Source: Clostridiales bacterium
GTDB lineage: Bacteria > Bacillota > Clostridia > Christensenellales > Borkfalkiaceae
NCBI GenBank assembly: GCA_015071005.1
Contig: SVIG01000003.1
Coordinates: 124,001 to 188,000, forward strand
Length of the DNA stretch: 64,000 nt
Reading direction: 5' to 3'
This document shows positions 1-64,000 of the stretch, one piece after another; within the stretch, counting starts at the first letter, position 1, and each line of letters starts with the position of its first letter. The notes beneath the pieces are model-generated. The model did not search any database. It was given only the letters and a program-made list of their open reading frames with translations, and was not told where the DNA came from. The position numbers were made by a program, and so were the translations under genes.

Positions 1-170
1 TCCTCTTCCGCAAAATTTTCAATCAAATAGCGGCCGCTTTGTTTCACAAACTTATGCGCCACGTCTTTGAGTGCATTTTGCAAATTTGCTTCAAATTTCC
101 CTTCGAAAAAGCCCCTATTTTTACCTTTCAAAAACAATTCGCCGTAGCGAATAATAATTACTCTTTTCAT
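1..170 (-). CDS. thiI: tRNA 4-thiouridine sulfurtransferase ThiI, N-terminal part only
   Basis: The gene runs off the left edge; about 56 N-terminal residues are visible. They begin MKRVIIIRYGELFLKGKNR, which matches the characteristic ThiI opening (ferredoxin-like domain ahead of THUMP). ThiI transfers sulfur from a cysteine desulfurase to U8 of tRNA and in some bacteria to the thiazole pathway. The ATG at 168-170 follows an AGGA-type ribosome site and lies 10 bases after the stop of the cysteine desulfurase gene. That desulfurase-thiI pairing is a common Firmicutes arrangement and supports the call. The PP-loop and rhodanese parts cannot be checked because they lie outside the window. Confidence 0.88.
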   Translation of the reverse strand, partial: MKRVIIIRYGELFLKGKNRGFFEGKFEANLQNALKDVAHKFVKQSGRYLIENFAEE

Positions 171-180
171 ATCTAATTCC

Positions 181-1311
181 TTATTTCATACGCTTTTTGA
201 GATCGAACGCAACCCCATTCAAAATCTCAATCGCTTTCAAAATTTCTTCCTTTTGCGTAGCCTGTGAAAAGCTGATACGAAGCACTCCGTCCGCCGTTTT
301 TTCATCATAACCGCAGGCAAGCGCAATCTTGCTATAACGTGATTTTGCATTTGACGAGCATGCCGAGCCCGTACCGATAATCAAACCTGCGTCGTTTGCC
401 ATATGCAGCAAAATTTCACCGCGAAGTCCTACAGCCGACACCGTCAATATGTACGGTGTACCGTCTTGCGTCGATATCCTTGTAAAAATCGATTGATCCA
501 ATCCATTCCAAAGAGTTTCGCGATATTCTATCAAGCGTTCATAATCCGCTTTTAAGGTCTGGAATTTGTTTTCCGCCGCAAAAGCGAATTGCATAATTCC
601 AAAAGTATTTTCCGTGCCGCTTCGTCTACCCGATTCTTGCCCACCGCCAATCATATAGGCAGGCAAAACGAGCGATTTGCGTTTGATCAAAGCGCCAACC
701 CCTTTCAACCCGCCGATTTTATGCGCGCTGACCGAATATAAATCCACTTCCTTTGCAAGCCTAAATGGGATTTTTCCGTATGCTTGTACGCCGTCGCTAT
801 GAAAAATTACGCGCGGATTTTTTTGCTTTACGAGCTTAGCGATTTGATTGATATCGTTTATTGCGCCCATTTCGTTATTGACGTGCATTACCGAAACAAA
901 ACTTGTTTTTTCATCGATTAAATCGAGTAATTTTTGAACGTTTACGCGTCCGTCTTTTTCAAGCGGCGCAATTCTCGGCTCGCAAATACCCCTATTTTTC
1001 AGCTCCGCAAAAGGCGCGGACACCGCGGAATGTTCGCCCGCTGTCGTTACCGCGTTACCACGCTTTGCGAAGGAAAAAATCGCTTGGTTATCCGATTCCG
1101 TACCGCAAGAGGTAAAAATCAACTCAAACGCCGATTCATCCGCTATTTTAGAAAGCAAAACGGAGCGCGCTTTTTTCAGCTCGCTCTGCATTGCAAACCC
1201 TTCCTTGTACATTGCCGAAGGATTATAAAATTTTTCCGTTACATACTCTTTTGCGCGTTCAAACGCCAAAGCACAGGGCTTCGTCGTTGCCGCATTATCC
1301 AAATAAATCAT
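181..1311 (-). CDS. Cysteine desulfurase (NifS/IscS family)
   Basis: This is a 376-residue PLP enzyme that takes sulfur from cysteine, leaving alanine and a persulfide. The PLP lysine is K198 in SAHKIGG. The mobile-loop nucleophile is C318 in GTGSACSS. HVNNEMGAIN and HSDGVQAYGK are the usual cofactor-pocket motifs. The start ATG lies 3 bases after the stop of the membrane-protein gene with no clear ribosome site, so translation is probably coupled. The next gene is thiI, so the likely partner is ThiI and the likely product is 4-thiouridine in tRNA. A role in general Fe-S assembly is possible; no IscU-type scaffold is adjacent here (a different scaffold family is at 14.4-15.1 kb). Confidence 0.92.
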   Translation of the reverse strand: MIYLDNAATTKPCALAFERAKEYVTEKFYNPSAMYKEGFAMQSELKKARSVLLSKIADESAFELIFTSCGTESDNQAIFSFAKRGNAVTTAGEHSAVSAPFAELKNRGICEPRIAPLEKDGRVNVQKLLDLIDEKTSFVSVMHVNNEMGAINDINQIAKLVKQKNPRVIFHSDGVQAYGKIPFRLAKEVDLYSVSAHKIGGLKGVGALIKRKSLVLPAYMIGGGQESGRRSGTENTFGIMQFAFAAENKFQTLKADYERLIEYRETLWNGLDQSIFTRISTQDGTPYILTVSAVGLRGEILLHMANDAGLIIGTGSACSSNAKSRYSKIALACGYDEKTADGVLRISFSQATQKEEILKAIEILNGVAFDLKKRMK

Positions 1312-1314
1312 AGG

Positions 1315-1899
1315 TTATACGTTTTTTTGTTTCTTTTCTTGCATAACGTAGTCGCTTTCCAAAACGCCGCGTTTTGCAAATTTTAAGATATTGACAAGCA
1401 ATTCTTCTCTACATTCCAAAACGTACAGCTTTCTGCCGTCGTTATTTGCAAGAATATACATAAAAAATTTGCCTTCAGCTGGCTCAAAATTTGACGTACA
1501 AAGCACTACTTTTACCGTAGGATCTGCCGCAAAACGATCGTAAGAAGGATTATCAACGTCGCCCACCTGGATAATTTCTTCACAATCAAAACGAGTTAAG
1601 AGCTTTCTCTTATTTATGTTAAATACTTTTGCAATACGCAATTCCCCCGACACGAAAGCATAATCGTAGCTTAAGTTATAGCGCATTTTCCACTTGCGGA
1701 AAAGAAACCAAAAGCCAAAAAACATAACCGATTGCAAGATACCCAAAACCAAAAAGGCTATGTCGATACTCAACAGCATTATTATCGAAAATACACCCAA
1801 TACCAAGAAAATAATCGAGAGTATGTTCAATATCATATACTTTTTCGTACCTTTTGTAATATCACTCGAGATTGAACTTTCTTCGTAAAAAACATCCAT
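1315..1899 (-). CDS. Small membrane protein with two N-terminal TM helices, unknown function
   Basis: This 194-residue protein has two closely spaced hydrophobic helices at about residues 20-68. A soluble, beta-rich C-terminal region of about 120 residues follows and may be PH-like. No catalytic motif is visible. It starts with ATG after an AGGAAG ribosome site, 19 bases downstream of the carB-dapF fusion, and is followed 3 bases later by the cysteine desulfurase. It therefore appears to be an internal gene of the carA-carB/dapF-desulfurase-thiI transcription unit. I do not recognise a function. It resembles the short two-TM proteins of unknown function that are widespread in Clostridia, and the context does not settle its role. 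Confidence 0.75.
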   Translation of the reverse strand: MDVFYEESSISSDITKGTKKYMILNILSIIFLVLGVFSIIMLLSIDIAFLVLGILQSVMFFGFWFLFRKWKMRYNLSYDYAFVSGELRIAKVFNINKRKLLTRFDCEEIIQVGDVDNPSYDRFAADPTVKVVLCTSNFEPAEGKFFMYILANNDGRKLYVLECREELLVNILKFAKRGVLESDYVMQEKKQKNV

Positions 1900-1918
1900 T
1901 TATTATTTCTTCCTATTC

Positions 1919-4900
1919 TTAAATTTCAAATGCGCCTTCGTAAACGGTCTTTACGCTACCCATCAATTCAATTTCACCGTTAGCGTGATAGTTTACCGTC
2001 AAATCACCGCCGCGAAGTTTAACCGTCACGTTGGTGTCCTTTTCGCAATAGCCGCCAAGAACCGCCGCAACGACCGCCGCACAAGCGCCCGTACCGCAAG
2101 CCCACGTTTCACCGCTACCGCGTTCCCATACGCGCATTTTGATCGTCACTTTATTGACAACGCGAATAAATTCCGTATTGATGCCTTGAGGGAAATATTC
2201 ACAGTTTTCAAATTCAGGTCCCACCTTTTCAACGTCGATAGCGTCCACTTTTTCGCTGAACACTACGCAATGGGGATTGCCGACGTTCACAAGAGTTATC
2301 GCATACTCCGCACCGCCGATATTTACCTTCTTCCCAACAATCTGCTTTTCGTTCCATACGCTCGGAATTTTCTTGCCTGCAAGCTCGACTTTACCCAAGT
2401 TTACACTCGCCGAATTCACCTTACCGCTAAACGAATATGCTTTTACGTCGTAAACGCCCGAAAGCATCTCAATCTTCAAATCGTTTTTACGAACGATTCC
2501 CTTTTCATAAAGATATTTCGCCGCGCAACGAATCGCATTACCTCCCGTAGGCGCTTCCTTCCCATTCTTATTGAAAATGCGAATCTTTGCGTCTGCAACG
2601 TCGGAATTTTCAATCAAAACAATCCCATCGCCGCCGATCCCGAAATGCTGCGATACGTAGTTGACCGCAATCGATTCAGGACAAGTAATCTTGCCGTCAC
2701 GGTTGTCAAAGAAAATATAATCGTTACCGCAAGACTGCATCTTCGTAAAGTTCAGCTTCAATTTTTCCGATCTTAACGCGTTGATATCAACAAGCTCGGT
2801 GTTATCTTCTGTAAAACGGCTCGCTATAATATCCGTAAGCGCGTTTGCCGTATCGAGCGAAGTCAACACCGTGATACCAAGCAAAATCGCATGGTGATGC
2901 AATCGAATGAAGTCGTTGATCGATTCCATATCCGTCTTGCCCGTATATACGACGTAATCGATCTTCCCTTCGTCCATGAGCTTAATAACCGTGTCCGTGG
3001 CGGAAAGTCTATCCACCACTTCACAATCGATGCCCAAATCGTTGATCACTTGTGCCGTACCCTTCGTCGCGTACATTCTACAACCAAGATCGCCAAACTT
3101 CTTTGCAATCGTCAAAACGTCAAGCTTGTCCTGATCGTTTACTGTCATATACACGCCAACAGGGCGTCTTTCGGAAGGATGACACATCTTGAAGCCGGCA
3201 GAAACCAAGCCCTTGAACATCGCTTCTTCCATCGTTTTACCGATACCGAGCACTTCGCCCGTCGATTTCATTTGCGGACCGAGCTGTGAGTTTACGTCAT
3301 TGAGCTTTTCAAAGCTGAATACGGGAACTTTTACCGCCACGTACGGAGAATCGGGATACAAACCCGTACCATAGCCGAGCTTTTTAAGCTTCGAGCCCGT
3401 GATAATCTTCGTTGCAAGCTCTACCATCGGTACGCCCGTTACCTTGGAAATATACGGTACAGTACGCGACGCACGAGGGTTCACCTCGATAACGTAAAGC
3501 TGTCCGCGATAAATCAAGTATTGAATATTGATCAAGCCTTTTGTCTTCAATTCCAACGCAAGCTGCGTAGAAACTTCGATGATTCTTTCGAGCATCGCAT
3601 CGTCGAGATTGTAAGGCGGGTATACCGCAATCGAGTCGCCCGAGTGAATACCCGTACGTTCAATATGCTGCATAATCCCGGGGATAAGCACGTCCTTACC
3701 GTCCGAAATCGCGTCCACTTCCAATTCCGTACCCATCAAGTATTTATCGCAAAGCACGGGGTTCTCAATTTTTTGCGCCAAAATAACGTCCATATAGCGG
3801 CATACGTCTTCTTGCGTAAACGCAATCGTCATATTTTGACCGCCGATAACGTACGAAGGACGGAGCAATACGGGATACTCTAATTTTTCCGCCGCTGCCA
3901 ACGCTTCTTCCTTCGTCATAACCGTCAATGCCTTCGGGCGGGGAATGGAATATTTTTCCAAAAGTGCTTCAAAACGCTCTCTATCTTCCGCTCTATCTAC
4001 GCTATCCGCGCTCGTACCAAGGATTTTGATTCCGTGCGTATCGAAATAAGCACAAAGATTGATTGCCGTTTGACCGCCAAACGTAATGATAACGCCGTAA
4101 GGCTTTTCTACGTCCAAAACGTGCTGCACGTCTTCGGGCGTCAAAGGCTCGAAATAAAGTCTATCCGCCGTATCAAAGTCGGTGGAAACCGTTTCGGGAT
4201 TGTTATTGATAATTACCACTTCATAACCGAGTTCTTTCAACGTCCAAACGCAATGTACGGACGAATAGTCAAACTCAATACCCTGCCCGATACGAATAGG
4301 CCCCGAACCGATAACGACGATACGTTTTTTGCCGTCTTTACCAACAAAAGGCTTTGCTTCGTCGTGTTCATGGGGATCAAAGGTAGAATAGAAATACGGC
4401 GTCTTTGCCGGGAATTCGCCCGCACAGGTGTCCACCATCTTGTAAGCCACTTTCTTTTTATACGGAATCTTTTGTCCGCTAATCGCTTCGATATCTTTAT
4501 CCAAGTACCCAAGCCGTTTCCCTTCTTCGTAAAGCGCTCTCGTCAATTTTTCCGTCTTAAGCGCTTCTTCATAGGCGATAAGGTTTTTGAATTTATTTAA
4601 GAACCATCTATCGATCTTGGTGATTTCAAAAACTTCGTCTACGCTTACGCCACGTTTCAAAGCCGCATACACTACAAAGATGCGTTCGTCCGTCTTTTCG
4701 GGAAGCTTGGCAAGGAGTTCTTCTTTCGTCGAATTCAAAAACTTCTTATAATTGAAGGTCGTGCAGGAAATTTCCGCGCCGCGCACTGCTTTCATCATCG
4801 CCATTTCAAACGACGTACCGATGGACATTACTTCCCCCGTCGCTTTCATTCTCGTACCGAGCTCGCGCTTTGCATACAAGAATTTATCAAACGGCCACTT

Positions 4901-5974
4901 GGGCATTTTAACAACCAAATAGTCGATAGTCGGCTCAAAACAAGCGTACGTTTGACCCGTCACGTCATTCACAATTTCGTCAAGCGTATAGCCAAGCGCA
5001 ATTTTCGAAGTGACTTTCGCGATCGGGAAACCGGTCGCTTTCGATGCAAGCGCCGAGGAACGACTTACGCGGGGATTAACTTCGATGACCGAATATTCGA
5101 AAGAATCAGGATTCAAGGCAAACTGTACGTTACAGCCCCCTTCAATACCAAGTTCGGTGATAATCGAAAGCGCCGCCGTGCGGAGCATTGTATATTCTTT
5201 TGTGGAAAGAGTCACAGCGGGGGCAACAACGATAGAGTCGCCCGTATGAATACCTACGGGGTCTACGTTTTCCATAGAGCATACCGTCAAGCAGTTTCCG
5301 TTTCTATCACGGATAACTTCAAATTCAATTTCTTTCCAGCCTGCGATATATTTTTCAATAAGAACCTGCGTAATCGGCGAAAGCATCAAGCCGTTGTGCG
5401 AAATCAAACGCAGTTCTTCTTCATTGTACGCCACACCGCCACCTGCGCCGCCAAGCGTGTACGCAGGACGGATAATTACGGGATAGCTGAGTTTGTTCGC
5501 AATCGCTACGCATTCCTCTACCGTATAGGCAATATCGGACGGCACGCAGGGCTGATGAATCTTCTCCATCGTTTCCTTGAAAAGTTCTCTATCTTCCGAA
5601 CGGTCGATTGCATCCAATTTCGTACCGATAAGTTTTACGCCGTGTTCGTCCAAAAAGCCCGACTTGGCAAGCTTACAACCCATCGTAAGTCCCGTTTGAC
5701 CGCCCAAAGACGCGAGCAAGCTATCGGGTTTTTCTTTGATGATAATACGTTTGAGCGATTCTTCCGTCAAAGGCTCGAGATAAATTTCATCCGCAAGCGC
5801 TTTATCCGTCATGATCGTTGCGGGGTTGGAGTTACAAAGCACAACGTTAATGCCTTCACTTTTCAATACGCGGCACGCCTGAGCGCCTGCGTAGTCGAAT
5901 TCCGCGGCTTGTCCGATAACAATAGGACCGGAGCCGATTACAAGCACCTTCTTAATATCACTTCTCTTAGGCAT
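1919..5974 (-). CDS. carB: Fusion of carbamoyl-phosphate synthase large subunit (CarB) with a DapF-like epimerase domain
   Basis: This is one open frame of 1351 residues. Residues 1-1073 are a full-length CarB: two ATP-grasp halves, then the regulatory MGS-like domain starting near RRPVGVYMTVND. It makes carbamoyl phosphate from bicarbonate, ATP and ammonia. From about residue 1074 a complete diaminopimelate-epimerase-like domain follows (NFTKMQSCGNDY, GIGGDGIVLIE, VGNPHCVVF, WERGSGETWACGTGAC). DapF normally interconverts LL- and meso-diaminopimelate using two cysteines. The second is present (C1293 in WACGTG). The first, normally in CGNG, is replaced by Gly1144 in TGGNAIRC. No stop codon or frame disruption separates the parts and no linker is obvious. 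The start overlaps the end of carA by 8 bases. CarB is probably functional; the DapF activity is doubtful. Confidence 0.93.
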   Translation of the reverse strand: MPKRSDIKKVLVIGSGPIVIGQAAEFDYAGAQACRVLKSEGINVVLCNSNPATIMTDKALADEIYLEPLTEESLKRIIIKEKPDSLLASLGGQTGLTMGCKLAKSGFLDEHGVKLIGTKLDAIDRSEDRELFKETMEKIHQPCVPSDIAYTVEECVAIANKLSYPVIIRPAYTLGGAGGGVAYNEEELRLISHNGLMLSPITQVLIEKYIAGWKEIEFEVIRDRNGNCLTVCSMENVDPVGIHTGDSIVVAPAVTLSTKEYTMLRTAALSIITELGIEGGCNVQFALNPDSFEYSVIEVNPRVSRSSALASKATGFPIAKVTSKIALGYTLDEIVNDVTGQTYACFEPTIDYLVVKMPKWPFDKFLYAKRELGTRMKATGEVMSIGTSFEMAMMKAVRGAEISCTTFNYKKFLNSTKEELLAKLPEKTDERIFVVYAALKRGVSVDEVFEITKIDRWFLNKFKNLIAYEEALKTEKLTRALYEEGKRLGYLDKDIEAISGQKIPYKKKVAYKMVDTCAGEFPAKTPYFYSTFDPHEHDEAKPFVGKDGKKRIVVIGSGPIRIGQGIEFDYSSVHCVWTLKELGYEVVIINNNPETVSTDFDTADRLYFEPLTPEDVQHVLDVEKPYGVIITFGGQTAINLCAYFDTHGIKILGTSADSVDRAEDRERFEALLEKYSIPRPKALTVMTKEEALAAAEKLEYPVLLRPSYVIGGQNMTIAFTQEDVCRYMDVILAQKIENPVLCDKYLMGTELEVDAISDGKDVLIPGIMQHIERTGIHSGDSIAVYPPYNLDDAMLERIIEVSTQLALELKTKGLINIQYLIYRGQLYVIEVNPRASRTVPYISKVTGVPMVELATKIITGSKLKKLGYGTGLYPDSPYVAVKVPVFSFEKLNDVNSQLGPQMKSTGEVLGIGKTMEEAMFKGLVSAGFKMCHPSERRPVGVYMTVNDQDKLDVLTIAKKFGDLGCRMYATKGTAQVINDLGIDCEVVDRLSATDTVIKLMDEGKIDYVVYTGKTDMESINDFIRLHHHAILLGITVLTSLDTANALTDIIASRFTEDNTELVDINALRSEKLKLNFTKMQSCGNDYIFFDNRDGKITCPESIAVNYVSQHFGIGGDGIVLIENSDVADAKIRIFNKNGKEAPTGGNAIRCAAKYLYEKGIVRKNDLKIEMLSGVYDVKAYSFSGKVNSASVNLGKVELAGKKIPSVWNEKQIVGKKVNIGGAEYAITLVNVGNPHCVVFSEKVDAIDVEKVGPEFENCEYFPQGINTEFIRVVNKVTIKMRVWERGSGETWACGTGACAAVVAAVLGGYCEKDTNVTVKLRGGDLTVNYHANGEIELMGSVKTVYEGAFEI

Positions 5975-7040
5975 TTTCTTTCTCCTTTTCCATCATCGCA
6001 AAGAATTTCGCATAAATCGGGTTTTCTTCATTCCCAATATCACAGCAATCGGGCGTGAACTGCACCGTAATAGCTTTCAAGGCTTCGTATTCAATCCCTT
6101 CGTTAGAACCGTCGTTTACGTTGATAAAGTTTACAGCCCCTTCTTTCACCGTATCGTTTATTACAACGTAGCCGTGGTTTTGCGTGGAGATATATACCTT
6201 TCCGTCGACGATGGATTTTACGGGCTGATTGCTACCGCGATGTCCGTATTTGTGTTTTTGTACCTTCGCGCCAAGCGCCAAGGCAACGAGCTGATGCCCA
6301 AGCCCTAAGCCTAAAACGGGTTTTTCGCCCAAAACTTTCTTAACTTCCGCAATGGTTTGCGTGTAATCGTTGGGATCGCCTGCACCTTCGGAAAGGACGA
6401 TACCGTGCGCACCTGTCGCCAAAACGTCATCCGCCGTTGAGCCAGACGGCAAGCTAACTACGTTATAGCCGAAGGAAAGGAGCTTTTCAATCAAGCTTCT
6501 CTTCGTGCCAAAATCCCAAAGTGCAAGCGTGCCCTTCGCGTTTTCCGCTTGATAAAAGCCCTTTTCGCTTACCGACAAGTTCGTTTGCTGTTTATAGCTT
6601 GCAAGCGCTTTGATTTCTTCTTCCTTCATAGGTTTCGAAGTAATCCGCGCGTTCATCGTACCTTCTTCGCGAAGGATCTTCGTAAGCTGACGGGTATCAA
6701 CACCGTAAACGCCGACAACTTTTTGTTCTTTCAAATAGGTTTCCAAGTCCCCGTCCATGCGGAAATTTGAAGGGTTATCGCAAATTTCGCGCACCACGTA
6801 CGCCGAAACGCTCGCCTTCTTGTTTTCAACGTCCGAATAAATCATACCGTAGTTGCCGATGAGCGGAAACGTTTGCACAACGATTTGCCCTTGATTGCAA
6901 GGATCAGTCAAGGTTTCGATATACCCGACCATACCCGTTGAGAACACAAGCTCTCCGCAGACGTCGCCTTCAGCCCCAAAAGCATAGCCTTGGAAAACGG
7001 CACCGTTTGCTAACGTTAAATAAACCTTTTTCTTATTCAT
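5967..7040 (-). CDS. carA: Carbamoyl-phosphate synthase small subunit with degenerate glutaminase triad
   Basis: The protein has 357 residues: the CarA N-terminal domain (residues 1-150) followed by a class I glutamine amidotransferase fold. CarA normally hydrolyses glutamine and channels ammonia to CarB. The nucleophile loop, normally GICLGHQ, reads GLGLGHQ here, with Gly246 in place of Cys. The His-Glu segment, normally QFHPE, reads QFTPD, with Thr329 and Asp331. All three triad positions are therefore changed, while structural motifs (YGHRGSNQPV, STQNHGY) remain. I infer a glutaminase-dead structural subunit and an ammonia-dependent synthase, by analogy with CPS I. The gene has a good AAGGAG site and lies behind an attenuator-type leader. 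Confidence 0.92.
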   Translation of the reverse strand: MNKKKVYLTLANGAVFQGYAFGAEGDVCGELVFSTGMVGYIETLTDPCNQGQIVVQTFPLIGNYGMIYSDVENKKASVSAYVVREICDNPSNFRMDGDLETYLKEQKVVGVYGVDTRQLTKILREEGTMNARITSKPMKEEEIKALASYKQQTNLSVSEKGFYQAENAKGTLALWDFGTKRSLIEKLLSFGYNVVSLPSGSTADDVLATGAHGIVLSEGAGDPNDYTQTIAEVKKVLGEKPVLGLGLGHQLVALALGAKVQKHKYGHRGSNQPVKSIVDGKVYISTQNHGYVVINDTVKEGAVNFINVNDGSNEGIEYEALKAITVQFTPDCCDIGNEENPIYAKFFAMMEKEKENA

Positions 7041-7078
7041 AACGAACTCCTTTTTGGATTTCTAAATTCTCTATAGTA

Positions 7079-7109
7079 TAAAAAGAAAGACTGATTACGA
7101 AAATCAGTC
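7079..7109 (-). terminator. Intrinsic terminator/attenuator in the carA leader
   Basis: An 8-bp perfect stem (GACTGATT/AATCAGTC, loop TTCGT) is followed on the minus strand by TTTCTTTTTA. It lies 39 bases before the carA start. The stop codon of the leader ORF (7104-7106) sits inside the upstream arm, so a ribosome stopping there would block the hairpin. Confidence 0.85.
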
Positions 7110-7232
7110 CTTATCAACAAAAACACTATTCGAAAAAACGGAAAAAGAAAGGTAAGCCCCGATCAAATCGTTAAGCTTTTGGTCGTGGCACTTGCCTTCA
7201 ATGAAATTAAGTAATCCGTTTTCGTAGCGCAT
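7104..7232 (-). CDS. 42-codon leader peptide upstream of carA
   Basis: This short ORF encodes 42 residues beginning MRYENGLLNF and ending NSVFVDKD. It starts with ATG about 7 bases after an ATAGGT site and about 18 bases downstream of the expected transcription start. The second half (7116-7150) is very U-rich in the transcript, and the stop codon lies in the 5' arm of the carA attenuator. The length, the U-rich tract and the overlap with the terminator closely resemble the E. coli pyrBI leader. There, low UTP makes RNA polymerase pause so that the ribosome catches up and prevents termination. The peptide itself probably has no function. The regulatory role is inferred. Confidence 0.7.
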   Translation of the reverse strand: MRYENGLLNFIEGKCHDQKLNDLIGAYLSFSVFSNSVFVDKD

Positions 7233-7256
7233 ATATTTACCTATCCATTGACATAT

Positions 7257-7285
7257 ATTATAGCACGCGCGAGTTGCCTTGTCAA
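7257..7285 (-). promoter_or_regulatory. Consensus sigma-A promoter of the carA operon
   Basis: On the minus strand TTGACA (7280-7285), a 17-base spacer and TATAAT (7257-7262) match the consensus exactly. The predicted start near 7250 precedes the leader ORF. Confidence 0.92.
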
Positions 7286-7323
7286 GTTTTCAAACGCCCT
7301 TTTTTCAAAGAAAAAAGCAAATA

Positions 7324-8529
7324 TTACATTTTTACCGACCCGAATGCCGTTGCGGAGTAGTTTCCCATGTGCAAGTTGACTTCCAAGCAAATACTCTCGT
7401 TTTGAAACAACGGCGCAAGTCTCTCTTTATCCACGGACAAGCGTATCCCTTTTTCAAAAAGTGCAATCGAATTTTCAGCGGTATACATATGTATGCTAAC
7501 GTTGTTCAAATCTACTGATGGCGTTAAATCTAAAAGGGTGTATAAAATTGCTTTTACGTCTACTTCCTTGTTTTGCACTCCTACCTTTAAGGCTTCCGTC
7601 GCTATCACTTTTTTCGCTATAGCACGAGCGATTTGCTTGGATTTTACCCCTCGCACCTTGCAAAGCAACGGCTTTTTCTCACTATTTTGACGAATAATCT
7701 TATCACAAATTCTTAAAAGCACGCTACGAAGAACAAAACAAAACTTAGAGTATTCCGTATCCGCACAAGAAATAATATAATTCCCCGCTTTACCGTTTGC
7801 CATAATACACGCCATATCGTTTGGAGAGGGCGCGCCGTCTAAGTCCAACATATTCAACGTTTCGCGCGTTTCCGCAGACAAGGCTTTTTGCAACATTTCA
7901 CTCGTAATATTCACGTCCGTAGTCAAGAATACGAGCGTCGTTGCCATATTCGGCGCGACGTGCAAATCACCCTTATAAATACCGCCGATTTTGCAGGGAA
8001 TATCCCCTAAATCAAACCCATAAGAAAATTGATACGCCTTGCTATCATCCGACGAGATTGCCTGCGCGAAGAGCGCTCCTTTTTCTTCCGAAGACTCCAA
8101 GCCTTTTGCCAGCGGTTTTAATTGACCTTCTATCAAAGAAAAATCTACGCGTTTCCCAATTTCGCCGGTAGAAGCCACAATCACTTCGCTCGCTGAAAAA
8201 AGCCCCGCCATATCCAACGCATGGCACATGCGCTCCGTGCGAGTGCCTTTCCCGTCGACATAGACGTTCGCAATGCCGCCGTTTGCTAAAATTGCACTTG
8301 CGTAACCGCGCTTCAAATGTTTTTTTGTAACGAGCACAGGCTCGCCCTGCATGCTTGCCGTTGAGTACACACCAGCTGCCGCGCAACGACGGTCAGTCGC
8401 AATCAAAGCAAGATCCAATGCACCATTAGGGCGTATTCCGCAAGAAATTGCATTCGCCTGAAAACCGGACGGCGCACAAACGCCACCCGAAATTTCACGA
8501 AGCTCTCGATTGATTGCATTTTTTCTCAT
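7324..8529 (-). CDS. argJ: Arginine biosynthesis protein ArgJ (ornithine/glutamate acetyltransferase family), divergent
   Basis: The protein has 401 residues from an ATG at 8529, chosen because GTAGGA precedes it; an upstream TTG would overlap the previous gene. ArgJ moves the acetyl group from N-acetylornithine to glutamate. It cleaves itself ahead of the threonine that becomes the nucleophile. That site is visible as APNMATT (cleavage A196/T197), along with the ASTGEIG oxyanion region. Two usually strict motifs differ: NSGNANACTG reads ANGGIANVYVDG, and DGDTSTNDT reads DGAPSPNDM. The family call is firm, but substrate or activity may differ. It follows the thioesterase gene by 13 bases and is separated from carA by its own promoter. 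Confidence 0.85.
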   Translation of the reverse strand: MRKNAINRELREISGGVCAPSGFQANAISCGIRPNGALDLALIATDRRCAAAGVYSTASMQGEPVLVTKKHLKRGYASAILANGGIANVYVDGKGTRTERMCHALDMAGLFSASEVIVASTGEIGKRVDFSLIEGQLKPLAKGLESSEEKGALFAQAISSDDSKAYQFSYGFDLGDIPCKIGGIYKGDLHVAPNMATTLVFLTTDVNITSEMLQKALSAETRETLNMLDLDGAPSPNDMACIMANGKAGNYIISCADTEYSKFCFVLRSVLLRICDKIIRQNSEKKPLLCKVRGVKSKQIARAIAKKVIATEALKVGVQNKEVDVKAILYTLLDLTPSVDLNNVSIHMYTAENSIALFEKGIRLSVDKERLAPLFQNESICLEVNLHMGNYSATAFGSVKM

Positions 8530-8542
8530 ATTCGTCCTACTC

Positions 8543-9292
8543 TTATTCTTCAAAAGTTATCTTCGATTGCACGACAATTTCACTCGATTCGTTAACACCC
8601 TGCACGAAATATTCGCCATTTTCCCCTTTTTTGCGGTAAAACTTCAACGTTTCCCCTTCCTTACATTGTTTTACGTAGGAAATTGAAAAGCCCTTCATTT
8701 TCTTTTCCGCAAGCTCGGAAACCGAAAAACAGTTCAGGCAATAATCCGCATAACGAGTATTATTCACGTGCATATTGTGATCGTATTCGGAATTCGCAAT
8801 CGTGAGCGTGAATTTTGGCTCACCTTCTTCCATCGCAAAGCTTGGGATTTTCCATTTCACGCTTTCGAAAACCTTTTCAGTATTATAGGTAGAATAATCT
8901 TGATTTTCAATCGTTTTCGAGGGCAACAGCTTCCCCGTTGCAAAATCAATCAAACACCAACGTGAACTCGCGTTTAAGCATACTTCCCCTAACGTTGAAC
9001 AAATCCGATATTCGCGCCCAAAAATCACGTGCGAAGGAGGCAACGGCCACGTCTTGACAAGGATATCCTCGCCAAGTGTAATCGGCGTTATAAATTCACA
9101 ACAAATATTCGTGACCATAAACGCATAGCCGCGCGGTTTTACGTACGCATACCCAAAGCCAAGCTCGTCCGCACTTGAACATGCCACTTCTTCCAAATAG
9201 GCAAGCACCGACGAAACTTTGAGCTCGTCTTTGAAATCAACGTCGCAATATTTTACGTTAAATTGTTTGCAATGTTCATATACTTTCATCAT
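8543..9292 (-). CDS. Acyl-ACP thioesterase (FatA/FatB-like, double hot-dog)
   Basis: This 249-residue protein has two hot-dog halves. The first runs from residue 10 (FNVKYCDVD). The second carries the conserved EYDHNMHVNNTRYADY stretch with the Asn/His catalytic positions of plant-type and bacterial acyl-ACP thioesterases. It would release free fatty acids from acyl-ACP in the cytoplasm. The ATG ATG start cannot move far downstream because the domain begins immediately. No ribosome site is present. The promoter -10 box ends exactly six bases before the ATG, so the mRNA is predicted to be leaderless. argJ follows 13 bases later, without an obvious functional link. Confidence 0.87.
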   Translation of the reverse strand: MMKVYEHCKQFNVKYCDVDFKDELKVSSVLAYLEEVACSSADELGFGYAYVKPRGYAFMVTNICCEFITPITLGEDILVKTWPLPPSHVIFGREYRICSTLGEVCLNASSRWCLIDFATGKLLPSKTIENQDYSTYNTEKVFESVKWKIPSFAMEEGEPKFTLTIANSEYDHNMHVNNTRYADYCLNCFSVSELAEKKMKGFSISYVKQCKEGETLKFYRKKGENGEYFVQGVNESSEIVVQSKITFEE

Positions 9293-9298
9293 ATTTTT

Positions 9299-9327
9299 AT
9301 TATATACTTTTTGGTAAAAAATGTCAA
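9299..9327 (-). promoter_or_regulatory. Consensus promoter giving a leaderless thioesterase mRNA
   Basis: TTGACA (9322-9327), N17, TATAAT (9299-9304), then six bases to the ATG at 9292. The expected transcription start coincides with the start codon. Confidence 0.85.
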
Positions 9328-9389
9328 CGGCGATACCATCATAAAAGCGAGTTTTTTCGATTTTTTTGTCATTTATTTCGTGGAATATA

Positions 9390-9418
9390 TTGACAGGTGT
9401 AATTATTTGTGATATAAT
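9390..9418 (+). promoter_or_regulatory. Consensus promoter of the PadR/coiled-coil gene
   Basis: TTGACA (9390-9395), N17, TATAAT (9413-9418). A leader of about 110 bases follows and contains two small possible hairpins (ACCCTT/AAGGGA and CATAG/CTATG). It is divergent from the thioesterase promoter. Confidence 0.9.
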
Positions 9419-9538
9419 ACTATATATTAAATATAAACTTCACTAAACCCTTTATTTTTCAAGGGATTTAATGATTTTTAACTTTCACATTATATCAGGC
9501 ATAGAACTACTATGTCAGGCAATTTGATAGGAGTAATT

Positions 9539-12211
9539 ATGGACGAAAGAGATAACGTAATGGAAAGCGGTAGCTTGACCGGCGGCGAAGAACAAAACCT
9601 TGGCATCAGCGCCGATCTTATCCGTGGGCACATCAATACGATCATCCTGCGCAGTCTTTACGACGGTGATAAATACGGCTACGATATTATCAATGAAATC
9701 GAAAAGAAAAGCGGCGGCATGTATTCCCTTAAACAGCCCACCCTTTACAGCGCCTTGAAACGTTTGGAATCCTTAAAATACGTAACCTCGTATTATGGCG
9801 AAGAATCCTTCGGCGGCAGAAGAAAATATTTCTCATTAACCGATTTAGGACGCCAAGTAACCGAACAAAATCTTTCCGAATGGGAATATTCAAGAACGAT
9901 TATCGATAGCCTGATTTCCGACGGTAACGCACATTACGACTTTTCCTTTATTACGGACAAGCAGAACGAGTTAACGGAGTTAAAACGCGCCCTTGCAGCA
10001 CGCGAACAAGCGATTGACGAAGAGAAAAAGGCGCTCAATAACCTTCGCAATGAATTGCAACGCGAACGCTCCCTTCTCTCCGCGCAAAGCTCCTCTCTTA
10101 CCTCACAAAAGGAAGATTTTAACGAACTGCGTGACCGTGTTAACGCGCAAGCGCGTGAGTTAGAAGAAAAGGAACAAGCCCTTAGCGAAAAACAAGGCGA
10201 AATCGACGCAAAAGTTTTGGCTTTGGAAGAAAAGGAACGGGAAATTGGCGATGCAAAAGCGGAATTAGAACGCAAAAATGCGGAAATCGAAGAGTTGAAG
10301 TCCCTTTTGGAAAAACAAAAGGCTACCTTTGACGAGAGCATTATCGATACGAAAAACGAACTCGTGTCCTTCCGTCAAAAGAACGCTGTTTTGGAATTGG
10401 AAAATCAGCAATTAAACGAACAAATCAACGCCCTTTCTGCACAATCGGCAAACAGCGAAGAACTTGACGCCGCAAAAGCCGATCTTGCCGCCCTGCAAGC
10501 GGATTTAGACGATAAAAAAGCGACGATTGTTTCCTTGAATACGGCAATCAGCGCACAAGAAAACACGATTGCCCTTTTAAAAGCGGAAAACGAAGGTAAG
10601 TCGACGGAATATTACAATCGCACGCTTGAACTTCAATCGCAACAAGCGCAAATTGAAACGCAACGAGCAAAGCTCGAAGCCGAAAAACGCGAGTTTGCGG
10701 AACAAAACGTTAAAACGGAAGAATTACAACGTTTACTCGATGAACGCGACGCACAACTCCAAGCTCTTACCGAAGAAATGCAAAATTCGCAAAATTTAAG
10801 CGCTTCTATGGAAAGTTTGGACGCGGAACGTAGTGAATTGCAAAATCAGCTTCAAATTTTGGAAGTGGAACGCAATACCCTTCGTGCAGACAACGAAGCT
10901 CTCGAACAGGAACGCGCTAAACTTGAAGCGGAACGCGAAGAATTCAACGCTTTGAAAGTTGCTCTTCAAACGGAACGTGAAAGCTTGGAGAAAAAGACGT
11001 ACGAGCTTACCCAACAAGCTTACACGATCGAAGAAAAACAACGTGCTTTGGAAAACAAGCAATCCGAAGCATCCCTCACCGCCGAAGAAAACCAGCAGCA
11101 GCTCGACGATTTACAAAACCGTGAAAGCGAATTGCAAAGAAATACCTATAAATTGCAGGAAGATCTCGCTACCTTACAGCAACAACAAAAAGAGCTTTCC
11201 GCAAGACAAACCCTTTATAATCAGCAGCAGCTTGAATTTATCGCACGTAAAAACGCACTTGCGGCACAACAATTTGATTTTGCTGATAAGCTTTCTTCCT
11301 ATAACGCACAAGTCAAACTCTTTAACGAGAACTTGGAAAAGCTTGAACACGAACGTCAAGTCCTTCAAAAGAATCAACAGCAGTACGAAGAACAATCCAA
11401 GGAATTGGAAAAGAAACTCGCGGCTTTTGAAGAAGAAAAAGCAAAGTTTGTAGCAGAAAAGGAAGCGAGCGACAAAGAACGCATGGAAGCACAAAGAAAA
11501 GCTTTGGAAGATGCGTCTACGTTGCAAACACGTCTCAACGAACTCAATCAACGCGAAGCGGCGTTGAACGAGCAATACCGCGAATTGAATACACGTGCGT
11601 CGAATCCTTATCAAGCCAACTCCCCCTACGGTTATCAAAACCCTTACGGCCATATGCAACCCAACGATTTGAACCAACGGGCACAAGCGGACGGTATTCG
11701 ATTGAACGTTGCAGGCGGTATGCGTGGTTATCCCACCACCGCACCCCAACAAGAGTCAGTTGAAAGTCCTAATCCGCAATCGAATACAGGGCGTTATAAC
11801 GTAGGTCTTACCCTTTTCAAAACCGCGTTTATTATCTTCTGTATTGCAATTTTTGAAAGCCTTGCGATCTTCTTTATGAAAGATTATCTCGGCGTTTCGG
11901 GACTCTATCCAGCACTTTGCTTTGCAGTCGGATTTGTAACCTTTATCATATGCGCAATCCTTTATGCGTGCGGTTATAAATCGAATGTAAAACGTAAGAA
12001 ACACGCCACTTACGTTGTCACAGCCGCCGTTATATTTGTCATAGCAGTAATTATCGTGACTATGATTGCGGTGTATATGAAAGCACAGCTTTCCCTTACC
12101 CCCGAGCTTCTTTCGTACGTAGTAATCCCCGTTGGATATCTTTTCAATATCTTGTTCTTTACGGCTTTCTACTACGCTTTTTCCTTAAAAGCATCGAAAA
12201 ATAACAACTAA
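9539..12211 (+). CDS. PadR-like DNA-binding domain fused to a long coiled coil and a four-TM membrane domain
   Basis: The protein has 890 residues from the ATG at 9539, which has TAGGAG six bases upstream. Residues about 20-125 are a PadR-type winged helix (GDKYGYDIINEIEKKSGGMYSLKQ, split around a helix, then TLYSALKRLESLKYVTSYYGE). Residues about 140-690 are an almost uninterrupted heptad-rich coiled coil of Glu, Gln, Lys, Leu and Ala. A low-complexity Asn/Pro/Tyr/Gly linker follows, and four hydrophobic helices end the protein at about residues 750-885. PadR proteins are normally soluble repressors of 100-200 residues. Here the DNA-binding head would hang from the membrane on a rod that could be tens of nanometres long. 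The function is unknown; chromosome tethering, membrane-stress sensing or a structural role are all possible. It is a single-gene unit with its own promoter and terminator. Confidence 0.8.
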   Translation: MDERDNVMESGSLTGGEEQNLGISADLIRGHINTIILRSLYDGDKYGYDIINEIEKKSGGMYSLKQPTLYSALKRLESLKYVTSYYGEESFGGRRKYFSLTDLGRQVTEQNLSEWEYSRTIIDSLISDGNAHYDFSFITDKQNELTELKRALAAREQAIDEEKKALNNLRNELQRERSLLSAQSSSLTSQKEDFNELRDRVNAQARELEEKEQALSEKQGEIDAKVLALEEKEREIGDAKAELERKNAEIEELKSLLEKQKATFDESIIDTKNELVSFRQKNAVLELENQQLNEQINALSAQSANSEELDAAKADLAALQADLDDKKATIVSLNTAISAQENTIALLKAENEGKSTEYYNRTLELQSQQAQIETQRAKLEAEKREFAEQNVKTEELQRLLDERDAQLQALTEEMQNSQNLSASMESLDAERSELQNQLQILEVERNTLRADNEALEQERAKLEAEREEFNALKVALQTERESLEKKTYELTQQAYTIEEKQRALENKQSEASLTAEENQQQLDDLQNRESELQRNTYKLQEDLATLQQQQKELSARQTLYNQQQLEFIARKNALAAQQFDFADKLSSYNAQVKLFNENLEKLEHERQVLQKNQQQYEEQSKELEKKLAAFEEEKAKFVAEKEASDKERMEAQRKALEDASTLQTRLNELNQREAALNEQYRELNTRASNPYQANSPYGYQNPYGHMQPNDLNQRAQADGIRLNVAGGMRGYPTTAPQQESVESPNPQSNTGRYNVGLTLFKTAFIIFCIAIFESLAIFFMKDYLGVSGLYPALCFAVGFVTFIICAILYACGYKSNVKRKKHATYVVTAAVIFVIAVIIVTMIAVYMKAQLSLTPELLSYVVIPVGYLFNILFFTAFYYAFSLKASKNNN

Positions 12212-12215
12212 TCAT

Positions 12216-12248
12216 AAAAGCTCTCCGTATTGCAACGGAGAGCTTTTT
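12216..12248 (+). terminator. Intrinsic terminator of the PadR/coiled-coil gene
   Basis: AAAGCTCTCCGT and ACGGAGAGCTTTTT form a strong hairpin with a U tail, starting a few bases after the stop codon. Confidence 0.9.
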
Positions 12249-12260
12249 AATATCCATTTT

Positions 12261-12276
12261 TGTTTCACGTGAAATA
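12261..12276. promoter_or_regulatory. parS-like centromere site (ParB/Spo0J binding)
   Basis: TGTTTCACGTGAAATA differs from the nearly universal palindromic parS consensus TGTTTCACGTGAAACA at a single position. It is intergenic, just after a terminator. In Firmicutes most parS sites lie near the replication origin, so this may place the window in the origin half of the chromosome. No parA/parB genes are in view. Confidence 0.7.
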
Positions 12277-12311
12277 AATCGTCTTTAAGAAATCAATATT
12301 TCCCACTTTCG

Positions 12312-12663
12312 CCAAAGAAAAAACACCCGCTTGGACGCGAGAGGGTTTTAGCGTGAACGCCAAAGTGTCGTAGCCTCGCGGCTACTCACGCGAACCTCCG
12401 AACGGACTTTCTCGTATTTCCACGTCCACCAAAGAAAAAACACCCGCTTGGACGCGAGAGGGTTTTGGCGTGAACGCCAAAGTGTCGTAGCCTCGCGGCT
12501 ACTCGCGCGAACCTCCAAACGGACTTTCTCGTATTTACCACGTCCACCAAAGAAAAAACACCCGCTTGGACGCGAGAGGGTTTTGGCGTGAACGCCAAAG
12601 TGTCGTAGCCTCGCGGCTACTCGCGCGAACCTCCGAACAGACTTTTTCGTATTTCCACGTCCA
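12312..12663 (-). repeat. Three tandem 117/118-bp repeats made from a tRNA-Val 3' end plus inserted hairpins
   Basis: Copies begin at 12312, 12429 and 12547 (periods 117, 118 and 117 to the tRNA terminator) and differ at only a few bases. On the minus strand each holds the T-arm 5' strand GGAGGTTCG, a 45-base insert, the T-arm/acceptor 3' strand CCCTCTCGCGTCCA, and the 3' half of the tRNA-Val terminator. The insert contains two hairpins (GTAGCC-GCGA-GGCTAC and TTGGCG-TTCA-CGCCAA). The short ORFs crossing the array are repeat artefacts. This array, the terminator and tRNA-Val fill most of the gene-poor 12.25-12.95 kb stretch. Confidence 0.9.
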
Positions 12664-12665
12664 CC

Positions 12666-12699
12666 AAAGAAAAAACACCCGCTTGGGGTGCTTTTTCTT

Positions 12700-12700
<1 letters not shown>
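12666..12700 (-). terminator. Terminator of tRNA-Val
   Basis: On the minus strand AAAGAAAAAGCACCC pairs with GGGTGTTTTTTCTTT directly after the CCA end. Its 3' half recurs in each adjoining repeat. Confidence 0.85.
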
Positions 12701-12776
<76 letters not shown>

Positions 12777-12887
12777 ATTATTCCATTTCTTCTCGCTTAT
12801 TATAACAAATATTTTATATGGAGTCAACTAATTTTAAGGATAATGCCCATTTTTACTATTTGACGGCGGTAAATTTTGAGTAGCTTA

Positions 12888-12916
12888 TTGACATACTTCC
12901 GCTTTTATGTTATAAT
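12888..12916 (+). promoter_or_regulatory. Consensus promoter of the zinc-ribbon membrane protein gene
   Basis: TTGACA (12888-12893), N17, TATAAT (12911-12916), about 33 bases before the ATG. Confidence 0.88.
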
Positions 12917-12948
12917 TTTGCCATTAACTTAATAAACGGAGCAATTAT

Positions 12949-13338
12949 ATGTCTAATCAAGAAAAAAAACAAACTAAATTTAAAATTATTGGTTGTATAC
13001 TTATTGTTATAGGACTCACACTGACAATCATTGGATTTACTCATTTTTTTGCGAATCTTGGCGAAGATGATTTCCTTAAACTCTTTTGGTTATCGTTTAT
13101 CGGAATCCCATTGACTTCCATTGGTGGTATGCTGTTAATGCACAGCCTTAGACGCAAAATTGCCACTGAATATTTTGAAAGCATTTTGCCTAAAATCAAA
13201 GAATTACAACAAGCAACAACGCCCATCGTCAATGAATTTACAACCGCAACTAATGAAACAAACGTCACTTGCGAATGCGGAAAAGTTAATCCCTCTAACA
13301 GTAAATTCTGTTCGGAATGCGGAAAACCGCTCACCTAA
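12949..13338 (+). CDS. Two-TM membrane protein with C-terminal zinc ribbon
   Basis: This 129-residue protein has TM helices at about residues 10-32 and 43-63. A short helical region follows, then a C-terminal four-cysteine ribbon (CECGKVNPSNSKFCSECGKP) that should bind one zinc. This layout is common among small clostridial membrane proteins of unknown function. The ribbon is predicted to face the cytoplasm. The gene has GGAG seven bases before the ATG and stands alone between its own promoter and a terminator shared with the convergent GGGtGRT gene. Its codons look more A/T-rich than those of its neighbours, which may indicate a recent arrival; this was judged by eye only. Confidence 0.8.
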   Translation: MSNQEKKQTKFKIIGCILIVIGLTLTIIGFTHFFANLGEDDFLKLFWLSFIGIPLTSIGGMLLMHSLRRKIATEYFESILPKIKELQQATTPIVNEFTTATNETNVTCECGKVNPSNSKFCSECGKPLT

Positions 13339-13352
13339 TCCAACCTTATATC

Positions 13353-13390
13353 AAAAAAAAGCTTGCGTAGTAGTACGCAAGCTTTTTTTT
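13353..13390. terminator. Bidirectional terminator between convergent genes
   Basis: AAAAAAGCTTGCGTA and TACGCAAGCTTTTTT flank a short GTAG loop with A/U runs on both sides. It can serve the upstream plus-strand gene and the minus-strand GGGtGRT gene. Confidence 0.9.
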
Positions 13391-13402
13391 ATTTAACCAA
13401 TT

Positions 13403-14404
13403 TTACGCCTTCATTGCTTCTTCGATAGCAACTGCGCAAGCAACCGTCATACCAACCATGGGGTTGTTACCAGCACCAATCAAGCCCATCATTTCTACGT
13501 GAGCAGGTACGGAAGACGAACCAGCGAATTGCGCGTCGGAGTGCATTCTACCCATCGTATCAGTCATACCGTAGGAAGCAGGACCTGCCGCCATGTTGTC
13601 AGGGTGAAGAGTTCTGCCCGTACCGCCACCGCTTGCAACGGAGAAGTATTCTACGCCGTTTTCGTTGCACCATTTCTTGTAGGTACCTGCAACGGGGTGT
13701 TGGAATCTCGTGGGGTTCGTGGAGTTACCGGTAATGGAAACGCCAACCTTTTCAAGCTTCATGATAGCAACGCCTTCGGGTACGGAGTCGGAGCCGTAGC
13801 ATTTAACTTTTGCTCTATCGCCGTTCGAGAACGCCTTTTCGTATACAACTTCAACCGTTTCTGTTGCGTGGTCAAACTTCGTTTCAACGAAGGTGAAACC
13901 ATTGATTCTTGCGATGATATACGCAGCGTCTTTACCAAGACCGTTCAAAATAACGCGAAGAGGCTGTTTTCTTACCTTGTTTGCGTTCAAAGCGATGGAA
14001 ATCGCGCCTTCTGCCGCCGCAAAGGACTCGTGACCAGCAAGGAAACAGAAGCATTCCGTTTCGTCAGAAAGGAGTTTCGCGCCAAGATTACCGTGACCAA
14101 GACCAACCAAACGGTTTTGCGCAACCGAACCAGGAATACAGAACGCTTGCAAACCGATACCGATTGCAGCAGCAGCGTCAGATGCTTTCTTGCAGCCTTT
14201 CTTGATTGCAATCGCCGAGCCTACGGTGTACGCCCAAACTGCGTTTTCAAAGCAAATAGGCTGACCAGCACGAACGATTTTGTCGCAGTCAACACCCTTC
14301 GCAAGACAAATTTCTCTACATTCTTCAACGGAAGAAATACCATATTCTTTCAATACGCCGTTGATTTTCTCTATTCTTCTTTCATAACCTTCAAATAAAG
14401 CCAT
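13403..14404 (-). CDS. GGGtGRT family protein
   Basis: The protein has 333 residues and carries the family-defining ASGGGTGRTLHPDN motif near residue 260, together with several conserved cysteines. GGGtGRT proteins are found mainly in anaerobic Firmicutes and have no firmly established activity. They are regularly encoded beside a NifU/IscU-like scaffold protein, as here, where the partner precedes it by 17 bases. A role in Fe-S cluster assembly or in some Fe-S-dependent step is inferred from that link only. The start ATG has an AGGAGG-type site (GGAGGACAAG). The gene is last in its operon, before the bidirectional terminator. Confidence 0.88.
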   Translation of the reverse strand: MALFEGYERRIEKINGVLKEYGISSVEECREICLAKGVDCDKIVRAGQPICFENAVWAYTVGSAIAIKKGCKKASDAAAAIGIGLQAFCIPGSVAQNRLVGLGHGNLGAKLLSDETECFCFLAGHESFAAAEGAISIALNANKVRKQPLRVILNGLGKDAAYIIARINGFTFVETKFDHATETVEVVYEKAFSNGDRAKVKCYGSDSVPEGVAIMKLEKVGVSITGNSTNPTRFQHPVAGTYKKWCNENGVEYFSVASGGGTGRTLHPDNMAAGPASYGMTDTMGRMHSDAQFAGSSSVPAHVEMMGLIGAGNNPMVGMTVACAVAIEEAMKA

Positions 14405-14421
14405 TATCTTGTCCTCCTTAA

Positions 14422-15132
14422 TTACTCTTTGCGGGGGTCGATAAACTTAACCGCGCCCTGTTCCGCAGAGAATCTACCGTAGTGACCCATAGCTTTTGCA
14501 TACGCTTCGTTGGGTTCCATACCTTTCTTAATGAAATCAGTCATTTTACCAAGAGAAACGAATTCATAACCGATAACTTCATTATTTGCATCCAAAGCAA
14601 GGCGGGTAACGTAGCCTTCCGCCATTTCAAGGTATCTAACGCCCTTTTGAAGGGTGGAGTACATCGTACCAACCTGCGAACGGTGACCCTTACCAAGGTC
14701 TTCAAGACCGGCACCGATAACAAGACCGTCGTCGGAGAATGCAGACTGCGAACGGCCGTAAACGATTTGCAAGAACAATTCTCTCATTGCCGTATTGATA
14801 GCGTCGCAAACAAGGTCGGTATTGAGCGCTTCAAGGGGAGTCTTACCGGGTAAAATTTCCGCTGCCATAGCCGCCGAATGCGTCATACCCGAGCAACCGA
14901 TCGTTTCTACGAGCGCTTCTTGAATGATACCCTGCTTAATGTTAAGCGAGAGCTTACAAGCGCCTTGCTGGGGCGCGCACCAACCGATACCGTGCGTGAA
15001 ACCGCTGATATCTTTGATTTCCTTCGCATGAATCCACTTGCCTTCTTCAGGAATAGGCGCGTTTTCATGACGAGCGACGCCTGCGCCTTTTGCTACGCAG
15101 TACATCTCTTGAACTTCTGACGAAATTGTCAT
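14422..15132 (-). CDS. Iron-sulfur cluster assembly scaffold-like protein (IscU/NifU N-domain related)
   Basis: The protein has 236 residues from the ATG at 15132, which has a strong GGAGG eight bases upstream; the longer frame adds an implausible Lys-rich extension. It shows GWCAPQQGAC and ETIGCSGMTHSAAMAAEILPG, the latter resembling the IscU/NifU cluster-binding region. A C-terminal extension not seen in plain IscU follows. This class is usually annotated as an Fe-S assembly scaffold and is the standing partner of the GGGtGRT protein. The two form a two-gene operon. It is distinct from the cysteine desulfurase at the left end of the window, which lies over 13 kb away. The biochemical role is inferred. 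Confidence 0.8.
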   Translation of the reverse strand: MTISSEVQEMYCVAKGAGVARHENAPIPEEGKWIHAKEIKDISGFTHGIGWCAPQQGACKLSLNIKQGIIQEALVETIGCSGMTHSAAMAAEILPGKTPLEALNTDLVCDAINTAMRELFLQIVYGRSQSAFSDDGLVIGAGLEDLGKGHRSQVGTMYSTLQKGVRYLEMAEGYVTRLALDANNEVIGYEFVSLGKMTDFIKKGMEPNEAYAKAMGHYGRFSAEQGAVKFIDPRKE

Positions 15133-15221
15133 TATGAATTCCTCCAAAAATATATTTTTCTTTTTTTTGCTTGTCCAAAAAGTCATCTCAAAAAAGCGAG
15201 ATTTCCCTTTTACCGTTTATT

Positions 15222-15250
15222 AGTATAGCATATCTTTTTGAAAATTTCAA
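15222..15250 (-). promoter_or_regulatory. Promoter of the scaffold/GGGtGRT operon
   Basis: TTGAAA (15245-15250), N17, TATACT (15222-15227) on the minus strand. A small hairpin (ATCTC/GAGAT) lies in the leader of about 85 bases. Confidence 0.75.
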
Positions 15251-15348
15251 CCGCAAAATGCCAAGTTTTTCTATTTTTTTCATTTTTTCTACGAAAAAAG
15301 GAACGAAGCTGATAAACTTCGCCCCTTTTACGCAATAAAATATCACGC

Positions 15349-16050
15349 CTAATCCAAAAAATCTTCCGCATGTAGTTTTGAGCGCAATTTCTCAATCGCA
15401 TGCTTTTCAATTCTCGATATATACGAGCGTGAAATTTTCATCACTTGCGCCACTTCCCTTTGCGGCAAAGGAATCCCCCCTTTCAATGCATACCGCAGAC
15501 AAATAATTTTATATTCTCTTTCGCTTAAAACGTTTTGCAAATATTCCAAAAGCTTTTCGCGCTGTACCGACCGCTCCACTTCCTCAAAAACACAATCCTC
15601 TTTTTCAAAAAGCAAATCTAAAAGAGTCAACTCATTCCCATCTTTATCCGTACCCACGGGATCGGACAAGGAAATCGTATTACGATGTTTTTTGTTCGCA
15701 CGAATAAGCATCAATATCTCATTTTCAATACATCTCGCCGTATACGTAGCCAAAGCCGTGCCGTGCTCGGGACTATACGTGTTGATTGCTTTAATTAAAC
15801 CGATGCTCCCCACCGAAATTAAATCATCCGTTTCCGCCGCGCCCGTATATTTTTTAACAATATGCGCTACAAGCCGCATATTATGCTTAATCAAAATCTC
15901 TTTTGCCTCTTTATCCCCCTGCATAGCAAGCGCCATATATTTTTCTTCTTCCGCTTTCGACAAGGGTTTTGGAAAAGCGTTTTTGGATCCTATCGCCCCC
16001 GTAAAAAAAACAATCCGCCCCAACACAGTCCAAAGAAACTCTAAAAACAT
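15349..16050 (-). CDS. sigK: Sporulation sigma factor SigK (pro-sigma-K)
   Basis: The protein has 233 residues from the ATG at 16050, eight bases after AGGAG; an upstream TTG is too close to that site. It opens with a hydrophobic pro-sequence (residues 1-20), then KNAFPKPLSKAEEEKY. Region 2 follows (RLVAHIVKKY, DLISVGSIGLIKAINTY), then region 4 with a helix-turn-helix near EVAQVMKISRSYISRIEKHA. SigK directs late mother-cell gene expression during sporulation and is activated by removal of the pro-sequence. The gene is intact, with no skin-type interruption. This suggests a spore former or a recent descendant of one. Other sporulation genes are not in view. Confidence 0.88.
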   Translation of the reverse strand: MFLEFLWTVLGRIVFFTGAIGSKNAFPKPLSKAEEEKYMALAMQGDKEAKEILIKHNMRLVAHIVKKYTGAAETDDLISVGSIGLIKAINTYSPEHGTALATYTARCIENEILMLIRANKKHRNTISLSDPVGTDKDGNELTLLDLLFEKEDCVFEEVERSVQREKLLEYLQNVLSEREYKIICLRYALKGGIPLPQREVAQVMKISRSYISRIEKHAIEKLRSKLHAEDFLD

Positions 16051-16082
16051 ACCCAACACTCCTACTTCTTTTTAACGTAAAA

Positions 16083-16091
16083 TATCGTATG
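16083..16091 (-). promoter_or_regulatory. Possible SigE/SigK-type -10 element for sigK
   Basis: On the minus strand CATACGATA matches the SigK pattern CATANNNTA and nearly matches SigE CATACANT, at a suitable distance before the sigK start. No sigma-A promoter is obvious. Such short motifs occur by chance. Confidence 0.4.
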
Positions 16092-16137
16092 TTTTGGATG
16101 GTTTGTACTATTACAAAAAAGATGATAAACCCATAGC

Positions 16138-16244
16138 GATTATGTCACACATAGGTATTACGTCTGACATAATCCATTGAAAATAAAGGAGATTAGCCGC
16201 CTATTATGCCACACATAGGTATTATGCGTGGCATAATAGGCGGT
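16138..16244. repeat. Two related imperfect palindromes between sigK and rnpB
   Basis: The first (16138-16174) has arms GATTATGTCA/TGACATAATC. The second (16196-16244) has a roughly 22-base stem starting GCCGCCTATTATGCCAC. Both share the central ACATAGGTATTA. They could be two copies of one small repeat, or RNA hairpins after rnpB. Confidence 0.7.
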
Positions 16245-16263
16245 ATTTTAATTCTTCAAAGAG

Positions 16264-16299
16264 AAAAGCGAATCCCTTTATAAACAAAGGGATTCGCTT
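16264..16299 (-). terminator. Terminator-like hairpin after rnpB
   Basis: AAGCGAATCCCTTT and AAAGGGATTCGCTT form a 14-bp stem about 14 bases beyond the RNase P RNA 3' end. Confidence 0.8.
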
Positions 16300-16312
16300 G
16301 CGTTTTTAAGAA

Positions 16313-16702
16313 GATTTGAGCCTGTCTGTAAGCCGAGTTCTGTCGTGTACGGTCATTTATCTAGGCTTACCGTCACCGATAAGCTCAAGCGATATTCACG
16401 GTATTCCGTCGGACGGACCGCCCTATTGACGGAAACCCAATCTTGCAGCGAGTGGGGTTTACATGGCACGTTTTGTTGCCAAAACGTCGGTGAGCTCTTA
16501 CCTCGCCTTTCCATCCTTACCGCAAACAGGCGTCTTATAAATAAGCGCTCAAGCCCTAACGAGCGAGCTGATTGCGGCGGTTTATTTCTGTTGCACTGTC
16601 CCGGAGATCACTCTCGCCTGACGTTATCAGGCACCCTGTCCTATGCAGCTCGGACTTTCCTCATGGCTTTTCAGCCCCGCGACCGTATAACAAACTCAAA
16701 TC
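16313..16702 (-). ncRNA. rnpB: RNase P RNA
   Basis: The minus strand contains the conserved blocks GAGGAAAGTCCGAGC near the 5' end, ACAGAAATAAACCGCC, and the 3' block GACAGAACTCGGCTTA. The terminal P1 helix forms between GATTTGAG and CTCAAATC, which sets the ends at about 390 bases. This is the catalytic RNA that matures tRNA 5' ends. ORFs crossing it are spurious. Confidence 0.95.
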
Positions 16703-16709
16703 TATTTAT

Positions 16710-16715
16710 ATTATA
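16710..16715 (-). promoter_or_regulatory. -10 box of the rnpB promoter
   Basis: TATAAT on the minus strand lies eight bases upstream of the RNase P RNA 5' end. The -35 region is weak. Confidence 0.7.
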
Positions 16716-16747
16716 GCACTTTTCTTAAAAAAAAGCATCTTATTCTC

Positions 16748-16776
16748 TTGCATTTTGATAAAAAAAGGTGTAAAAT
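16748..16776 (+). promoter_or_regulatory. Promoter of pyk
   Basis: TTGCAT (16748-16753), N17, TAAAAT (16771-16776). A leader of about 75 bases leads to the pyk ribosome site. Confidence 0.65.
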
Positions 16777-16858
16777 ATTATTAAAGTTATTAAAAAATCA
16801 TAATGGGAGAGAGTTGGCACTTTTGAAAGAATGCTGATTATTTCCTATAGGAGTCTAT

Positions 16859-18271
16859 ATGAAAAAGACTAAAATTATATGTACTATTGGTCCCGCAAGC
16901 AACAATAAAACCACCTTTGCTAAAATGGCAGAGTCCGGCATGGATATCGTACGCTTAAACTTTTCGCACGGCGCACACGAAGACTTTGCGAAAACGATTG
17001 CCATGATCAAAGAAGTCCGCGAAGAAAAACAGCTCCCCCTTCCAATTCTTTTGGATACAAAGGGCCCTGAATTCCGTATTAAAACGTTTGAAAACGGTAA
17101 GATTTTGTTAAACGAAGGAGATCCCTTTACCTTCACAACGGAAGAAATTGAGGGCACGCAAGAGCGCGTAAGCGTTTCTTATTCCGGTATTTGCGAAGAT
17201 CTTGCTCCCAATGATAAAATTCTTTTGAATAACGGTATGATTGTTTTTCGCGTAACGGAAGTGAAAGCACCGAACGTACATTGCGTCGTAGAAATCGGCG
17301 GCGAACTTTCTAGCCGTAAATCTATGTTTTTCCCCGATAAAGAACTGCATTTAGATTTCCTTTCCGAACAAGACAAATCCGATTTGCTTTTCGGTATCGA
17401 ACAAGACGTTGATTTTGTTGCCCTTTCCTTTGTTTCTAAAGCACAAGACGTACTCGACGCGAAGAATTTCCTTGCAAAACACGGCGGCGAGCATATCGAC
17501 GTAATTGCAAAAATTGAAAACCGTGCCGGCGTAAATAATTTGCTTGACATTATGAAGGTTTCCGACGGTATTATGGTCGCTCGTGGTGACTTAGGCGTCG
17601 AAATCCCCTACGTTGAACTTCCGAACGTGCAAAAATATATCATTTCGGAATGCCGTATTCACGGTAAACGCGTTATTACCGCGACGGAAATGCTCGAATC
17701 AATGATTCATAATCCCCGTCCCACACGTGCGGAAATTTCTGACGTTGCGAACGCTGTATACGATGGTACGTCTGCCGTTATGCTCTCGGGTGAAACTGCA
17801 GCAGGCGAATTCCCCGTGCAGTCGGTAGCAGCGATGGCAAGAATTGTTGAGCACGCAGAAACACATATTGAGTATATTCAAAATATTGATATTGACAGCT
17901 TTGAAATTGAAACTACATCGGAAGCTCTTTCTCACTCTGCAGCAACTCTTGCCAAGGACTTAAAAGCCAGCGCAATCGTCGTATGCACAAGAACAGGCGG
18001 TACGGCGCGTAAAGTATCGAGATTCCGTCCAAATATCAATATTATCGGTATTACGACGGATATTCACGCATACCGCAAATTGGCGTTAAGCTGGGGCGTT
18101 TTACCCGCTATAACGGACGAATATACGTCCATCGACATTCTCTTCTACTTTGCCAAAGAAATCGCGAAAAAGAGCGGTTTAGTGAAGAAAGGCGACACCA
18201 TTGTTATCACAGGCGGTACGCCGAACGGTAAGAGCGGTAACTCCAACCTTATCAACGTAGAAACGATTTAA
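16859..18271 (+). CDS. pyk: Pyruvate kinase
   Basis: This 470-residue cytoplasmic enzyme makes pyruvate and ATP from phosphoenolpyruvate and ADP. It opens with TKIICTIGPASN, followed by NFSHG, and has the substrate-lysine motif DVIAKIENRAG, the GIMVARGDLGVEIP metal-binding region and ATEMLESMI. The length is that of the basic enzyme without the extra C-terminal PEP-utiliser domain found in Bacillus pyruvate kinase. TATAGGAG precedes the ATG. It is a single-gene unit between its own promoter and a strong terminator. pfkA and a 1-phosphofructokinase-like gene elsewhere in the window complete the glycolytic theme. Confidence 0.97.
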   Translation: MKKTKIICTIGPASNNKTTFAKMAESGMDIVRLNFSHGAHEDFAKTIAMIKEVREEKQLPLPILLDTKGPEFRIKTFENGKILLNEGDPFTFTTEEIEGTQERVSVSYSGICEDLAPNDKILLNNGMIVFRVTEVKAPNVHCVVEIGGELSSRKSMFFPDKELHLDFLSEQDKSDLLFGIEQDVDFVALSFVSKAQDVLDAKNFLAKHGGEHIDVIAKIENRAGVNNLLDIMKVSDGIMVARGDLGVEIPYVELPNVQKYIISECRIHGKRVITATEMLESMIHNPRPTRAEISDVANAVYDGTSAVMLSGETAAGEFPVQSVAAMARIVEHAETHIEYIQNIDIDSFEIETTSEALSHSAATLAKDLKASAIVVCTRTGGTARKVSRFRPNINIIGITTDIHAYRKLALSWGVLPAITDEYTSIDILFYFAKEIAKKSGLVKKGDTIVITGGTPNGKSGNSNLINVETI

Positions 18272-18280
18272 GCAATCCTT

Positions 18281-18312
18281 ATCCCCGTAAAGGAATTTAC
18301 GGGGATTTTTTC
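18281..18312 (+). terminator. Terminator of pyk
   Basis: ATCCCCGTAAA and TTTACGGGGAT with GGAA in the loop are followed by TTTTTC. Confidence 0.92.
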
Positions 18313-18341
18313 TTTTCATCGAAAAAACAGCCTAAAAACAG

Positions 18342-18370
18342 TTGCATTTTTCGTAGGAATGATATATAAT
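18342..18370 (+). promoter_or_regulatory. Promoter of tRNA-Ser
   Basis: TTGCAT (18342-18347), N17, TATAAT (18365-18370), about 12 bases before the mature tRNA. Confidence 0.8.
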
Positions 18371-18382
18371 ATAAAAGCTGCT

Positions 18383-18472
18383 GCAGAGATGGCGGAGCGG
18401 TCGAACGCGCACGATTCGAAATCGTGTTATGCAGGAATGTATACAAGGGTTCAAATCCCTTTCTCTGCGCCA
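18383..18472 (+). tRNA. tRNA-Ser (anticodon CGA)
   Basis: This is a 90-base class II tRNA with acceptor GCAGAGA/TCTCTGC, discriminator G and encoded CCA. The anticodon loop is TTCGAAA on a CACGA/TCGTG stem, and the variable arm is long. Confidence 0.93.
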
Positions 18473-18474
18473 CA

Positions 18475-18507
18475 AAAAACGGATAGGCTTTTGCCTATCC
18501 GTTTTTT
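18475..18507 (+). terminator. Terminator of tRNA-Ser
   Basis: ACGGATAGGC and GCCTATCCGT flank TTTT and are followed by TTTTTG. Confidence 0.92.
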
Positions 18508-18560
18508 GTGTTTAATTAAAAAGGATTTTCAATATTTTATTAAAAATATGTAAATAATAC

Positions 18561-18589
18561 TTGACATTGCATTTTGTATATGCTATACT
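18561..18589 (+). promoter_or_regulatory. Promoter of the membrane protein/HTH gene pair
   Basis: TTGACA (18561-18566), N17, TATACT (18584-18589). Confidence 0.85.
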
Positions 18590-18594
18590 CTATA

Positions 18595-18612
18595 TGTAAA
18601 GAAAACTTTACA
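18595..18612 (+). promoter_or_regulatory. Perfect dyad at the transcription start, candidate operator
   Basis: TGTAAAG-AAAA-CTTTACA begins six bases after the -10 box. It is well placed for autorepression by the XRE-type protein of the same operon. Confidence 0.6.
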
Positions 18613-18633
18613 ATAAGTTTAAGGAGTTATTAT

Positions 18634-18966
18634 ATGGAACGAACGGAAATTTTAGAAAAAGCACAAAAGAAAAAAGCAATTGTAGGTGAAATGGAAAAAG
18701 CGGGGATCAATAAGTCGAACTGGATATCCCTTATTTTTGCTGGCATTATTGCCGTAACTTTTATGGTCGTAGAAGGCGCATTAGAACATTTCAGCGCAAT
18801 TTACGCCATCGGCGGCGTATGCTATTCTTGGGCAAGCATATTTTATATTTGTCAATTTTTTATCGCGAAACGCTCAAAAGGCGTTCTAATAGGCGGTATT
18901 TTACACGGGTTGGGGGCAATTATAATGATTACTCTCTATATTCTTTATAATATTGGAGCGCTTTAA
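18634..18966 (+). CDS. Small three-TM membrane protein of an HTH-linked pair
   Basis: The protein has 110 residues from the ATG at 18634, which follows AAGGAG; a longer in-frame start lies upstream of the promoter dyad and is rejected. A charged N-terminal helix (about residues 1-30) precedes three hydrophobic helices at about residues 32-52, 57-77 and 84-107. I do not recognise a transport or catalytic motif. The gene is followed after one base by a Cro/CI-type regulator. Such pairs of a small membrane protein and a minimal HTH protein are common in Firmicutes. They are usually of unknown function, sometimes linked to envelope stress or competence-type control. Confidence 0.8.
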   Translation: MERTEILEKAQKKKAIVGEMEKAGINKSNWISLIFAGIIAVTFMVVEGALEHFSAIYAIGGVCYSWASIFYICQFFIAKRSKGVLIGGILHGLGAIIMITLYILYNIGAL

Positions 18967-18967
18967 T

Positions 18968-19174
18968 ATGAACAATGAATTAATTTTACAAAATCGATTA
19001 AAAGAATTGCGCGCACTTAAAAAAATATCCCAAGAAGAACTAGCAAAAAACGTCGGCTCGACTAGACAAACCATCATTGCCATAGAAAAAGGTCAATTTA
19101 ATCCGTCCGCGAAGCTTGCCCTGCTGATCTGTCTTGCCTTAGACGAAAAATTTGAAAACATCTTTTATTTTTAA
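18968..19174 (+). CDS. Small Cro/CI (XRE)-type transcriptional regulator
   Basis: This 68-residue protein is essentially one helix-turn-helix domain: NRLKELRALKKISQEELAKN, then VGSTRQTIIAIEKGQFNPS. The ATG at 18968 lies one base after the stop of the membrane-protein gene, so translation is very likely coupled. The closest general type is the minimal YgzD-like regulators. The dyad at 18595-18612 beside the shared promoter is a natural candidate for its operator, which would make the pair autoregulated. Neither regulated genes nor a ligand can be read from the sequence. Confidence 0.88.
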   Translation: MNNELILQNRLKELRALKKISQEELAKNVGSTRQTIIAIEKGQFNPSAKLALLICLALDEKFENIFYF

Positions 19175-19192
19175 TCCTCTTTATATTGAACC

Positions 19193-19224
19193 AAAAAAGA
19201 GATAGGTTTCCCTGTCTCTTTTTT
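19193..19224 (+). terminator. Terminator of the HTH gene
   Basis: AAAAAAGAGATAGG and CCTGTCTCTTTTTT form a hairpin with a U tail. Confidence 0.85.
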
Positions 19225-19230
19225 GATATA

Positions 19231-19259
19231 AAACAAGCACCCGATTGGGTGCTTGTTTT
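19231..19259 (-). terminator. Terminator of the fumarate reductase operon
   Basis: AAACAAGCACCC and GGGTGCTTGTTT flank GATT. It lies just after the stop of the transporter gene on the minus strand. Confidence 0.85.
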
Positions 19260-19264
19260 ATCCT

Positions 19265-20653
19265 TTACATTAGCGTAATCATTAGCTGCGATGCAAGTAC
19301 GATTAAAATCAATGCAATCGGATACGTAGACGCATAAGCAGAAGCAACGTCGTCCGTTTTTGCCGTCGAAATCAACGTACCAAGCGCAGGCGTACTCGTC
19401 ATACCGCCCGTAATCGAGCCAAGGTTATTAAGCAACGGCAACTTCAAAGCGTATTTACCAAGGAAGAAACCAACAACCATCGGGAAGATCGTCATAATTG
19501 CGCCGCCTACAAAGCCCCAAACAACGATTGCCGCGCCGCCCGCCGCTTTAATTTCTTGCACCAACGAAACACCGCCTTCGAAACCCGCACCGATCAAGAA
19601 GAGAGCCAAACCAAATTCACGAAGGACTTTAAGCGTTCCTTCCTTTACTTCCAAAGAAAGTTTACCGATATGCCCAAAATGCCCAAAAATCAAGCACATA
19701 ATAAGCACGCCGCCCGTCGTACCGAGCGAGAAACACGCCCCATCATAGCCTTTACCAGTCAAGGGAATTGTGATCGAACCGAGCAACAAACCAGCCACAA
19801 TAGCAAGAGCGAAAGGCAAGAAACCAAAGTCTTCACACTTGAAGAACTTCGAATAATCTCTCTTTTCTTCTTGATTGCCAAGCTTTAAGTGTTCTCTTTC
19901 TTTCGACATATCCGCTTTCAAGAATTTAGGCAACAATTGCACAAATAATACCACGCCTACAACCCCGAAAGGATATGCGACTGCATGGCCTAACGTTATA
20001 AGAGGCTCTTTTGCCGCACTTGCCGCTTCTTTCGCTGCCGAGAAACCAGGCGTCGAAGTTAATGCACCAGAAAGAATACCGGACCAATATTCAGCACCCC
20101 AATCTTTCGGGGTTGCAAGCGTAAAAATAACAGCAACAAGCGTACCCGTCAAAATGATTGCCGCACCAAGCAAGATATACGTTTTGAAGTTCTTTGCCAA
20201 GTTCTTAAAGAAGTTCGGGCCAGCAATAAAGCCAACTGCGCCTACAAACAAAATCAAACCGATATTTTGAATGGGACCTTTTAATGTTTTTACAGGGCTA
20301 TCAGCCGTTCCTTCCATATGAAAATATTTCAAAACGGGAACGTTTGTAAAATCGAGAGTACAAAGCCAACCAAGCAAAATTGCAATTAAAAATACGCCCG
20401 CCGTACCAAGAGATACGCCCTTGATATTAATTCCACCAAACAAGTACCCTAAAGCGAGTATAATAAAAATAATAGTAAATAAAACGAAACCGCTTCTAAA
20501 TTTCGTTGCATCATTATCTTTTATACCGAAAACGTTTTCCAAGCCGTTTTCTTTTCTTGCCATCACCGCGCACCAAACGCCGAGAGCGACTACTACCGCA
20601 ATCCCAATCGCAATCCAAAGCCATTTCAAACTTTTCTTATTTTGATTTTCCAA
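19265..20653 (-). CDS. AspT/YidE/SucE-family dicarboxylate transporter, probable succinate exporter
   Basis: The protein has about 462 residues. It starts at TTG 20653 (eight bases after AGGAG) or at the GTG nine bases upstream. It has 10-12 hydrophobic helices and two copies of the family signature, SGALTSTPGFSAA and GGMTSTPALG. These mark the duplicated aspartate-alanine exchanger domain. The family includes the AspT antiporter and the Corynebacterium succinate exporter SucE1. It is the last gene of the malate-fumarate-succinate operon, directly after frdA. I therefore infer export of succinate, or exchange of succinate for another dicarboxylate. Direction and substrate are not readable from sequence. 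Confidence 0.85.
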   Translation of the reverse strand: MENQNKKSLKWLWIAIGIAVVVALGVWCAVMARKENGLENVFGIKDNDATKFRSGFVLFTIIFIILALGYLFGGINIKGVSLGTAGVFLIAILLGWLCTLDFTNVPVLKYFHMEGTADSPVKTLKGPIQNIGLILFVGAVGFIAGPNFFKNLAKNFKTYILLGAAIILTGTLVAVIFTLATPKDWGAEYWSGILSGALTSTPGFSAAKEAASAAKEPLITLGHAVAYPFGVVGVVLFVQLLPKFLKADMSKEREHLKLGNQEEKRDYSKFFKCEDFGFLPFALAIVAGLLLGSITIPLTGKGYDGACFSLGTTGGVLIMCLIFGHFGHIGKLSLEVKEGTLKVLREFGLALFLIGAGFEGGVSLVQEIKAAGGAAIVVWGFVGGAIMTIFPMVVGFFLGKYALKLPLLNNLGSITGGMTSTPALGTLISTAKTDDVASAYASTYPIALILIVLASQLMITLM

Positions 20654-20737
20654 TTTCACTTCTCCTTTTTTTGACGGACGAAAACGCACAAAGCGTACCT
20701 TCGTGCGTTTTGTCCTTTCTATTTCATCTTTTCCCTA

Positions 20738-22342
20738 TCAATTTGCTTTTCTTCTATAATCGGGAAGAAGTTTGGGGGAGCATACTTCCGTGGAAATACC
20801 TGCTTCTTCAAGTTCTTTCTCGAATGCGTCTACATGGTCGAGTGTGAGCTCTTTAAGCTCTACCGTCTTCCACTTTTCACCTGCTTGCTGACCTGCATTT
20901 CTACCGAATACGATAATGTCGAGCAAGGAGTTACCCATCAAACGGTTCGTGCCGTGGATACCGCCAACCGCTTCGCCTGCAACGTACAAGTTTTCAATAC
21001 AGGTCATACCGTTTGCGCCGATATCGATACCGCCGTTTTGATAATGCAACGTGGGATAGATAATAATCGGTTCTTTACGGATATCGATGCCGTACTTGCC
21101 GAACATACGAAGCATTGCGGGAATACGCTTTTCGATCGTACCTTCGCCGTTAATGATGTCAATAAGCGGCGTATCAAGCCAAACGCCTTCGCCGTCCGTC
21201 GTCTTAATACCCTTGCCGCGTTCTTTACATTCACGAATAATCGAGGATGCCGTAACGTCACGCGTTTCAAGGGAATATACGAACGCTTCGCCGTCTTTAT
21301 TGACAAGCTGTGCACCGAGCGAACGTACCTTTTCGGTTACAAGCGCACCGTAGATTTGCGTAGGCTCTGCCGCGCCCGTCGGGTGATATTGAAGGGTTTC
21401 GGGATAGAGAAGCTTCGCGCCTGCTCTATACGCCAAAACAAGACCGTCCGCCGTTGCGCCGTAGTGATTCGACGTGGGGAAACCTTGATAATGCAATCTA
21501 CCAGCACCGCCCGTTGCAATAACAACCGTCTTTGCTCTTGCGATCAAGATTTCTTTCGTTTCCATATTCATAAGGACCGCGCCTGCAATCTTACCGTCGG
21601 TGTCTTTGATAAGTTCGATAGCCGCCGTAAAGTCTACGACCGTAATACCACGATTGAATACTTCGTCGCGGAGCGTTCTCATAATTTCCGAACCGGAATA
21701 GTCGCGGCAAGCGTGCATACGCTTTCTCGACGTACCGCCACCGTGCGTGGTGACCATCGTACCGTCTTCTTCCTTATCGAACATAACGCCAAGGTTATTG
21801 AGCCACAAAATTGCTTCGGGCGCTTCGTTTACAAGCTTATACAAAAGCTCGGGCTTATTCATGAAATGCCCACCGCCAAGCGCGTCCAAATAATGGGTTG
21901 CAGGGCTATCGTTGGGCTTATCGGCAGCTTGGATACCGCCTTCCGCCATCGCCGTGTTCGCATCACCAAGACGAAGCTTCGTAGCAATCATAACTTTCGC
22001 GCCGCGTTCGTGCGCTTCGATTGCAGCCGAAGAACCCGCGCCACCACCGCCGATTACGAGTACGTCAACGTCGTAATCGATTTTGGAAAGGTCGATTTTC
22101 ATATCCTTGATACGGGAATGACCTTGAAGGAGCGCTGCAAGCTCATGCAATACCTTACCGCCTTTATTTTTCCCTACTTTCAAATCTTCATACGCCGAAT
22201 TGATATAGTCGGGGTGAAATTCTGCCAAAACCGCGTCTTTTTCTTCCGCTGTCATACGTGCGTGCAGGTTTTCTCTACGGAAATCGCGGCTTGCTTCTAC
22301 TTTTTTCATCGATTCAAGTTGTTCATCAGTATAATGATACAT
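20738..22342 (-). CDS. frdA: Soluble fumarate reductase flavoprotein subunit
   Basis: The protein has 534 residues. A roughly 65-residue N-terminal extension precedes the FAD-binding GGGGAGSSAAIEA. The capping-domain and active-site regions follow: QYHPTG, TEKVRSLG, HGTNRLMGNSLLD. Fumarate is reduced at FAD. The position of the histidine that covalently binds FAD in membrane Frd/Sdh enzymes is Asn129 here (GDANTAMAEGG), so FAD should be non-covalent. In E. coli FrdA, substitutions there favour fumarate reduction over succinate oxidation. The long C-terminal helical domain is shortened. No membrane anchor subunit is encoded. Together with FrdB and the Flx-Hdr genes this indicates a cytoplasmic enzyme. 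Confidence 0.88.
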   Translation of the reverse strand: MYHYTDEQLESMKKVEASRDFRRENLHARMTAEEKDAVLAEFHPDYINSAYEDLKVGKNKGGKVLHELAALLQGHSRIKDMKIDLSKIDYDVDVLVIGGGGAGSSAAIEAHERGAKVMIATKLRLGDANTAMAEGGIQAADKPNDSPATHYLDALGGGHFMNKPELLYKLVNEAPEAILWLNNLGVMFDKEEDGTMVTTHGGGTSRKRMHACRDYSGSEIMRTLRDEVFNRGITVVDFTAAIELIKDTDGKIAGAVLMNMETKEILIARAKTVVIATGGAGRLHYQGFPTSNHYGATADGLVLAYRAGAKLLYPETLQYHPTGAAEPTQIYGALVTEKVRSLGAQLVNKDGEAFVYSLETRDVTASSIIRECKERGKGIKTTDGEGVWLDTPLIDIINGEGTIEKRIPAMLRMFGKYGIDIRKEPIIIYPTLHYQNGGIDIGANGMTCIENLYVAGEAVGGIHGTNRLMGNSLLDIIVFGRNAGQQAGEKWKTVELKELTLDHVDAFEKELEEAGISTEVCSPKLLPDYRRKAN

Positions 22343-22354
22343 TTCACGATCTCC

Positions 22355-23029
22355 TTATTTCTCGATTTCTCTATGGTTATAGAGATTCTTTTGTTCTTCT
22401 AACGGCGTGTTCATAATCGCTTCCAAAGCCGCCTTGCAGTCCCCTCTATCAATTTCCGCTACGCGGTTGATAAGATGTTCCGTCTTGGGCGCAAGATACT
22501 TACCCGTAAGACGACGGGTCAAGAGCGCCACTTGGGGATGGGAAATGCCTGCGGGGCAACGGGACGAACATACGCCGCACATTACGCAGTCAAAGCTTTC
22601 TTCCGCAGCTTTTTCGTATTCGCCGCGTTGAGCGTATGCGATATATTGCATAACGTTAAGCTCTTGCGTACAGCTCTTCGTACAAGCATTACAGCCGATA
22701 CACGAATAAATTTCAGGATAGAGCTGCATCATAATTTGCTGCGTGGGTTTAATCTTGTTAATGTCGTACACTTGCTTTACAAGCGGGAAGAACGGCAACG
22801 TCGCTACGTACATACCTTCTTCTACTTGTTGCTGACAAGCAAGGCAGGATTTAAGCTCTTGCTGACCGTGAATACGGTAGATCGTCGCACACGCGCCGCA
22901 GAAACCGTTTCTGCAACCGCAACCGCGAACGAGCTGATAACCTGCATACTCCATCGCTTTCATAATCGTCAAGCTTTCCGGTACTTGATAGCGTTTACCG
23001 AAAAGATATACGTTTACCATATTTTCCAT
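22355..23029 (-). CDS. frdB: Fumarate reductase-like iron-sulfur subunit
   Basis: The protein has 224 residues. The N-terminal half is a plant-type [2Fe-2S] ferredoxin domain (CGCRNGFCGAC, then a fourth Cys in KSC). The C-terminal half has two cysteine clusters, CIGCNACTKSC and CVMCGVCSSRCP. These are expected to hold two [4Fe-4S] centres rather than the [3Fe-4S]/[4Fe-4S] set of membrane FrdB. It would wire FrdA to an electron donor. The gene is 12 bases from both frdA and the FlxA-like gene. The donor is therefore probably the Flx-Hdr complex rather than menaquinol. It starts with ATG after GGAGAG. No hydrophobic segment is present. Confidence 0.82.
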   Translation of the reverse strand: MENMVNVYLFGKRYQVPESLTIMKAMEYAGYQLVRGCGCRNGFCGACATIYRIHGQQELKSCLACQQQVEEGMYVATLPFFPLVKQVYDINKIKPTQQIMMQLYPEIYSCIGCNACTKSCTQELNVMQYIAYAQRGEYEKAAEESFDCVMCGVCSSRCPAGISHPQVALLTRRLTGKYLAPKTEHLINRVAEIDRGDCKAALEAIMNTPLEEQKNLYNHREIEK

Positions 23030-23041
23030 ATCGTTCTCTCC

Positions 23042-23869
23042 TTAGTATTCGTCAGGCAATTCGTCAAGCTCGGTCATGCGGAAGACGGGCCCGTCTTTGC
23101 ACACGAACTTATCGCCAACGTTGCATCTACCGCACTTACCAACGCCACACTTCATACGAAGCTCGAGCGTGGTATATACGCGCGATTTGTCAAAGCCGAG
23201 CTCCAAAAGCCCTGCGAGCGTGAACTTAATCATGATAGGCGGACCGCAAAGGACTGCCGTCATATTCGGGTTCAAACCAAGCTCTTTGACGTAGGCAGGT
23301 ACGAAACCAACGTGTCCGTCCCAGCCTTCCTGCGGTCTATCGATCGTCAAGTAAACTTCCGTATTCGGTTCGTTTACCCATTCCGTTTGGATTTCTTCGA
23401 TATCCACAAGATCGTCCTTACTTCTCGCGCCGTAAACAATTACGACTTTGCCGTAGTTTTCACGATAATGACGAACGTAGTTGATAACGCTTCTCAAAGG
23501 CGCAAGACCGATACCGCCTGCGATAAAGAGCAAGTCTTTGCCCTTGAAATCCCCTTCTACGGGGAAGTTTTTACCGTAAGGACCGCGAACGGTAACTTGC
23601 GCGCCTACTTCCAACGCGTGAAGAACTTCCGTCACGCAACCGCACTTTTTAATGGAAAATTCCATATATTCTTCGTTCGTAGGCGAAGAGGTGATGGAGA
23701 ACATACATTCACCGACACCGGGAATGGATACCATCGCACATTGACCGGGCATATGCTTGAAAAGCTTTTTGCCGTCCGTACCCACTACACGGAAGGTTTT
23801 TACGTCAGGGGTATCCTTGCGGATATCCGTAATCACACCGACTTTAGGAATGAGAGTTTCTTCAATCAT
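23042..23869 (-). CDS. flxA: FlxA-like NAD(P)H:flavin oxidoreductase subunit
   Basis: This 275-residue protein belongs to the ferredoxin-NADP+ reductase/PyrK family. It has an FAD-binding beta barrel (residues 1-100, with MFSITSSP), an NAD-binding domain (FIAGGIGLAPLRSVI, LCGPP) and a C-terminal [2Fe-2S] cluster motif (KCGVGKCGRC...C). In Flx-Hdr complexes FlxA oxidises NADH and passes electrons through FlxB/C/D to HdrA. The start overlaps the end of the upstream FlxB-like gene by 8 bases. That order matches the known FlxABCD modules of sulfate reducers and some Clostridia. It is the entry point for NADH electrons in the predicted complex. Confidence 0.85.
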   Translation of the reverse strand: MIEETLIPKVGVITDIRKDTPDVKTFRVVGTDGKKLFKHMPGQCAMVSIPGVGECMFSITSSPTNEEYMEFSIKKCGCVTEVLHALEVGAQVTVRGPYGKNFPVEGDFKGKDLLFIAGGIGLAPLRSVINYVRHYRENYGKVVIVYGARSKDDLVDIEEIQTEWVNEPNTEVYLTIDRPQEGWDGHVGFVPAYVKELGLNPNMTAVLCGPPIMIKFTLAGLLELGFDKSRVYTTLELRMKCGVGKCGRCNVGDKFVCKDGPVFRMTELDELPDEY

Positions 23870-24908
23870 TTGCTTTACCTCCCAATTTTTTTACTACTTT
23901 CACGATGTTGAGCTTTTGAGGACACTTATTTACGCAACGGCCGCAACCCACGCAGGAATACAAACCGTCGTTTTGCGAAGGATAATACACGAGCTTATGC
24001 ATAAATCTTTGACGGAAACGTTGCATTTGCGTCGTACGGCTATTCCCGTGCGCCATCAACGTGAAATCAGAATACATGCAGGAATCCCAGCAACGGAAAC
24101 GAATAATCCCGTCGCGCGTCTTCACGTCACGAATATCGAAGCATTGGCAGGTCGGGCAAACAAACGTACACGTACCGCAGCCAAGGCAAGCTTCGCTCAT
24201 TTCTTCCCATTCGGGAGCGTCGAACAATTCGTTCAAGTTCTCGGGTTTGAATTTACTCAAATCAAGGTTAGAGAACGGCAAATTGTCAATAATTACCTTG
24301 ACAGCTTCCTGTTGCGCCGCAACTTCCGCTTCGCCGCCTTCTACAAGCAAGTCTTTCACAAGCGCGGTAAGCGCTTCGCCCTTCTCGGTGTTCGCCTGCC
24401 AATAGAGATTGTTTTCATCAAGCCACGTCGTAACGTCGCCTTGGGGTGCGGTCGCGTCGATGCCGAATGCTTTACAGAAACAGCTTTCTTCGGGCTTACC
24501 GCAAGCGAGCGTGACAATCGTCGTGCTTTCTCTTCTCATTTGGTAATAAGTATCAACGGGATCGGAAAGGAAAACCTTATCCAAAACTTCGATTGCTTTA
24601 TAATCGCAAGCCTTTACGCCGAACAAAACAAGCGGTCTTTCGTCGATTTTCTCGCCCAATTTTTCGCGAACGTCTACGATTTCAATATTCTTGCCTTCCG
24701 TCTTGAACTTCATCAAATTTTCGCTTTGAGGGAAGAACGCAGATTTAGGGGATTTTACCGTTTTCAAGGTTTCAAGAGATACTTCTTTCCCTTCCCCCCA
24801 AACGGCATAATTCACTTCCCCTGCTTTTTTGATGGGAATATACAAACATCTAATTTCGGAGATCTTCTCGTAAAGTTCATTCAATCTTTCTTTAGAAATC
24901 TTTAACAT
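23862..24908 (-). CDS. FlxB-like 4Fe-4S dicluster protein (sulfhydrogenase beta-like)
   Basis: This 348-residue protein resembles the beta subunit of sulfhydrogenases and the FlxB component. An N-terminal domain of about 230 residues contains CGKPEESCFC. Two [4Fe-4S] clusters follow, in CLGCGTCTFVCPTC (about residue 240) and CVGCGRCVNKCP (near the C-terminus). It should relay electrons between the FlxA flavin and the FlxC/FlxD-Hdr side. The start codon overlaps the previous stop (TAATG), and the end overlaps flxA by 8 bases. These tight couplings suggest equal stoichiometry. I assign FlxB versus FlxC by resemblance only. Confidence 0.78.
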   Translation of the reverse strand: MLKISKERLNELYEKISEIRCLYIPIKKAGEVNYAVWGEGKEVSLETLKTVKSPKSAFFPQSENLMKFKTEGKNIEIVDVREKLGEKIDERPLVLFGVKACDYKAIEVLDKVFLSDPVDTYYQMRRESTTIVTLACGKPEESCFCKAFGIDATAPQGDVTTWLDENNLYWQANTEKGEALTALVKDLLVEGGEAEVAAQQEAVKVIIDNLPFSNLDLSKFKPENLNELFDAPEWEEMSEACLGCGTCTFVCPTCQCFDIRDVKTRDGIIRFRCWDSCMYSDFTLMAHGNSRTTQMQRFRQRFMHKLVYYPSQNDGLYSCVGCGRCVNKCPQKLNIVKVVKKLGGKAND

Positions 24909-25882
24909 TATTTTACCTCCCCGAATACGTCTTTGGGTTCAGCATCCGCTTCCGTATAAGACGTAAGCGGCGTTTTGCCGTCCGCGGTTTCGCCTGCTTG
25001 ATATTCACCGTACAACCCGTCGATATCCTTGATATACTTTCTATTGAGCAAGTGTAAAGGAATGTTTTGCGGGCACACTCTCGAACATTCGCCGCAATCG
25101 GTACAACGACCCGCTACGTGGAATGCACGAATGATGTGGAAAAGCTGTTCTTCGAACTTATCGTCGTTCGCTTTTGCCGCTACGCCCGAATTCGGGTTAT
25201 CGAATACGCATTTTACGCACGAGCATGCAGGGCATACGTTGCGGCATGCGTTGCAACGAATACACTTGCTTAATTGCGAGCGCCAGAACGCAAAGCGTTC
25301 GTCTTCCGTCATCGCTTCGAGGGCTTCCACTTCCGCAAAACGGTTTACGTCGCGTGCGGGACGTTCGTGAAGAATAATTTCCTCGTCCTTTACTTGATGA
25401 GTCTTTTCGCAAGTAGCGCACTTCGTCAAAACCACGTCGGGTTTGTAGAAGGTCTTTTCGCCATAAGGCGAGAAAGCTTTCACTTCCTTATCCACTACTT
25501 CGACGCCCATCACAAATTCCGCGCCTTGCGCTTTCATCTTTTCGATATCAAGCTTTGCCATACATTCTACCGCGATTACGTACACGTTTTCACGGTTAAT
25601 GCGGTGTTCTTTTACAAGTTGATTAAAGCTATACGTATCGCAGGGTTTCAAAAATACCGCCGTCTTGCCTTCCTTTTTGCAAATATTGATGAGATATTTG
25701 GAAAGGTTTGCGCCGCAGAAATAATCGTAAACGAATTCGTCGAGTTCTTCGACCGTTTCAAATACTGCGGGGGAAGGGTCATAACAAAAATCCCCTTTCT
25801 TCCAGCCAACCACGCGCGCTACTTCACCGTTTGCGAGAAGCTCTTTCGCGCGTTCGAGCATTTTCAATTCAACGTCTTTCAT
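24908..25882 (-). CDS. FlxC-like iron-sulfur protein (FrhB/FdhB-related)
   Basis: The protein has 324 residues from the ATG at 25882, nine bases after AGGAGG; the GTG at 25891 abuts that site and is rejected. The N-terminal half has conserved Cys residues (FCYDPSP, VFLKPCDTYSF, KCATCE). The C-terminal half has ferredoxin clusters CIRCNACRNVCPACSC and CTDCGECSRVCP. This resembles the F420-hydrogenase/formate-dehydrogenase beta family seen as FlxC in Flx-Hdr operons. It follows the MvhD-like gene with a one-base gap. The role is electron relay within the complex. The exact assignment within Flx is tentative. Confidence 0.76.
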   Translation of the reverse strand: MKDVELKMLERAKELLANGEVARVVGWKKGDFCYDPSPAVFETVEELDEFVYDYFCGANLSKYLINICKKEGKTAVFLKPCDTYSFNQLVKEHRINRENVYVIAVECMAKLDIEKMKAQGAEFVMGVEVVDKEVKAFSPYGEKTFYKPDVVLTKCATCEKTHQVKDEEIILHERPARDVNRFAEVEALEAMTEDERFAFWRSQLSKCIRCNACRNVCPACSCVKCVFDNPNSGVAAKANDDKFEEQLFHIIRAFHVAGRCTDCGECSRVCPQNIPLHLLNRKYIKDIDGLYGEYQAGETADGKTPLTSYTEADAEPKDVFGEVK

Positions 25883-25883
25883 C

Positions 25884-26339
25884 TTATTCACCCTCCTTTA
25901 CACGAAGGTCGGTGAGGCGTTTGTTTTCGCCAAGTTCCGTAACAGTTTTTACAAAATCATTCATAACCGCAGCGAACTTCGCACCTTCCGCCGCGGAAAC
26001 CCATTCCACGCGCGTGCGGTCCTTTTCAATACCCATATAGTTGAGCATGCTGAAAAGCAACGCCATTCTTCTTCTCGTATAGTAGTTACCCGTTACGTAG
26101 TGGCAATCCCCAGGGTGACAACCGCAAAGGATAACGCCGTCCGCGCCCTGTTGGAACGCTTTTAATACAAACGTAGGATTTACGCGGCAAGAACAAGGCA
26201 CACGGATAATCTTAACGTTAGCGGGATAGGTCAAACGGCTCGAGCCTGCAAGGTCCGCGCCTGCATACGAACACCAGTTGCAGCAAAAAGCTACGATATT
26301 GGGCACGTATTCTTTCTTTTCAGTCGTTACATCTTGCAT
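25884..26339 (-). CDS. mvhD: MvhD/FlxD-like [2Fe-2S] adaptor protein
   Basis: This 151-residue protein is a full MvhD-type adaptor with the cysteine set FCCNWCSYAGAD, RVPCSCR and CGCHPGDCHY, which binds a [2Fe-2S] cluster. MvhD is the linker that brings electrons from a hydrogenase, formate dehydrogenase or NADH module into HdrA. It is therefore a marker of HdrA-centred electron bifurcation. Its ATG overlaps the end of hdrA by 13 bases, and the FlxC-like gene follows after one base. Because the gene lies between Hdr and Flx genes, NADH (through FlxA) is the predicted donor here. Confidence 0.9.
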   Translation of the reverse strand: MQDVTTEKKEYVPNIVAFCCNWCSYAGADLAGSSRLTYPANVKIIRVPCSCRVNPTFVLKAFQQGADGVILCGCHPGDCHYVTGNYYTRRRMALLFSMLNYMGIEKDRTRVEWVSAAEGAKFAAVMNDFVKTVTELGENKRLTDLRVKEGE

Positions 26340-28318
26340 ATTGCTTCTACCTCCGACATAATTTGTTTGGAACTAAATCCCTTCAAGTCCATAGCTCCCG
26401 AAGGACAGGTTACCGTACAAGCGCCGCAGCCTTGGCAAACCGCAGGGTTCACGTTCGCTACGCGACGGATTTCCGTCTTACCGCCACCGATACGGAATTC
26501 TTTATCCACGTACGTAATCGCGCCGTATGCGCAAACGTTCGCACATTGGCTACAACCGTTACACATCGTTTCGTCGGGCATTGCTACGCAAGGATTCGTC
26601 TTTAACTTGTCTTTTACAAGCAAACCGATAACCTTCGCCGCACAAGCCGATGCTTGGGAAACAGTCTCGGGAATATCTTTAGGACCTTGGCATACGCCTG
26701 CGAGATAGACGCCTGCCGTAGGGCTTTCTACGGGACGAAGCTTCGCGTGCGATTCCGTAAGGAAGTTGTTGGTGTCGATACTCGTCGTCAAAAGGGTCGC
26801 AATCTTTCTAACTGCAGGCTCCGGTTCGATCGCCGCAGCAAGGACAACAAGGTCGGATTCGATCGTGATTTGCTCGTTATCGATCAAGTTCGAGCCCTGC
26901 ACCATCAGCTTGCCATTTTCATTATACACCTTGCCGACCATACCCTTGATATAATCTACGCCGTATTGCTCTACCGCGCGGCGGAAGAATTCGTCGTAGT
27001 TCTTACCAGGCGTACGCACGTCAATATAGAATACGTGCACTTCGGTGTCGGGATATTTTTCACGGATAAGCATTGCATGCTTTGCCGTATACATACAACA
27101 AATCTTGGAGCAGTAAGGTTTACCGCAACCGCTCGTATCACGCGAGCCTACGCATTGAATAAAGGTGATTACCTTCGGGTGCTCGCCGTCGGAAGGACGA
27201 AGCAAAACACCGTTCGTAGGACCTGCCGCGTTCATGAGTCTTTCAAGCTCAAGCGACGTGATGACGTCTTTATTATCGCTATAACCGTATTCGTTGAAGT
27301 TATCAAGCTCAATCGGCTTAAAACCCGTTGCTACGACGATCGCACCGTACTGACGTTCAATAAACGTATCCTTTTGTTCGTAGTCAATTGCGCCTACTCC
27401 GCAGAATTTTTGGCAAATACCGCATTTGCCCGTTTTAAGCTTAATACATTGCGTCGGATCGATTACCGCTACGTTGGGAATCGCTTGCGCGAAAGGAATG
27501 TAGATTGCAGGACGGGTGTTGAGTCCCATATTGAACTCGTTCAAGCCCTTCTTAGAAGGACATTTTTCCATACAAATCTTACAGCCCGTACACTTCGTTT
27601 CGTCAACGTATCTTGCCTTACGGCGAATTTTCACGCTGAAATTACCGACAAAACCTTTCACTTCTTCAATTTCCGAATAGGAAAGAATATCGATATTTTC
27701 GTGCTGAGCGCAGTCCACCATCTTCGGCGTTAAAATACAAGCCGAGCAGTCAAGCGTGGGGAAGGTCTTGTCGATTTGCGCCATTCTACCGCCGATCGTC
27801 GCGTTCTTTTCCACGATATCTACTTCAAAGCCTGCTTCCGCAATATCAAGAGCCGCTTGGATACCTGCGATACCGCCGCCGATTACGAGCGCGCGTTTTA
27901 CAACGGGGCTTTCCCCTGCTTGCAAAGGCGCGTTCAATTTTACTTTCGCAATCGCCGTACGAACGAGAATCACCGCTTTTTCGGTGGCTTCGTCCATATC
28001 TTTATGTATCCAAGAACAATGTTCACGGATATTTGCGACTTCTACCATATACGGGTTCAAGCCAGCTTCTTCCGCCGCTTTACGGAAGGTGGCTTCGTGC
28101 ATTCTAGGCGAGCATGCACCAATAACAACGCCCGTAAGGTTGTGTTCTTTGATCGCCTTTTTAACAAGCTGCTGACCGTTTTCCGAACACATATACTGAT
28201 AATTTGCGGAGAATACGACGCCCGGTTCGCTCTTGATAACTTCCGCTACCTTTTCTACGTCGACCGTTGCCGCAATATTGCTGCCGCACCAACAAATAAA
28301 TACACCTATTCTTTGCAT
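26327..28318 (-). CDS. hdrA: HdrA-type bifurcating flavin/iron-sulfur subunit
   Basis: The protein has 663 residues from the ATG at 28318; an upstream TTG extension is not needed. It has an N-terminal domain with CWCGSN and GACSPRMHEATFR, and an FAD-binding Rossmann motif (VIGGGIAGIQAALDIAEAG). The HdrA cysteine signature is TLDCSACILTP. A ferredoxin insert carries CTGCKICMEKCP, and two C-terminal [4Fe-4S] motifs read CNGCSQCANVC and CQGCGACTVTCP. HdrA holds the FAD thought to split electron pairs, sending one to ferredoxin and one to HdrBC. Length and domain order match full-size HdrA. It is followed by mvhD and preceded by hdrC, the standard HdrABC-MvhD grouping. Confidence 0.93.
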   Translation of the reverse strand: MQRIGVFICWCGSNIAATVDVEKVAEVIKSEPGVVFSANYQYMCSENGQQLVKKAIKEHNLTGVVIGACSPRMHEATFRKAAEEAGLNPYMVEVANIREHCSWIHKDMDEATEKAVILVRTAIAKVKLNAPLQAGESPVVKRALVIGGGIAGIQAALDIAEAGFEVDIVEKNATIGGRMAQIDKTFPTLDCSACILTPKMVDCAQHENIDILSYSEIEEVKGFVGNFSVKIRRKARYVDETKCTGCKICMEKCPSKKGLNEFNMGLNTRPAIYIPFAQAIPNVAVIDPTQCIKLKTGKCGICQKFCGVGAIDYEQKDTFIERQYGAIVVATGFKPIELDNFNEYGYSDNKDVITSLELERLMNAAGPTNGVLLRPSDGEHPKVITFIQCVGSRDTSGCGKPYCSKICCMYTAKHAMLIREKYPDTEVHVFYIDVRTPGKNYDEFFRRAVEQYGVDYIKGMVGKVYNENGKLMVQGSNLIDNEQITIESDLVVLAAAIEPEPAVRKIATLLTTSIDTNNFLTESHAKLRPVESPTAGVYLAGVCQGPKDIPETVSQASACAAKVIGLLVKDKLKTNPCVAMPDETMCNGCSQCANVCAYGAITYVDKEFRIGGGKTEIRRVANVNPAVCQGCGACTVTCPSGAMDLKGFSSKQIMSEVEAICKM

Positions 28319-28372
28319 TTTATTCACTCTCTTTCTTTGGATTTTTTTCAAACCGAATATGCATTCGGGGAG

Positions 28373-28759
28373 TTACTTGTTATACTTTCTATACGCCGTG
28401 ACCAAAAGCTGCTGGGGAATTTGCTCATCGATGATCGGGGGAATTTCTTCCGCTTTAATCCCGTTCGCGCCCTGCGCTCTTACCACCGCGTCACGCACCG
28501 CTTCTACGACGTTCGCGGGAGCTACGCCACGCGGACAACGCTCTACGCACGCCATACACGATAAGCAGTTCCAAATCGCTTTGCTTTCGAGCAGCTCGTC
28601 TACCTTGCCCTTATTGAGCATTGAAACGAACTGATGGGGTTTGATATCCATATCCTTAAACGCAGGACAGCGCCCCGAGCATTTGCCGCATTTCATACAC
28701 TTGCTTACGTCCGTACCGCTTAACCGCAATAAATATTCTTTGAGTTCCGTTTTCGTCAT
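28373..28759 (-). CDS. hdrC: HdrC-type iron-sulfur subunit
   Basis: The protein has 128 residues from the ATG at 28759, preceded by a G-rich site two bases after the hdrB stop. The longer frame overlaps hdrB. Two [4Fe-4S] motifs are present, CMKCGKCSGRCP and CLSCMACVERCP, with the family's charged C-terminal helix. HdrC passes electrons from HdrA to the non-cubane clusters of HdrB. The adjacent order hdrB-hdrC-hdrA supports an intact HdrABC. There is no membrane segment, so this is the soluble Hdr type rather than HdrDE. Confidence 0.93.
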   Translation of the reverse strand: MTKTELKEYLLRLSGTDVSKCMKCGKCSGRCPAFKDMDIKPHQFVSMLNKGKVDELLESKAIWNCLSCMACVERCPRGVAPANVVEAVRDAVVRAQGANGIKAEEIPPIIDEQIPQQLLVTAYRKYNK

Positions 28760-28761
28760 AC

Positions 28762-29535
28762 TTATACCCCCAATGCTTCCGCGAGCAGCTCGGTAAAGTA
28801 TTTCACGGGAAGAATATCGCCGCCGTTTACCTGCAAATTGTACAAGCAAAGCGGACAAGCGGTAATTACTTCTTCCGCGCCCTTTTCTTTAGCGCTCATA
28901 AGTACTTTTTGCGATTTCTGCTTGGGAAGTTCGCTATTTTTCAAGGATACGTACGCGCCGCAGCACTCGTTACGGAAAGGATATACGACGGGCGTACCGC
29001 CGATTGCCTTAATAAAGTCTTCGATGATCGTCGGGTTTTCGGGGTTGTCAAACGCCATTACGCCGCTCGGACGAAGGAGCAAACAACCGTAATACGCGCC
29101 GATCTTTCTATTCAAAGGCTTTACGACCGCTTTCTTGATATTCTCAAAGCCGACGATATTTTTAAGCATTTCAAGGTAATGGATGACTTCCGTTTCCCCT
29201 TTATACGGTTCGTCGAGTTTAAGATAGTTATTCGCGCGGAAACAAATATCTCCGTCCGCTTTCATATCTTCGTTGGTACGCTTGATAACGTTATGACACG
29301 CCGAACAAAGGGTGAGCAGCTTTCCGCCGTTCTTCTTTGCCGCGTCCAAAGCGCGTACCGCAGAGAGCTTGGGAGCGATCTCGTCCGTAGCCATCGGATA
29401 GACCGCGCCGCAACACTGCCAATTTTCAATTTCCTCCATTTCTACGCCCAAAGCTTCCGCACAGCGACGCGCCGTCACGTCTAACTCCTTTGCTTTGGTT
29501 CTGAGCGTACAACCGGGATAATAACTGATTTTCAT
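28762..29535 (-). CDS. hdrB: HdrB-type subunit with two CCG domains
   Basis: This 257-residue protein has two complete CCG cysteine motifs. The first uses YPGCTL, WQCCGA and CSAC; the second uses YYGC, NECCGAY and CPLC. In methanogens these bind two non-cubane [4Fe-4S] clusters that reduce the CoM-S-S-CoB heterodisulfide. This bacterium is not expected to make those cofactors. The acceptor could be another disulfide, or HdrB could hand electrons directly to FrdB. Since both clusters appear intact, HdrB is probably catalytic or redox-active. The gene follows fumarase by 21 bases within the operon. Confidence 0.92.
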   Translation of the reverse strand: MKISYYPGCTLRTKAKELDVTARRCAEALGVEMEEIENWQCCGAVYPMATDEIAPKLSAVRALDAAKKNGGKLLTLCSACHNVIKRTNEDMKADGDICFRANNYLKLDEPYKGETEVIHYLEMLKNIVGFENIKKAVVKPLNRKIGAYYGCLLLRPSGVMAFDNPENPTIIEDFIKAIGGTPVVYPFRNECCGAYVSLKNSELPKQKSQKVLMSAKEKGAEEVITACPLCLYNLQVNGGDILPVKYFTELLAEALGV

Positions 29536-29556
29536 AATACGCTACCTATTTATCTC

Positions 29557-30933
29557 TTATTTTTGCGGATACGCCATTTCTTCAGGACGGAATACTTCGT
29601 CGAATTTTTCCGCTGTCAAGAACCCAAGCGCAACGCACGCTTCTTTCAAGGAAATGTTTTCTTTATACGCCTTCTTCGCCGTCTTCGCCGCGTTTTCGTA
29701 GCCGATATACGGATTGAGCGCGGTCACGAGCATGAGCGAATTGTAAAGATTGTGATGCATCTTTTCCTTGTTCGCCTTGATACCCGTCACGCAGTTGCTT
29801 TCAAAGGACGTGATACCGTCCGCAAGCAATCTAACCGATTGCAGGAAGTTGTAAATGATTACAGGCATAAATACGTTGAGTTCGAAATTGCCTTGCGAAG
29901 CGCCAACCCCTACCGCAACGTCGTTCGCCATAACTTGTACGGCAACCATCGTCATCGATTCGCATTGCGTAGGATTTACTTTTCCTGGCATAATCGAAGA
30001 ACCGGGTTCGTTTTCAGGAATAAAGATTTCGCCAAGCCCGTCGCGAGGACCGCTTGCAAGCCAACGAACGTCGTTTGCAATTTTCATCAAGTTGCAAGCG
30101 AGTGCTTTCAATGCGCCGTGTGCAAATACGAGTTCGTCTTTCGACGTCAACGCGTGGTACTTATTCGCCGCCGTCACGAACGACTTACCCGTCAAAGCGG
30201 ATACTTGCGCCGCAACCTCTTCCGCAAAACCTTTCGGTGCGTTCAAGCCCGTACCTACCGCCGTGCCGCCGAGCGCAAGCTCTTTCAAGCCGGGAAGCGC
30301 AAGTTCAAGCTGTGCTTTCGCTTTTTCGACCATATTCGTCCAGCCGCTAATTTCTTGCGAGAACGCGATGGGAACTGCGTCCTGCAAATGCGTTCTACCG
30401 CTCTTGACAATCCCTTCGTTTTCCGCTTCCAAACGCTTGAGCGTTGCGATAAGCTTATCCATTGCAGGGAAGAGCTTATCTTCGATGGCAACGACTGCCG
30501 CGATGTGCATAGCCGTCGGGAAGGTGTCGTTCGAGCTTTGACTCTTATTGATATCGTCATTCGGGTGCAAAAGCTTTTGACCTGCGATTTCGTTGCCGCG
30601 ATTGGCGATAACTTCGTTCGCGTTCATATTCGATTGCGTACCGCTACCTGTTTGCCATACAACGAGCGGGAAATGTCCGTTCAAGTCGCCCGAAATTACT
30701 TCGTCGCAAGCCGCGCAAATTGCATTTTTCTTTTCATCGGAAAGCTTGCCGAGCTTATTGTTTGCAAGCGCCGCCGCTTTCTTCAAGATACCGAACGCTT
30801 TCGTGATTTCGCGAGGCATAATTTCGTCGCCAATGCGGAAATTTTGATAACTTCTCTGCGTTTGTGCAGCCCAGTATCTATCCGCAGGGACTTGCATTTC
30901 GCCCATCGTGTCTTTTTCAATACGGTATTCCAT
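29557..30933 (-). CDS. fumC: Fumarate hydratase, class II
   Basis: This 458-residue protein has the aspartase/fumarase superfamily signature [13 protein letters not shown]. It also has [25 protein letters not shown] and [17 protein letters not shown], all typical of class II fumarase rather than aspartase. It converts malate and fumarate reversibly without an Fe-S cluster. It lies 17 bases after the malate/lactate dehydrogenase gene and 21 bases before hdrB. That order places it in a reductive route from oxaloacetate to succinate. The start ATG has a weak GGCGGTGA site. Aspartate ammonia-lyase is the main alternative and is less likely. Confidence 0.93.
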
Positions 30934-30950
30934 ATTTTATCACCGCCTAC

Positions 30951-31901
30951 TTAAATTTCAATTTGCGCGATAACGCCTTTAAGCACTTCCGCGCTGTGTT
31001 TCATCTTTTCTACTTCTTCATCGGAAAGCTTCGGCGTAAGCGTCGTCACAATTCCTTCGCTGCTGATTGCACAAAGCGTGGAAAGCGCAACATCGGAAAT
31101 GCCGTATTCGCCGTCCAAAACCGTCGATACGGGAAGAATGCTGTACGCGCTCGAATAGATGCAGTTGATAATCTTCGTTACGCAAGCCGCGATACCGTAG
31201 AAGGTCGCACCCTTGCCAGCGATGATTTGACCGCCCGATTTCTTCACGTATTCTTCCACTTCTTCGTGCGTGTAAGGCGCTACTTTCAAAACGCTCTTAT
31301 CCGTCAACGTATTTTCGTATTCTTTCAGGGGTATACCCGAAATATCTGCCGTCGACCATGCAACAAAGGAAGAATCGCCGTGTTCGCCAAGCACGTATGC
31401 GTGTACTTGCTGCTGATTTACCGAGTAAAGCTCGGAAAGACGAGTTCTCAAACGAATACTGTCAAGCGTCGTACCAGTACCGATTACACGGTTTCTAGGC
31501 ACGCCCGTGATCTTGCAAAAGACGTAGGTGAGAACGTCTACGGGATTTGCAACGAACAAATAAAGCGCGTCGGGTGCGTACTTAACGATTTGCGGAGCGA
31601 TGCTCTTCAAAATGTTTACGTTCGTTTGCGTAAGGTCGATACGGGATTGACCGGGCTTTCTACCCACGCCAGACGTAACGACTACGATATCCGAGCCAAC
31701 TGCATCTTCATACGTACCGAAGTAGATCTTCGCGGGGGAAAGATAAGGCGTTGCTTGTAAAATATCCAATGCTTCCCCTTTTGCTTTTGCTTCGTTTACG
31801 TCGATCAAAACGATTTCCGCAACCGAACCGGTCGCTACCAACGTGTAAGCAACGGTAGCGCCTACCGAACCTGCACCGATAATAGTAACTTTGTTGTTCA
31901 T
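30951..31901 (-). CDS. LDH/MDH-superfamily dehydrogenase, probably malate dehydrogenase
   Basis: The protein has 316 residues from the ATG at 31901, which follows GGAG. It has an NAD-binding GAGSVGATVAYTL motif, GTGTTLDSIRLR and the catalytic GEHGDSS histidine. The overall sequence belongs to the L-lactate dehydrogenase clade. The specificity position, Gln102 in true LDHs, is Arg81 here (SGVGRKPGQSR), as in malate dehydrogenases. Q102R is the classical change that converts LDH to MDH. With fumarase and fumarate reductase in the same operon, oxaloacetate-to-malate reduction with NADH is the better prediction. It is first in the operon. Lactate dehydrogenase activity cannot be excluded. Confidence 0.85.
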   Translation of the reverse strand: MNNKVTIIGAGSVGATVAYTLVATGSVAEIVLIDVNEAKAKGEALDILQATPYLSPAKIYFGTYEDAVGSDIVVVTSGVGRKPGQSRIDLTQTNVNILKSIAPQIVKYAPDALYLFVANPVDVLTYVFCKITGVPRNRVIGTGTTLDSIRLRTRLSELYSVNQQQVHAYVLGEHGDSSFVAWSTADISGIPLKEYENTLTDKSVLKVAPYTHEEVEEYVKKSGGQIIAGKGATFYGIAACVTKIINCIYSSAYSILPVSTVLDGEYGISDVALSTLCAISSEGIVTTLTPKLSDEEVEKMKHSAEVLKGVIAQIEI

Positions 31902-31972
31902 AGTGTAATATCTCCGTATAATATATTTTTCTCGTCTGCTTCTGCGCCCAATGCGCCTAATCATACGATTCT

Positions 31973-32001
31973 ATTATAGCACATTTTTATCCCGCATACA
32001 A
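31973..32001 (-). promoter_or_regulatory. Promoter of the malate-fumarate-Hdr-Flx-Frd operon
   Basis: TTGTAT (31996-32001), N17, TATAAT (31973-31978) on the minus strand, with a leader of about 65 bases. No further strong promoter or terminator was seen down to 19265, so the ten-gene-plus region may be one transcript of about 12.7 kb. Confidence 0.8.
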
Positions 32002-32080
32002 ACGCTTACACCGCTTATATCAAAATTTCAAATCGCTAAATCGATAAATTTTTATCTTTTGAACGTTTTTTATAAAAAAA

Positions 32081-32105
32081 ACGGCTTCGCTTTTTACGAA
32101 ACCGT
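32081..32105 (-). terminator. Terminator after the five-TM protein gene
   Basis: On the minus strand ACGGTTTCG and CGAAGCCGT form a stem followed by TTTTTTTT. Confidence 0.88.
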
Positions 32106-32119
32106 CAAAATTCACCATT

Positions 32120-32602
32120 TTATTTTTCTTCACGCCAAGTTTTGAAAAGTAGGATTGCACCTTGCATAATTGCTAAAATTCCCACCAGCACGAGTATTAC
32201 CCCCACCGCGCCCCGTCGATGAAAGAGCAGCAATAGCCCCATAAAGATATACAAGCTCGGCGTTGCGTAATCGCAAAGCAAATCTTGCCACGAGCGAATC
32301 ACGCATTTACAATGAATCTTCTCGTAGAGTAGGAGTATGCCGAGTATCAATAGCAACGCCGCCACAATGTACAGCACCGCTTCCATTACGGTCCAGCCGC
32401 AAACGATGATAAAAATCCCAACGACACTTTTCACGACGGCAGGCGGAATTAGTCTTCCCCAAAAATCCATAAGCCCAAGCGCGATTAAACACGCACCGAT
32501 TACGGTCATTAGAACGCCTATAAAATTCCCTTTAAGGATAATGAGCATTATCCCTATCCCCATCGTAAGAATCGCAGAAAGGATTTTTTCCGATTTTTTC
32601 AT
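32120..32602 (-). CDS. Multi-TM membrane protein (DUF308/HdeD-like)
   Basis: This 160-residue, very hydrophobic protein has five or six predicted helices. Repeated Gly-Ile-Leu patterns such as GIMLIILKGNFIGVLMTVIGA recall the HdeD/DUF308 family of small membrane proteins. No catalytic residues stand out. It begins with ATG after AAGGAG, 18 bases downstream of the small Cys-rich protein gene, and ends before a good terminator, so the two form a small operon. Members of this family are often of unknown function, and the DUF308 link here is by general resemblance only. Confidence 0.7.
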   Translation of the reverse strand: MKKSEKILSAILTMGIGIMLIILKGNFIGVLMTVIGACLIALGLMDFWGRLIPPAVVKSVVGIFIIVCGWTVMEAVLYIVAALLLILGILLLYEKIHCKCVIRSWQDLLCDYATPSLYIFMGLLLLFHRRGAVGVILVLVGILAIMQGAILLFKTWREEK

Positions 32603-32620
32603 GCATACTCCTTGCGCGTT

Positions 32621-32815
32621 TTAACTCCAACGACGAACGGTCGCAATACGGATAAAACCGCCCTTAAAGCGATGCGCCGCGCGAGCGCAAGGATATTCTT
32701 CTTCCTTGCGGCATTGCGAGCAAAACTCATACGTTCCGCACTTATCGTCGCCTGCTTTTACACTATCATACCATTTTTCATCGTCGAATCTTTGTTGTTG
32801 CGTCTTATAATCCAT
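32621..32815 (-). CDS. Small Cys-rich, probably zinc-binding protein
   Basis: The protein has 64 residues from the ATG at 32815 (AAAGGAG upstream); the longer frame begins before the -10 box. Cysteines in KCGTYEFCSQCRKEEEYPC resemble a small zinc knuckle or ribbon. The rest is charged and helical (MDYKTQQQRFDDEKWYDSV). Proteins with this look recur in clostridial genomes without assigned function. It is first in an operon with the multi-TM protein. The -10 box TATAAT lies at 32831-32836 with a weak -35 region. Confidence 0.72.
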   Translation of the reverse strand: MDYKTQQQRFDDEKWYDSVKAGDDKCGTYEFCSQCRKEEEYPCARAAHRFKGGFIRIATVRRWS

Positions 32816-32955
32816 AATCCGTCTCCTTTTATTATATGCACTCACTCGTTTTTTCACCACGAAATTTCCATATTATTATAATAAAAAGAAAAAAATATTT
32901 CAACGTTTTTTCGACCTTTTTCGCAACTTTTTTCCACTTTTTTGAAGAAAAAGTA

Positions 32956-33107
32956 AACCGCGGTTTTTCGCCGCGGTTGAAAGCATTTTTAATCGTTAGC
33001 TACGCGACTTTGCAACCGACGTTGCAAAGCGCCGTAACCCCTTTTTCCTTCGTTCTCATTGCAGCCTTTTCCGACCGACAACGCATAAAATCCGTTCTAC
33101 GCGGATA
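32956..33107 (-). ncRNA. Candidate small structured RNA (possible 19-28-residue ORF inside)
   Basis: A TATAAT box at 33114-33119 faces the minus strand. About 150 bases downstream lies an intrinsic terminator (AACCGCGG/CCGCGGTT then TTTTT, 32956-32978). Between them are an ATCCG/CGGAT hairpin at 33090-33106 and a nine-bp stem CTTTGCAAC-GTCG-GTTGCAAAG at 33008-33029. A small ORF MRTKEKGVTALCNVGCKVA (33000-33059) has a weak AAAGG site but overlaps the palindrome. This unit accounts for most of the 350-base gap. It is either an sRNA, a small peptide gene or a dispersed palindromic repeat. Confidence 0.5.
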
Positions 33108-33122
33108 TATACTATTATATGC

Positions 33123-33160
33123 AAAACCCCGAAAAACAGTCCACGTTTTTCGGGGTTTTT
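33123..33160 (-). terminator. Terminator of the 1-phosphofructokinase-like gene
   Basis: AAAACCCCGAAAAAC and GTTTTTCGGGGTTTT flank a six-base loop. The sRNA candidate's promoter starts inside this element. Confidence 0.9.
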
Positions 33161-33168
33161 AGACTTTA

Positions 33169-34092
33169 TTATATTTCGTGCACGCGCAAGGTAGAGAAAA
33201 GCTCTTGATACTTTTCTTTTGTAAAAGACACGTCCCCAACGTTCGTCACCGTCGCCGTACCAGCCGCTACGCCCGCACGCAAAATCTCGGGCAGGCTTGC
33301 GCCCTGCTCCAATTTCACCGCCGCCGCCGCGACCATTCCGTCCCCCGCACCGACCGTAGAATTCACCGCTACGTTCAAGCTCTTGCAATAGAAATTCCGC
33401 TTGCCATCGGTGATGACCGCACCTTGCTTTCCAAGGGATAACAACACCCGTTTCGCGCCGCGTTCTACAAGCTCGTAGCAGGCTTCCAGCATGTCTTCCT
33501 TGCTCGTAATTTTGCGCCCTATCGTATTCTCCAATTCTTCTATATTCGGCTTTACCAAGTCTACTCCGCAATTCACCGCAGCAAACATTCTCGCGCCGTG
33601 CGTATCGACGATTTTCAAACACTTCGGACTGCACGCTTTCGCCAATTCCCCATAATAAGAATCGTTCATGCCGCGCGGAATTCCGCCTGAGAATACCGCC
33701 ACGCTACACTTTGCGGAAAAGGTTTGCACTGCGGATAAAATCTCGTATTCTTTGCCGCTATCGATTTCCGCGCCGACATCGTTAACTTCCGTCAACATAG
33801 AACGACGGTCGATAAACTTATAATTCTCGCGCACTCTGCCCTTATTCCAAACAAAAGAATACGGCACGCCCTCATTATGTAAAAGGCTTTCAAACATTTG
33901 CCCGTTTTCGCTATACATCAACCCCGTCGCAAAGGACTCTTTCCCGAGCCTTTTTACGCCGATTGCCACGTTTAAGGCTTTACCGCCCAACGTAATGGCT
34001 TTTCTTTTTACTACGTTCGTCTTCCCGACGTTCAGCGCGTCGACCTCTACCGTGACGTCAATGCAAGGACTCATACATACCGTTAAAATCAT
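33169..34092 (-). CDS. PfkB-family sugar kinase, 1-phosphofructokinase-like
   Basis: The protein has 307 residues from the ATG at 34092; the longer frame adds an unsupported N-terminus. It has the FruK/LacC-type opening (MILTVCMSPCIDVTVEVD), the GGKALNVAIGVKRLG sugar-binding motif, FSGGIPRGM, and the catalytic NSTVGAGDGMVA with the GAGD aspartate. It phosphorylates a sugar phosphate such as fructose-1-phosphate or tagatose-6-phosphate. No PTS or fruR gene is adjacent, so the substrate is open. It sits next to pfkA but is separated from it by a terminator, so they are likely independent units. Confidence 0.85.
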   Translation of the reverse strand: MILTVCMSPCIDVTVEVDALNVGKTNVVKRKAITLGGKALNVAIGVKRLGKESFATGLMYSENGQMFESLLHNEGVPYSFVWNKGRVRENYKFIDRRSMLTEVNDVGAEIDSGKEYEILSAVQTFSAKCSVAVFSGGIPRGMNDSYYGELAKACSPKCLKIVDTHGARMFAAVNCGVDLVKPNIEELENTIGRKITSKEDMLEACYELVERGAKRVLLSLGKQGAVITDGKRNFYCKSLNVAVNSTVGAGDGMVAAAAVKLEQGASLPEILRAGVAAGTATVTNVGDVSFTKEKYQELFSTLRVHEI

Positions 34093-34212
34093 AATAAATC
34101 GCCTTTTGCTCTCGGCAAAAGACTGCCCCCAAATCATTCCTACTTATTATATACTACTTTTATGATAATTTCAAGACCAAAATGAAAAATTTTTCAACTT
34201 TTTTGCAAAAAA

Positions 34213-34235
34213 AGACCGCCTTTTGAAAAGCGGTC
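34213..34235 (-). terminator. Terminator of pfkA
   Basis: GACCGCTTTT and AAAAGGCGGTC followed by TTTTTTT on the minus strand. Confidence 0.9.
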
Positions 34236-34242
34236 GATTTTT

Positions 34243-35205
34243 TTACATGGAAATCATTTGTAATGTTTCGTAAAGCTCGTAATTAAACGTTTTCTTCATG
34301 GAAACGGCTTCGATAATATCCATATCGATAATCTTATTATTTCGGATACCCACTACGCGGTTGCCAATGCCGTCTTTCAACAAACGCACTGCTTTATTAC
34401 CGAACTGTGCTGCCAACATTCTATCCGCCATCGTAGGAGAACCGCCACGTTGTACGTGACCGATACAAGTAGGACGAACGTCGTAATGGGTATGCTCTTG
34501 AAGGCGCTTAGAAAACTCTTCCGCGCTCATCGCGCCTTCCGCGATTACGATAATATTCGAGTGCTTACCGTTTGCTCTCGATTGATTGATTCTATTGATA
34601 ATTTCCTGCATATCGAAGGCAATTTCAGGCACAACGATAATTTCTGCGCCAGAAGCAATACCGCTATAAAGCGCGATATCGCCGCAATGTCTGCCCATAA
34701 CTTCAACAACGGAAACACGTTCGTGCGAGGTCATCGTATCACGAAGCTTATTGATAAGGTCAAGACAGGTATTAACCGCCGTATCAAAACCAAGCGTATA
34801 ATCGGTATATTCCAAGTCGTTATCAATCGTACCGGGGATACCGATTGTAGGTACGCCGTACTGTTCGCTCAAAATTCTTGCGCCGCGGAAAGAACCGTCG
34901 CCGCCAATAACGACAAGCCCTTCAATCCCATGACGGTTAAGAGTATCCACCGCACGCTTTTGACCTTCCACAGTAAGCATTTCCATACATCTTGCCGTAC
35001 GAAGCTTCGTACCGCCGCATTGTACGATATTGGAAACGCTACGCATTTCCATCGGAATTACGTTATCTTCAATAAGCCCCGCATAGCCGCGCTCAATGCC
35101 ATAAACTTCCATACCAAAATATATACCGGAACGAACCACCGCGCGAATCGCCGCGTTCATACCGGGCGCGTCACCGCCACTTGTTAACAAACCTATACGT
35201 TTCAT
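34243..35205 (-). CDS. pfkA: ATP-dependent 6-phosphofructokinase
   Basis: This 320-residue enzyme converts fructose-6-phosphate to fructose-1,6-bisphosphate. It has GLLTSGGDAPGMNAAIR, the ATP-site GGDGSFRGA (the glycine that favours ATP over pyrophosphate), the catalytic PGTIDND, MGRHCGD, and GHVQRGGSPT. Length and motifs match the bacterial PfkA type. It lies downstream of dnaE in the same direction, a common clostridial order, but has its own promoter and a terminator at the end. Allosteric Arg positions were not checked. Confidence 0.97.
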   Translation of the reverse strand: MKRIGLLTSGGDAPGMNAAIRAVVRSGIYFGMEVYGIERGYAGLIEDNVIPMEMRSVSNIVQCGGTKLRTARCMEMLTVEGQKRAVDTLNRHGIEGLVVIGGDGSFRGARILSEQYGVPTIGIPGTIDNDLEYTDYTLGFDTAVNTCLDLINKLRDTMTSHERVSVVEVMGRHCGDIALYSGIASGAEIIVVPEIAFDMQEIINRINQSRANGKHSNIIVIAEGAMSAEEFSKRLQEHTHYDVRPTCIGHVQRGGSPTMADRMLAAQFGNKAVRLLKDGIGNRVVGIRNNKIIDMDIIEAVSMKKTFNYELYETLQMISM

Positions 35206-35245
35206 ATTTTCACCTCAAAGACTATGTCTTTCTTTCACTTCCTAT

Positions 35246-35251
35246 ATTATA
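35246..35251 (-). promoter_or_regulatory. -10 box of the pfkA promoter
   Basis: TATAAT on the minus strand, with a T-rich region resembling TTGTTT at the -35 position. The leader of about 40 bases ends in a GAGGTG ribosome site. Confidence 0.65.
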
Positions 35252-35299
35252 GCAAAACTTTTCAAAAAAACAAACGTTTTACAACAACTTTTTTCATTT

Positions 35300-38200
35300 T
35301 TAGGCAAGTTTTATACAATTTTCGGGAAGAAAACTCGAAAGTTCGGCAAAAAACGCCTTATTCAAACTTACTTTTTGTGTGCAAAGCAGTTTTTTACGCC
35401 CCTTGACGAAATAAACTTCCGTATCCCCTTCATAGAAGGCAAGCGTTTCCAAAAGTTCGTCGATATCCGCGTCTTCCAAATCGGTGACGTTCAGCCAAAG
35501 ATGCTTGGGCGTCTCATTTTTTACTATTGACCTTGCGTCTACGATAGGCTCTTCCACTTTTGCCGAGTTCGCTTTCGGTGTTTCCTCGTCTAAAATGAAT
35601 TCCGTCATCTTTTCCACAATAATCACGGGCGCTTTTTCGTCTTCAATACTGATTTTACCCGAGAGCGAAACAACCGTATCCGCATCCAAAAAATTACGGA
35701 TTTTATCGTAAACTTTCGGGAAGCATACGCACTCGATCGAGCCGTACAAATCCTCTATCGTCACGAATGCCATAAACGAACCGCTGCGCGTTTTCAGTTT
35801 CTTAAACGCGCCAATCATACCGCCCATCGTCACTTGTTGACCGTCTTGCACGTCGTGATAAGTCTTTCTGCCCGTTTCCTCATCTTCTTCGTATTCGTTG
35901 AGCATTTGACAGTTAAACGTGCGATCCTTGAAATAGGGCAAGAACTTTTCGAACGGGTGTCCGCTGACGTACACGCCAAGCACCGATTTTTCCTTCGATA
36001 AACGCTCCATAGTGTCGTACTCGGGAATATTCGGGTATTTGACTTCAACCGCTTGTTCTTCAATTATACTTCCAAAGAGAGAGAGCTGTTCGCCTCCCTT
36101 TTGCTTGTCCCTTGCGCCAACTTGCGTCAAAACTTCTTCGTAAACCGCCGCCACTTGCGCACGAGAATACCCAAAGCAATCGAACGCACCTGCATAAATC
36201 AAGCTTTCAACGATACGTTTATTCACGTATTTTGCACAGCGAGTCGCAAAGTCCGCAAAGTCCTTATAAAGTCCGTTTTCCTCACGTTCTTTAATAACCG
36301 CCGCTATGGCGTCCTGTCCCACGCCGCGGAGCGCCGCAAGACCGATACGAATCCCCTTGCCTTCTACCCAGAAAATATCCTTCGATTTATTGATATCGGG
36401 GGGGAGTACGGCGATATTCTTTTCTTTCATGTACATAACGTACTTGGAAATTTCTTCAATTTTATCGATACGGTCGTTTAAGATACCCGCAAGAAATTCC
36501 CTGGGATAAAAATGCTTCAAATATGCCGTTCGGTAAGCAATAACGGCATACGCCGCCGCGTGCGACTTGTTAAAAGCGTAGGAAGCAAAGCTTTCCATAT
36601 CCCCGAAAATCTTCGCAGCTACTTCCGCAGGAATCCCCTTGGAAACACACCCGGAAATATTTTCCGCCGGCGCGCCGTAGATAAACTTATCCTTTTGCTC
36701 CATTAGCTCTTTCTTTTTCTTTTTCGCCATAGCACGACGAACAAGGTCGGCTTGACCGTACGTGTAGCCTGCGAGCTGTTGGAAAATTTGCATTACTTGC
36801 TCTTGGTAAACAATAACCCCGTAGGAATTCTTCAAAATCGGCTCTAAATAGGGCGTATCGTACACTACCAAGTCTGGATTATGCTTATTGCGAATATACG
36901 TGGGAATGAAATCCATAGGCCCGGGGCGGTACAAGGAAATACCTGCAATCAAGTCTTCAAGACAGTTCGGTTGCAGCTCTTTCATAAACTTTTTCATGCC
37001 GCCTTGTTCGAGTTGGAACACCCCATCCGTGTCGCCGGACGAAATGAGCTGATAGGCTTCGGGCACGTCTACGCCGAGCGTAGAAAAGTCAATGTCGACC
37101 CCTTTCCCAAGTTTGATATATTCGAGTGTGTTTTGAATGTCCGTGAGCGTGGTAAGGGCAAGAAAGTCCATTTTAAGCATCCCTACCGCTTCCACTTCTT
37201 TCATATCGAACTGCGTAACGATATCGTCCCCATTTCTTGCAAGCGGCACGTTATCCGCAAGGACCTTATTACAAATAACGACGCCTGCCGCGTGCTCGGA
37301 CGTATTCTTAGGCATACCTTCGAGTTTTAAGCCCATATCGATAACGCGGCGAAGCTCGTCGTTCGTTTCGTATACTTCGATAAACTCGGGATTGCGCTTT
37401 TGCTTTTGTTCGTTGAGTTTCTTTTGAAGTTCTCCTTTCTTTTCCTCGTTCGTTTCTTCTTCGAGCTGTTTTTCAAGCTTGGGAATCTTTCTACCGAGCA
37501 ATTCGCCGATCGTCGACTTCCCATCCATCAGCTTTGCCACCTTATCCGTTTCCGAATACGGAACGCCCATAACACGCCCTACGTCCTTGATAACCGCACG
37601 CGACGCAAGCGTACCGAACGTGACGATTTGCGCTACGTTTTCAGGGTGATATTTCTCGCGAACGTATTCGATTGTTTCCGCTCTTCTTTTGGTGCAAAAA
37701 TCGACGTCGAAGTCGGGCATGGAAACACGGTCGGGATTCAAGAAACGCTCGAAAATTAAGTCGTATTTCAAAGGATCGACGTCCGTAATCCCAATCGAGT
37801 AAGCAACGATACTGCCTACCCCCGAGCCGCGCCCAGGGCCAACGGGAATACCGCGCAAACGGGACCAGTTGATATAGTCCCACACAATCAAGAAATAATC
37901 GGCAAAGCCCATGGAAATAATAATGCTTAACTCATATTCCGCACGTTCTTTAATCGTTTGCGTAATTTCAGGATAACGCTTGGGCAAACCTTCCCACGTC
38001 AAGCGCGTAAGATAATCGGGCGACGTAGAACCGTCGTCGGGCTTGTACAAGGGAATCAGCGAAGTATCACGAATCGGATCTCCCTTGGGCGTTAAATCAA
38101 ACACCGGTTCTTCAATTTTATCCGCAATCACGCGAGTGTTGGTAATCGCTTCGGGAACGTAATGGAAAAGCTCCATCATTTCGTCCCCCGACTTCATATA

Positions 38201-38914
38201 AAACTCGTGCTCTTCAAAGCGCATTTTGGGGTTCGCAAGCGTGGATTTTGTTTGAATACAAAGCAAAATCTCATGCGCCTCCCAGTCCGCTTTTTCAATA
38301 TAGTGGACGTCGTTCGTCGCAACGAGCTGAATATCGAGCTCTCTTGCAATCTTGATTAAATCGGGAAGGATTTGTTTTTGTTCGGCGATACCGTGGTCTT
38401 GCAGCTCGATATAGAAATCCTCGCCGAAAACGTCCTTCATCTCTTGCGCCCATTTCTTCGCGCCGTCGTAATCCCCACGCAACAAAAGCTGGGGTAAACG
38501 CCCTGCAAGGCATGCCGAAAGACAAATAACCCCTTCGCTGTGCTGCTTGATTAAATCGTAGCTGATACGCGGCTTACCGCCGTAATAACCGTCGATATAC
38601 GAGAGCGAATCGAGCTTGACAATATTTTTATAGCCCGACTTATTTTTGGCAAGCAAAACGATATGCTCGTTCTTCCCCGGGCGTTTTTCCAAATGATTGT
38701 CCACCGCGTACAATTCGCAGCCGATAATATATTTAATTCCCTTCTTAACGCACTCTTCCGCGAAATACAAGGACGCATACATATTCCCGTGATCGGTAAT
38801 CGCACAGGCGTTGATGTTGTTTTTGACAAGGTAGTCCACCAAGTCGTCCACTTTCGCCGCGCCGTCCAAAAGGCTATATTCCGTGTGTAAATGCAAATGT
38901 ACAAAATCCGTCAT
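35300..38914 (-). CDS. dnaE: DNA polymerase III alpha subunit (DnaE type)
   Basis: This 1204-residue protein has an N-terminal PHP domain (FVHLHLHTEYSLLDGA), the polymerase core with MPDFDVDFC catalytic aspartates and RGSGVGS, a helix-hairpin-helix region (SHAAAYAVIAYRTAYLK, RGVG), and a C-terminal OB-fold near GGMIGAFKKLKTRSG. It lacks the inserted exonuclease of PolC, so it is the DnaE form. Firmicutes usually carry both; PolC is not in this window. It follows whiA by 16 bases in the murB-PHP-whiA-dnaE run. The start ATG has a GGAAG site. Confidence 0.96.
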   Translation of the reverse strand: MTDFVHLHLHTEYSLLDGAAKVDDLVDYLVKNNINACAITDHGNMYASLYFAEECVKKGIKYIIGCELYAVDNHLEKRPGKNEHIVLLAKNKSGYKNIVKLDSLSYIDGYYGGKPRISYDLIKQHSEGVICLSACLAGRLPQLLLRGDYDGAKKWAQEMKDVFGEDFYIELQDHGIAEQKQILPDLIKIARELDIQLVATNDVHYIEKADWEAHEILLCIQTKSTLANPKMRFEEHEFYMKSGDEMMELFHYVPEAITNTRVIADKIEEPVFDLTPKGDPIRDTSLIPLYKPDDGSTSPDYLTRLTWEGLPKRYPEITQTIKERAEYELSIIISMGFADYFLIVWDYINWSRLRGIPVGPGRGSGVGSIVAYSIGITDVDPLKYDLIFERFLNPDRVSMPDFDVDFCTKRRAETIEYVREKYHPENVAQIVTFGTLASRAVIKDVGRVMGVPYSETDKVAKLMDGKSTIGELLGRKIPKLEKQLEEETNEEKKGELQKKLNEQKQKRNPEFIEVYETNDELRRVIDMGLKLEGMPKNTSEHAAGVVICNKVLADNVPLARNGDDIVTQFDMKEVEAVGMLKMDFLALTTLTDIQNTLEYIKLGKGVDIDFSTLGVDVPEAYQLISSGDTDGVFQLEQGGMKKFMKELQPNCLEDLIAGISLYRPGPMDFIPTYIRNKHNPDLVVYDTPYLEPILKNSYGVIVYQEQVMQIFQQLAGYTYGQADLVRRAMAKKKKKELMEQKDKFIYGAPAENISGCVSKGIPAEVAAKIFGDMESFASYAFNKSHAAAYAVIAYRTAYLKHFYPREFLAGILNDRIDKIEEISKYVMYMKEKNIAVLPPDINKSKDIFWVEGKGIRIGLAALRGVGQDAIAAVIKEREENGLYKDFADFATRCAKYVNKRIVESLIYAGAFDCFGYSRAQVAAVYEEVLTQVGARDKQKGGEQLSLFGSIIEEQAVEVKYPNIPEYDTMERLSKEKSVLGVYVSGHPFEKFLPYFKDRTFNCQMLNEYEEDEETGRKTYHDVQDGQQVTMGGMIGAFKKLKTRSGSFMAFVTIEDLYGSIECVCFPKVYDKIRNFLDADTVVSLSGKISIEDEKAPVIIVEKMTEFILDEETPKANSAKVEEPIVDARSIVKNETPKHLWLNVTDLEDADIDELLETLAFYEGDTEVYFVKGRKKLLCTQKVSLNKAFFAELSSFLPENCIKLA

Positions 38915-38930
38915 AATCTATCTTCCGTTT

Positions 38931-39860
38931 TTACTTTTCTTCTTCCGTTTTCGCAAGCTCCATCAATTTGCGCATGCGATGATTCAAGCAGCTCTTCGTC
39001 ACGCAAAGCCGACGAGCTAACTCCTGCAAAGTATCCGTCGGGCGTTCCAAGCGCATTTTTGCGAGCGTTTTCAGCTCAGGCGACAGCTCTTCAAAGTCAC
39101 CGTTATCGATGAGTTTTTGAATGGCGACAACCTGCTTTACCGCCGCAATCGCAACCTTATCCGCATTTCCCGACATACAGTTTTGTGTGCGATTGTCATT
39201 ATTCGCTTTGTCCCTTTTTTCAATTACGGCGTATAACTTTTTCAAGGAATTTTTCGCACCGATTACCGCAAGAAAATCGGCAATTTGTTCCTTGCTCTTG
39301 ATATACACGACGTAGGAATCCTTACGGGGCGTAAGGCGTGCTATCAGCTCGAATTGCGCGAGTAAATCGCAAAAATCCCGTGCGGTATTCCGCTCCGAAA
39401 AGACAATTTCAAGGTGATAACCGCTCTTACCTGTTTCCGACGGCAAAATACAGCTGCCGCCGCCCAAGAACGCGCCTTGAATATACGCGATTTGTTTCGT
39501 TTCCGTCGTTAAAAGGCTTTGCGAGATATTATCCCGAATCCCACCCGTTCTTTTGAGCAAATGCAGTTCTTTCAAGACGTTTTCCGAAAGCTCCGCAGGG
39601 CAAACGAATACAAGCTTATCCCTGCCGCTTAAACGGTCTTGCTCCGCGTGCGTAATCACAAGCTCTGCGCCGAACAATTCAAAAAAGGCGCTCGTAAAAA
39701 ACTCTGCGACGTTTTCCGTTTCACTAACGATGAAAAAGGTCGGATTGCCGTTGCTAATCCCCATTGTCGCACTCGCGCGGATATACGCGGATAAAGCTAC
39801 CCTATTATCCGCAATACCATGATTTACGATTTCCTTTTTTACGTCTAACGTGAAATTCAT
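38931..39860 (-). CDS. whiA: WhiA, sporulation/cell-division DNA-binding protein
   Basis: The protein has 309 residues: an N-terminal LAGLIDADG-like homing-endonuclease fold (QIAYIQGAFLGGGSC) without nuclease function, and a C-terminal helix-turn-helix (TLQELARRLCVTKSCLNHRMRKL). WhiA is a conserved Gram-positive regulator linked to cell division and chromosome segregation. It is often third or fourth in a murB-rapZ-yvcK-whiA block. Here rapZ and yvcK are absent and a PHP hydrolase gene sits in their place. The start follows AAGGACGG, and the upstream gene ends eight bases before it. Confidence 0.94.
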   Translation of the reverse strand: MNFTLDVKKEIVNHGIADNRVALSAYIRASATMGISNGNPTFFIVSETENVAEFFTSAFFELFGAELVITHAEQDRLSGRDKLVFVCPAELSENVLKELHLLKRTGGIRDNISQSLLTTETKQIAYIQGAFLGGGSCILPSETGKSGYHLEIVFSERNTARDFCDLLAQFELIARLTPRKDSYVVYIKSKEQIADFLAVIGAKNSLKKLYAVIEKRDKANNDNRTQNCMSGNADKVAIAAVKQVVAIQKLIDNGDFEELSPELKTLAKMRLERPTDTLQELARRLCVTKSCLNHRMRKLMELAKTEEEK

Positions 39861-39868
39861 AGCCGTCC

Positions 39869-40645
39869 TTATAAATGTTTCTTAAATTCCGTAAAACGGA
39901 ACGTGGGATACCGTCCGTCAATATTGTCGATTCTATCCAAAGGGAATGCTATCCTTGCAAGCTGCTCTTCTACCAGCACTTTGTCCCCTACGCGGCTTGC
40001 CGAATGCGCGTCCGAATCAATGATAAATCTCGCGGACGTTTTTACGGCGATTTCATTCAACTCCTCGTCCGTCAAGTGGGTTTTCTTGCTGTTAAGCTCG
40101 ATATACGTACCGTAATCGGCGGCACATTTCGCCACTTCCAACGCGTTTGCTGGACACAAATAATTCAAGTGCGTCACCGCGTCGATGGGATTATTTTTAA
40201 TCGTATTGATATACGTTTTCGTGTTCAACGCGCGAAGCTTGTCCGACGGGTGCTTGCGGAACTTCTCCGAAAAGAAATTCCCCATGCCGTACCTCCAAAA
40301 ATCGCTGAACTTATCATACCAAACGAATACGTGTTTGCCGCAAAGATAAATATCGAAATTCTCGTAATCGGATTCTCTATAATCCGCTTTGCCGTTTACG
40401 CCGAGAATATTCGATTCCACGCCCACCAAGACGTCCACGCCGTATTTTTTTGCCGCCGCCTCGCATTCCGCTTTGTACGCCGCGACCTGTCTACGACGAA
40501 TCCCAAACGCCACGTGCGAAAAGCCGTGATCGGTAATCCCGATCTGCTTTAATCCTTGTTCCTTTGCCGCTGCGACGTTTTCGTCGACCGTATTTTTGCC
40601 GTGTGAGTACGGCGTATGCGTATGATAATCACCCGTTAAAATCAT
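39869..40645 (-). CDS. PHP-domain phosphoesterase (HisK/YcdX-like)
   Basis: This 258-residue metal-dependent phosphoesterase has the PHP motifs DYHTHTPYSHG (metal-binding histidines), ITDHGF, GVESN, a THLNY histidine in the middle and SDAH near the C-terminus. It resembles histidinol-phosphatase-like and YcdX-type proteins. The substrate cannot be assigned and no other histidine genes are nearby. In many Clostridia a PHP protein sits between murB and the rapZ-yvcK-whiA genes, and that position is kept here. It starts with ATG 22 bases after murB. Confidence 0.85.
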   Translation of the reverse strand: MILTGDYHTHTPYSHGKNTVDENVAAAKEQGLKQIGITDHGFSHVAFGIRRRQVAAYKAECEAAAKKYGVDVLVGVESNILGVNGKADYRESDYENFDIYLCGKHVFVWYDKFSDFWRYGMGNFFSEKFRKHPSDKLRALNTKTYINTIKNNPIDAVTHLNYLCPANALEVAKCAADYGTYIELNSKKTHLTDEELNEIAVKTSARFIIDSDAHSASRVGDKVLVEEQLARIAFPLDRIDNIDGRYPTFRFTEFKKHL

Positions 40646-40667
40646 AGTTACGTTTCCTTTTGTTCCT

Positions 40668-41549
40668 TTAAGTCAAATACCGTATTTCTTCTTCCAAGCG
40701 CACGCCGTATTGCGCATGCACCGCGTTCTTGATAAGCTGAATCAATTTTTTGACGTCCGACGCCGTCGCGCCGCCGCCGTTAATAATAAAATTCGCGTGT
40801 TCTTCGCTTACGTACGCGCCGCCGAGCCGCAGCCCTTTGAGTCCGCTCTTTTCAATGAGTTCCCCAGCCGAAAGTCCTTCGGGGTTTTTGAAAACGCAGC
40901 CCATACTTCTACCCTTGGGCAAATGCTTGCGACGCTCCTTATAATATTCTTCCCGTTCTTCTATCTCATCTAAACTCGCTTGATTGAGCGCAAAATGCGC
41001 CCCGACAATCACCGAACCATCTTGCATAAAGACGCTCGATTTGTAAGCGTATTGACAGTCCTTTTTTGAATAGAGCGTGAGTCCGCCCTGACGATAGACG
41101 AGTACGCTATCGACAATCGAATCGATATACCTACCGCCTGCCCCCGCGTTCATAAATAATGCGCCGCCAAGCGTGCACGGTATCCCGCATAAAAATTCCG
41201 CGCCGCTTAAACCCGACTTTCTACACGCATTCACAAACGCGCTTGCTTGCACGCCCGCATACGCGAATACGCGCTCGGAAAAAATAATCTCGCGCAAGTT
41301 ATTCAAGCGCACGATTGCCCTTCTCGTGCCTGCGTCTGAGGGCAAAACGTTGGTCAAATTACCAAGCACGTAATAGGAAATCTTATCCCGTTCGAGCATA
41401 CCCAAAAGCGCGGATAGCTCGGTAAGCGATTGCGGACAAAAACAAATCTCTGCCTTACCGCCAAGCCCAATCGAGCTTTTTTTGCTAAAATCAAACGTGT
41501 CTTCTTTCGTAAAATCTTGGTATGCCGAAAATCGATTCTCAAAAGACAA
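40668..41549 (-). CDS. murB: UDP-N-acetylenolpyruvoylglucosamine reductase
   Basis: The protein has 293 residues. FAD-binding motifs (LGGKAEICF, LGNLTNVLPSD, GAEFLCGIPCTLGGALFMNAGA) and the C-terminal GRSMGCVFKNPEG and SEEHANFIIN identify MurB of the type without the extra Tyr-loop. It makes UDP-MurNAc for peptidoglycan. The start is a TTG at 41549 with a GGAGCG site upstream. The -10 box lies so close that the transcript would carry only about nine leader bases. It heads the murB-PHP-whiA-dnaE unit. Confidence 0.93.
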   Translation of the reverse strand: MSFENRFSAYQDFTKEDTFDFSKKSSIGLGGKAEICFCPQSLTELSALLGMLERDKISYYVLGNLTNVLPSDAGTRRAIVRLNNLREIIFSERVFAYAGVQASAFVNACRKSGLSGAEFLCGIPCTLGGALFMNAGAGGRYIDSIVDSVLVYRQGGLTLYSKKDCQYAYKSSVFMQDGSVIVGAHFALNQASLDEIEEREEYYKERRKHLPKGRSMGCVFKNPEGLSAGELIEKSGLKGLRLGGAYVSEEHANFIINGGGATASDVKKLIQLIKNAVHAQYGVRLEEEIRYLT

Positions 41550-41564
41550 TAGCTGTTCGCTCCT

Positions 41565-41593
41565 ATTATAACATATTTTTTCTTTTTTTACAA
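41565..41593 (-). promoter_or_regulatory. Promoter of the murB-whiA-dnaE unit
   Basis: TTGTAA (41588-41593), N17, TATAAT (41565-41570). The predicted start near 41558 falls within the GGAGCG sequence, giving a very short leader. Confidence 0.75.
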
Positions 41594-41635
41594 TTTTTTT
41601 ACTACTAATATATGATTTTTCCGCGCTATAAATGA

Positions 41636-41665
41636 AAAAATCTCAAACCGAAGTTTGAGATTTTC
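41636..41665 (-). terminator. Terminator of the nagA unit
   Basis: AAATCTCAAAC-TTCG-GTTTGAGATTT followed by TTTC on the minus strand. Confidence 0.9.
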
Positions 41666-41696
41666 TCGATAAAATTATGTGCTTTTTCTTAAAAAC

Positions 41697-42851
41697 TTAC
41701 GCTTTGTAAATAATTTCGCCGTCACGAATAGTCATAAGCACGTCAAAATCCTTGTTGATAACGGTAAAATCAGCGTTTTTGCCCTTCTTGATACTACCCG
41801 TCTGCTTATCGATTTTCAGCATTCTTGCAGGATTGATCGTCGCGTAATCCACCGCTTGCGTGAAAGGAATACCAACTTTTTCGACCATATTCTTCACCGC
41901 TACGTTCATTTTCAAAACGCTGCCTGCAAGCGTGCCGTCTTCAAGACGCGCTTCACCGTCCTTAACGAATACCTTTTGTCCGCCAAGCTCGCTCTCGCCG
42001 TCGGGAAGCCCCTTTGCACGCATTGCGTCGGTGATAAGCGTCACCTTATCCGCACCCTTGACTTTCGTCAAAAGCTTCATTGCAGGTACGGAAACGTGAA
42101 TGGTATCCGCAATCAATTCGCAGTTCAATTCGTCCAAATACAGCGCACTACCTACCGTACCAATTTCACGGTGATGAAGCGCTGACTGCGCGTTGAAGGT
42201 GTGCGTGACGTTTTTCGCGCCAAGCTCTACCGCTTTTTCTACGTTCGGATATTTCGCGCCCGTATGACCGATGGACGCTACAATGCCCTTCTTCGCCAAA
42301 TAACGGATAAGCTCTTCCGCGCCAGCCACTTCGGGAGCAAGGGTAACGATACGAATAGAATCGCCGCTCGCTTTATTGTATTCTTCAAAGACTTTCACGT
42401 CGGGAACAGCAACGTATTCCAAGGGTTGCGCACCCTTAAACGCCGCCGCGATAAACGGACCTTCCAAGTGCACGCCGACAACCTTTGCGCCAAGCGAAGA
42501 ATTCTTTTCTCTATACTCCTTCACCGCCGACAAAGCCTTCGTGATATTCTCAGGGCTTTGCGTCATAGTCGTGACAAGGAAGGACGTCGTGCCTTCGCTT
42601 GCGATTGTTTTTGCGATGGTCGCTACGTCTTCCAACGTGCCGTCCATACCGTCCGAGCCACCCGCGCCGTGGATATGCTGATCGATAAACCCAGGCAATA
42701 CGATTGCACCCTTCGGCAATTCAATCTTTTCCGCGTATTTACTTACGCCTTTCCCCTTTACGATTTTCTTGATTTTATCATCGAAAAGGATCGAGCGTTT
42801 TTTCAAGCCCTTACCTTCTACGTAAACCATTACTTTTTGAAACGTTTTCAT
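41697..42851 (-). CDS. nagA: N-acetylglucosamine-6-phosphate deacetylase
   Basis: This 384-residue amidohydrolase has the metal-site motifs GFIDQHIHGAGG, VHLEGPF and SIGHTGA, the VTHTFNA histidine and the catalytic aspartate in LITDAMRAKG. It converts GlcNAc-6-P to GlcN-6-P for cell-wall recycling or glycolysis. The gene is 30 bases downstream of a ROK-type sugar kinase that could supply its substrate. nagB is not adjacent. The start ATG follows AGGAG. The length fits the NagA family. Confidence 0.95.
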   Translation of the reverse strand: MKTFQKVMVYVEGKGLKKRSILFDDKIKKIVKGKGVSKYAEKIELPKGAIVLPGFIDQHIHGAGGSDGMDGTLEDVATIAKTIASEGTTSFLVTTMTQSPENITKALSAVKEYREKNSSLGAKVVGVHLEGPFIAAAFKGAQPLEYVAVPDVKVFEEYNKASGDSIRIVTLAPEVAGAEELIRYLAKKGIVASIGHTGAKYPNVEKAVELGAKNVTHTFNAQSALHHREIGTVGSALYLDELNCELIADTIHVSVPAMKLLTKVKGADKVTLITDAMRAKGLPDGESELGGQKVFVKDGEARLEDGTLAGSVLKMNVAVKNMVEKVGIPFTQAVDYATINPARMLKIDKQTGSIKKGKNADFTVINKDFDVLMTIRDGEIIYKA

Positions 42852-42881
42852 TCCAACAAACTCCTTTTATTCCGTCAATGC

Positions 42882-44261
42882 TTATTTGCTTGCAGGCAAG
42901 GATGCCGCTGCAATACTCTGCCCTACACGACGGCTGTTTTCATCGGGCAAACCAATATCAAGCCCCGCAAATTCGGGGTATTCCGCCGCCAACGTTTCTT
43001 TGCAGGTCGCAAGAATAATATCGCCGCCTTTACCGCCCATAACGCGGCCAAGCAAAAGCATGTGCTTGATATCGTAGAACTTCGCATAGAAAGGAATCGT
43101 ATGCGCAAGATATACGCCGATATCTTCATAGATTTGTGCCGCGAGTGCGTCGCCCTTTTCCATGAGCGCTTGAATGACCTTCAATTTTTGCGCAGGCGTC
43201 AAGCCCTCTTCAAATTTGAAACCGCCGTATTCCGCAAGCTTGATGACCGCGTCTTGCGAGAAATATTTACAGCCAACGCCGAAATCGCCGCTCCATTCGT
43301 CTTGCATAGCCCCTTCGTTGAAATCTACGGGCGCGAACGCAAGCTCGGAAAGCCAACCGTTGATGCCGCCGTTCATATTGATATAACCAACCGCCTCACT
43401 CGTACCCATTGCGATACCGAGTACGCCGTTGTCTTCCAAGTCAATCGCCCCTGCAAGCGCGGTAACGTCGCCGTCGTTCGCTACTTCCAAAGGAATTTCC
43501 TTGCCGTATTCTTTGCTCATTTCCTTCGCTACGTTGATATACATATTCTTTACGTAATCGCCGTGCTTGGATTTGTCAACCTTGATAAACAAGGAAGCGA
43601 CCATGATTTTATTATCTACGTAAACGCCAGCGGAAGAAACGCCGATCGTGTCTACGGTGGGCATCTTGGAAGCTGCCGTCTTCATCGCCGTCAAAATTTC
43701 GTTATAGTGATAGGTGGGATCTTCCGTAACCTTCGGATTCCAAACGACTTCTTCGCTATATACAACTTCGCCGTTGATCACCGCGCTTACCTTTCTATCC
43801 GAGCCGCCAGCGTCGAAACCGATACGGCAACCATCCAAATAACCGCCTACGCGAATGGAGGCGTTCTTTTGCTCGGGAATTTCGTTTTCTTCAAGCCATA
43901 CCACCTCGAAAGGTTTTTCATAAACGCCGCTCATAAAGTCTACGTCGAATGCGCGAAGCCCTTCCATCGTGTATGCTTTTTTCAAGTATTCATAAATCGA
44001 CTTGCTGCCTGCAACGGAAATTTTGAAACCGCCCACAACCCACAAAATCGTCTTTGCCAAATGCTCTGCGATACGGAAATTCAACGCGTCGTTGATACCG
44101 TCTGCCAATGCGTCGTATTTGTATACGTAATTATAACCGCCGCTTCTTTCCGCAACGAGCGTAACCGCTACGGGCTTACCGCTCTTTTTGACTTCTGCAT
44201 CAAAATCGTTCAGCGCTTTGATCATAGGATAAAAATTCTTGTCTAATACTGGTAATCTCAT
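42882..44261 (-). CDS. ROK/hexokinase-like sugar kinase with N-terminal extension
   Basis: The protein has 459 residues from the ATG at 44261 (GGAGAG upstream). The C-terminal two thirds hold the actin-like ATPase kinase motifs: FDAGGSDRKV (phosphate 1), VANDGDVTALAG (catalytic Asp region) and GIAMGTSEAVGY (phosphate 2). The first 140 residues are an additional domain not found in ordinary ROK glucokinases, and the ROK zinc-finger CxCGxxGC is absent. In front of nagA, N-acetylglucosamine or another amino sugar is the likeliest substrate. Glucose is possible. Proteins of this longer type recur in Clostridia. Confidence 0.8.
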   Translation of the reverse strand: MRLPVLDKNFYPMIKALNDFDAEVKKSGKPVAVTLVAERSGGYNYVYKYDALADGINDALNFRIAEHLAKTILWVVGGFKISVAGSKSIYEYLKKAYTMEGLRAFDVDFMSGVYEKPFEVVWLEENEIPEQKNASIRVGGYLDGCRIGFDAGGSDRKVSAVINGEVVYSEEVVWNPKVTEDPTYHYNEILTAMKTAASKMPTVDTIGVSSAGVYVDNKIMVASLFIKVDKSKHGDYVKNMYINVAKEMSKEYGKEIPLEVANDGDVTALAGAIDLEDNGVLGIAMGTSEAVGYINMNGGINGWLSELAFAPVDFNEGAMQDEWSGDFGVGCKYFSQDAVIKLAEYGGFKFEEGLTPAQKLKVIQALMEKGDALAAQIYEDIGVYLAHTIPFYAKFYDIKHMLLLGRVMGGKGGDIILATCKETLAAEYPEFAGLDIGLPDENSRRVGQSIAAASLPASK

Positions 44262-44309
44262 AATTTTTACTCTCCTTTCCCTAATTTTGGAACATATTAC
44301 CTTATTGTA

Positions 44310-44337
44310 ATTATACAATAAAGCTCGCATTTTTCAA
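44310..44337 (-). promoter_or_regulatory. Promoter of the ROK kinase-nagA operon
   Basis: TTGAAA (44332-44337), 16-base spacer, TATAAT (44310-44315). Confidence 0.78.
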
Positions 44338-44412
44338 TAGAAATTCTTTCATAGTTTTGTGAGATTCTTTCGCAACATTCCCAAGTGAAAGTTTTTTGCA
44401 AAACAGCGATAA

Positions 44413-44440
44413 AAAAAGCTCCGCTTTCACGGAGCTTTTT
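44413..44440 (-). terminator. Terminator of the phosphoglucomutase gene
   Basis: AAGCTCCG-TGAAAG-CGGAGCTT followed by TTTTTA on the minus strand. Confidence 0.9.
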
Positions 44441-44443
44441 ACA

Positions 44444-46162
44444 TTAGTTTTTTGCTTTTTCCAAAAGTGCGTTGACAGACGCTTGCATTTCGACAAGCTT
44501 CGCGTTTGCCGCCGCCTCGTCTTTCGCTTTGAGCGAATAGTAGATTTTGAGCTTCGGTTCGGTACCGCTCGGGCGTACGCATACGAACGAACCGCCTGCA
44601 AGCTCGTAATATACGCAGTTGCATTTGGGAATATCCATTTCACTCACGCTGCCGTCCGCCGCCGTGCGTTTTGCGGCGCTGTAATCACGCACCGCTTCCA
44701 CTTTCACGCCCGCAAATTCGTCCACTTTCAACGTCTTCAATGCGTCTACGACCGCGTTCATTTCCTTCATCGCGTTCAAGCCCGAATATTGAATGGAAAC
44801 GTTCTTATCGAGTACGTAGCCGTATTTTGCGTAGATTTCTTGCAGTCTATCGAAAACGCTCTTGCCGATATACGCGTAGTAACAAACCATTTCCGCGCAA
44901 AGCATGGAAGCCACGACTGCGTCCTTATCTCTTGCGTGCGTACCGCGAAGATAGCCGCAGGATTCTTCAAAACCGAAGATATAGGTATGTTTTCCGTCCT
45001 TTTCCCATTGCTTAATCTTTTCGCCGATAAACTTAAAGCCAACGGGCGTTTCGTAAAGGGTCACGCCGTAATCGTCGCAAAGAGCCTTTGCCATACCCGT
45101 CGTAACGAACGATTTTACGACCGCCGCGTTCTTAGGCATCGCATTGTCTTCGTTCAATCTCGTCAAGATATAATCGAGCAACAAAATCCCTACTTGGTTG
45201 CCCGAAAGCGCCACGAATTCCCCTTGCTCGTCTTTGAGCGCAACGCCAAGACGGTCGGAATCGGGGTCGGTACCGAACACTACGTCCGCATCGATTTTAT
45301 TCGCGAGCGCAATCCCCATCGAAAGGGTTTCCTTAAACTCAGGATTCGGCACTTTTACCGTCGAGAACTCGGTGTCCTTCTTCGTTTGTTCTTCTACGAC
45401 CGTCACGTTGATGCCAAGTTTGCCCAAAATCGCCATAACGGGCTTATAACCGCTACCGTGCACGGGAGTATAGACAAGTTTCAAATTCGCGCCGCATTTT
45501 TCCACCGCTTCTTTGGACAAAGTAAGCTTGGAAAGCTCGTCGATATAATCTTGATCAAGCTTTTGCGGTACGGTTTCGATCAAAGCGCTGCTTTCGTCGC
45601 CTTCCACGGAAAGATAATCGCTGATTGCGTTTATGTAGGAAACGACTTTCGCGGTATCTTCAGGCGACATTTGCGCGCCGTCCTCGCCGTATACTTTATA
45701 GCCGTTATATTCCTTAGGGTTATGGCTCGCCGTAATCATAATCCCTGCAATCGTATTTAAGTATCTAACCGCATACGAGAGCATAGGTACGGGGTGTACG
45801 TCGTCAAAAAGGTACGCTTTAATAGCGTTTTTCGCGAGTACTCCAGCCGCCGCTTTGGCAAATTCTTCCGATTTTCTACGCGTATCGTAAGAAATGACAA
45901 CGCCCCTTTCCATCGCGGCTTTGCCAAGGCTCTTCACCCATTCGGAAAGACCTTTCGTTGCGCGCATTACCGTATAAATATTCATCATATTCATACCGTA
46001 GCCAATTATGCCGCGCATACCTGCCGTACCAAATTCCAGCTCGCCGCCAAAACGGTATTCAAGCTCCTTTTCATTGCCGCTAATCGCGACAAGCTCCGCT
46101 TTTCCTTCCGCGTTTAATCTTTCGTCATTGATCCAAGTATTGTAATTTTTAACGTAGTCCAT
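44444..46162 (-). CDS. pgcA: Phosphoglucomutase/phosphomannomutase
   Basis: The protein has 572 residues from the ATG at 46162, seven bases after GGAGG. It has the phosphoserine loop TASHNPKEYNGYKVYG, the metal-binding FGTDPDSDRLG, the sugar-binding GFEESCGYLRG and the C-terminal phosphate-binding RPSGTEPKLKIY. This is the long alpha-phosphohexomutase class typical of Firmicutes PgcA, which interconverts glucose-1-P and glucose-6-P for cell-wall polymers and glycogen. It forms its own unit with a clear promoter and terminator. Mannose or glucosamine specificity cannot be excluded. Confidence 0.93.
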   Translation of the reverse strand: MDYVKNYNTWINDERLNAEGKAELVAISGNEKELEYRFGGELEFGTAGMRGIIGYGMNMMNIYTVMRATKGLSEWVKSLGKAAMERGVVISYDTRRKSEEFAKAAAGVLAKNAIKAYLFDDVHPVPMLSYAVRYLNTIAGIMITASHNPKEYNGYKVYGEDGAQMSPEDTAKVVSYINAISDYLSVEGDESSALIETVPQKLDQDYIDELSKLTLSKEAVEKCGANLKLVYTPVHGSGYKPVMAILGKLGINVTVVEEQTKKDTEFSTVKVPNPEFKETLSMGIALANKIDADVVFGTDPDSDRLGVALKDEQGEFVALSGNQVGILLLDYILTRLNEDNAMPKNAAVVKSFVTTGMAKALCDDYGVTLYETPVGFKFIGEKIKQWEKDGKHTYIFGFEESCGYLRGTHARDKDAVVASMLCAEMVCYYAYIGKSVFDRLQEIYAKYGYVLDKNVSIQYSGLNAMKEMNAVVDALKTLKVDEFAGVKVEAVRDYSAAKRTAADGSVSEMDIPKCNCVYYELAGGSFVCVRPSGTEPKLKIYYSLKAKDEAAANAKLVEMQASVNALLEKAKN

Positions 46163-46211
46163 TCTTACCTCCAAAAAAACACGTTCAATCAGAAAAAAAT
46201 TCCTATTTATT

Positions 46212-46240
46212 ATTGTATCACATTATATATATATTGTCAA
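46212..46240 (-). promoter_or_regulatory. Promoter of the phosphoglucomutase gene
   Basis: TTGACA (46235-46240), N17, TACAAT (46212-46217). Confidence 0.85.
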
Positions 46241-46252
46241 GAACGAAATAAA

Positions 46253-46282
46253 AAAATCTCCCCCGATTCGAGAGAGATTTTT
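46253..46282 (-). terminator. Terminator of the citrate-synthesis operon
   Basis: AAAATCTC and GAGATTTT flank a 13-base loop, with U runs in the transcript. It is a modest hairpin directly after the isocitrate dehydrogenase stop. Confidence 0.7.
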
Positions 46283-46288
46283 CTGAAA

Positions 46289-47464
46289 TCAAAGTTTTTG
46301 CAAGGTTTCCATAACGTAATCGCCGAATTCGTCGCAAGTCGCGCCCGTATCACGGCCCGTAATTACGTATTTCTTTTCTTCAAACGAGCAAATATCGAGC
46401 GCTCTTTCGAGTTTGTCCGCTCTATCCTGCAAACCGATATGCGAAAGAAGCATTACGCAAGCACGGAGCATCGAACAAGGATCTGCGTACTTGCCGCGAC
46501 CTTCCGTAATCATTCTCGGTGCGCTGCCGTGAATCGCCTCGAACATTGCGTATTTCTTACCGATATTCGCGCAACCTGCCGTACCTACGCCGCCTTGGAA
46601 TTCCGCCGCTTCGTCCGAGATAATATCGCCGTACAAATTAGGAAGCAACAACACCTTGAAATCGCGGCGACGTTTTTTGTCTACGAGCTTCGCCGTCATA
46701 ATATCCGCATACCATTCGTCCGTGATAATATCGGGATACAAATCGCCAACCTTATGGCAATCTTCCAAGAAATTACCGTCCGTCGTCTTGATAACGTTCG
46801 CTTTCGTGACAAGGGAAACGCGGTTTAAGCCATTCTTATGCGCGTAATCGTAAGCAAGGCGCGCAATTCTATCCGAGCCTTGTTTTGTCGTGATCGTGAA
46901 GTCCACCGCCAAATCTTCGGTAATATTAAACCCAGACGAACCGATTGCATAGCCACCTTCCGTGTTTTCACGGAAAATCGTCCAATTGATCCCTTCTTCG
47001 GGCACTTTAACAGGACGGATATTCGCAAACAAATCAAGCGCTTTACGCATCGCAACGTTCGCCGATTCAATATTCGGCATACCGCTGCCCTTTTGGGGAG
47101 TCGTCGTCGGGCCTTTCAAGATGATATGGCAAGCTTTAAGCTCCGCCATAACGTCGTCGGGAATCGCTTTGCCTTTTGCAATACGATTTTCAATCGTAAG
47201 GCCTTCGATATCCTTAAACTCTACTTTCCCAGCCGCCACCAAATCAGCAAGGATAAATTCCAGCACTCTACGCGCTTGCGCGGAGATAATCGGACCGATG
47301 CCGTCGCCGCCGCATACACCAATTTTGATACAATCGAGCGCGGAATAATCCACGAAATCGCCCTGCGCTTTCATATCCTCAACGCGCGTGAGCTGTTCTG
47401 CCATCAATTTTCTAAATTTTTCGCACGCAACGTCAAGCTGCGCTTTGTATTCTGCCTTTTCCAT
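46289..47464 (-). CDS. Isocitrate dehydrogenase (probably NAD-dependent)
   Basis: This 391-residue enzyme of the isocitrate/isopropylmalate dehydrogenase family has GGDGIGPIISAQARRVL, the substrate-binding NIESANVAMRKALDLFANIRPV, the FRENTEGGYA loop, LLPNLYGDIISDEAAEFQGG, and EAIHGSAPRM. The nucleotide loop after HGSAP is not the E. coli NADP type (KYAGQDKVNP), so NAD is more likely; this is inference. It converts isocitrate to 2-oxoglutarate. It sits six bases downstream of aconitase in an operon with Re-citrate synthase, so isocitrate rather than isopropylmalate is the substrate. Confidence 0.9.
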   Translation of the reverse strand: MEKAEYKAQLDVACEKFRKLMAEQLTRVEDMKAQGDFVDYSALDCIKIGVCGGDGIGPIISAQARRVLEFILADLVAAGKVEFKDIEGLTIENRIAKGKAIPDDVMAELKACHIILKGPTTTPQKGSGMPNIESANVAMRKALDLFANIRPVKVPEEGINWTIFRENTEGGYAIGSSGFNITEDLAVDFTITTKQGSDRIARLAYDYAHKNGLNRVSLVTKANVIKTTDGNFLEDCHKVGDLYPDIITDEWYADIMTAKLVDKKRRRDFKVLLLPNLYGDIISDEAAEFQGGVGTAGCANIGKKYAMFEAIHGSAPRMITEGRGKYADPCSMLRACVMLLSHIGLQDRADKLERALDICSFEEKKYVITGRDTGATCDEFGDYVMETLQKL

Positions 47465-47470
47465 TTCTTC

Positions 47471-49402
47471 TCACCTCTGATTTTTCGTATAATTCAAGCA
47501 ACCGCCAGCCAAAAGCATTTCGCGCTGTCTTTCGGACAAATTCAAGCAAAGTTTTGCCTGCGCGCCGTTCGTTTTGTTGATAAGCGTTGCTTCCGTCGCG
47601 CCCTTTACCGCCGCCGCGAAATCTTTGATTTCGAGCGCGTTGCCTTCCGCAAAGTTTTCGTAATCGTCGGGATTTGCAAGCGTCATCGGTACGATGCCGA
47701 AGTTAATCAAGTTTGCCACGTGGATACGTGCAAAGCTCTTCGCCACCACCGCCTTGATACCCAAATACAACGGCACGAGCGCCGCGTGTTCACGGGACGA
47801 GCCTTGACCATAGTTCGAGCCGCCTAAAATCACGCCGCCGCCCTTTGCTTTCGCTCTTTCGGGGAACTCTTTATCGCATACGGTAAAGCAAAACTCCGAG
47901 AGCTTGGGAACGTTCGATCTATACGGCAATACTTTCGTGCCTGCCGGCATAATGTGGTCGGTGGTGATATCGTCGCCCACTTTCAAAATCAGCTCGCAGT
48001 TCAAGTCCTTTTCAGGCGCTTTCCCTACGGGAATCGGCTTAATGTTTGGACCGCGAACGACTTCCACGCTTTCCATTTCCTCTACCGTAGCAGGCATTTC
48101 GATTAAGTTATCGTTAATTTTGAACACGGACGGCATTTCCACCTTAGGCGCAACGCCAAGCGACGTGGGATCGGTAAACACGCCCGCAATCGCCGAAGCC
48201 GCCGCTGTTTCGGGGGAAACAAGATACACCTGCGCGTCCGCCGTACCGCTACGCGCAAGGAAATTTCTATTGAAGGTACGCAAGCTTACCCCTGCCGAGT
48301 TGGGCGAGAAACCCATACCGATACAAGGTCCGCAAGCGCATTCCAAAATTCTCGCGCCCGCGTTGATAAGATCCGCCAATGCGCCGCACTCGGCGAGCAT
48401 CGTGTAAACCTGCTTTGAGCCGGGCGAGATAGACAAGCTTACGTCGGGGTGTACCGTCTTGCCTTTGAGCATCGCCGCTACCGTCAGCATATCCGACAAG
48501 GAGGAGTTCGTACAAGAACCGATACATACTTGGTTTATTTTCATACCCGAAAGCTCCGCAACCGATTTTACGTTATCGGGGCTGTGCGGACAAGCCGCCA
48601 AGGGCTGCAACGCAGACAAATCGACGGTGTATTCCGCGTCAAACTTCGCGTCCGCGTCGGAAGAAAGCTCAATCCAATCTTCTTCGCGGTTTTCCGCCTT
48701 TAAGAAGGCTTTCGTCACTTCGTCGGACGGGAAAATCGAGCTGGTTGCACCAAGCTCCGCGCCCATATTCGTGATTGTCGCGCGTTGGGGCACAGAAAGA
48801 GTTTTAACACCTTCCCCACCGTATTCCACGATTGCGCCAACGCCGCCCTTTACGCCAAGCAAACGCAACACTTCCAAAATTACGTCCTTTGCGCCGACGT
48901 AATCGGAAAGCTTGCCTACGAGATTTACTTTAATCATCTTGGGCATAGTTATGTAGTACGTACCGCCGCCCATAGCCACCGCAACGTCCAAACCGCCTGC
49001 ACCCATACCGAGCATACCGATACCGCCAGCCGTAGGCGTGTGGCTATCCGAACCGATTAAGGTCTTGCCGGGCTTGGAAAAACGCTCCAAATGTACTTGA
49101 TGGCAAATGCCGTTTCCAGGACGGGAAAAACGAATGCCGTGCTTTTTCGTCACCGTTTGAATATAGCGGTGATCGTCGGCATTTTCAAAGCCCGCCTGCA
49201 AGGTGTTGTGGTCGATATACGCCACGGAAAGCTCCGTCTTTACGCGGTCGATTCCCATCGCCTCAAACTGCAAGTACGCCATCGTACCCGTCGCGTCCTG
49301 CGTGAGCGTTTGATCGATACGAAGTCCAATTTCCTTGCCTGCAATCATTTCACCGCAAACAAGGTGGGTTTTAATGATTTTTTGCGCGATTGTGTAACCC
49401 AT
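47471..49402 (-). CDS. Aconitate hydratase
   Basis: This 643-residue protein carries the aconitase motifs GSDSHTPTAGGIGMLGMGAGG, split here by domain position (residues about 115-135), the cluster cysteines in GSCTNSS and CACGPCIGMG, and the C-terminal swivelling domain with GGSNYGQGSSREHAALVP. It interconverts citrate and isocitrate through a [4Fe-4S] cluster. The size is that of the shorter anaerobe-type aconitase, well below the roughly 900 residues of E. coli AcnA. Flanking Re-citrate synthase and isocitrate dehydrogenase genes make a homoaconitase or isopropylmalate isomerase role unlikely. Confidence 0.92.
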   Translation of the reverse strand: MGYTIAQKIIKTHLVCGEMIAGKEIGLRIDQTLTQDATGTMAYLQFEAMGIDRVKTELSVAYIDHNTLQAGFENADDHRYIQTVTKKHGIRFSRPGNGICHQVHLERFSKPGKTLIGSDSHTPTAGGIGMLGMGAGGLDVAVAMGGGTYYITMPKMIKVNLVGKLSDYVGAKDVILEVLRLLGVKGGVGAIVEYGGEGVKTLSVPQRATITNMGAELGATSSIFPSDEVTKAFLKAENREEDWIELSSDADAKFDAEYTVDLSALQPLAACPHSPDNVKSVAELSGMKINQVCIGSCTNSSLSDMLTVAAMLKGKTVHPDVSLSISPGSKQVYTMLAECGALADLINAGARILECACGPCIGMGFSPNSAGVSLRTFNRNFLARSGTADAQVYLVSPETAAASAIAGVFTDPTSLGVAPKVEMPSVFKINDNLIEMPATVEEMESVEVVRGPNIKPIPVGKAPEKDLNCELILKVGDDITTDHIMPAGTKVLPYRSNVPKLSEFCFTVCDKEFPERAKAKGGGVILGGSNYGQGSSREHAALVPLYLGIKAVVAKSFARIHVANLINFGIVPMTLANPDDYENFAEGNALEIKDFAAAVKGATEATLINKTNGAQAKLCLNLSERQREMLLAGGCLNYTKNQR

Positions 49403-49416
49403 ATTCTCTCCTTTGC

Positions 49417-50808
49417 TTAAATGTTTAAGCCGCGCAAGCTGCTGCGTTCGTCGTGAACGTACTTCTTCACAAGCGACTCCAATTCGTCCTCGCCCATAAC
49501 CGTCGTTCTACCGTCCGCGTACAACGCGTCGATCTCGTCTTTGAGCGTTTTCACAAGCCAATCCTGCTTCCCAACCATTTTTTCTTCGGGGAGCTTGAAA
49601 TGCTTGTTTACCCAATACGCAATCCCAGCCAAACCGGACGTATTCGAAATGGAAACTTCCGCCGGACGATTCAAAATCTTTTCCGTATCGAAAATATTAT
49701 AGATTTCCGCGTCTTTCATCATGCCGTCTGCGTGTACGCCCGCTCTCGTTAAGTTGAACGCACTACCCACAAAAGGCGTCATCGGCGGAATATCGTAGCC
49801 AAGCTCTTTTTGGAAATATTCAGCGATATCCGTAATCGCCGTCGTATCCATACCGTCAAGTGTACCGCGCAACGAAGCGTATTGCATAACCATCGCTTCG
49901 ACGGGTACGTTCCCCGTTCTTTCCCCTATGCCGAGTAAGGAACAGTTTACGCCGCTCGCCCCGAAAAGCCACGCGCTAACCGCATTCGCAACGCCCATAT
50001 AGAAATCGTTATGACCGTGCCATTCGAGCATTTCAGACGTAACGTCGGAATAGTGATGCAACGCGTAAACCAAACCAGGTACGCTTCTAGGAGGAGCCGC
50101 ACCTGCAAAGGGTACGCCGTAGCCCATTGTATCGCACATACGGATCTTTACGGGAATATTCGCTTCCTTCGAAAGCTCTACAAGCGCGTTAACAAACGGT
50201 ACGACAAAGCCGTACAAGTCCGCTCTCGTCAAATCTTCCAAATGACAACGCGGGGAAATACCCGCTTCAAACGCCTGCTTTACAACGCCGAGATAATGAT
50301 CGTACGCCTGCTTTCTCGACATGTTCAATTTCTTGAAAATGTGATAATCCGAGCAACTAACCAAAATCCCCGTTTCCTTAATCCCGATGTTGTGCACGAG
50401 TTCAAAGTCCTCTTTCTTCGCACGAATCCAAGTGGTAATTTCGGGGAACTTATAGCCAAGCGCCATACATTGCTCTAACGCCTCTCTGTCCTTTTTCGTA
50501 TAAACGAAAAATTCACTTTGACGAATGATCCCTTTCGGTCCGCCGAGTCTTGCAAGCATCTTATAAATATCGACGATTTGCTTCGCCGTGTACGGCGCGC
50601 GCGATTGCTGACCGTCACGGAAAGTCGTGTCGGTAATCCAAATTTCTTTGGGCGTATTCATCGGCACGCGGCGATGGTTAAACGAAGTTTTCGGCACTTC
50701 GTCGTAGGGATAAATGTCGCGGAACAAGTTGGGCGTTGCAACGTCTTGCAAGTTATATTTATACTGATCTTGCTCCAACAAATTACTCATGGGGTTAAAT
50801 TCAATCAT
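49417..50808 (-). CDS. Re-citrate synthase
   Basis: This 463-residue protein belongs to the isopropylmalate/homocitrate synthase superfamily, not the ordinary Si-type citrate synthases. It has ITDTTFRDGQQSRAPYTAKQ, SCSDYHIF, CHLEDLTRADLYGFV, EWHGHNDFYMGVANAVSAW and GIGERTGNVPVEAM. These closely resemble the characterised Re-citrate synthase of Clostridium kluyveri as I remember it. It condenses acetyl-CoA and oxaloacetate to citrate with opposite stereochemistry, usually needs Mn2+ and is oxygen-sensitive. First gene of an operon with aconitase and isocitrate dehydrogenase, it would feed 2-oxoglutarate and glutamate synthesis. The ATG at 50808 follows GGTGAG. Confidence 0.9.
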   Translation of the reverse strand: MIEFNPMSNLLEQDQYKYNLQDVATPNLFRDIYPYDEVPKTSFNHRRVPMNTPKEIWITDTTFRDGQQSRAPYTAKQIVDIYKMLARLGGPKGIIRQSEFFVYTKKDREALEQCMALGYKFPEITTWIRAKKEDFELVHNIGIKETGILVSCSDYHIFKKLNMSRKQAYDHYLGVVKQAFEAGISPRCHLEDLTRADLYGFVVPFVNALVELSKEANIPVKIRMCDTMGYGVPFAGAAPPRSVPGLVYALHHYSDVTSEMLEWHGHNDFYMGVANAVSAWLFGASGVNCSLLGIGERTGNVPVEAMVMQYASLRGTLDGMDTTAITDIAEYFQKELGYDIPPMTPFVGSAFNLTRAGVHADGMMKDAEIYNIFDTEKILNRPAEVSISNTSGLAGIAYWVNKHFKLPEEKMVGKQDWLVKTLKDEIDALYADGRTTVMGEDELESLVKKYVHDERSSLRGLNI

Positions 50809-50866
50809 ACTCTCACCTCACGTTTTATTTTTTCGATTAAACCATGGTTTTCAATGTATCAAATCG

Positions 50867-50895
50867 ATTATACATTAAAATAAATGCATTGTCAA
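50867..50895 (-). promoter_or_regulatory. Consensus promoter of the Re-citrate synthase operon
   Basis: TTGACA (50890-50895), N17, TATAAT (50867-50872). The leader contains the perfect palindrome AAACCATGGTTT (50839-50850), a possible operator. Confidence 0.9.
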
Positions 50896-50954
50896 GGATT
50901 TGAGCGCCCAAAATAAAGTTTCTTCACGGAATTTTCACTTTTTTACATAAATGT

Positions 50955-50986
50955 AAACGCCCTTCTCGTCACCGAGAAAGGCGTTT
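50955..50986 (-). terminator. Terminator of the SDR/YggS operon
   Basis: AAACGCC-TTTCTCGG and CGAGAAGGGCGTTT form a long hairpin on the minus strand. The U tail is short. Confidence 0.75.
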
Positions 50987-50996
50987 TATCGATTGA

Positions 50997-51803
50997 TTAA
51001 AATGCGTCCTTACTGATTTTACTCCATCTTCGAGCGATAAAGGCGAGACGCCAAGAGGTCGGCATCCAACACGTCCCAACGCGCATCACCTTGTTCCAAA
51101 AACCGACGATCACCTTGCGTTTGTTCTTCGCAACTGCTTTAAGCGAAGCTTCCGCGACCGATTCAGGCGATTTCGCAGCCATTTTTCCCCAAAGACCTTG
51201 CCCTTGGATTTGTTCCTTGATGTCCGCCCTCGTCGGCATTGCCCCAGGCAAAACGACCGTCACTTTTACGCCCTTTCCTTTCATTTCCGCACGCAAAGAC
51301 TGCGAGAAGGACGTAAGCGCACCCTTCGCCGCGCTGTAAATCGCAAAATACGGCATCGGGTAGATACCCGAAACGGAAGAAACGTTGACAATTTGCAGCT
51401 CTTTGGCTCGATTATCGATTGCAAACTTCGAAAGCGCAACCGCCGCTTCAAAATTGACGCGGCATTGAAAGGAAATCTTCTCTTGCGTATATGCTTCCAA
51501 GCCTTTTTGTATGTCCGCGCCGGCAACGTTCGCAAGCAGAGAAATCCTCTTACCGCTTTCCGCAATTTTTGCGTTCATCGCGTCCCTGCTACCCTGCAAC
51601 GACAAGTCCGCGGCGTAAATTTCACATTCCGTTTGCGGATATTTTTCCGCGAGCTCCGCTTTCAAAGCAAGGAGTTTTTCTTCGCTCCTGCCCGTCAAAA
51701 GCAATTTGTAGCCGCGTTTCGCAAGCGCATGAACGAATGCTTTTCCAAGTCCGCCCGTCGCGCCCGTGACAAGCGCGTAACCCATTTCTTTTTGTTTCTT
51801 CAT
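50997..51803 (-). CDS. Short-chain dehydrogenase/reductase
   Basis: The protein has 268 residues from the ATG at 51803; the longer frame would overlap yggS by 41 bases. It has the classical SDR cofactor motif TGATGGLGKAF, NVAGAD in place of NNAG, the catalytic Ser in VSSVSG and YSAAKGA with the Tyr-Lys pair. A C-terminal extension of about 50 residues includes an amphipathic or hydrophobic helix. The basic residues after the first strand (LTGRSEEKL) favour NADP. The substrate is unknown; long-chain or lipid-type SDRs such as YqjQ look similar. It follows yggS by 10 bases. Confidence 0.87.
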   Translation of the reverse strand: MKKQKEMGYALVTGATGGLGKAFVHALAKRGYKLLLTGRSEEKLLALKAELAEKYPQTECEIYAADLSLQGSRDAMNAKIAESGKRISLLANVAGADIQKGLEAYTQEKISFQCRVNFEAAVALSKFAIDNRAKELQIVNVSSVSGIYPMPYFAIYSAAKGALTSFSQSLRAEMKGKGVKVTVVLPGAMPTRADIKEQIQGQGLWGKMAAKSPESVAEASLKAVAKNKRKVIVGFWNKVMRVGTCWMPTSWRLAFIARRWSKISKDAF

Positions 51804-51813
51804 TTTCCCGATC

Positions 51814-52491
51814 TCACTTGCTATAATCTCTTGCGCCGAAAATCGTTGAGCCAACGCGAATCACGTTACTCCCTTCTTCCACGCAAAGCTTGTAATCGCC
51901 GCTCATACCCATTGAAAGATAGGCAATATCGCTTGACTGCGTCTTCGCCCAATCGTACAAAGCGCGCATTTTTCTCACCAATCCACGCAGCGTTTCTTCC
52001 GAGCCAGTTTCAGGCAACATCGCCATAAAACCGCGCACGCGCAACCCTTCCGTTTGGGAAAGACGCGTAAAAACCTCTTTCGCGCTATCGTAGGAATAAC
52101 CGCCCTTACTCTCTTCCTCGCCGATATTGATTTGGATAAGGATATCGGAAAAAAGCCCTTTTGCTTTCGATTGCCGTGCGAGCTCGTTTGCTAAATCGTC
52201 CCTATCGCACGAATGATAGAGCTCGATTTTACCGAGCAAATACTTGATTTTATTCGTTTGCAAATGTCCGATAAAATGTCTTGCACAGGGCAAAAGCAGT
52301 TCGTTTTTATCCCGAAATTCTTGGGGTTTATTCTCCGCGACCGCGTCCACGCCCCCTTCAATCGCCATATTGACGATTTCCGCGGATTGCGTTTTCGTCG
52401 CCGCGACAAGCAAGACTTTTTCCCCGTAAACATTCCCCTTTTCAAGTTCCTTTTTAATTTGCGCGATACGCGCACGTATGGTTTCTTTCAT
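51814..52491 (-). CDS. YggS/ProSC-family PLP-binding protein
   Basis: The protein has 225 residues from the ATG at 52491 (GGACGGAG upstream). It has the PLP-lysine motif LLVAATKTQ near residue 35, HFIGHLQTNK, QINIGEEESKGG, and LSMGMSGDY near the C-terminus. This is the single-domain alanine-racemase-like fold of YggS, which handles free PLP homeostasis and has no known catalytic reaction. In many Firmicutes yggS sits near sepF and divIVA division genes; here it pairs with an SDR and is divergent from a LysR regulator. Confidence 0.93.
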   Translation of the reverse strand: MKETIRARIAQIKKELEKGNVYGEKVLLVAATKTQSAEIVNMAIEGGVDAVAENKPQEFRDKNELLLPCARHFIGHLQTNKIKYLLGKIELYHSCDRDDLANELARQSKAKGLFSDILIQINIGEEESKGGYSYDSAKEVFTRLSQTEGLRVRGFMAMLPETGSEETLRGLVRKMRALYDWAKTQSSDIAYLSMGMSGDYKLCVEEGSNVIRVGSTIFGARDYSK

Positions 52492-52529
52492 AACTCCGTC
52501 CAAAAAAAAATATCTATTCAAGTAATTCA

Positions 52530-52558
52530 AGTATAGCTTTTTTCGCCGCCTTTGTCAA
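52530..52558 (-). promoter_or_regulatory. Promoter of yggS-SDR operon
   Basis: TTGACA (52553-52558), N17, TATACT (52530-52535). Confidence 0.88.
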
Positions 52559-52627
52559 TCGCGTGGAAGAAATATCCGCCAAAAAGAAAAAAAGTTTTTA
52601 ATTTTACAATTTTTTTTCGTTTAACTC

Positions 52628-52656
52628 TTGCTTTTTCCATTTTTACGCGTTATAAT
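52628..52656 (+). promoter_or_regulatory. Promoter of the LysR-type gene
   Basis: TTGCTT (52628-52633), N17, TATAAT (52651-52656). The leader of about 33 bases has only a weak, distant AAGGA. Confidence 0.7.
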
Positions 52657-52694
52657 AAAATCAATTAAAATGATAAGGATTATCAATTTTTCAA

Positions 52695-53555
52695 ATGAAT
52701 ACCGAAGAACTTAAAACATTTATCTTTTTATCGAAAGTAAAAAACTTCACTTTGGCGGCAGAACAACTTTTCATCGCACAATCGACGGTAACCAACCGTA
52801 TCAGCGAGCTTGAAAAGGAAGTTGGGAAAAAGCTTTTCTCTCGCGGAGCAAAAACGGTCAAGCTCACGGAAGCAGGCGAAATCTTTTTGCGCTATGCGGA
52901 AAGAATTCTCGAATTGCAAAGCACGTCCATTGAAGAAATGAACGCCCTTTCCAGCCATAGCCGTAAATTCTCAATCGGGGCAATCAACGCGACCTACGAA
53001 ACGTACGTCAAACCACTCGTAGACGAGTGCTTAAAGGACAACACCGTGACGAGCGTCAAGGTCATGCTCGGGCACTCGCTCGATTTGATTCAGCACTTGC
53101 AGGACAATATGCTCGATATGGTATTTTCGGCAATCCCGTTGAAGCGTATCGGCTTTAACTGCGACGTTTTCGACGTGGACCGCGTTACTCTCGTTTGCAA
53201 AAAAGGCGCGAACGAATATCCCGACGGTGTCACAAAAGAACAGCTTGCGAAATTGCCCTATTTAATGTGCGATTTCACCCTTTCGGAAGCAGGCGTATTT
53301 ATCCGTTCCCTCTTCCCGAGAAATCACATTTTCCGTTTGGACGTAGATAATTCCTCCAAGCTTTTGCCCTATCTTGAAAACGGACTCGGCTATTCCTTCC
53401 TGCCTTATAAATTGATTAAGGACAAGCTCGACGCAGGCGTTTTGGAAGAAGTCGCTTTGAAGGACTTTAACGCGCCCAACGTTACAACCTATTTGATTTA
53501 TAGACAAAACTACGACATAAGCCGTTTCTTGGAAAATAAATTCGATAAAGAATGA
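52695..53555 (+). CDS. LysR-family transcriptional regulator
   Basis: This 286-residue protein has an N-terminal winged helix (MNTEELKTFIFLSKVKNFT, then LAAEQLFIAQSTVTNRISEL) followed by a linker helix and a periplasmic-binding-protein-like effector domain (residues about 90-286). It is divergently oriented from yggS-SDR with about 200 bases between start codons. LysR proteins often regulate the divergent gene, so yggS-SDR is the first candidate target. The effector is unknown. Translation initiation is unusual, as no close ribosome site precedes the ATG. Confidence 0.93.
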   Translation: MNTEELKTFIFLSKVKNFTLAAEQLFIAQSTVTNRISELEKEVGKKLFSRGAKTVKLTEAGEIFLRYAERILELQSTSIEEMNALSSHSRKFSIGAINATYETYVKPLVDECLKDNTVTSVKVMLGHSLDLIQHLQDNMLDMVFSAIPLKRIGFNCDVFDVDRVTLVCKKGANEYPDGVTKEQLAKLPYLMCDFTLSEAGVFIRSLFPRNHIFRLDVDNSSKLLPYLENGLGYSFLPYKLIKDKLDAGVLEEVALKDFNAPNVTTYLIYRQNYDISRFLENKFDKE

Positions 53556-53558
53556 TAC

Positions 53559-53592
53559 AAACCCCCGTCAGGCAAATCCTGACGGGGGTTTT
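53559..53592. terminator. Bidirectional terminator between lysR-type gene and dxs
   Basis: AAACCCCCGTCAGG and CCTGACGGGGGTTT flank CAAAT. It serves the convergent genes. Confidence 0.92.
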
Positions 53593-53600
53593 CTATACCA

Positions 53601-55442
53601 TCAAAGCATATTCAAAATATTTTCTTTCACTTTTTCGAGCGTAAAACCAAGCTCTTCATAAAGGGCTGCCAATCCACCGTGTTCCACAAATCCCTCGATA
53701 GCGTGAACGCGTACACGGGTGCTCGTTTCGCATAACATTGCTTGGATTTTTTCGCCTACGCCGCCGCTCTTTTCCATTTCTTCAAGCACGTAAACTCCCT
53801 TTGCGTTTTGCATAAGCGCACGGAGCTTGTCCCCATTCAAAGGATGAATTTGCAAGAGCTTAATCATACCGACGGAGTAATCCGTTTTCAATTCCTTTAA
53901 TACGTCTTCGGCGAGCGCGGAAAGCCTACCGTAAGAGAGAATCACCAACTCGTTTTCTTCCACCCCTTGGGTGTGATAAAGCAAGTTTTCTTCATCAAAA
54001 ATCATCGGTTCATCGGGCTTGGTCGCACGTTCTACCCCTTTGGGGTAGCGGATCATCGAAATTGCGGTGTCCGCAAGCGAACGGTCGAAAACCGTTTCCA
54101 TTTCCGAATACGTTTCGGGAGAATATATTTTCACGTTTGGAATCGCCGAAAACAACGCGTAATCGAAAATCCCTTGATGGGTAATGCCGTCGTTTGGCAC
54201 TACGCCGCAACGGTCAAACATAAAGGTCATCGGTAATTTCTGCAACGCAACGTCGTGGAAAACTTGGTCGTATACTCTTTGCGCGAACGTGGAATACAAG
54301 AATACGACGGGTTTCAATCCATTCAACGCCAAACCGCTTGCAAAGGTGACGGCGTGCTCTTCCGCAATCCCTACGTCAAAGAAACGTTCGGGATATTCTT
54401 GGGAGAACTTTGTGAGCCCTGTTCCGTCACACATAGCCGCAGTCAACGCGCACACGGTAGGGTCGTTTGCCGCTTTTTGGCACATTAACTCGCCTGCAAA
54501 ATCGGAATAGGAAATCTTATCCGACGACGCCGAGCCTTGCGCCACGTCAAACTTGCCCGTCGAATGGTATTGCTCGGGATTGCTTTCCGCAAGTTCATAG
54601 CCCTTCCCCTTTTGGGTGAGCATATGCACAACACAGCATTTCCCCTTGCGCTTTGCTTCTTCCAAGACCAATTTCAAACGGCGAACGTCGTGTCCGTCCA
54701 CAGGTCCTAAATAGGAAAGCCCTAAATCTTCAAACATATTATTCTTGACAAAGGCACGCTTGAAAAGATCCTTCGTCCATTTGAAAAAGCGAAGCAACGG
54801 TTTCCCAATCAAAGGAATTTTTGAAAAAACTCGATCCGTTCTATGCTTCAAACGGAAATACTTTTTACTCGTGCGAATCTTCGTTAAATAGCGATGCAAG
54901 CCCCCTACGTTTTCCGAAATAGACATTTCGTTATCGTTAAGCAAGACAATCAAACGCACGTCTTTATTCGTGCAGTTATTCAAAGCTTCGTAAATCATGC
55001 CGTTCGTCAGCGCGCCGTCCCCGACTACCGCAATCGCGTAATCGTCTTTGCCTTGCAGCTTGTTCGCTTCGGCAATCCCAAGCGCGACGGAAATCGACGT
55101 ACCGCAATGCCCTTCGTTGGCAATATCGTGTTCGCTCTCGAAACGGTTGGTAAAACCCGAAATCCCTTTGTATTGACGTAAAGTATGGAAATCCTCTTCT
55201 CTGCCCGTCAAAAGCTTATGCGCGTAACATTGATGTCCGACGTCGAAAATGATTTTATCGTTCGGCGAATCAAAGACTTGGTGCAAGGCAATCGTCGCTT
55301 CCACCACGCCCAAATTCGACGCCAAATGCCCCCCGTTTTGAGAAACCGTTTCAATAATTTTCTCGCGCAAGGACTTTGCGAGCGTCAAACTCTCTTCAAT
55401 ATTCAGTTTTTTAAGCTCTGAAAGAGAAGGGATTTTTTCCAA
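53601..55442 (-). CDS. dxs: 1-deoxy-D-xylulose-5-phosphate synthase
   Basis: This 613-residue thiamine-diphosphate enzyme makes DXP from pyruvate and glyceraldehyde-3-P in the MEP isoprenoid pathway. It has HLASNLGVVEATIALH, DVGHQCYAHKLLTGR, the TPP motif GDGALTNGMIYEALNN, GPVDGHD, and AEEHAVTFASGLA. A TTG start at 55442 is used, six bases after AGGAG; there is no in-frame ATG near it. It has its own consensus promoter and stands alone rather than in the usual xseB-ispA-dxs-tlyA cluster. Confidence 0.96.
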   Translation of the reverse strand: MEKIPSLSELKKLNIEESLTLAKSLREKIIETVSQNGGHLASNLGVVEATIALHQVFDSPNDKIIFDVGHQCYAHKLLTGREEDFHTLRQYKGISGFTNRFESEHDIANEGHCGTSISVALGIAEANKLQGKDDYAIAVVGDGALTNGMIYEALNNCTNKDVRLIVLLNDNEMSISENVGGLHRYLTKIRTSKKYFRLKHRTDRVFSKIPLIGKPLLRFFKWTKDLFKRAFVKNNMFEDLGLSYLGPVDGHDVRRLKLVLEEAKRKGKCCVVHMLTQKGKGYELAESNPEQYHSTGKFDVAQGSASSDKISYSDFAGELMCQKAANDPTVCALTAAMCDGTGLTKFSQEYPERFFDVGIAEEHAVTFASGLALNGLKPVVFLYSTFAQRVYDQVFHDVALQKLPMTFMFDRCGVVPNDGITHQGIFDYALFSAIPNVKIYSPETYSEMETVFDRSLADTAISMIRYPKGVERATKPDEPMIFDEENLLYHTQGVEENELVILSYGRLSALAEDVLKELKTDYSVGMIKLLQIHPLNGDKLRALMQNAKGVYVLEEMEKSGGVGEKIQAMLCETSTRVRVHAIEGFVEHGGLAALYEELGFTLEKVKENILNML

Positions 55443-55487
55443 AACATACTCCTAAATCGCGCGAAATTCTTTACCACGCTAAAGTAT

Positions 55488-55516
55488 ATTATAACACACC
55501 GACCAAAAACTGTCAA
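55488..55516 (-). promoter_or_regulatory. Consensus promoter of dxs
   Basis: TTGACA (55511-55516), N17, TATAAT (55488-55493). Confidence 0.92.
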
Positions 55517-55595
55517 GGCGTTCCGCGCAAAAATCCAGCCTTTTACGAAAAATGAAAATTTTGTTTGCAAATTTACAATTTTGCCGCCCATTCCG

Positions 55596-55624
55596 TTGAC
55601 TTTCAAAAAAGTTTACTATATAAT
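55596..55624 (+). promoter_or_regulatory. Promoter of the secreted-protein cluster
   Basis: TTGACT (55596-55601), N17, TATAAT (55619-55624), with a leader of about 110 bases before the ATG at 55740. Confidence 0.85.
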
Positions 55625-55658
55625 GTTTTTTAATAATATATGTATCAATGCTCACATA

Positions 55659-55697
55659 CGCAGGCGCGCCTGCGCATTGGTCTACTCGTTAGACCAA
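55659..55697 (+). promoter_or_regulatory. Two adjacent strong hairpins in the 5' leader
   Basis: CGCAGGCGCGCCTGCG (55659-55674) is a perfect palindrome, extended by CAATG/CATTG outside it. TTGGTCTA-CTCGT-TAGACCAA (55677-55697) follows. No U tract is present, so these are not terminators. They may stabilise the mRNA or bind a protein. Confidence 0.6.
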
Positions 55698-55739
55698 CAT
55701 CCATCCTACGAAAAAAATTTTTACATAAGGAGAGAAACT

Positions 55740-58667
55740 ATGTACAAAGCGAAACAAAGAATGAAAACTTTGCTCTTGGCTTGCTTTGCCGCGCTCGTTT
55801 CGATGTTCTTGGCTGTGGCGTTGTGGGTAACCCCTACAAGCAAAATCGACGCAAGTGCCGCGGACATAACGTATTCTTATACGTTTTCAAAAACGCAATT
55901 CTCGGCAAATGAGACAAAACAGCTCGGCGGAGTTGATTGGACACTTGCTGGCGAAGGTGGATATTTGGGCTATGATGGGACAAAAGGACAGCAGTTTGGC
56001 TCTGGGAACAACCCTTACAAATCATTAACTTTGACATCTGCAAGCTTTAGCAACGTATCTGAAATTATAATCAACACTTCTGGTGCGTCGAGCGTTAAAG
56101 CGACTCTTACTGTTTCTGTTGGTGGCACATCAGTTGGCACATATACCCTCACTGACACTGCAACCGAAAAAACTTTTTCTGTTGATAATCTTTCTGGGGC
56201 AGTTGTATTTTCATATACACAGACCAGTAGTAAAGCAATTTATATTAAGTCGATTACAATCAACTATACCGAGCCCGATACTCCTGAATGCGAGCATTCA
56301 GACAAGACTCTAACCGAAGCCAAAGAGGCAACTTGCACGAAAGATGGTAACATTGCATATTGGACATGTAACAACTCTGATTGCAAAAAAATCTTCAAAG
56401 ATTCAAATTGCACGGAAGTAACTACACTTAACAATACTGTACTTAAAGCTACGGGGCACAATTACGTAGGCGGCGTATGCTCCGTTTGCGGCGAAGCGCA
56501 ACCCACTGAAGCAACGCTTACTTTTGATGCCGACAAAGCAAACCGCACTGAATATTCTACAGAAAAACAAGTTTGGGGCCAAAACGGAATTATGTTTATA
56601 AACAATAAAGGCGCAAGCACCACTAACATTGCAGATTATGGCGCCCCCGTCCGTCTTTATGCAAATTCTGAAATTGTTATTGAATACCCTTCTATGACAA
56701 AAATAAGCTTCACTTGCAATAACACAACTTATGCAACTGCACTTAAAAACTCCATAGGCACCCCCGAAGACGCCACCGCCACCGTAAATGGAACGGTTGT
56801 CACAGTTGAATTTGCAGCTCCCAAAGATTCGTTTACTGTTGCAAAGCTGTCTGCACAAGTTCGTATGGATTCCATTACGGTACATGTCTCTACATGTGAG
56901 CACACAAACACAACGGAAATCACTAACGCTCCCACTTGTACGGAAACTGGTAGCACCACCGTTACTTGCGACGATTGTGGGGAAACGATAAGCACGGAAG
57001 AAAAACCTGCAACGGGGCACAACCTTAACGAGGGCGAAATCACCCAAGCGCCCCAAATAGGCATTGAAGGCATAAAAACCTATACCTGCCAAAACGAGGG
57101 TTGCAGTTATACGGAAACCGAAATCATCCCTGCGCTTGACGCAACGAGATATACTGTAAGCTATTCCGTTCCCGTTGGCGTGGAGGCTCCTGCAAACGTA
57201 GAACTTGCAAACGGCGAAAGCGTTACTCTTGAGGCTGTTTCTGCACCTGCTGGTTTTACCTTTGTCGGTTGGGTGGAAGAAGCATATAAAGAAAGCAATG
57301 TTGCGCCTGAAACTATTTATACTGCTAACAGTGAATATACTCTTATCGTAGAAAATAACATCACACTTTACGCGCTTTATTCCTATTCTGCAGGTAGTGG
57401 AAATTTTGTGAAGGTTACGGAAACCCCCGCAAATTGGTCAGGTAAGTACCTTATCGTTGCGGAAGGCGAAGACGGAGCGGCTTACGTTTTCAACGCACAG
57501 GACGCGGTGAATGGTTACGTGAAAGCTACTATTGACAACTCGGCAATTACATTTAGCGAAGAACTCGAAGCAGAAATGGTCACCATAGCAGCTATGGATG
57601 GTGATTATTCCATTTTAACGAAAAATGGTTATATTTACGGTAAGGCTAATGGAAATGCATTATCTTTTAACGAATCCACTGCGCAATTGAATACCATTGT
57701 ACTCGCAGATGATTGCTCCGTAACGATTACTAGCGGTCGTGTTCTCCGGTTTAACAGTGCAAGCAACCAAATGCGTTTCCGTTATTATACATCAGGCACG
57801 CAAGATGCCGTTTACCTCTACACCTTGGACCGTGCAACTTATTATTTGACGGATTGTTCCGCGAATATCGACAGCGCGAGCATTACGATTGGCAAAGATA
57901 TCACGATGAATTATTACGTGACGATGCCCGATGCGTTTGCTGGAGCAAAAATGCATTTCACGGTTGATGACAAAACGTATGAAGCTGATGGTATAAAAGG
58001 CGAAGACGGCAGATACGTGTTCTCGTTGGATATCCCCCCGCACTTTATGGCAAATAATATCAGTGCGACACTTATTTATAATGAAAATACCCTTGCAAGC
58101 AAGGCGGTATACAGCGTAAAAGAATACGCACAAAATATGCTCAATGATGCGGAATCGTCCGACAAACTTAAACAACTTGTTACTGATTTGCTTTACTACG
58201 GTGCAGCGGCGCAAAAATACAAGGACTACAATACGGAAAATCTTGCAACGGACGGTGTTGAAAATCTTGGCACGCCATTTGCCGTTGCGCCCACAAACAC
58301 CGACTTTACGTTGGAAAAGAATACTGAAATTTCAGAATATCCTGCATATTTCCAAGGCGCAGGCGTTTACTTTGACAACGTAAACAAAATTTACGTAAAA
58401 CTCAACACCACCGAAAACGTAACCTTGAAGATTAACGGCGTAAACGTTGACGTGAACAGTACGACGGTTTACACCAACGGCATTTTGGCAACGCAGTTTG
58501 GCGAAACCTATACTTTCGTTCTTTCCTATGACGGCACGGTCATGCAAACGCTTGAGTATAGCGTAAACGCTTATGCGTATGCAAAGAAAGACGATGCTGA
58601 AATGGGTGAACTGGCTCTTGCACTCTACCGCTACGGCGTTTCTGCTAAAGAATACGCTGGTGCATAA
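55740..58667 (+). CDS. Large secreted surface protein with Cys-rich repeats
   Basis: The protein has 975 residues from the ATG at 55740 (AAGGAGAG upstream). A signal peptide spans residues 1-40 (TLLLACFAALVSMFLAVALW, then ASAAD). Next come beta-rich regions and two Cys-rich repeats of about 75 residues (CEHSDKTLTEAKEATCTKDG with TGHNYVGGVCSVCG; CEHTNTTEITNAPTCTETGS with TGHNLNEG), a form common on clostridial surfaces. An InlB-type repeat region follows (FVGWVEEAY, LYALYSY). A C-terminal part of roughly 270 residues includes YGAAAQKYKDY and ends in a related YRYGVSAKEYAGA. No LPXTG, SLH or catalytic motif is evident. It is probably an adhesive or structural exported protein. It is followed by a small peptide and two lipoproteins. 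Confidence 0.85.
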   Translation: MYKAKQRMKTLLLACFAALVSMFLAVALWVTPTSKIDASAADITYSYTFSKTQFSANETKQLGGVDWTLAGEGGYLGYDGTKGQQFGSGNNPYKSLTLTSASFSNVSEIIINTSGASSVKATLTVSVGGTSVGTYTLTDTATEKTFSVDNLSGAVVFSYTQTSSKAIYIKSITINYTEPDTPECEHSDKTLTEAKEATCTKDGNIAYWTCNNSDCKKIFKDSNCTEVTTLNNTVLKATGHNYVGGVCSVCGEAQPTEATLTFDADKANRTEYSTEKQVWGQNGIMFINNKGASTTNIADYGAPVRLYANSEIVIEYPSMTKISFTCNNTTYATALKNSIGTPEDATATVNGTVVTVEFAAPKDSFTVAKLSAQVRMDSITVHVSTCEHTNTTEITNAPTCTETGSTTVTCDDCGETISTEEKPATGHNLNEGEITQAPQIGIEGIKTYTCQNEGCSYTETEIIPALDATRYTVSYSVPVGVEAPANVELANGESVTLEAVSAPAGFTFVGWVEEAYKESNVAPETIYTANSEYTLIVENNITLYALYSYSAGSGNFVKVTETPANWSGKYLIVAEGEDGAAYVFNAQDAVNGYVKATIDNSAITFSEELEAEMVTIAAMDGDYSILTKNGYIYGKANGNALSFNESTAQLNTIVLADDCSVTITSGRVLRFNSASNQMRFRYYTSGTQDAVYLYTLDRATYYLTDCSANIDSASITIGKDITMNYYVTMPDAFAGAKMHFTVDDKTYEADGIKGEDGRYVFSLDIPPHFMANNISATLIYNENTLASKAVYSVKEYAQNMLNDAESSDKLKQLVTDLLYYGAAAQKYKDYNTENLATDGVENLGTPFAVAPTNTDFTLEKNTEISEYPAYFQGAGVYFDNVNKIYVKLNTTENVTLKINGVNVDVNSTTVYTNGILATQFGETYTFVLSYDGTVMQTLEYSVNAYAYAKKDDAEMGELALALYRYGVSAKEYAGA

Positions 58668-58689
58668 CGAATAAAAGGAGAATACGAAT

Positions 58690-58833
58690 ATGAAATTACA
58701 ATATGAAGAAATTCAAATGAAACTCGTTATGTTAAGCGAACAAGACGTTCTTACGACGAGCGGTTTTGAAGGCGGCGATCATGAGTTTGAAAATCCTAAC
58801 ACAACTACTAACAACGAAGACTTCACGCAATGA
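58690..58833 (+). CDS. 47-residue acidic peptide of unknown function
   Basis: The ORF starts with ATG nine bases after AGGAG and encodes 47 residues. The N-terminal part (MKLQYEEIQMKLVMLSEQDV) is helical. LTTSGFEGGDHEFE and an Asn/Thr-rich tail follow. It has no signal peptide. Similar short peptides with a DV-(I/L)-TSG-acidic pattern are frequent in uncultured gut Clostridia, as far as I recall, with no assigned role. The following lipoprotein start overlaps its stop (ATGA), so translation is coupled. The GG within SGFEGGDH is reminiscent of leader-peptidase sites in exported peptides, but no peptidase or maturation gene is adjacent. Confidence 0.7.
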   Translation: MKLQYEEIQMKLVMLSEQDVLTTSGFEGGDHEFENPNTTTNNEDFTQ

Positions 58834-59171
58834 CTATGAAAAACTTTTTGAAAAAACTCCTTCCTCTTTTGGTTTTCACGCTTGTGCTTTTTGCGGTTGG
58901 TTGCGGAAAGGACAACGTTTCGAGCGATTCCACAAGTGAACCGCCTAAAACGAGCGAATTTACGAGCGAAAACGAGAGCTCGGACAATGACTCGACTGAC
59001 GGCGAAACGAGCGTAGAAACAGAAGATTCGACGGAAAACGAAACCAGCGAATCCGACGCATCCACAAGCGAAACTCCTGAAACACCGCCCGCAAGTGAAC
59101 TTCCCGAAACAAGCGAGCCGAGCGATTCGGGAAATGGGACGATTGAGTTGCCTGAAGATAAGTTTGATTAA
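58830..59171 (+). CDS. Ser/Thr/Glu-rich small lipoprotein
   Basis: The protein has 113 residues with a lipoprotein signal peptide and lipobox (LVLFAVGC, lipidated Cys at about 25). The mature part is a low-complexity, acidic Ser/Thr/Glu/Asp/Pro stretch, probably disordered and possibly glycosylated. It ends GNGTIELPEDKFD. The same ending recurs in the next lipoprotein (TIIELPEDPF). The ATG overlaps the stop of the 47-residue peptide; a second in-frame ATG at 58836 is an alternative. It would be anchored on the outer face of the membrane. No domain is recognised. Confidence 0.8.
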   Translation: MTMKNFLKKLLPLLVFTLVLFAVGCGKDNVSSDSTSEPPKTSEFTSENESSDNDSTDGETSVETEDSTENETSESDASTSETPETPPASELPETSEPSDSGNGTIELPEDKFD

Positions 59172-59188
59172 TGAAAAAGGAGCGAATT

Positions 59189-59338
59189 ATGCGAAAATTT
59201 TTCATTTTATTGCTTGGCGCAATGATGGCGCTAACGTTTGCTGCATGCGGCGGCAGTAAGGACGATAAACCGTCCTCCCCCGTCAATTCGGGGAGCGATA
59301 ACGACACCATTATTGAATTGCCCGAAGATCCATTTTAA
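59189..59338 (+). CDS. 49-residue small lipoprotein
   Basis: The protein has 49 residues starting with ATG after AAAGGAG. A signal peptide (KFFILLLGAMMALTFAAC) with lipobox FAAC is followed by only about 30 mature residues: GGSKDDKP, a Ser/Asn/Asp-rich linker and the ending TIIELPEDPF. That ending matches the preceding lipoprotein, which suggests gene duplication with expansion of the linker in one copy, or a shared functional tail. It is last in the cluster before a strong terminator. The function is unknown. Confidence 0.78.
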   Translation: MRKFFILLLGAMMALTFAACGGSKDDKPSSPVNSGSDNDTIIELPEDPF

Positions 59339-59344
59339 TAATTT

Positions 59345-59382
59345 GCCTGCCTTTGCGATGCCGCAAAGGCAGGCTTTTTCTT
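59345..59382 (+). terminator. Terminator of the secreted-protein/lipoprotein cluster
   Basis: GCCTGCCTTTGCG and CGCAAAGGCAGGC with TTTTTC following. Confidence 0.92.
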
Positions 59383-59431
59383 CCCTTTTCGCAAAAAATA
59401 TGGAATATTTTATAAATTTTCCGTTTTTGGC

Positions 59432-59460
59432 TTGATTTTTTCAAGTTTTTGCATTATAAT
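59432..59460 (+). promoter_or_regulatory. Promoter of the FNT channel gene
   Basis: TTGATT (59432-59437), N17, TATAAT (59455-59460). A small hairpin AGGTTTG-CTTGT-CAAACCT lies in the leader. Confidence 0.78.
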
Positions 59461-59506
59461 CTTATAGGTTTGCTTGTCAAACCTAAATCTTGAATAGGTG
59501 TACGTT

Positions 59507-60247
59507 ATGAAACCACTTGAAAAATTGACGAAAGCGCAATTTATTTCTTTTTGTTTAATGTCCTTTTGTTCGGGCGTTATGATCGGCGTCGGCGGTACGG
59601 CGTTCTTACTCGCTTGCAACTGGAACGAAACCTGGGGCAAACTCGTCGGCTCGGTGCTTTTTTCTTTGGGTATTTTGTCGATCGTTATGTTTGAAATGAA
59701 GCTTTTCACGGGCTTGATTTCCGACATCCCCGAAATGGGCGCAAAAAACTTTTGGAAACTCCCCGTTTGCTTTTTAGGGAATATGCTCGGCGTACTTTTC
59801 GCTTCAATTCTCGTTTACTATTCGCCTTTGAAAGACAGCGTCGTTCCTCAAGCAAAAATACTTATGTCGGTGAAACTCGACGCGCATTTGTGGGCGCTTA
59901 AAGCCTTTTGCTCGGCAATCCTTTGCGGATTCTTGATTACCCTTTCGATTGGCGCGGTCAACTATGCTCCTCGCAAGAAATTATCCACGACCGTGGGCGT
60001 TATGTTCCCGATTATTGTCTTCGCATTCTGCGGCTTCGACCACTCGGTTGCGAACACCCTCTATATTTATTTCCTTGGTTTCTCGGGAAAAGCGGTGGTA
60101 TATCTTTTGATGTGCGTACTTGGCAACATTGTCGGCGGCGTTATTTTGCCGATTTTGTCCTTATTTAGAATCTGGTCGAACACACCGCAATTAAGCGCAA
60201 AAGCCGAAGAAAAGCAAGAGAATCCTACTGATACTTCTAACGAATAA
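59507..60247 (+). CDS. Formate/nitrite transporter (FNT) family channel
   Basis: The protein has 246 residues from the ATG at 59507 (AGGTG upstream). It has six hydrophobic helices and the FNT hallmarks KLFTG in the first broken helix and FCGFDHSVANTLYIY with the central gating histidine. FNT channels form pentamers that move formate, nitrite, hydrosulfide or lactate. In a fermenting anaerobe with hydrogenase genes nearby, formate or another small acid is most likely. A C-terminal charged tail of about 20 residues follows. It is a single-gene unit. Confidence 0.9.
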   Translation: MKPLEKLTKAQFISFCLMSFCSGVMIGVGGTAFLLACNWNETWGKLVGSVLFSLGILSIVMFEMKLFTGLISDIPEMGAKNFWKLPVCFLGNMLGVLFASILVYYSPLKDSVVPQAKILMSVKLDAHLWALKAFCSAILCGFLITLSIGAVNYAPRKKLSTTVGVMFPIIVFAFCGFDHSVANTLYIYFLGFSGKAVVYLLMCVLGNIVGGVILPILSLFRIWSNTPQLSAKAEEKQENPTDTSNE

Positions 60248-60259
60248 CCGTGAATAATG

Positions 60260-60287
60260 AAAACACGCCGAATGGCGTGTTTTTTAT
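60260..60287 (+). terminator. Terminator of the FNT gene
   Basis: AACACGCC-GAAT-GGCGTGTT followed by TTTT. Confidence 0.9.
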
Positions 60288-60334
60288 TCTTCCGAAAAAA
60301 GTTTCATTTTTTTATTGAAAGGCGAAAAAAATTC

Positions 60335-60363
60335 TTGACAAGAAAGGAAAAATATACTATAAT
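60335..60363 (+). promoter_or_regulatory. Consensus promoter of tRNA-Ala
   Basis: TTGACA (60335-60340), N17, TATAAT (60358-60363), about 11 bases before the tRNA. Confidence 0.92.
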
Positions 60364-60374
60364 AAAATAGCTTT

Positions 60375-60450
60375 GGGGTTATGGCTCAGTTGGTAGAGCG
60401 CCTCGTTCGCAACGAGGAGGCCAGCGGTTCGAATCCGCTTAGCTCCACCA
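60375..60450 (+). tRNA. tRNA-Ala (anticodon CGC)
   Basis: This is a 76-base cloverleaf with encoded CCA. The anticodon loop is TTCGCAA on CCTCG/CGAGG. The acceptor GGGGTTA/TAGCTCC has the G3-U70 wobble that identifies alanine tRNAs. The T-arm is AGCGG-TTCGAAT-CCGCT. Confidence 0.94.
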
Positions 60451-60454
60451 AAAA

Positions 60455-60486
60455 AATACGGATGGCAAATGCCATCCGTATTTTTT
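60455..60486 (+). terminator. Terminator of tRNA-Ala
   Basis: AATACGGATGGC and GCCATCCGTATT flank AAAT, followed by TTTT. Confidence 0.92.
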
Positions 60487-60518
60487 GTTACACTAATCGT
60501 GGGAACCACTGCATTATC

Positions 60519-60622
60519 AGCGGTTCGCGCGAACGAGCAAAAACGATACCGCTCATTTTTTCCACATAATTCGTTTCGAGTGAAGCTTTGTTGCCTATGG
60601 CAACAATTTTCCGCTTAGCTCC
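60519..60622 (+). repeat. Split copy of the tRNA-Ala 3' end with an 83-base insert in the T-loop
   Basis: AGCGGTTCG (60519-60527) and CCGCTTAGCTCC (60611-60622) are the T-arm 5' strand and the T-arm/acceptor 3' strand of the tRNA-Ala just upstream. They are separated by 83 bases that begin CGCGA and end in a hairpin (TTGTTGCC/GGCAACAA) plus TTTT. The layout parallels the tRNA-Val repeats, where the insert also starts CGCGA directly after TTCG. Confidence 0.65.
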
Positions 60623-60629
60623 GCGAAAA

Positions 60630-60658
60630 TAAAAAACACGCCAAACGGCGTGTTTTTT
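60630..60658. terminator. Bidirectional terminator before the acetyltransferase gene
   Basis: AAAAAACACGCC-AAAC-GGCGTGTTTTTT, with A/U runs on both sides. Confidence 0.9.
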
Positions 60659-60676
60659 ATTTTCGTAATTATTCTT

Positions 60677-61135
60677 TCAACGCGTACCTGCCCCACTATT
60701 TTCTTCATATATCATATAAATATGGGGGATGCCGTCCTCGTCGTATTCCCCTGAAACTTGTCTAAAGCCTACGCTCTCGTAAAAGCCCTTTGCTTGCACT
60801 TGAGCCCCCACTTTCACGATCGTTGCACCAAATTTTTCTTTTGCCACCTGCAAGCCTGCTCGCATGAGCCTTTTGCCAAGCCCCAAACCGCGTTTTAAGG
60901 AAATCACCCGCCCGACGGATACTTCGTCTAACCGTTTTCCCTTGTCCAAAACGCGTAAGTACGCCACAAGTTCCCCATTCTCGCGAAGATAGACGTGGTA
61001 AGCCTCTTTATCCACGCCGTCTAAATCTTGATAGGCGCACTCCTGCTCCACCACAAATACCTCCGCGCGCGCTTGCATAATTTCATACAACTCGTTCACG
61101 TCGAGCTCTTCAAATTTTTTCACAATAATATCCAT
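60677..61135 (-). CDS. elaA: ElaA-type GNAT acetyltransferase
   Basis: This 152-residue GNAT protein has the ElaA pattern RAEVFVVEQECAYQDLDGVD near the N-terminus and the acetyl-CoA loop GLGLGKRLM. It also has AKGFYESVGFRQVSGEYDEDG, split across the last strand, and a C-terminal IPHIYM. The substrate is unknown for the family. No ribosome site is present. The -10 box TATAAT ends six bases before the ATG, giving a predicted leaderless transcript just like the thioesterase gene. Confidence 0.9.
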   Translation of the reverse strand: MDIIVKKFEELDVNELYEIMQARAEVFVVEQECAYQDLDGVDKEAYHVYLRENGELVAYLRVLDKGKRLDEVSVGRVISLKRGLGLGKRLMRAGLQVAKEKFGATIVKVGAQVQAKGFYESVGFRQVSGEYDEDGIPHIYMIYEENSGAGTR

Positions 61136-61141
61136 AGCGCT

Positions 61142-61170
61142 ATTATAGCATAGTTTCCCCCAAAAAACAA
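61142..61170 (-). promoter_or_regulatory. Promoter giving a leaderless elaA mRNA
   Basis: TTGTTT (61165-61170), N17, TATAAT (61142-61147), then six bases to the ATG. Confidence 0.75.
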
Positions 61171-61192
61171 GAGTTATTATTGAAAAAATTTA

Positions 61193-61216
61193 TCGATATC
61201 GAGAAAGATATATCGA
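61193..61216 (+). promoter_or_regulatory. Inverted repeat upstream of the hydrogenase promoter
   Basis: TCGATAT (61193-61199) and ATATCGA (61210-61216) form a seven-base dyad ending nine bases before the -35 box. It is a plausible regulator site for hydCBA. Confidence 0.45.
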
Positions 61217-61224
61217 TTTGTGTA

Positions 61225-61254
61225 TTGACAAGCCCCCCATAAATATAGTATAAT
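61225..61254 (+). promoter_or_regulatory. Promoter of the hydCBA operon
   Basis: TTGACA (61225-61230), 18-base spacer, TATAAT (61249-61254). A second TATAAT occurs nearer the gene. Confidence 0.82.
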
Positions 61255-61291
61255 GGTAGAGTATGATATAATAAATACATAGGAGGCAATT

Positions 61292-61780
61292 ATGGCTCAT
61301 TTACAAGCGGCGGCTGTGCAAAAAATCAATGAGATTTGCGACAGATACGCCCAAGAAAAAACTCCGCTTATGATGATTTTGAGCGACATTCAAAAGGAAT
61401 ACGGTTATATTCCCCTTGAAGTGCAAGAGCTCGTGTCCGCTAAAACGGGGATTTCGGTTGCCGAAATTTACGGCGTTGTTACCTTCTACTCCTTCTTTTC
61501 GCTTACTCCAAAGGGCAAATACGTTATTGGCGTTTGTTTGGGTACGGCTTGCTACGTAAAAGGCGCACAGCAAATTTTGGACAAGTTTGCCGAGCTTATC
61601 GGCATCAAACCGGGCGAAACGTCTGCTGACGGGCTCTTTACTCTTGACGCGCTTCGTTGTATCGGTGCGTGCGGTATTGCCCCTGCGGTCACCATCAACG
61701 GCAAGGTTTACCCCAAGCTTACCGTAGACGCTGTGCCGAAGGTTATTGAAGAATATAAAGCGTTGGAGGCGAACAACTAA
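61292..61780 (+). CDS. hydC: Electron-bifurcating hydrogenase subunit HydC (NuoE-like)
   Basis: This 162-residue thioredoxin-fold [2Fe-2S] protein has the cluster ligands CLGTAC and CIGACG spaced as in NuoE/HndA. An N-terminal helical region with SDIQKEYGYIPLEVQELVS and GVVTFYSFF precedes them. It is the small subunit of trimeric HydABC hydrogenases, which couple NADH and reduced ferredoxin to H2. AGGAGG lies seven bases before the ATG. Its stop overlaps the hydB start (TAATG). Complex I NuoE is excluded by the three-gene context. Confidence 0.9.
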   Translation: MAHLQAAAVQKINEICDRYAQEKTPLMMILSDIQKEYGYIPLEVQELVSAKTGISVAEIYGVVTFYSFFSLTPKGKYVIGVCLGTACYVKGAQQILDKFAELIGIKPGETSADGLFTLDALRCIGACGIAPAVTINGKVYPKLTVDAVPKVIEEYKALEANN

Positions 61781-63663
61781 TGATTAAGAATTTTGAGGAT
61801 TTGAAACAAGTCAGCGCAAAATGCGCCTCCTGCTTAAGCGGAAAATTCACGGGCGCAGACGGCAAACGCCATATCGTTCTTTGCGGCGGTACGGGCTGTC
61901 TTTCTTCGCGCGCGGACGAGATTACTGCGGAATGCAAAAAGTTCGTAGAACAATACGGCTTGCAAGAGAAAGTGACCGTTAACCAAGTAGGTTGCTTTGG
62001 TTTCTGCTCGCAAGGTCCGTTCATTAAAATTTATCCCGAAGATACCCTCTACCGTTTGGTACAGCTTGAAGACGTAGCGGAAATTTTCGAAAAGGATATC
62101 TTGGGCGGCGAAGTCATTGAACGCTTGCTCTACGTTGACCCCAATACTGCGGAAAAAATAACGAAGCAAGAAGACATCAATTTCTATAAAAAGCAAGTGC
62201 GCGTTGCATTGCACGGCTGCGGCAGTATCAATCCCGAAGCGATTGAAGAAGCGCTCGGTGCCGGCGCGTTCCAAGGCCTTGCAAGAGCTTTGCAAATGAG
62301 CCGTCAAGACGTTATCAACGAAGTGCTTGAATCGGGGCTTCGCGGCCGTGGCGGCGGCGGTTTCCCTACGGGTAGAAAGTGGCAGTTTGCCTACGCGCAA
62401 CCCGACGGGGAAAAATACGTCGTATGTAACGGCGACGAAGGCGACCCCGGTGCCTTCATGGATCGTTCAATTCTCGAAGGGAATCCCCTTGCCGTAATCG
62501 AAGGGATGATGATTGCCGGCTATGCAATCGGCGCACAAAACGGTTATTTCTACGTGCGCGCGGAATATCCCATCGCCGTAAATAGACTCCGCCTTGCTAT
62601 CAAACAAGCGGAAGAATTAGGTTTGCTTGGCGACAATATTTTGGGTACGGATTTCTCGTTCAGAGTACATCTTCGCTTGGGCGCGGGCGCGTTCGTATGC
62701 GGTGAAGAAACGGCGCTTTTGAACTCGATCGAAGGTCAGCGCGGTATGCCGCGCACCCGTCCCCCCTTCCCTGCTGTGAAAGGGCTTTGGGACAAACCCA
62801 CGATCGTAAACAACGTAGAATCCCTTGCTTGCGTTCCCTACATTTTGCGTGAAGGCAAGGACGCCTTCTCAAAACACGGTACGGAAAGATCGAAGGGCAC
62901 GAAGGTATTTGCGCTCGGCGGTAAAATCAATAACGTCGGTTTGGTGGAAATCCCGATGGGTACGACCCTTCGCGAGCTTATCTACGATATCGGCGGCGGT
63001 ATCCCCGACGGAAAACAGTTCAAAGCCATTCAAACGGGCGGGCCTTCGGGCGGTTGCTTGACCGCAGAAGATCTCGATACCCCCATCGACTTCGATAACC
63101 TCGTTGCGAAAGGCTCGATGATGGGCTCGGGCGGCGCAATCGTTATGGACGAAGACAACTGTATGGTCGACGTTGCGAAATTCTATATGGAATTCATTTG
63201 CGACGAATCGTGCGGTAAGTGTACTCCTTGCCGTATCGGTACGAAGAGAATGCTTGAATTGCTTACGAAGATTACCGACGGCAAAGCGACGATGGACGAT
63301 TTGGACGAGCTTGAAAACCTTGCGGAAAACGTAAGAAGCAACTCCCTTTGTGGACTCGGTCAAACCGCACCCAACCCCGTACTTTCCACCCTCAAGCATT
63401 TCCGTGACGAGTACGTGGCGCACATCGTTGACAAGAAATGTCCCGCGCATATTTGTAAGAACTTGATGCAGTACCAAATTGAAGCAGATAAATGCTTCGG
63501 CTGCGGTGTTTGCGCAAGAGCTTGCCCCGTAAACGCGTTCGTAAAGACCGACTATATTGCGCCGGGGAAGAGATTGCCGGCGTATGCGGTCGATCAAGAT
63601 AAGTGTATCAAGTGCGGTATGTGTATCGCTTCGTGTAAGTTCAAAGCGATCGTGAAAAAGTAA
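61780..63663 (+). CDS. hydB: Electron-bifurcating hydrogenase subunit HydB (NuoF-like)
   Basis: The protein has 627 residues. An N-terminal [2Fe-2S] thioredoxin-like domain (CGGTGCLSS, VGCFGFCSQGP) leads into the FMN/NADH-binding NuoF core (GLRGRGGGGFPTGRKW, NGDEGDPGAFMDR, GAGAYVC-type GAGAFVCGEETAL). The [4Fe-4S] ligands follow in ESCGKCTPCRIG. Two C-terminal ferredoxin clusters are CFGCGVCARACP and CIKCGMCIASC. It is the NADH-handling subunit where bifurcation at FMN is thought to occur. The start overlaps hydC by one base, and hydA follows after 13 bases. Confidence 0.93.
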   Translation: MIKNFEDLKQVSAKCASCLSGKFTGADGKRHIVLCGGTGCLSSRADEITAECKKFVEQYGLQEKVTVNQVGCFGFCSQGPFIKIYPEDTLYRLVQLEDVAEIFEKDILGGEVIERLLYVDPNTAEKITKQEDINFYKKQVRVALHGCGSINPEAIEEALGAGAFQGLARALQMSRQDVINEVLESGLRGRGGGGFPTGRKWQFAYAQPDGEKYVVCNGDEGDPGAFMDRSILEGNPLAVIEGMMIAGYAIGAQNGYFYVRAEYPIAVNRLRLAIKQAEELGLLGDNILGTDFSFRVHLRLGAGAFVCGEETALLNSIEGQRGMPRTRPPFPAVKGLWDKPTIVNNVESLACVPYILREGKDAFSKHGTERSKGTKVFALGGKINNVGLVEIPMGTTLRELIYDIGGGIPDGKQFKAIQTGGPSGGCLTAEDLDTPIDFDNLVAKGSMMGSGGAIVMDEDNCMVDVAKFYMEFICDESCGKCTPCRIGTKRMLELLTKITDGKATMDDLDELENLAENVRSNSLCGLGQTAPNPVLSTLKHFRDEYVAHIVDKKCPAHICKNLMQYQIEADKCFGCGVCARACPVNAFVKTDYIAPGKRLPAYAVDQDKCIKCGMCIASCKFKAIVKK

Positions 63664-63676
63664 GAGGAGGCGTACC

Positions 63677-64000
63677 ATGTCCAAAGTGAATATTAAAATT
63701 GAAGGTATCCCTTTTGAAGTAGAGGCAGGTATGACCATTCTTGAAGCGGCGAAAGAATGCGGCTTTGAGATTCCTTCCCTTTGCACCTACAACCACGGCG
63801 AATGCTCGAAAGGCTCTTGCCGTGTATGTCTAGTGGAAGCGACGGGCGCGCGCGGACTTGTAGCGTCCTGCGTTTATCCCGTTGCGGAAGGTATGGAAAT
63901 CACCATTTCTTCCCCCAAAGCAACGGCGGCGAGAAGAACTTCCGTCGAATTGCTCCTTTCCAACCATAATAAGAACTGCCAACAATGCGATAAAAACGGC
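63677..64000 (+). CDS. hydA: [FeFe]-hydrogenase catalytic subunit HydA, N-terminal part only
   Basis: About 108 residues are visible before the window ends. They form a NuoG/HydA-type N-terminal [2Fe-2S] ferredoxin domain (IPSLCTYNHGECSKGSCRVC, then VASCVYP). The beginning of the His-Cys cluster segment follows (LLSNHNKNCQQCDKNG). The gene starts with ATG after AGGAGG, 13 bases past hydB. Order and N-terminus fit the catalytic subunit of the bifurcating [FeFe]-hydrogenase. The H-cluster motifs lie outside the window, so an alternative such as an NADP-reducing hydrogenase (HndD) or a formate dehydrogenase alpha subunit is not strictly excluded. Confidence 0.85.
   Translation, partial: MSKVNIKIEGIPFEVEAGMTILEAAKECGFEIPSLCTYNHGECSKGSCRVCLVEATGARGLVASCVYPVAEGMEITISSPKATAARRTSVELLLSNHNKNCQQCDKNG

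Follow-up and report, generated by a model that had tools for sequence, protein, structure and literature searches.

Organization of the operon

The window, a stretch of 64,000 nucleotides from a Clostridiales bacterium, carries fumarate reductase genes in line with genes of the Hdr-Flx type, which raises the question of whether their products act as one enzyme. Our analysis indicates that the operon probably encodes a soluble enzyme that uses NADH to reduce fumarate to succinate and charge ferredoxin. Twelve consecutive, tightly packed ORFs were found on the minus strand (19265-31901) in the order mdh-fumC-hdrB-hdrC-hdrA-flxD-flxB-flxC-flxA-frdB-frdA-aspT (Table 1). Intergenic distances from mdh to aspT were 17, 21, 2, 54, -13, -8, -1, -8, 12, 12 and 48 nt, and a Shine-Dalgarno-like sequence was read ahead of most starts. 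The ORFs, their order and their gaps agreed with the first-pass annotation, and profile matches confirmed the gene families it had named, with mixed (lactate/malate) dehydrogenase naming for the first gene. It had also described the operon as free of a membrane anchor or cytochrome b gene, and family matches revealed none among the twelve genes.

Its proposal of one promoter and one terminator stood in part: an extended -10 box and a 15-bp hairpin are present, but there is no consensus -35, and hairpins occur at shuffle frequency. The box TGCTATAAT was absent from the consensus promoter scan output because no good -35 precedes it. Another terminator-like hairpin (32106-32080) stands between the operon promoter region and the upstream gene. 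Terminator-like matches numbered 17, against 18.4 expected from shuffles; therefore, the operon end signals are weak on their own. It is the conserved gene order, not the end signals, that goes beyond chance.

Table 1. Features of the operon in transcriptional order, with positions in the window.
Feature	Position	Strand	Description	Basis
TGCTATAAT	31973..31981	-	Extended -10 box, candidate promoter	Read from sequence; without consensus -35
mdh	30951..31901	-	Malate (or lactate) dehydrogenase, 316 aa	Ldh_1_N/C; NCBIfam; GRKPG
fumC	29557..30933	-	Class II fumarase, 458 aa	TIGR00979 730 bits, cut-off 664.75
hdrB	28762..29535	-	HdrB/SdhE-like, two CCG domains, 257 aa	CCG x2
hdrC	28373..28759	-	Two-[4Fe-4S] protein, 128 aa, ATG at 28759	TIGR03290 E 2.6e-19, below cut-off; Fer4 dicluster
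hdrA	26327..28318	-	Flavin/Fe-S protein, 663 aa; presumed site of bifurcation	HdrA2; methanogen HdrA alignment
flxD (MvhD)	25884..26339	-	[2Fe-2S] link to HdrA, 151 aa	FlpD 191 bits
flxB-like	24908..25891	-	Fe-S adaptor, 327 aa	Dicluster Fer4
flxC-like	23862..24908	-	Fe-S protein, 348 aa	PF17179
flxA	23042..23869	-	FAD/NAD(P)-binding diaphorase, 275 aa	NAD_binding_1 and DHODB_Fe-S_bind; DHODB/AsrB-like
frdB	22355..23029	-	[2Fe-2S] and two [4Fe-4S] protein, 224 aa	Fer2 and Fer4
frdA	20738..22342	-	Fumarate reductase flavoprotein, 534 aa	FAD_binding_2; best NCBIfam TfrA E 2.9e-106, below cut-off
aspT	19265..20689	-	AspT/YidE-like dicarboxylate or amino-acid carrier	PF06826 (Asp-Al_Ex), two stretches
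Hairpin	19228..19261	.	15 bp, past last gene, candidate terminator	Hairpin scan

Subunits encoded by the operon

The mdh product exceeded the cut-offs of both the NCBIfam L-lactate dehydrogenase model (350 bits, cut-off 339) and the malate dehydrogenase model PRK06223 (288.9 bits, cut-off 283). It has Arg in its GRKPG motif, at a position which we take to be the site separating malate from lactate dehydrogenase; this Arg was present in 42 of the 48 loci with an mdh homologue, and the other six had no match to the motif. At the opposite end, the true start of the carrier gene may, by reading, be 20659, and a carrier homologue was found in 33 of the 36 family loci with at least 1.6 kb of downstream sequence.

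Among solved structures, HdrB matched HdrB chains (best E 2.9e-38), and each of its ten CCG cysteines was kept in 106 or more of the 108 distinct homologues. Judged by these cysteines, HdrB apparently retains the complete cluster set of a disulfide reductase, which would be superfluous for a plain wire. HdrA scored 801 bits against the HdrA2 model, which also covers MvhD and has a cut-off of 1100. Residues 3-660 aligned with the bifurcating methanogen HdrA (5odc_A, 697 bits), that is, over the length of the protein, and the Fe-S cysteine motifs of the two aligned by eye, including the C-terminal two-cluster ferredoxin domain. FlxD was similar to the MvhD chains (best E 6.3e-49) and FlxB to the FdhB chains (best E 6.5e-26) of Hdr complexes, and FlxC and FlxA resembled the beta (E 5.4e-42) and gamma (E 1.7e-55) chains of Sulfhydrogenase 1, respectively. 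These likenesses make an NAD(P)H-to-MvhD input plausible.

FrdA has an N-terminal extension of about 88 residues and gave no match to Succ_DH_flav_C in the profile search. When active-site positions were assigned via an SdhA alignment, the residues equivalent to SdhA R286, H242, E255, H354 and R399 were kept in all 155 distinct homologues, and Thr336 in 154, with Ser in one. Presumably, these positions have the roles known from succinate dehydrogenase/fumarate reductase active sites, and FrdA thus has the catalytic Arg and the substrate-binding His/His/Arg/Glu of a fumarate reductase flavoprotein. Each of the 151 distinct homologues of FrdB has all 12 ligand cysteines, and the third cluster motif of FrdB is of the [4Fe-4S] type found in HdrC and E-type enzymes rather than the quinone-type [3Fe-4S]. 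A quinol:fumarate reductase (FrdABCD) was ruled out by the lack of an anchor among the twelve genes and by Asn at the covalent-FAD His position of FrdA in 155/155 distinct homologues.

Comparison with known systems

To understand how the operon relates to known enzymes, we compared it with systems that share parts of its composition; we found no biochemistry of these operon proteins in the literature. The FlxABCD-HdrABC system of Desulfovibrio vulgaris, reportedly described by Ramos in 2015 as lacking frd genes and using a disulfide acceptor, has the same HdrABC, FlxD/MvhD and NAD(P)H input subunits. Its full composition (HdrA with MvhD/FlxD, HdrB, HdrC, NAD(P)H-binding FlxA and two Fe-S subunits) was found here by matches to protein families and to chains of solved structures; in contrast to that system, FrdBA belongs to the block. 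The soluble NADH-dependent fumarate reduction proposed here resembles that of Hydrogenobacter thermophilus, whose soluble enzyme is said (Miura, 2008) to have five subunits encoded by scattered genes, with no bifurcation reported.

The thiol:fumarate reductase TfrAB of Methanothermobacter reportedly (Heim, 1998) has a soluble FrdA-like subunit and combines FrdB-type and HdrB-type domains. TfrA was the best NCBIfam match of the likewise soluble FrdA, and the first part of the TfrB model (488 positions) matched FrdB and its last part HdrB, although these are separate genes here. We ruled out TfrAB membership because frdB and hdrB are separate and the scores were far below the cut-offs (356 of 718 for TfrA and 38 of 385 for TfrB); six relatives tested were all below the TfrA cut-off as well. 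In PMC2680327, E-type SdhABE is described as having a second [4Fe-4S] in place of [3Fe-4S] in its B subunit and a 10-cysteine HdrB-like third subunit that is the membrane anchor. The B subunit with [2Fe-2S] and two [4Fe-4S] clusters and the 10-Cys CCG subunit of that description were both found here, but the HdrB-type subunit scored 134 of 500 against the SdhE model, below the cut-off. According to its NCBIfam name, 8-methylmenaquinol is the donor of the E-type fumarate reductase; such a quinol donor is unlikely here on indirect grounds, as the genome, which is 94% complete, gave no match to the UbiA-type quinone prenyltransferase family.

The closest layout is that of Pseudoclostridium thermosuccinogenes, whose succinate operon is reportedly the subject of a 2019 preprint by Koendjbiharie and van Kranenburg. 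PMC7282089 describes a fumarate hydratase, Flx-Hdr genes whose locus tags, if spaced five apart, would number seven, two fumarate reductase genes and a hypothetical protein regarded as a possible succinate transporter. Judged by order and naming, from which we infer homology, both operons run fumarase, Flx-Hdr, two frd genes and transporter, with mdh added in front here. The 80 loci listed by our scan did not include the P. thermosuccinogenes record. Ferredoxin coupling of fumarate reduction was proposed for that organism in 2019-2020, so the layout, as far as that text describes it, is not new in kind (PMC7282089). According to the same paper, H2 addition nearly abolished succinate, which is what ferredoxin coupling predicts, but a drop in culture redox potential brought about by sulfide acted in the opposite direction, which counts against it. 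P. thermosuccinogenes is also described there as having Rnf and Ech, whereas neither RnfD/NqrB nor a [NiFe] hydrogenase was found in the present genome. In tubeworm symbionts and related Gammaproteobacteria, flxABCD-hdrABC is interspersed with korABCD and tfrAB, and the authors suggest direct electron shuttling (PMC6315080). The tfrAB-flx-hdr linkage is thus common to both; in that description, the symbiont cluster belongs to rTCA carbon fixation, with 2-oxoglutarate:ferredoxin oxidoreductase genes, and here to a fermentative succinate branch.

Conservation and modularity of the linkage

Among loci with 8 kb or more of upstream sequence, the nine-gene hdrBCA-flxDBCA-frdBA block was complete in 35/35 of the family and in 35 of the 37 named Flx-type ones; carriers included Ruminococcus flavefaciens FD-1, Ohessyouella blattaphilus, Lachnospiraceae and Treponema sp. 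Marseille-Q4130. The frd genes therefore proved to be linked to hdr and flx in relatives, the first of the points on which the first-pass reading could have failed. A second, separate FrdA lineage (100% SH-aLRT, quick tree) also had the full gene set, with hdrC preceding hdrB in locus L075 and no hdrC match in locus L201. No ORF fusing two different query proteins was found in 160 loci tested at 50% query coverage.

Across bacteria and archaea, FrdBA was linked to HdrBC alone, to HdrABC, to HdrABC-FlxABCD or to none of these; linkage with HdrBC or HdrABC recurred in several phyla, and HdrBC directly adjoined FrdBA in lineages without linked HdrA or Flx. Of the fetched loci reaching 5.5 kb or more upstream, 22 (a few genomes being counted twice) had FrdBA without a same-strand Hdr or Flx match, and HdrA was missing at E<=1e-60 in 4/17 FrdBA genomes tested; bifurcation is therefore not common to the whole FrdBA family. 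Additionally, three genomes of one family had FrdA inside the Flx-linked clade, no HdrA at E<=1e-60 and RnfD/NqrB-type genes; FrdBA is therefore probably able to function without bifurcation. Support for fumarate as the substrate comes from some other lineages, where FrdBA neighbours class I fumarase and malic enzyme, pyruvate carboxylase, fumarase C or malate/lactate dehydrogenase; the FrdBA neighbours scanned in the deep lineages L078-L080 and L077 were not succinate-branch enzymes. The contribution beyond the earlier proposal is the breadth and modularity of this linkage.

Proposed mechanism and alternatives

We consider it likely, at roughly two chances in three, that the operon encodes a soluble, bifurcating, NADH-driven fumarate reductase within the reductive succinate branch, whose last steps would be malate dehydrogenase, fumarase, this reductase and the carrier. 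NADH would reduce FlxA, and electrons would pass via FlxC, then FlxB, to the [2Fe-2S] centre of FlxD and from there to the HdrA flavin, where each pair would split. The first electron would reach ferredoxin through the C-terminal ferredoxin-like clusters of HdrA, and the other would travel from HdrC through HdrB and FrdB to the FrdA flavin, reducing fumarate. The net reaction would be 2 NADH + fumarate + oxidised ferredoxin -> 2 NAD+ + succinate + reduced ferredoxin. Standard potentials are -320 mV for NADH, about -420 mV for ferredoxin and +33 mV for fumarate, from which the reaction would yield about -49 kJ/mol. We infer complex formation, bifurcation, this direction and the role of HdrB as a direct wire. 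The linkage, the conserved cofactor and catalytic residues and the missing UbiA lend partial support to the bifurcating complex that the first-pass annotation had proposed, but not for the FrdBA family as a whole.

The rest of the genome bears on the fate of the ferredoxin. The genome encodes GTP-PEPCK, a point in favour of the proposed succinate branch, and, across the right edge of the window, a group-A6 [FeFe] hydrogenase, which would most simply re-oxidise reduced ferredoxin together with NADH; the benefit would then lie in balancing redox, with NADH disposed of as H2 and succinate, and not in an ion gradient. The term "energy-conserving fumarate respiration" used at first is too strong here because no ferredoxin-driven ion pump was found: neither RnfD/NqrB nor a [NiFe] hydrogenase such as Ech was detected. 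Since the genome is 94% complete, these absences are provisional.

The same proteins could be two enzymes joined by a thiol, which we consider unlikely: Flx-Hdr would split electrons between ferredoxin and a small disulfide. FrdBA, by itself or together with another HdrB-type partner, would then reduce fumarate by oxidising the thiol, as the thiol:fumarate reductase of methanogens does. The retention of all ten CCG cysteines in HdrB fits this route, as do TfrA as the best NCBIfam match of FrdA and TfrB as the best match of FrdB among Sdh/Frd models, and PMC7282089 has Flx-Hdr donating electrons to ferredoxin and thiols. Such a route, we reason, needs both a thiol-forming and a thiol-oxidising site, but a search of the genome at E<=0.001 detected only one CCG-domain protein, with both matching stretches in hdrB, and HdrBC adjoin FrdBA where no HdrA or Flx is linked. 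We also know of no coenzyme M or B in these bacteria, which further counts against it.

Rather less probable is a free-standing soluble FrdBA fed by reduced ferredoxin or another donor, with Flx-Hdr in the operon through shared fermentation only. The Hdr/Flx-free loci and HdrA-less genomes described above are consistent with it, but the invariant nine-gene order in the family, the recurrent association of FrdBA with HdrBC or HdrABC across several phyla and the [4Fe-4S] third cluster of FrdB argue against it. A very improbable variant has HdrA as a mere relay from NADH to fumarate; this transfer is already downhill by the above potentials, but HdrA retains the C-terminal two-cluster ferredoxin domain and other Fe-S motifs that a relay would not need.

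Beyond this operon, we give an even chance to a wider reading of the bifurcating fumarate reductase, in which FrdBA and HdrBC form a cross-domain catalytic cassette with HdrB as a protein wire, not a disulfide reductase, and with interchangeable input modules (none, HdrA-MvhD or Flx). The Flx version would be a distinct bifurcating class with fumarate as the high-potential acceptor, and a main succinate route in gut Clostridia that, like this one, show no signs of quinones and in some Treponema. Because the cultured, harmless strain Ruminococcus flavefaciens FD-1 has the same block, the idea is testable in a named rumen strain. If true, it would account for fumarate reduction in gut bacteria that lack quinones and for a link between their succinate and H2 yields, and fumarate would join the acceptors of Hdr-type bifurcation.

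Operon organization and subunit assignment

The twelve-gene operon lay where the first-pass annotation had placed it, and profile matches led to the same gene families. The overlaps and very short gaps claimed there were likewise present; neighbors from hdrA to flxA overlapped by 1-13 nt, and the remaining gaps measured 2-54 nt. The first gene (mdh) matched L-lactate dehydrogenase in NCBIfam and likewise malate dehydrogenase (PRK06223), just over the cut-off. The Arg of GRKPG, which we take to mark malate dehydrogenase, was present in its product and in 42 of the 48 loci with a homologue, while the motif was unmatched in the other six.

Features of the operon and of other loci in the same genome
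Feature	Location	Strand	Remark
mdh, fumC, hdrB, hdrC, hdrA, flxD (mvhD), flxB, flxC, flxA, frdB, frdA, AspT/YidE-type carrier	19265-31901	minus	in this order
Terminator-like hairpin	32106-32080		precedes the extended -10 box
Candidate promoter (extended -10 box)	31981-31973		follows the terminator-like hairpin
15-bp hairpin	19228-19261		end of operon
NuoE-like and NuoF-like genes, then group-A6 [FeFe] hydrogenase	61292-63663; L203 3178-4944		HydA just beyond window end
RnfC-like protein	L202 3650-8105 (contig 6)		beside microcompartment shell protein and glycyl-radical enzyme

The equivalents of E. coli SdhA R286, H242, E255, H354 and R399 were invariant in 155 distinct FrdA sequences, and the residue preceding E255 was Thr in 154 and Ser in one. 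These residues line up with the active site of succinate dehydrogenase/fumarate reductase. The position of the FAD-binding His was Asn in all 155 sequences, so the FAD should be non-covalent. The four [2Fe-2S] and eight [4Fe-4S] cysteines were invariant in 151 FrdB sequences, a pattern like that of E-type enzymes, in which a second [4Fe-4S] cluster replaces the [3Fe-4S] cluster (PMC2680327). Each of the ten CCG cysteines of HdrB was present in at least 106 of 108 sequences, and HdrA aligned end to end with the crystallized methanogen HdrA (697 bits). FlxA matched the gamma chain of Sulfhydrogenase 1 and FlxC its beta chain, FlxB matched FdhB of Hdr complexes, and FlxD matched MvhD.

Conservation of the gene block

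Of the 151 family genomes, 50 encoded an FrdA relative at E<=1e-60; for the phylum the figure was 39 of 398 at E<=1e-100, the window's own genome being counted both times. We fetched 80 surrounding loci, namely 39 from 38 other phylum genomes (one gave two), one from genome G113 and 40 from the family. The linkage of frd to hdr and flx held in relatives, contrary to the first refuting condition named in the first-pass annotation. An upstream flank of at least 8 kb was available for 35 of the 40 family loci, and all 35 contained the nine core genes (hdrBCA-flxDBCA-frdBA), with fumC additionally in 32 and mdh in 21. The carrier was found in 33 of the 36 family loci whose downstream flank reached 1.6 kb or more. 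A scan of named genomes kept the best 80 of 292 confirmed relatives and is not a census, being biased to close relatives because only the best-scoring ones were retained. Among these 80, 46 loci were of the Flx type, and 35 of the 37 with at least 8 kb upstream had all nine core genes; the exceptions were L156, without a flxC match, and L192, with only a flxA-like match beside frdBA. Block carriers among the matches listed included Ruminococcus flavefaciens FD-1 (L143), Ohessyouella blattaphilus (L147) and Treponema sp. Marseille-Q4130 (L165). Counts across the two locus sets are not independent because some genomes occur in both (e.g., L124/L097, L125/L113, L126/L109 and L177/L071).

On a quick FrdA tree of 122 rows, including six of the 40 family loci, the Flx label was clustered, with 8 changes versus a shuffled mean of 39.6 and at least 6 forced by starred branches. 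The full gene set appeared twice on this tree, in the main clade and, apart from it, in L075 plus L201 (100% SH-aLRT); L201 had no hdrC match. We searched for HdrA in 17 genomes chosen for a fetched FrdBA locus without linked Hdr, some on short contigs. HdrA was encoded elsewhere in 13 and was absent at E<=1e-60 in four, G217 and three of the family f70. The f70 FrdA sequences (L042-L044) were nested in a clade of Flx-linked FrdA, and f70 looks like a loss of the bifurcating part. RnfD/NqrB-type genes were present in all three f70 genomes, and none was found in G217. FrdBA adjoined pyruvate carboxylase in L042, and L043 and L044 each had an equally long ORF (1144 aa).

Partners of FrdBA

Outside the main Flx clade, FrdBA occurred with HdrBC alone (e.g., L056, L064 and L179) or with HdrABC and MvhD (L047, L061, L181 and L184). 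Neither Hdr nor Flx was linked at 22 loci (NOHDR class; no same-strand hdr or flx match in an upstream flank of at least 5.5 kb). Since HdrBC adjoined FrdBA without linked HdrA or Flx, HdrB is suggested to be the nearest partner of FrdB. No HdrB-FrdB or HdrC-FrdB gene fusion was found in 160 loci (50% query coverage).

Where Hdr was not linked, the neighbors of FrdBA included class I fumarase together with malic enzyme in L052, malic enzyme in L068, pyruvate carboxylase in L042 and a malate/lactate dehydrogenase in L046. In L047, fumarase C lay upstream and Hdr downstream. Such neighbors in several lineages support fumarate as the FrdBA substrate. They are not universal: the neighbors scanned in L077 (BCCT carrier), L078 (MmgE/PrpD), L079 (isocitrate/isopropylmalate dehydrogenase) and L080 (Fe-S protein) do not belong to the succinate branch.

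An FMN-binding Fe-S protein near FrdBA in L059 and a NapC/c7-type multihaem cytochrome near it in L069 suggest a further kind of electron input. Long-branched Nitrospira/Nitrospirae FrdBA of the same family occurred in L195, L197, L199 and L200; linked Hdr was absent from the first three, and the L200 flank was too short to judge. Archaeal-titled contigs (Thermoplasmata, Culexarchaeum and Theionarchaea) carried HdrBC-FrdBA (L175, L178, L179 and L184), with HdrA-MvhD in L175 and L184.

Proposed electron transfer and metabolic setting

The component genes of the proposed complex are present; that their products assemble, that the assembly bifurcates electrons and that HdrB contacts FrdB is inferred. 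We favor direct coupling of NADH to fumarate through Hdr to Frd. Electrons would pass from NADH via FlxA, FlxC/FlxB and FlxD to the HdrA flavin, from which one branch would reach ferredoxin via the HdrA ferredoxin domain and the other FrdA via HdrC, HdrB and FrdB. The chief alternative, a thiol relay between Flx-Hdr and FrdBA, is weakened by two observations: the genome search yielded a single CCG protein, and HdrBC adjoin FrdBA in lineages where neither HdrA nor Flx is linked.

Other identities were rejected. NadB models matched FrdA more weakly (best E 2.1e-83) than TfrA (E 2.9e-106), against an L-aspartate oxidase, and NadB works without FrdB. A quinol:fumarate reductase was discarded because the operon has no anchor gene, FrdA has no covalent-FAD His, and the genome (1.69 Mb, 94% complete) gave no match to UbiA-family prenyltransferase, for which the control was positive in 14/14 genomes. 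Rnf was dismissed as the ferredoxin outlet: RnfD/NqrB was not found in this 94%-complete genome, and the RnfC-like match scored 182.7 versus an rnfC cut-off of 245.95. Given that score and its neighbors, we read this protein as PduS/PrdC-like.

Two [FeFe] hydrogenases were found in this genome. One is the group-A6 HydA, which with the NuoE-/NuoF-like genes likely forms a HydABC-type bifurcating hydrogenase and ferredoxin outlet. Neither [NiFe] hydrogenase nor ATP-PEPCK was found in the 94%-complete genome; GTP-PEPCK was present, as is also reported for Pseudoclostridium thermosuccinogenes (PMC7282089). With the enzymes found, the gene set from PEP via oxaloacetate, malate and fumarate to succinate was therefore complete, together with the soluble reductase and an H2 outlet. 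The earlier term "energy-conserving fumarate respiration" is better replaced by "redox-balancing fumarate reduction" because no ferredoxin-driven pump was detected in this genome.

Relation to known systems

The report on P. thermosuccinogenes describes a "succinate operon" whose gene order is the same and proposes that fumarate reduction is coupled to ferredoxin (PMC7282089), and that on rTCA bacteria describes tfrAB interspersed with flx-hdr genes (PMC6315080). Fumarate reductase of Blautia luti was assayed with methyl viologen, and the words "hdr" and "heterodisulfide" are absent from that text (PMC12773636). A literature search for "bifurcating fumarate reductase" returned no matching paper. 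On the strength of the first two sources, this kind of operon is already proposed in print, and biochemical proof was not found in the literature searched. The window operon is thus a further member of this kind, and what is new here is the distribution and modularity of the FrdBA linkage.
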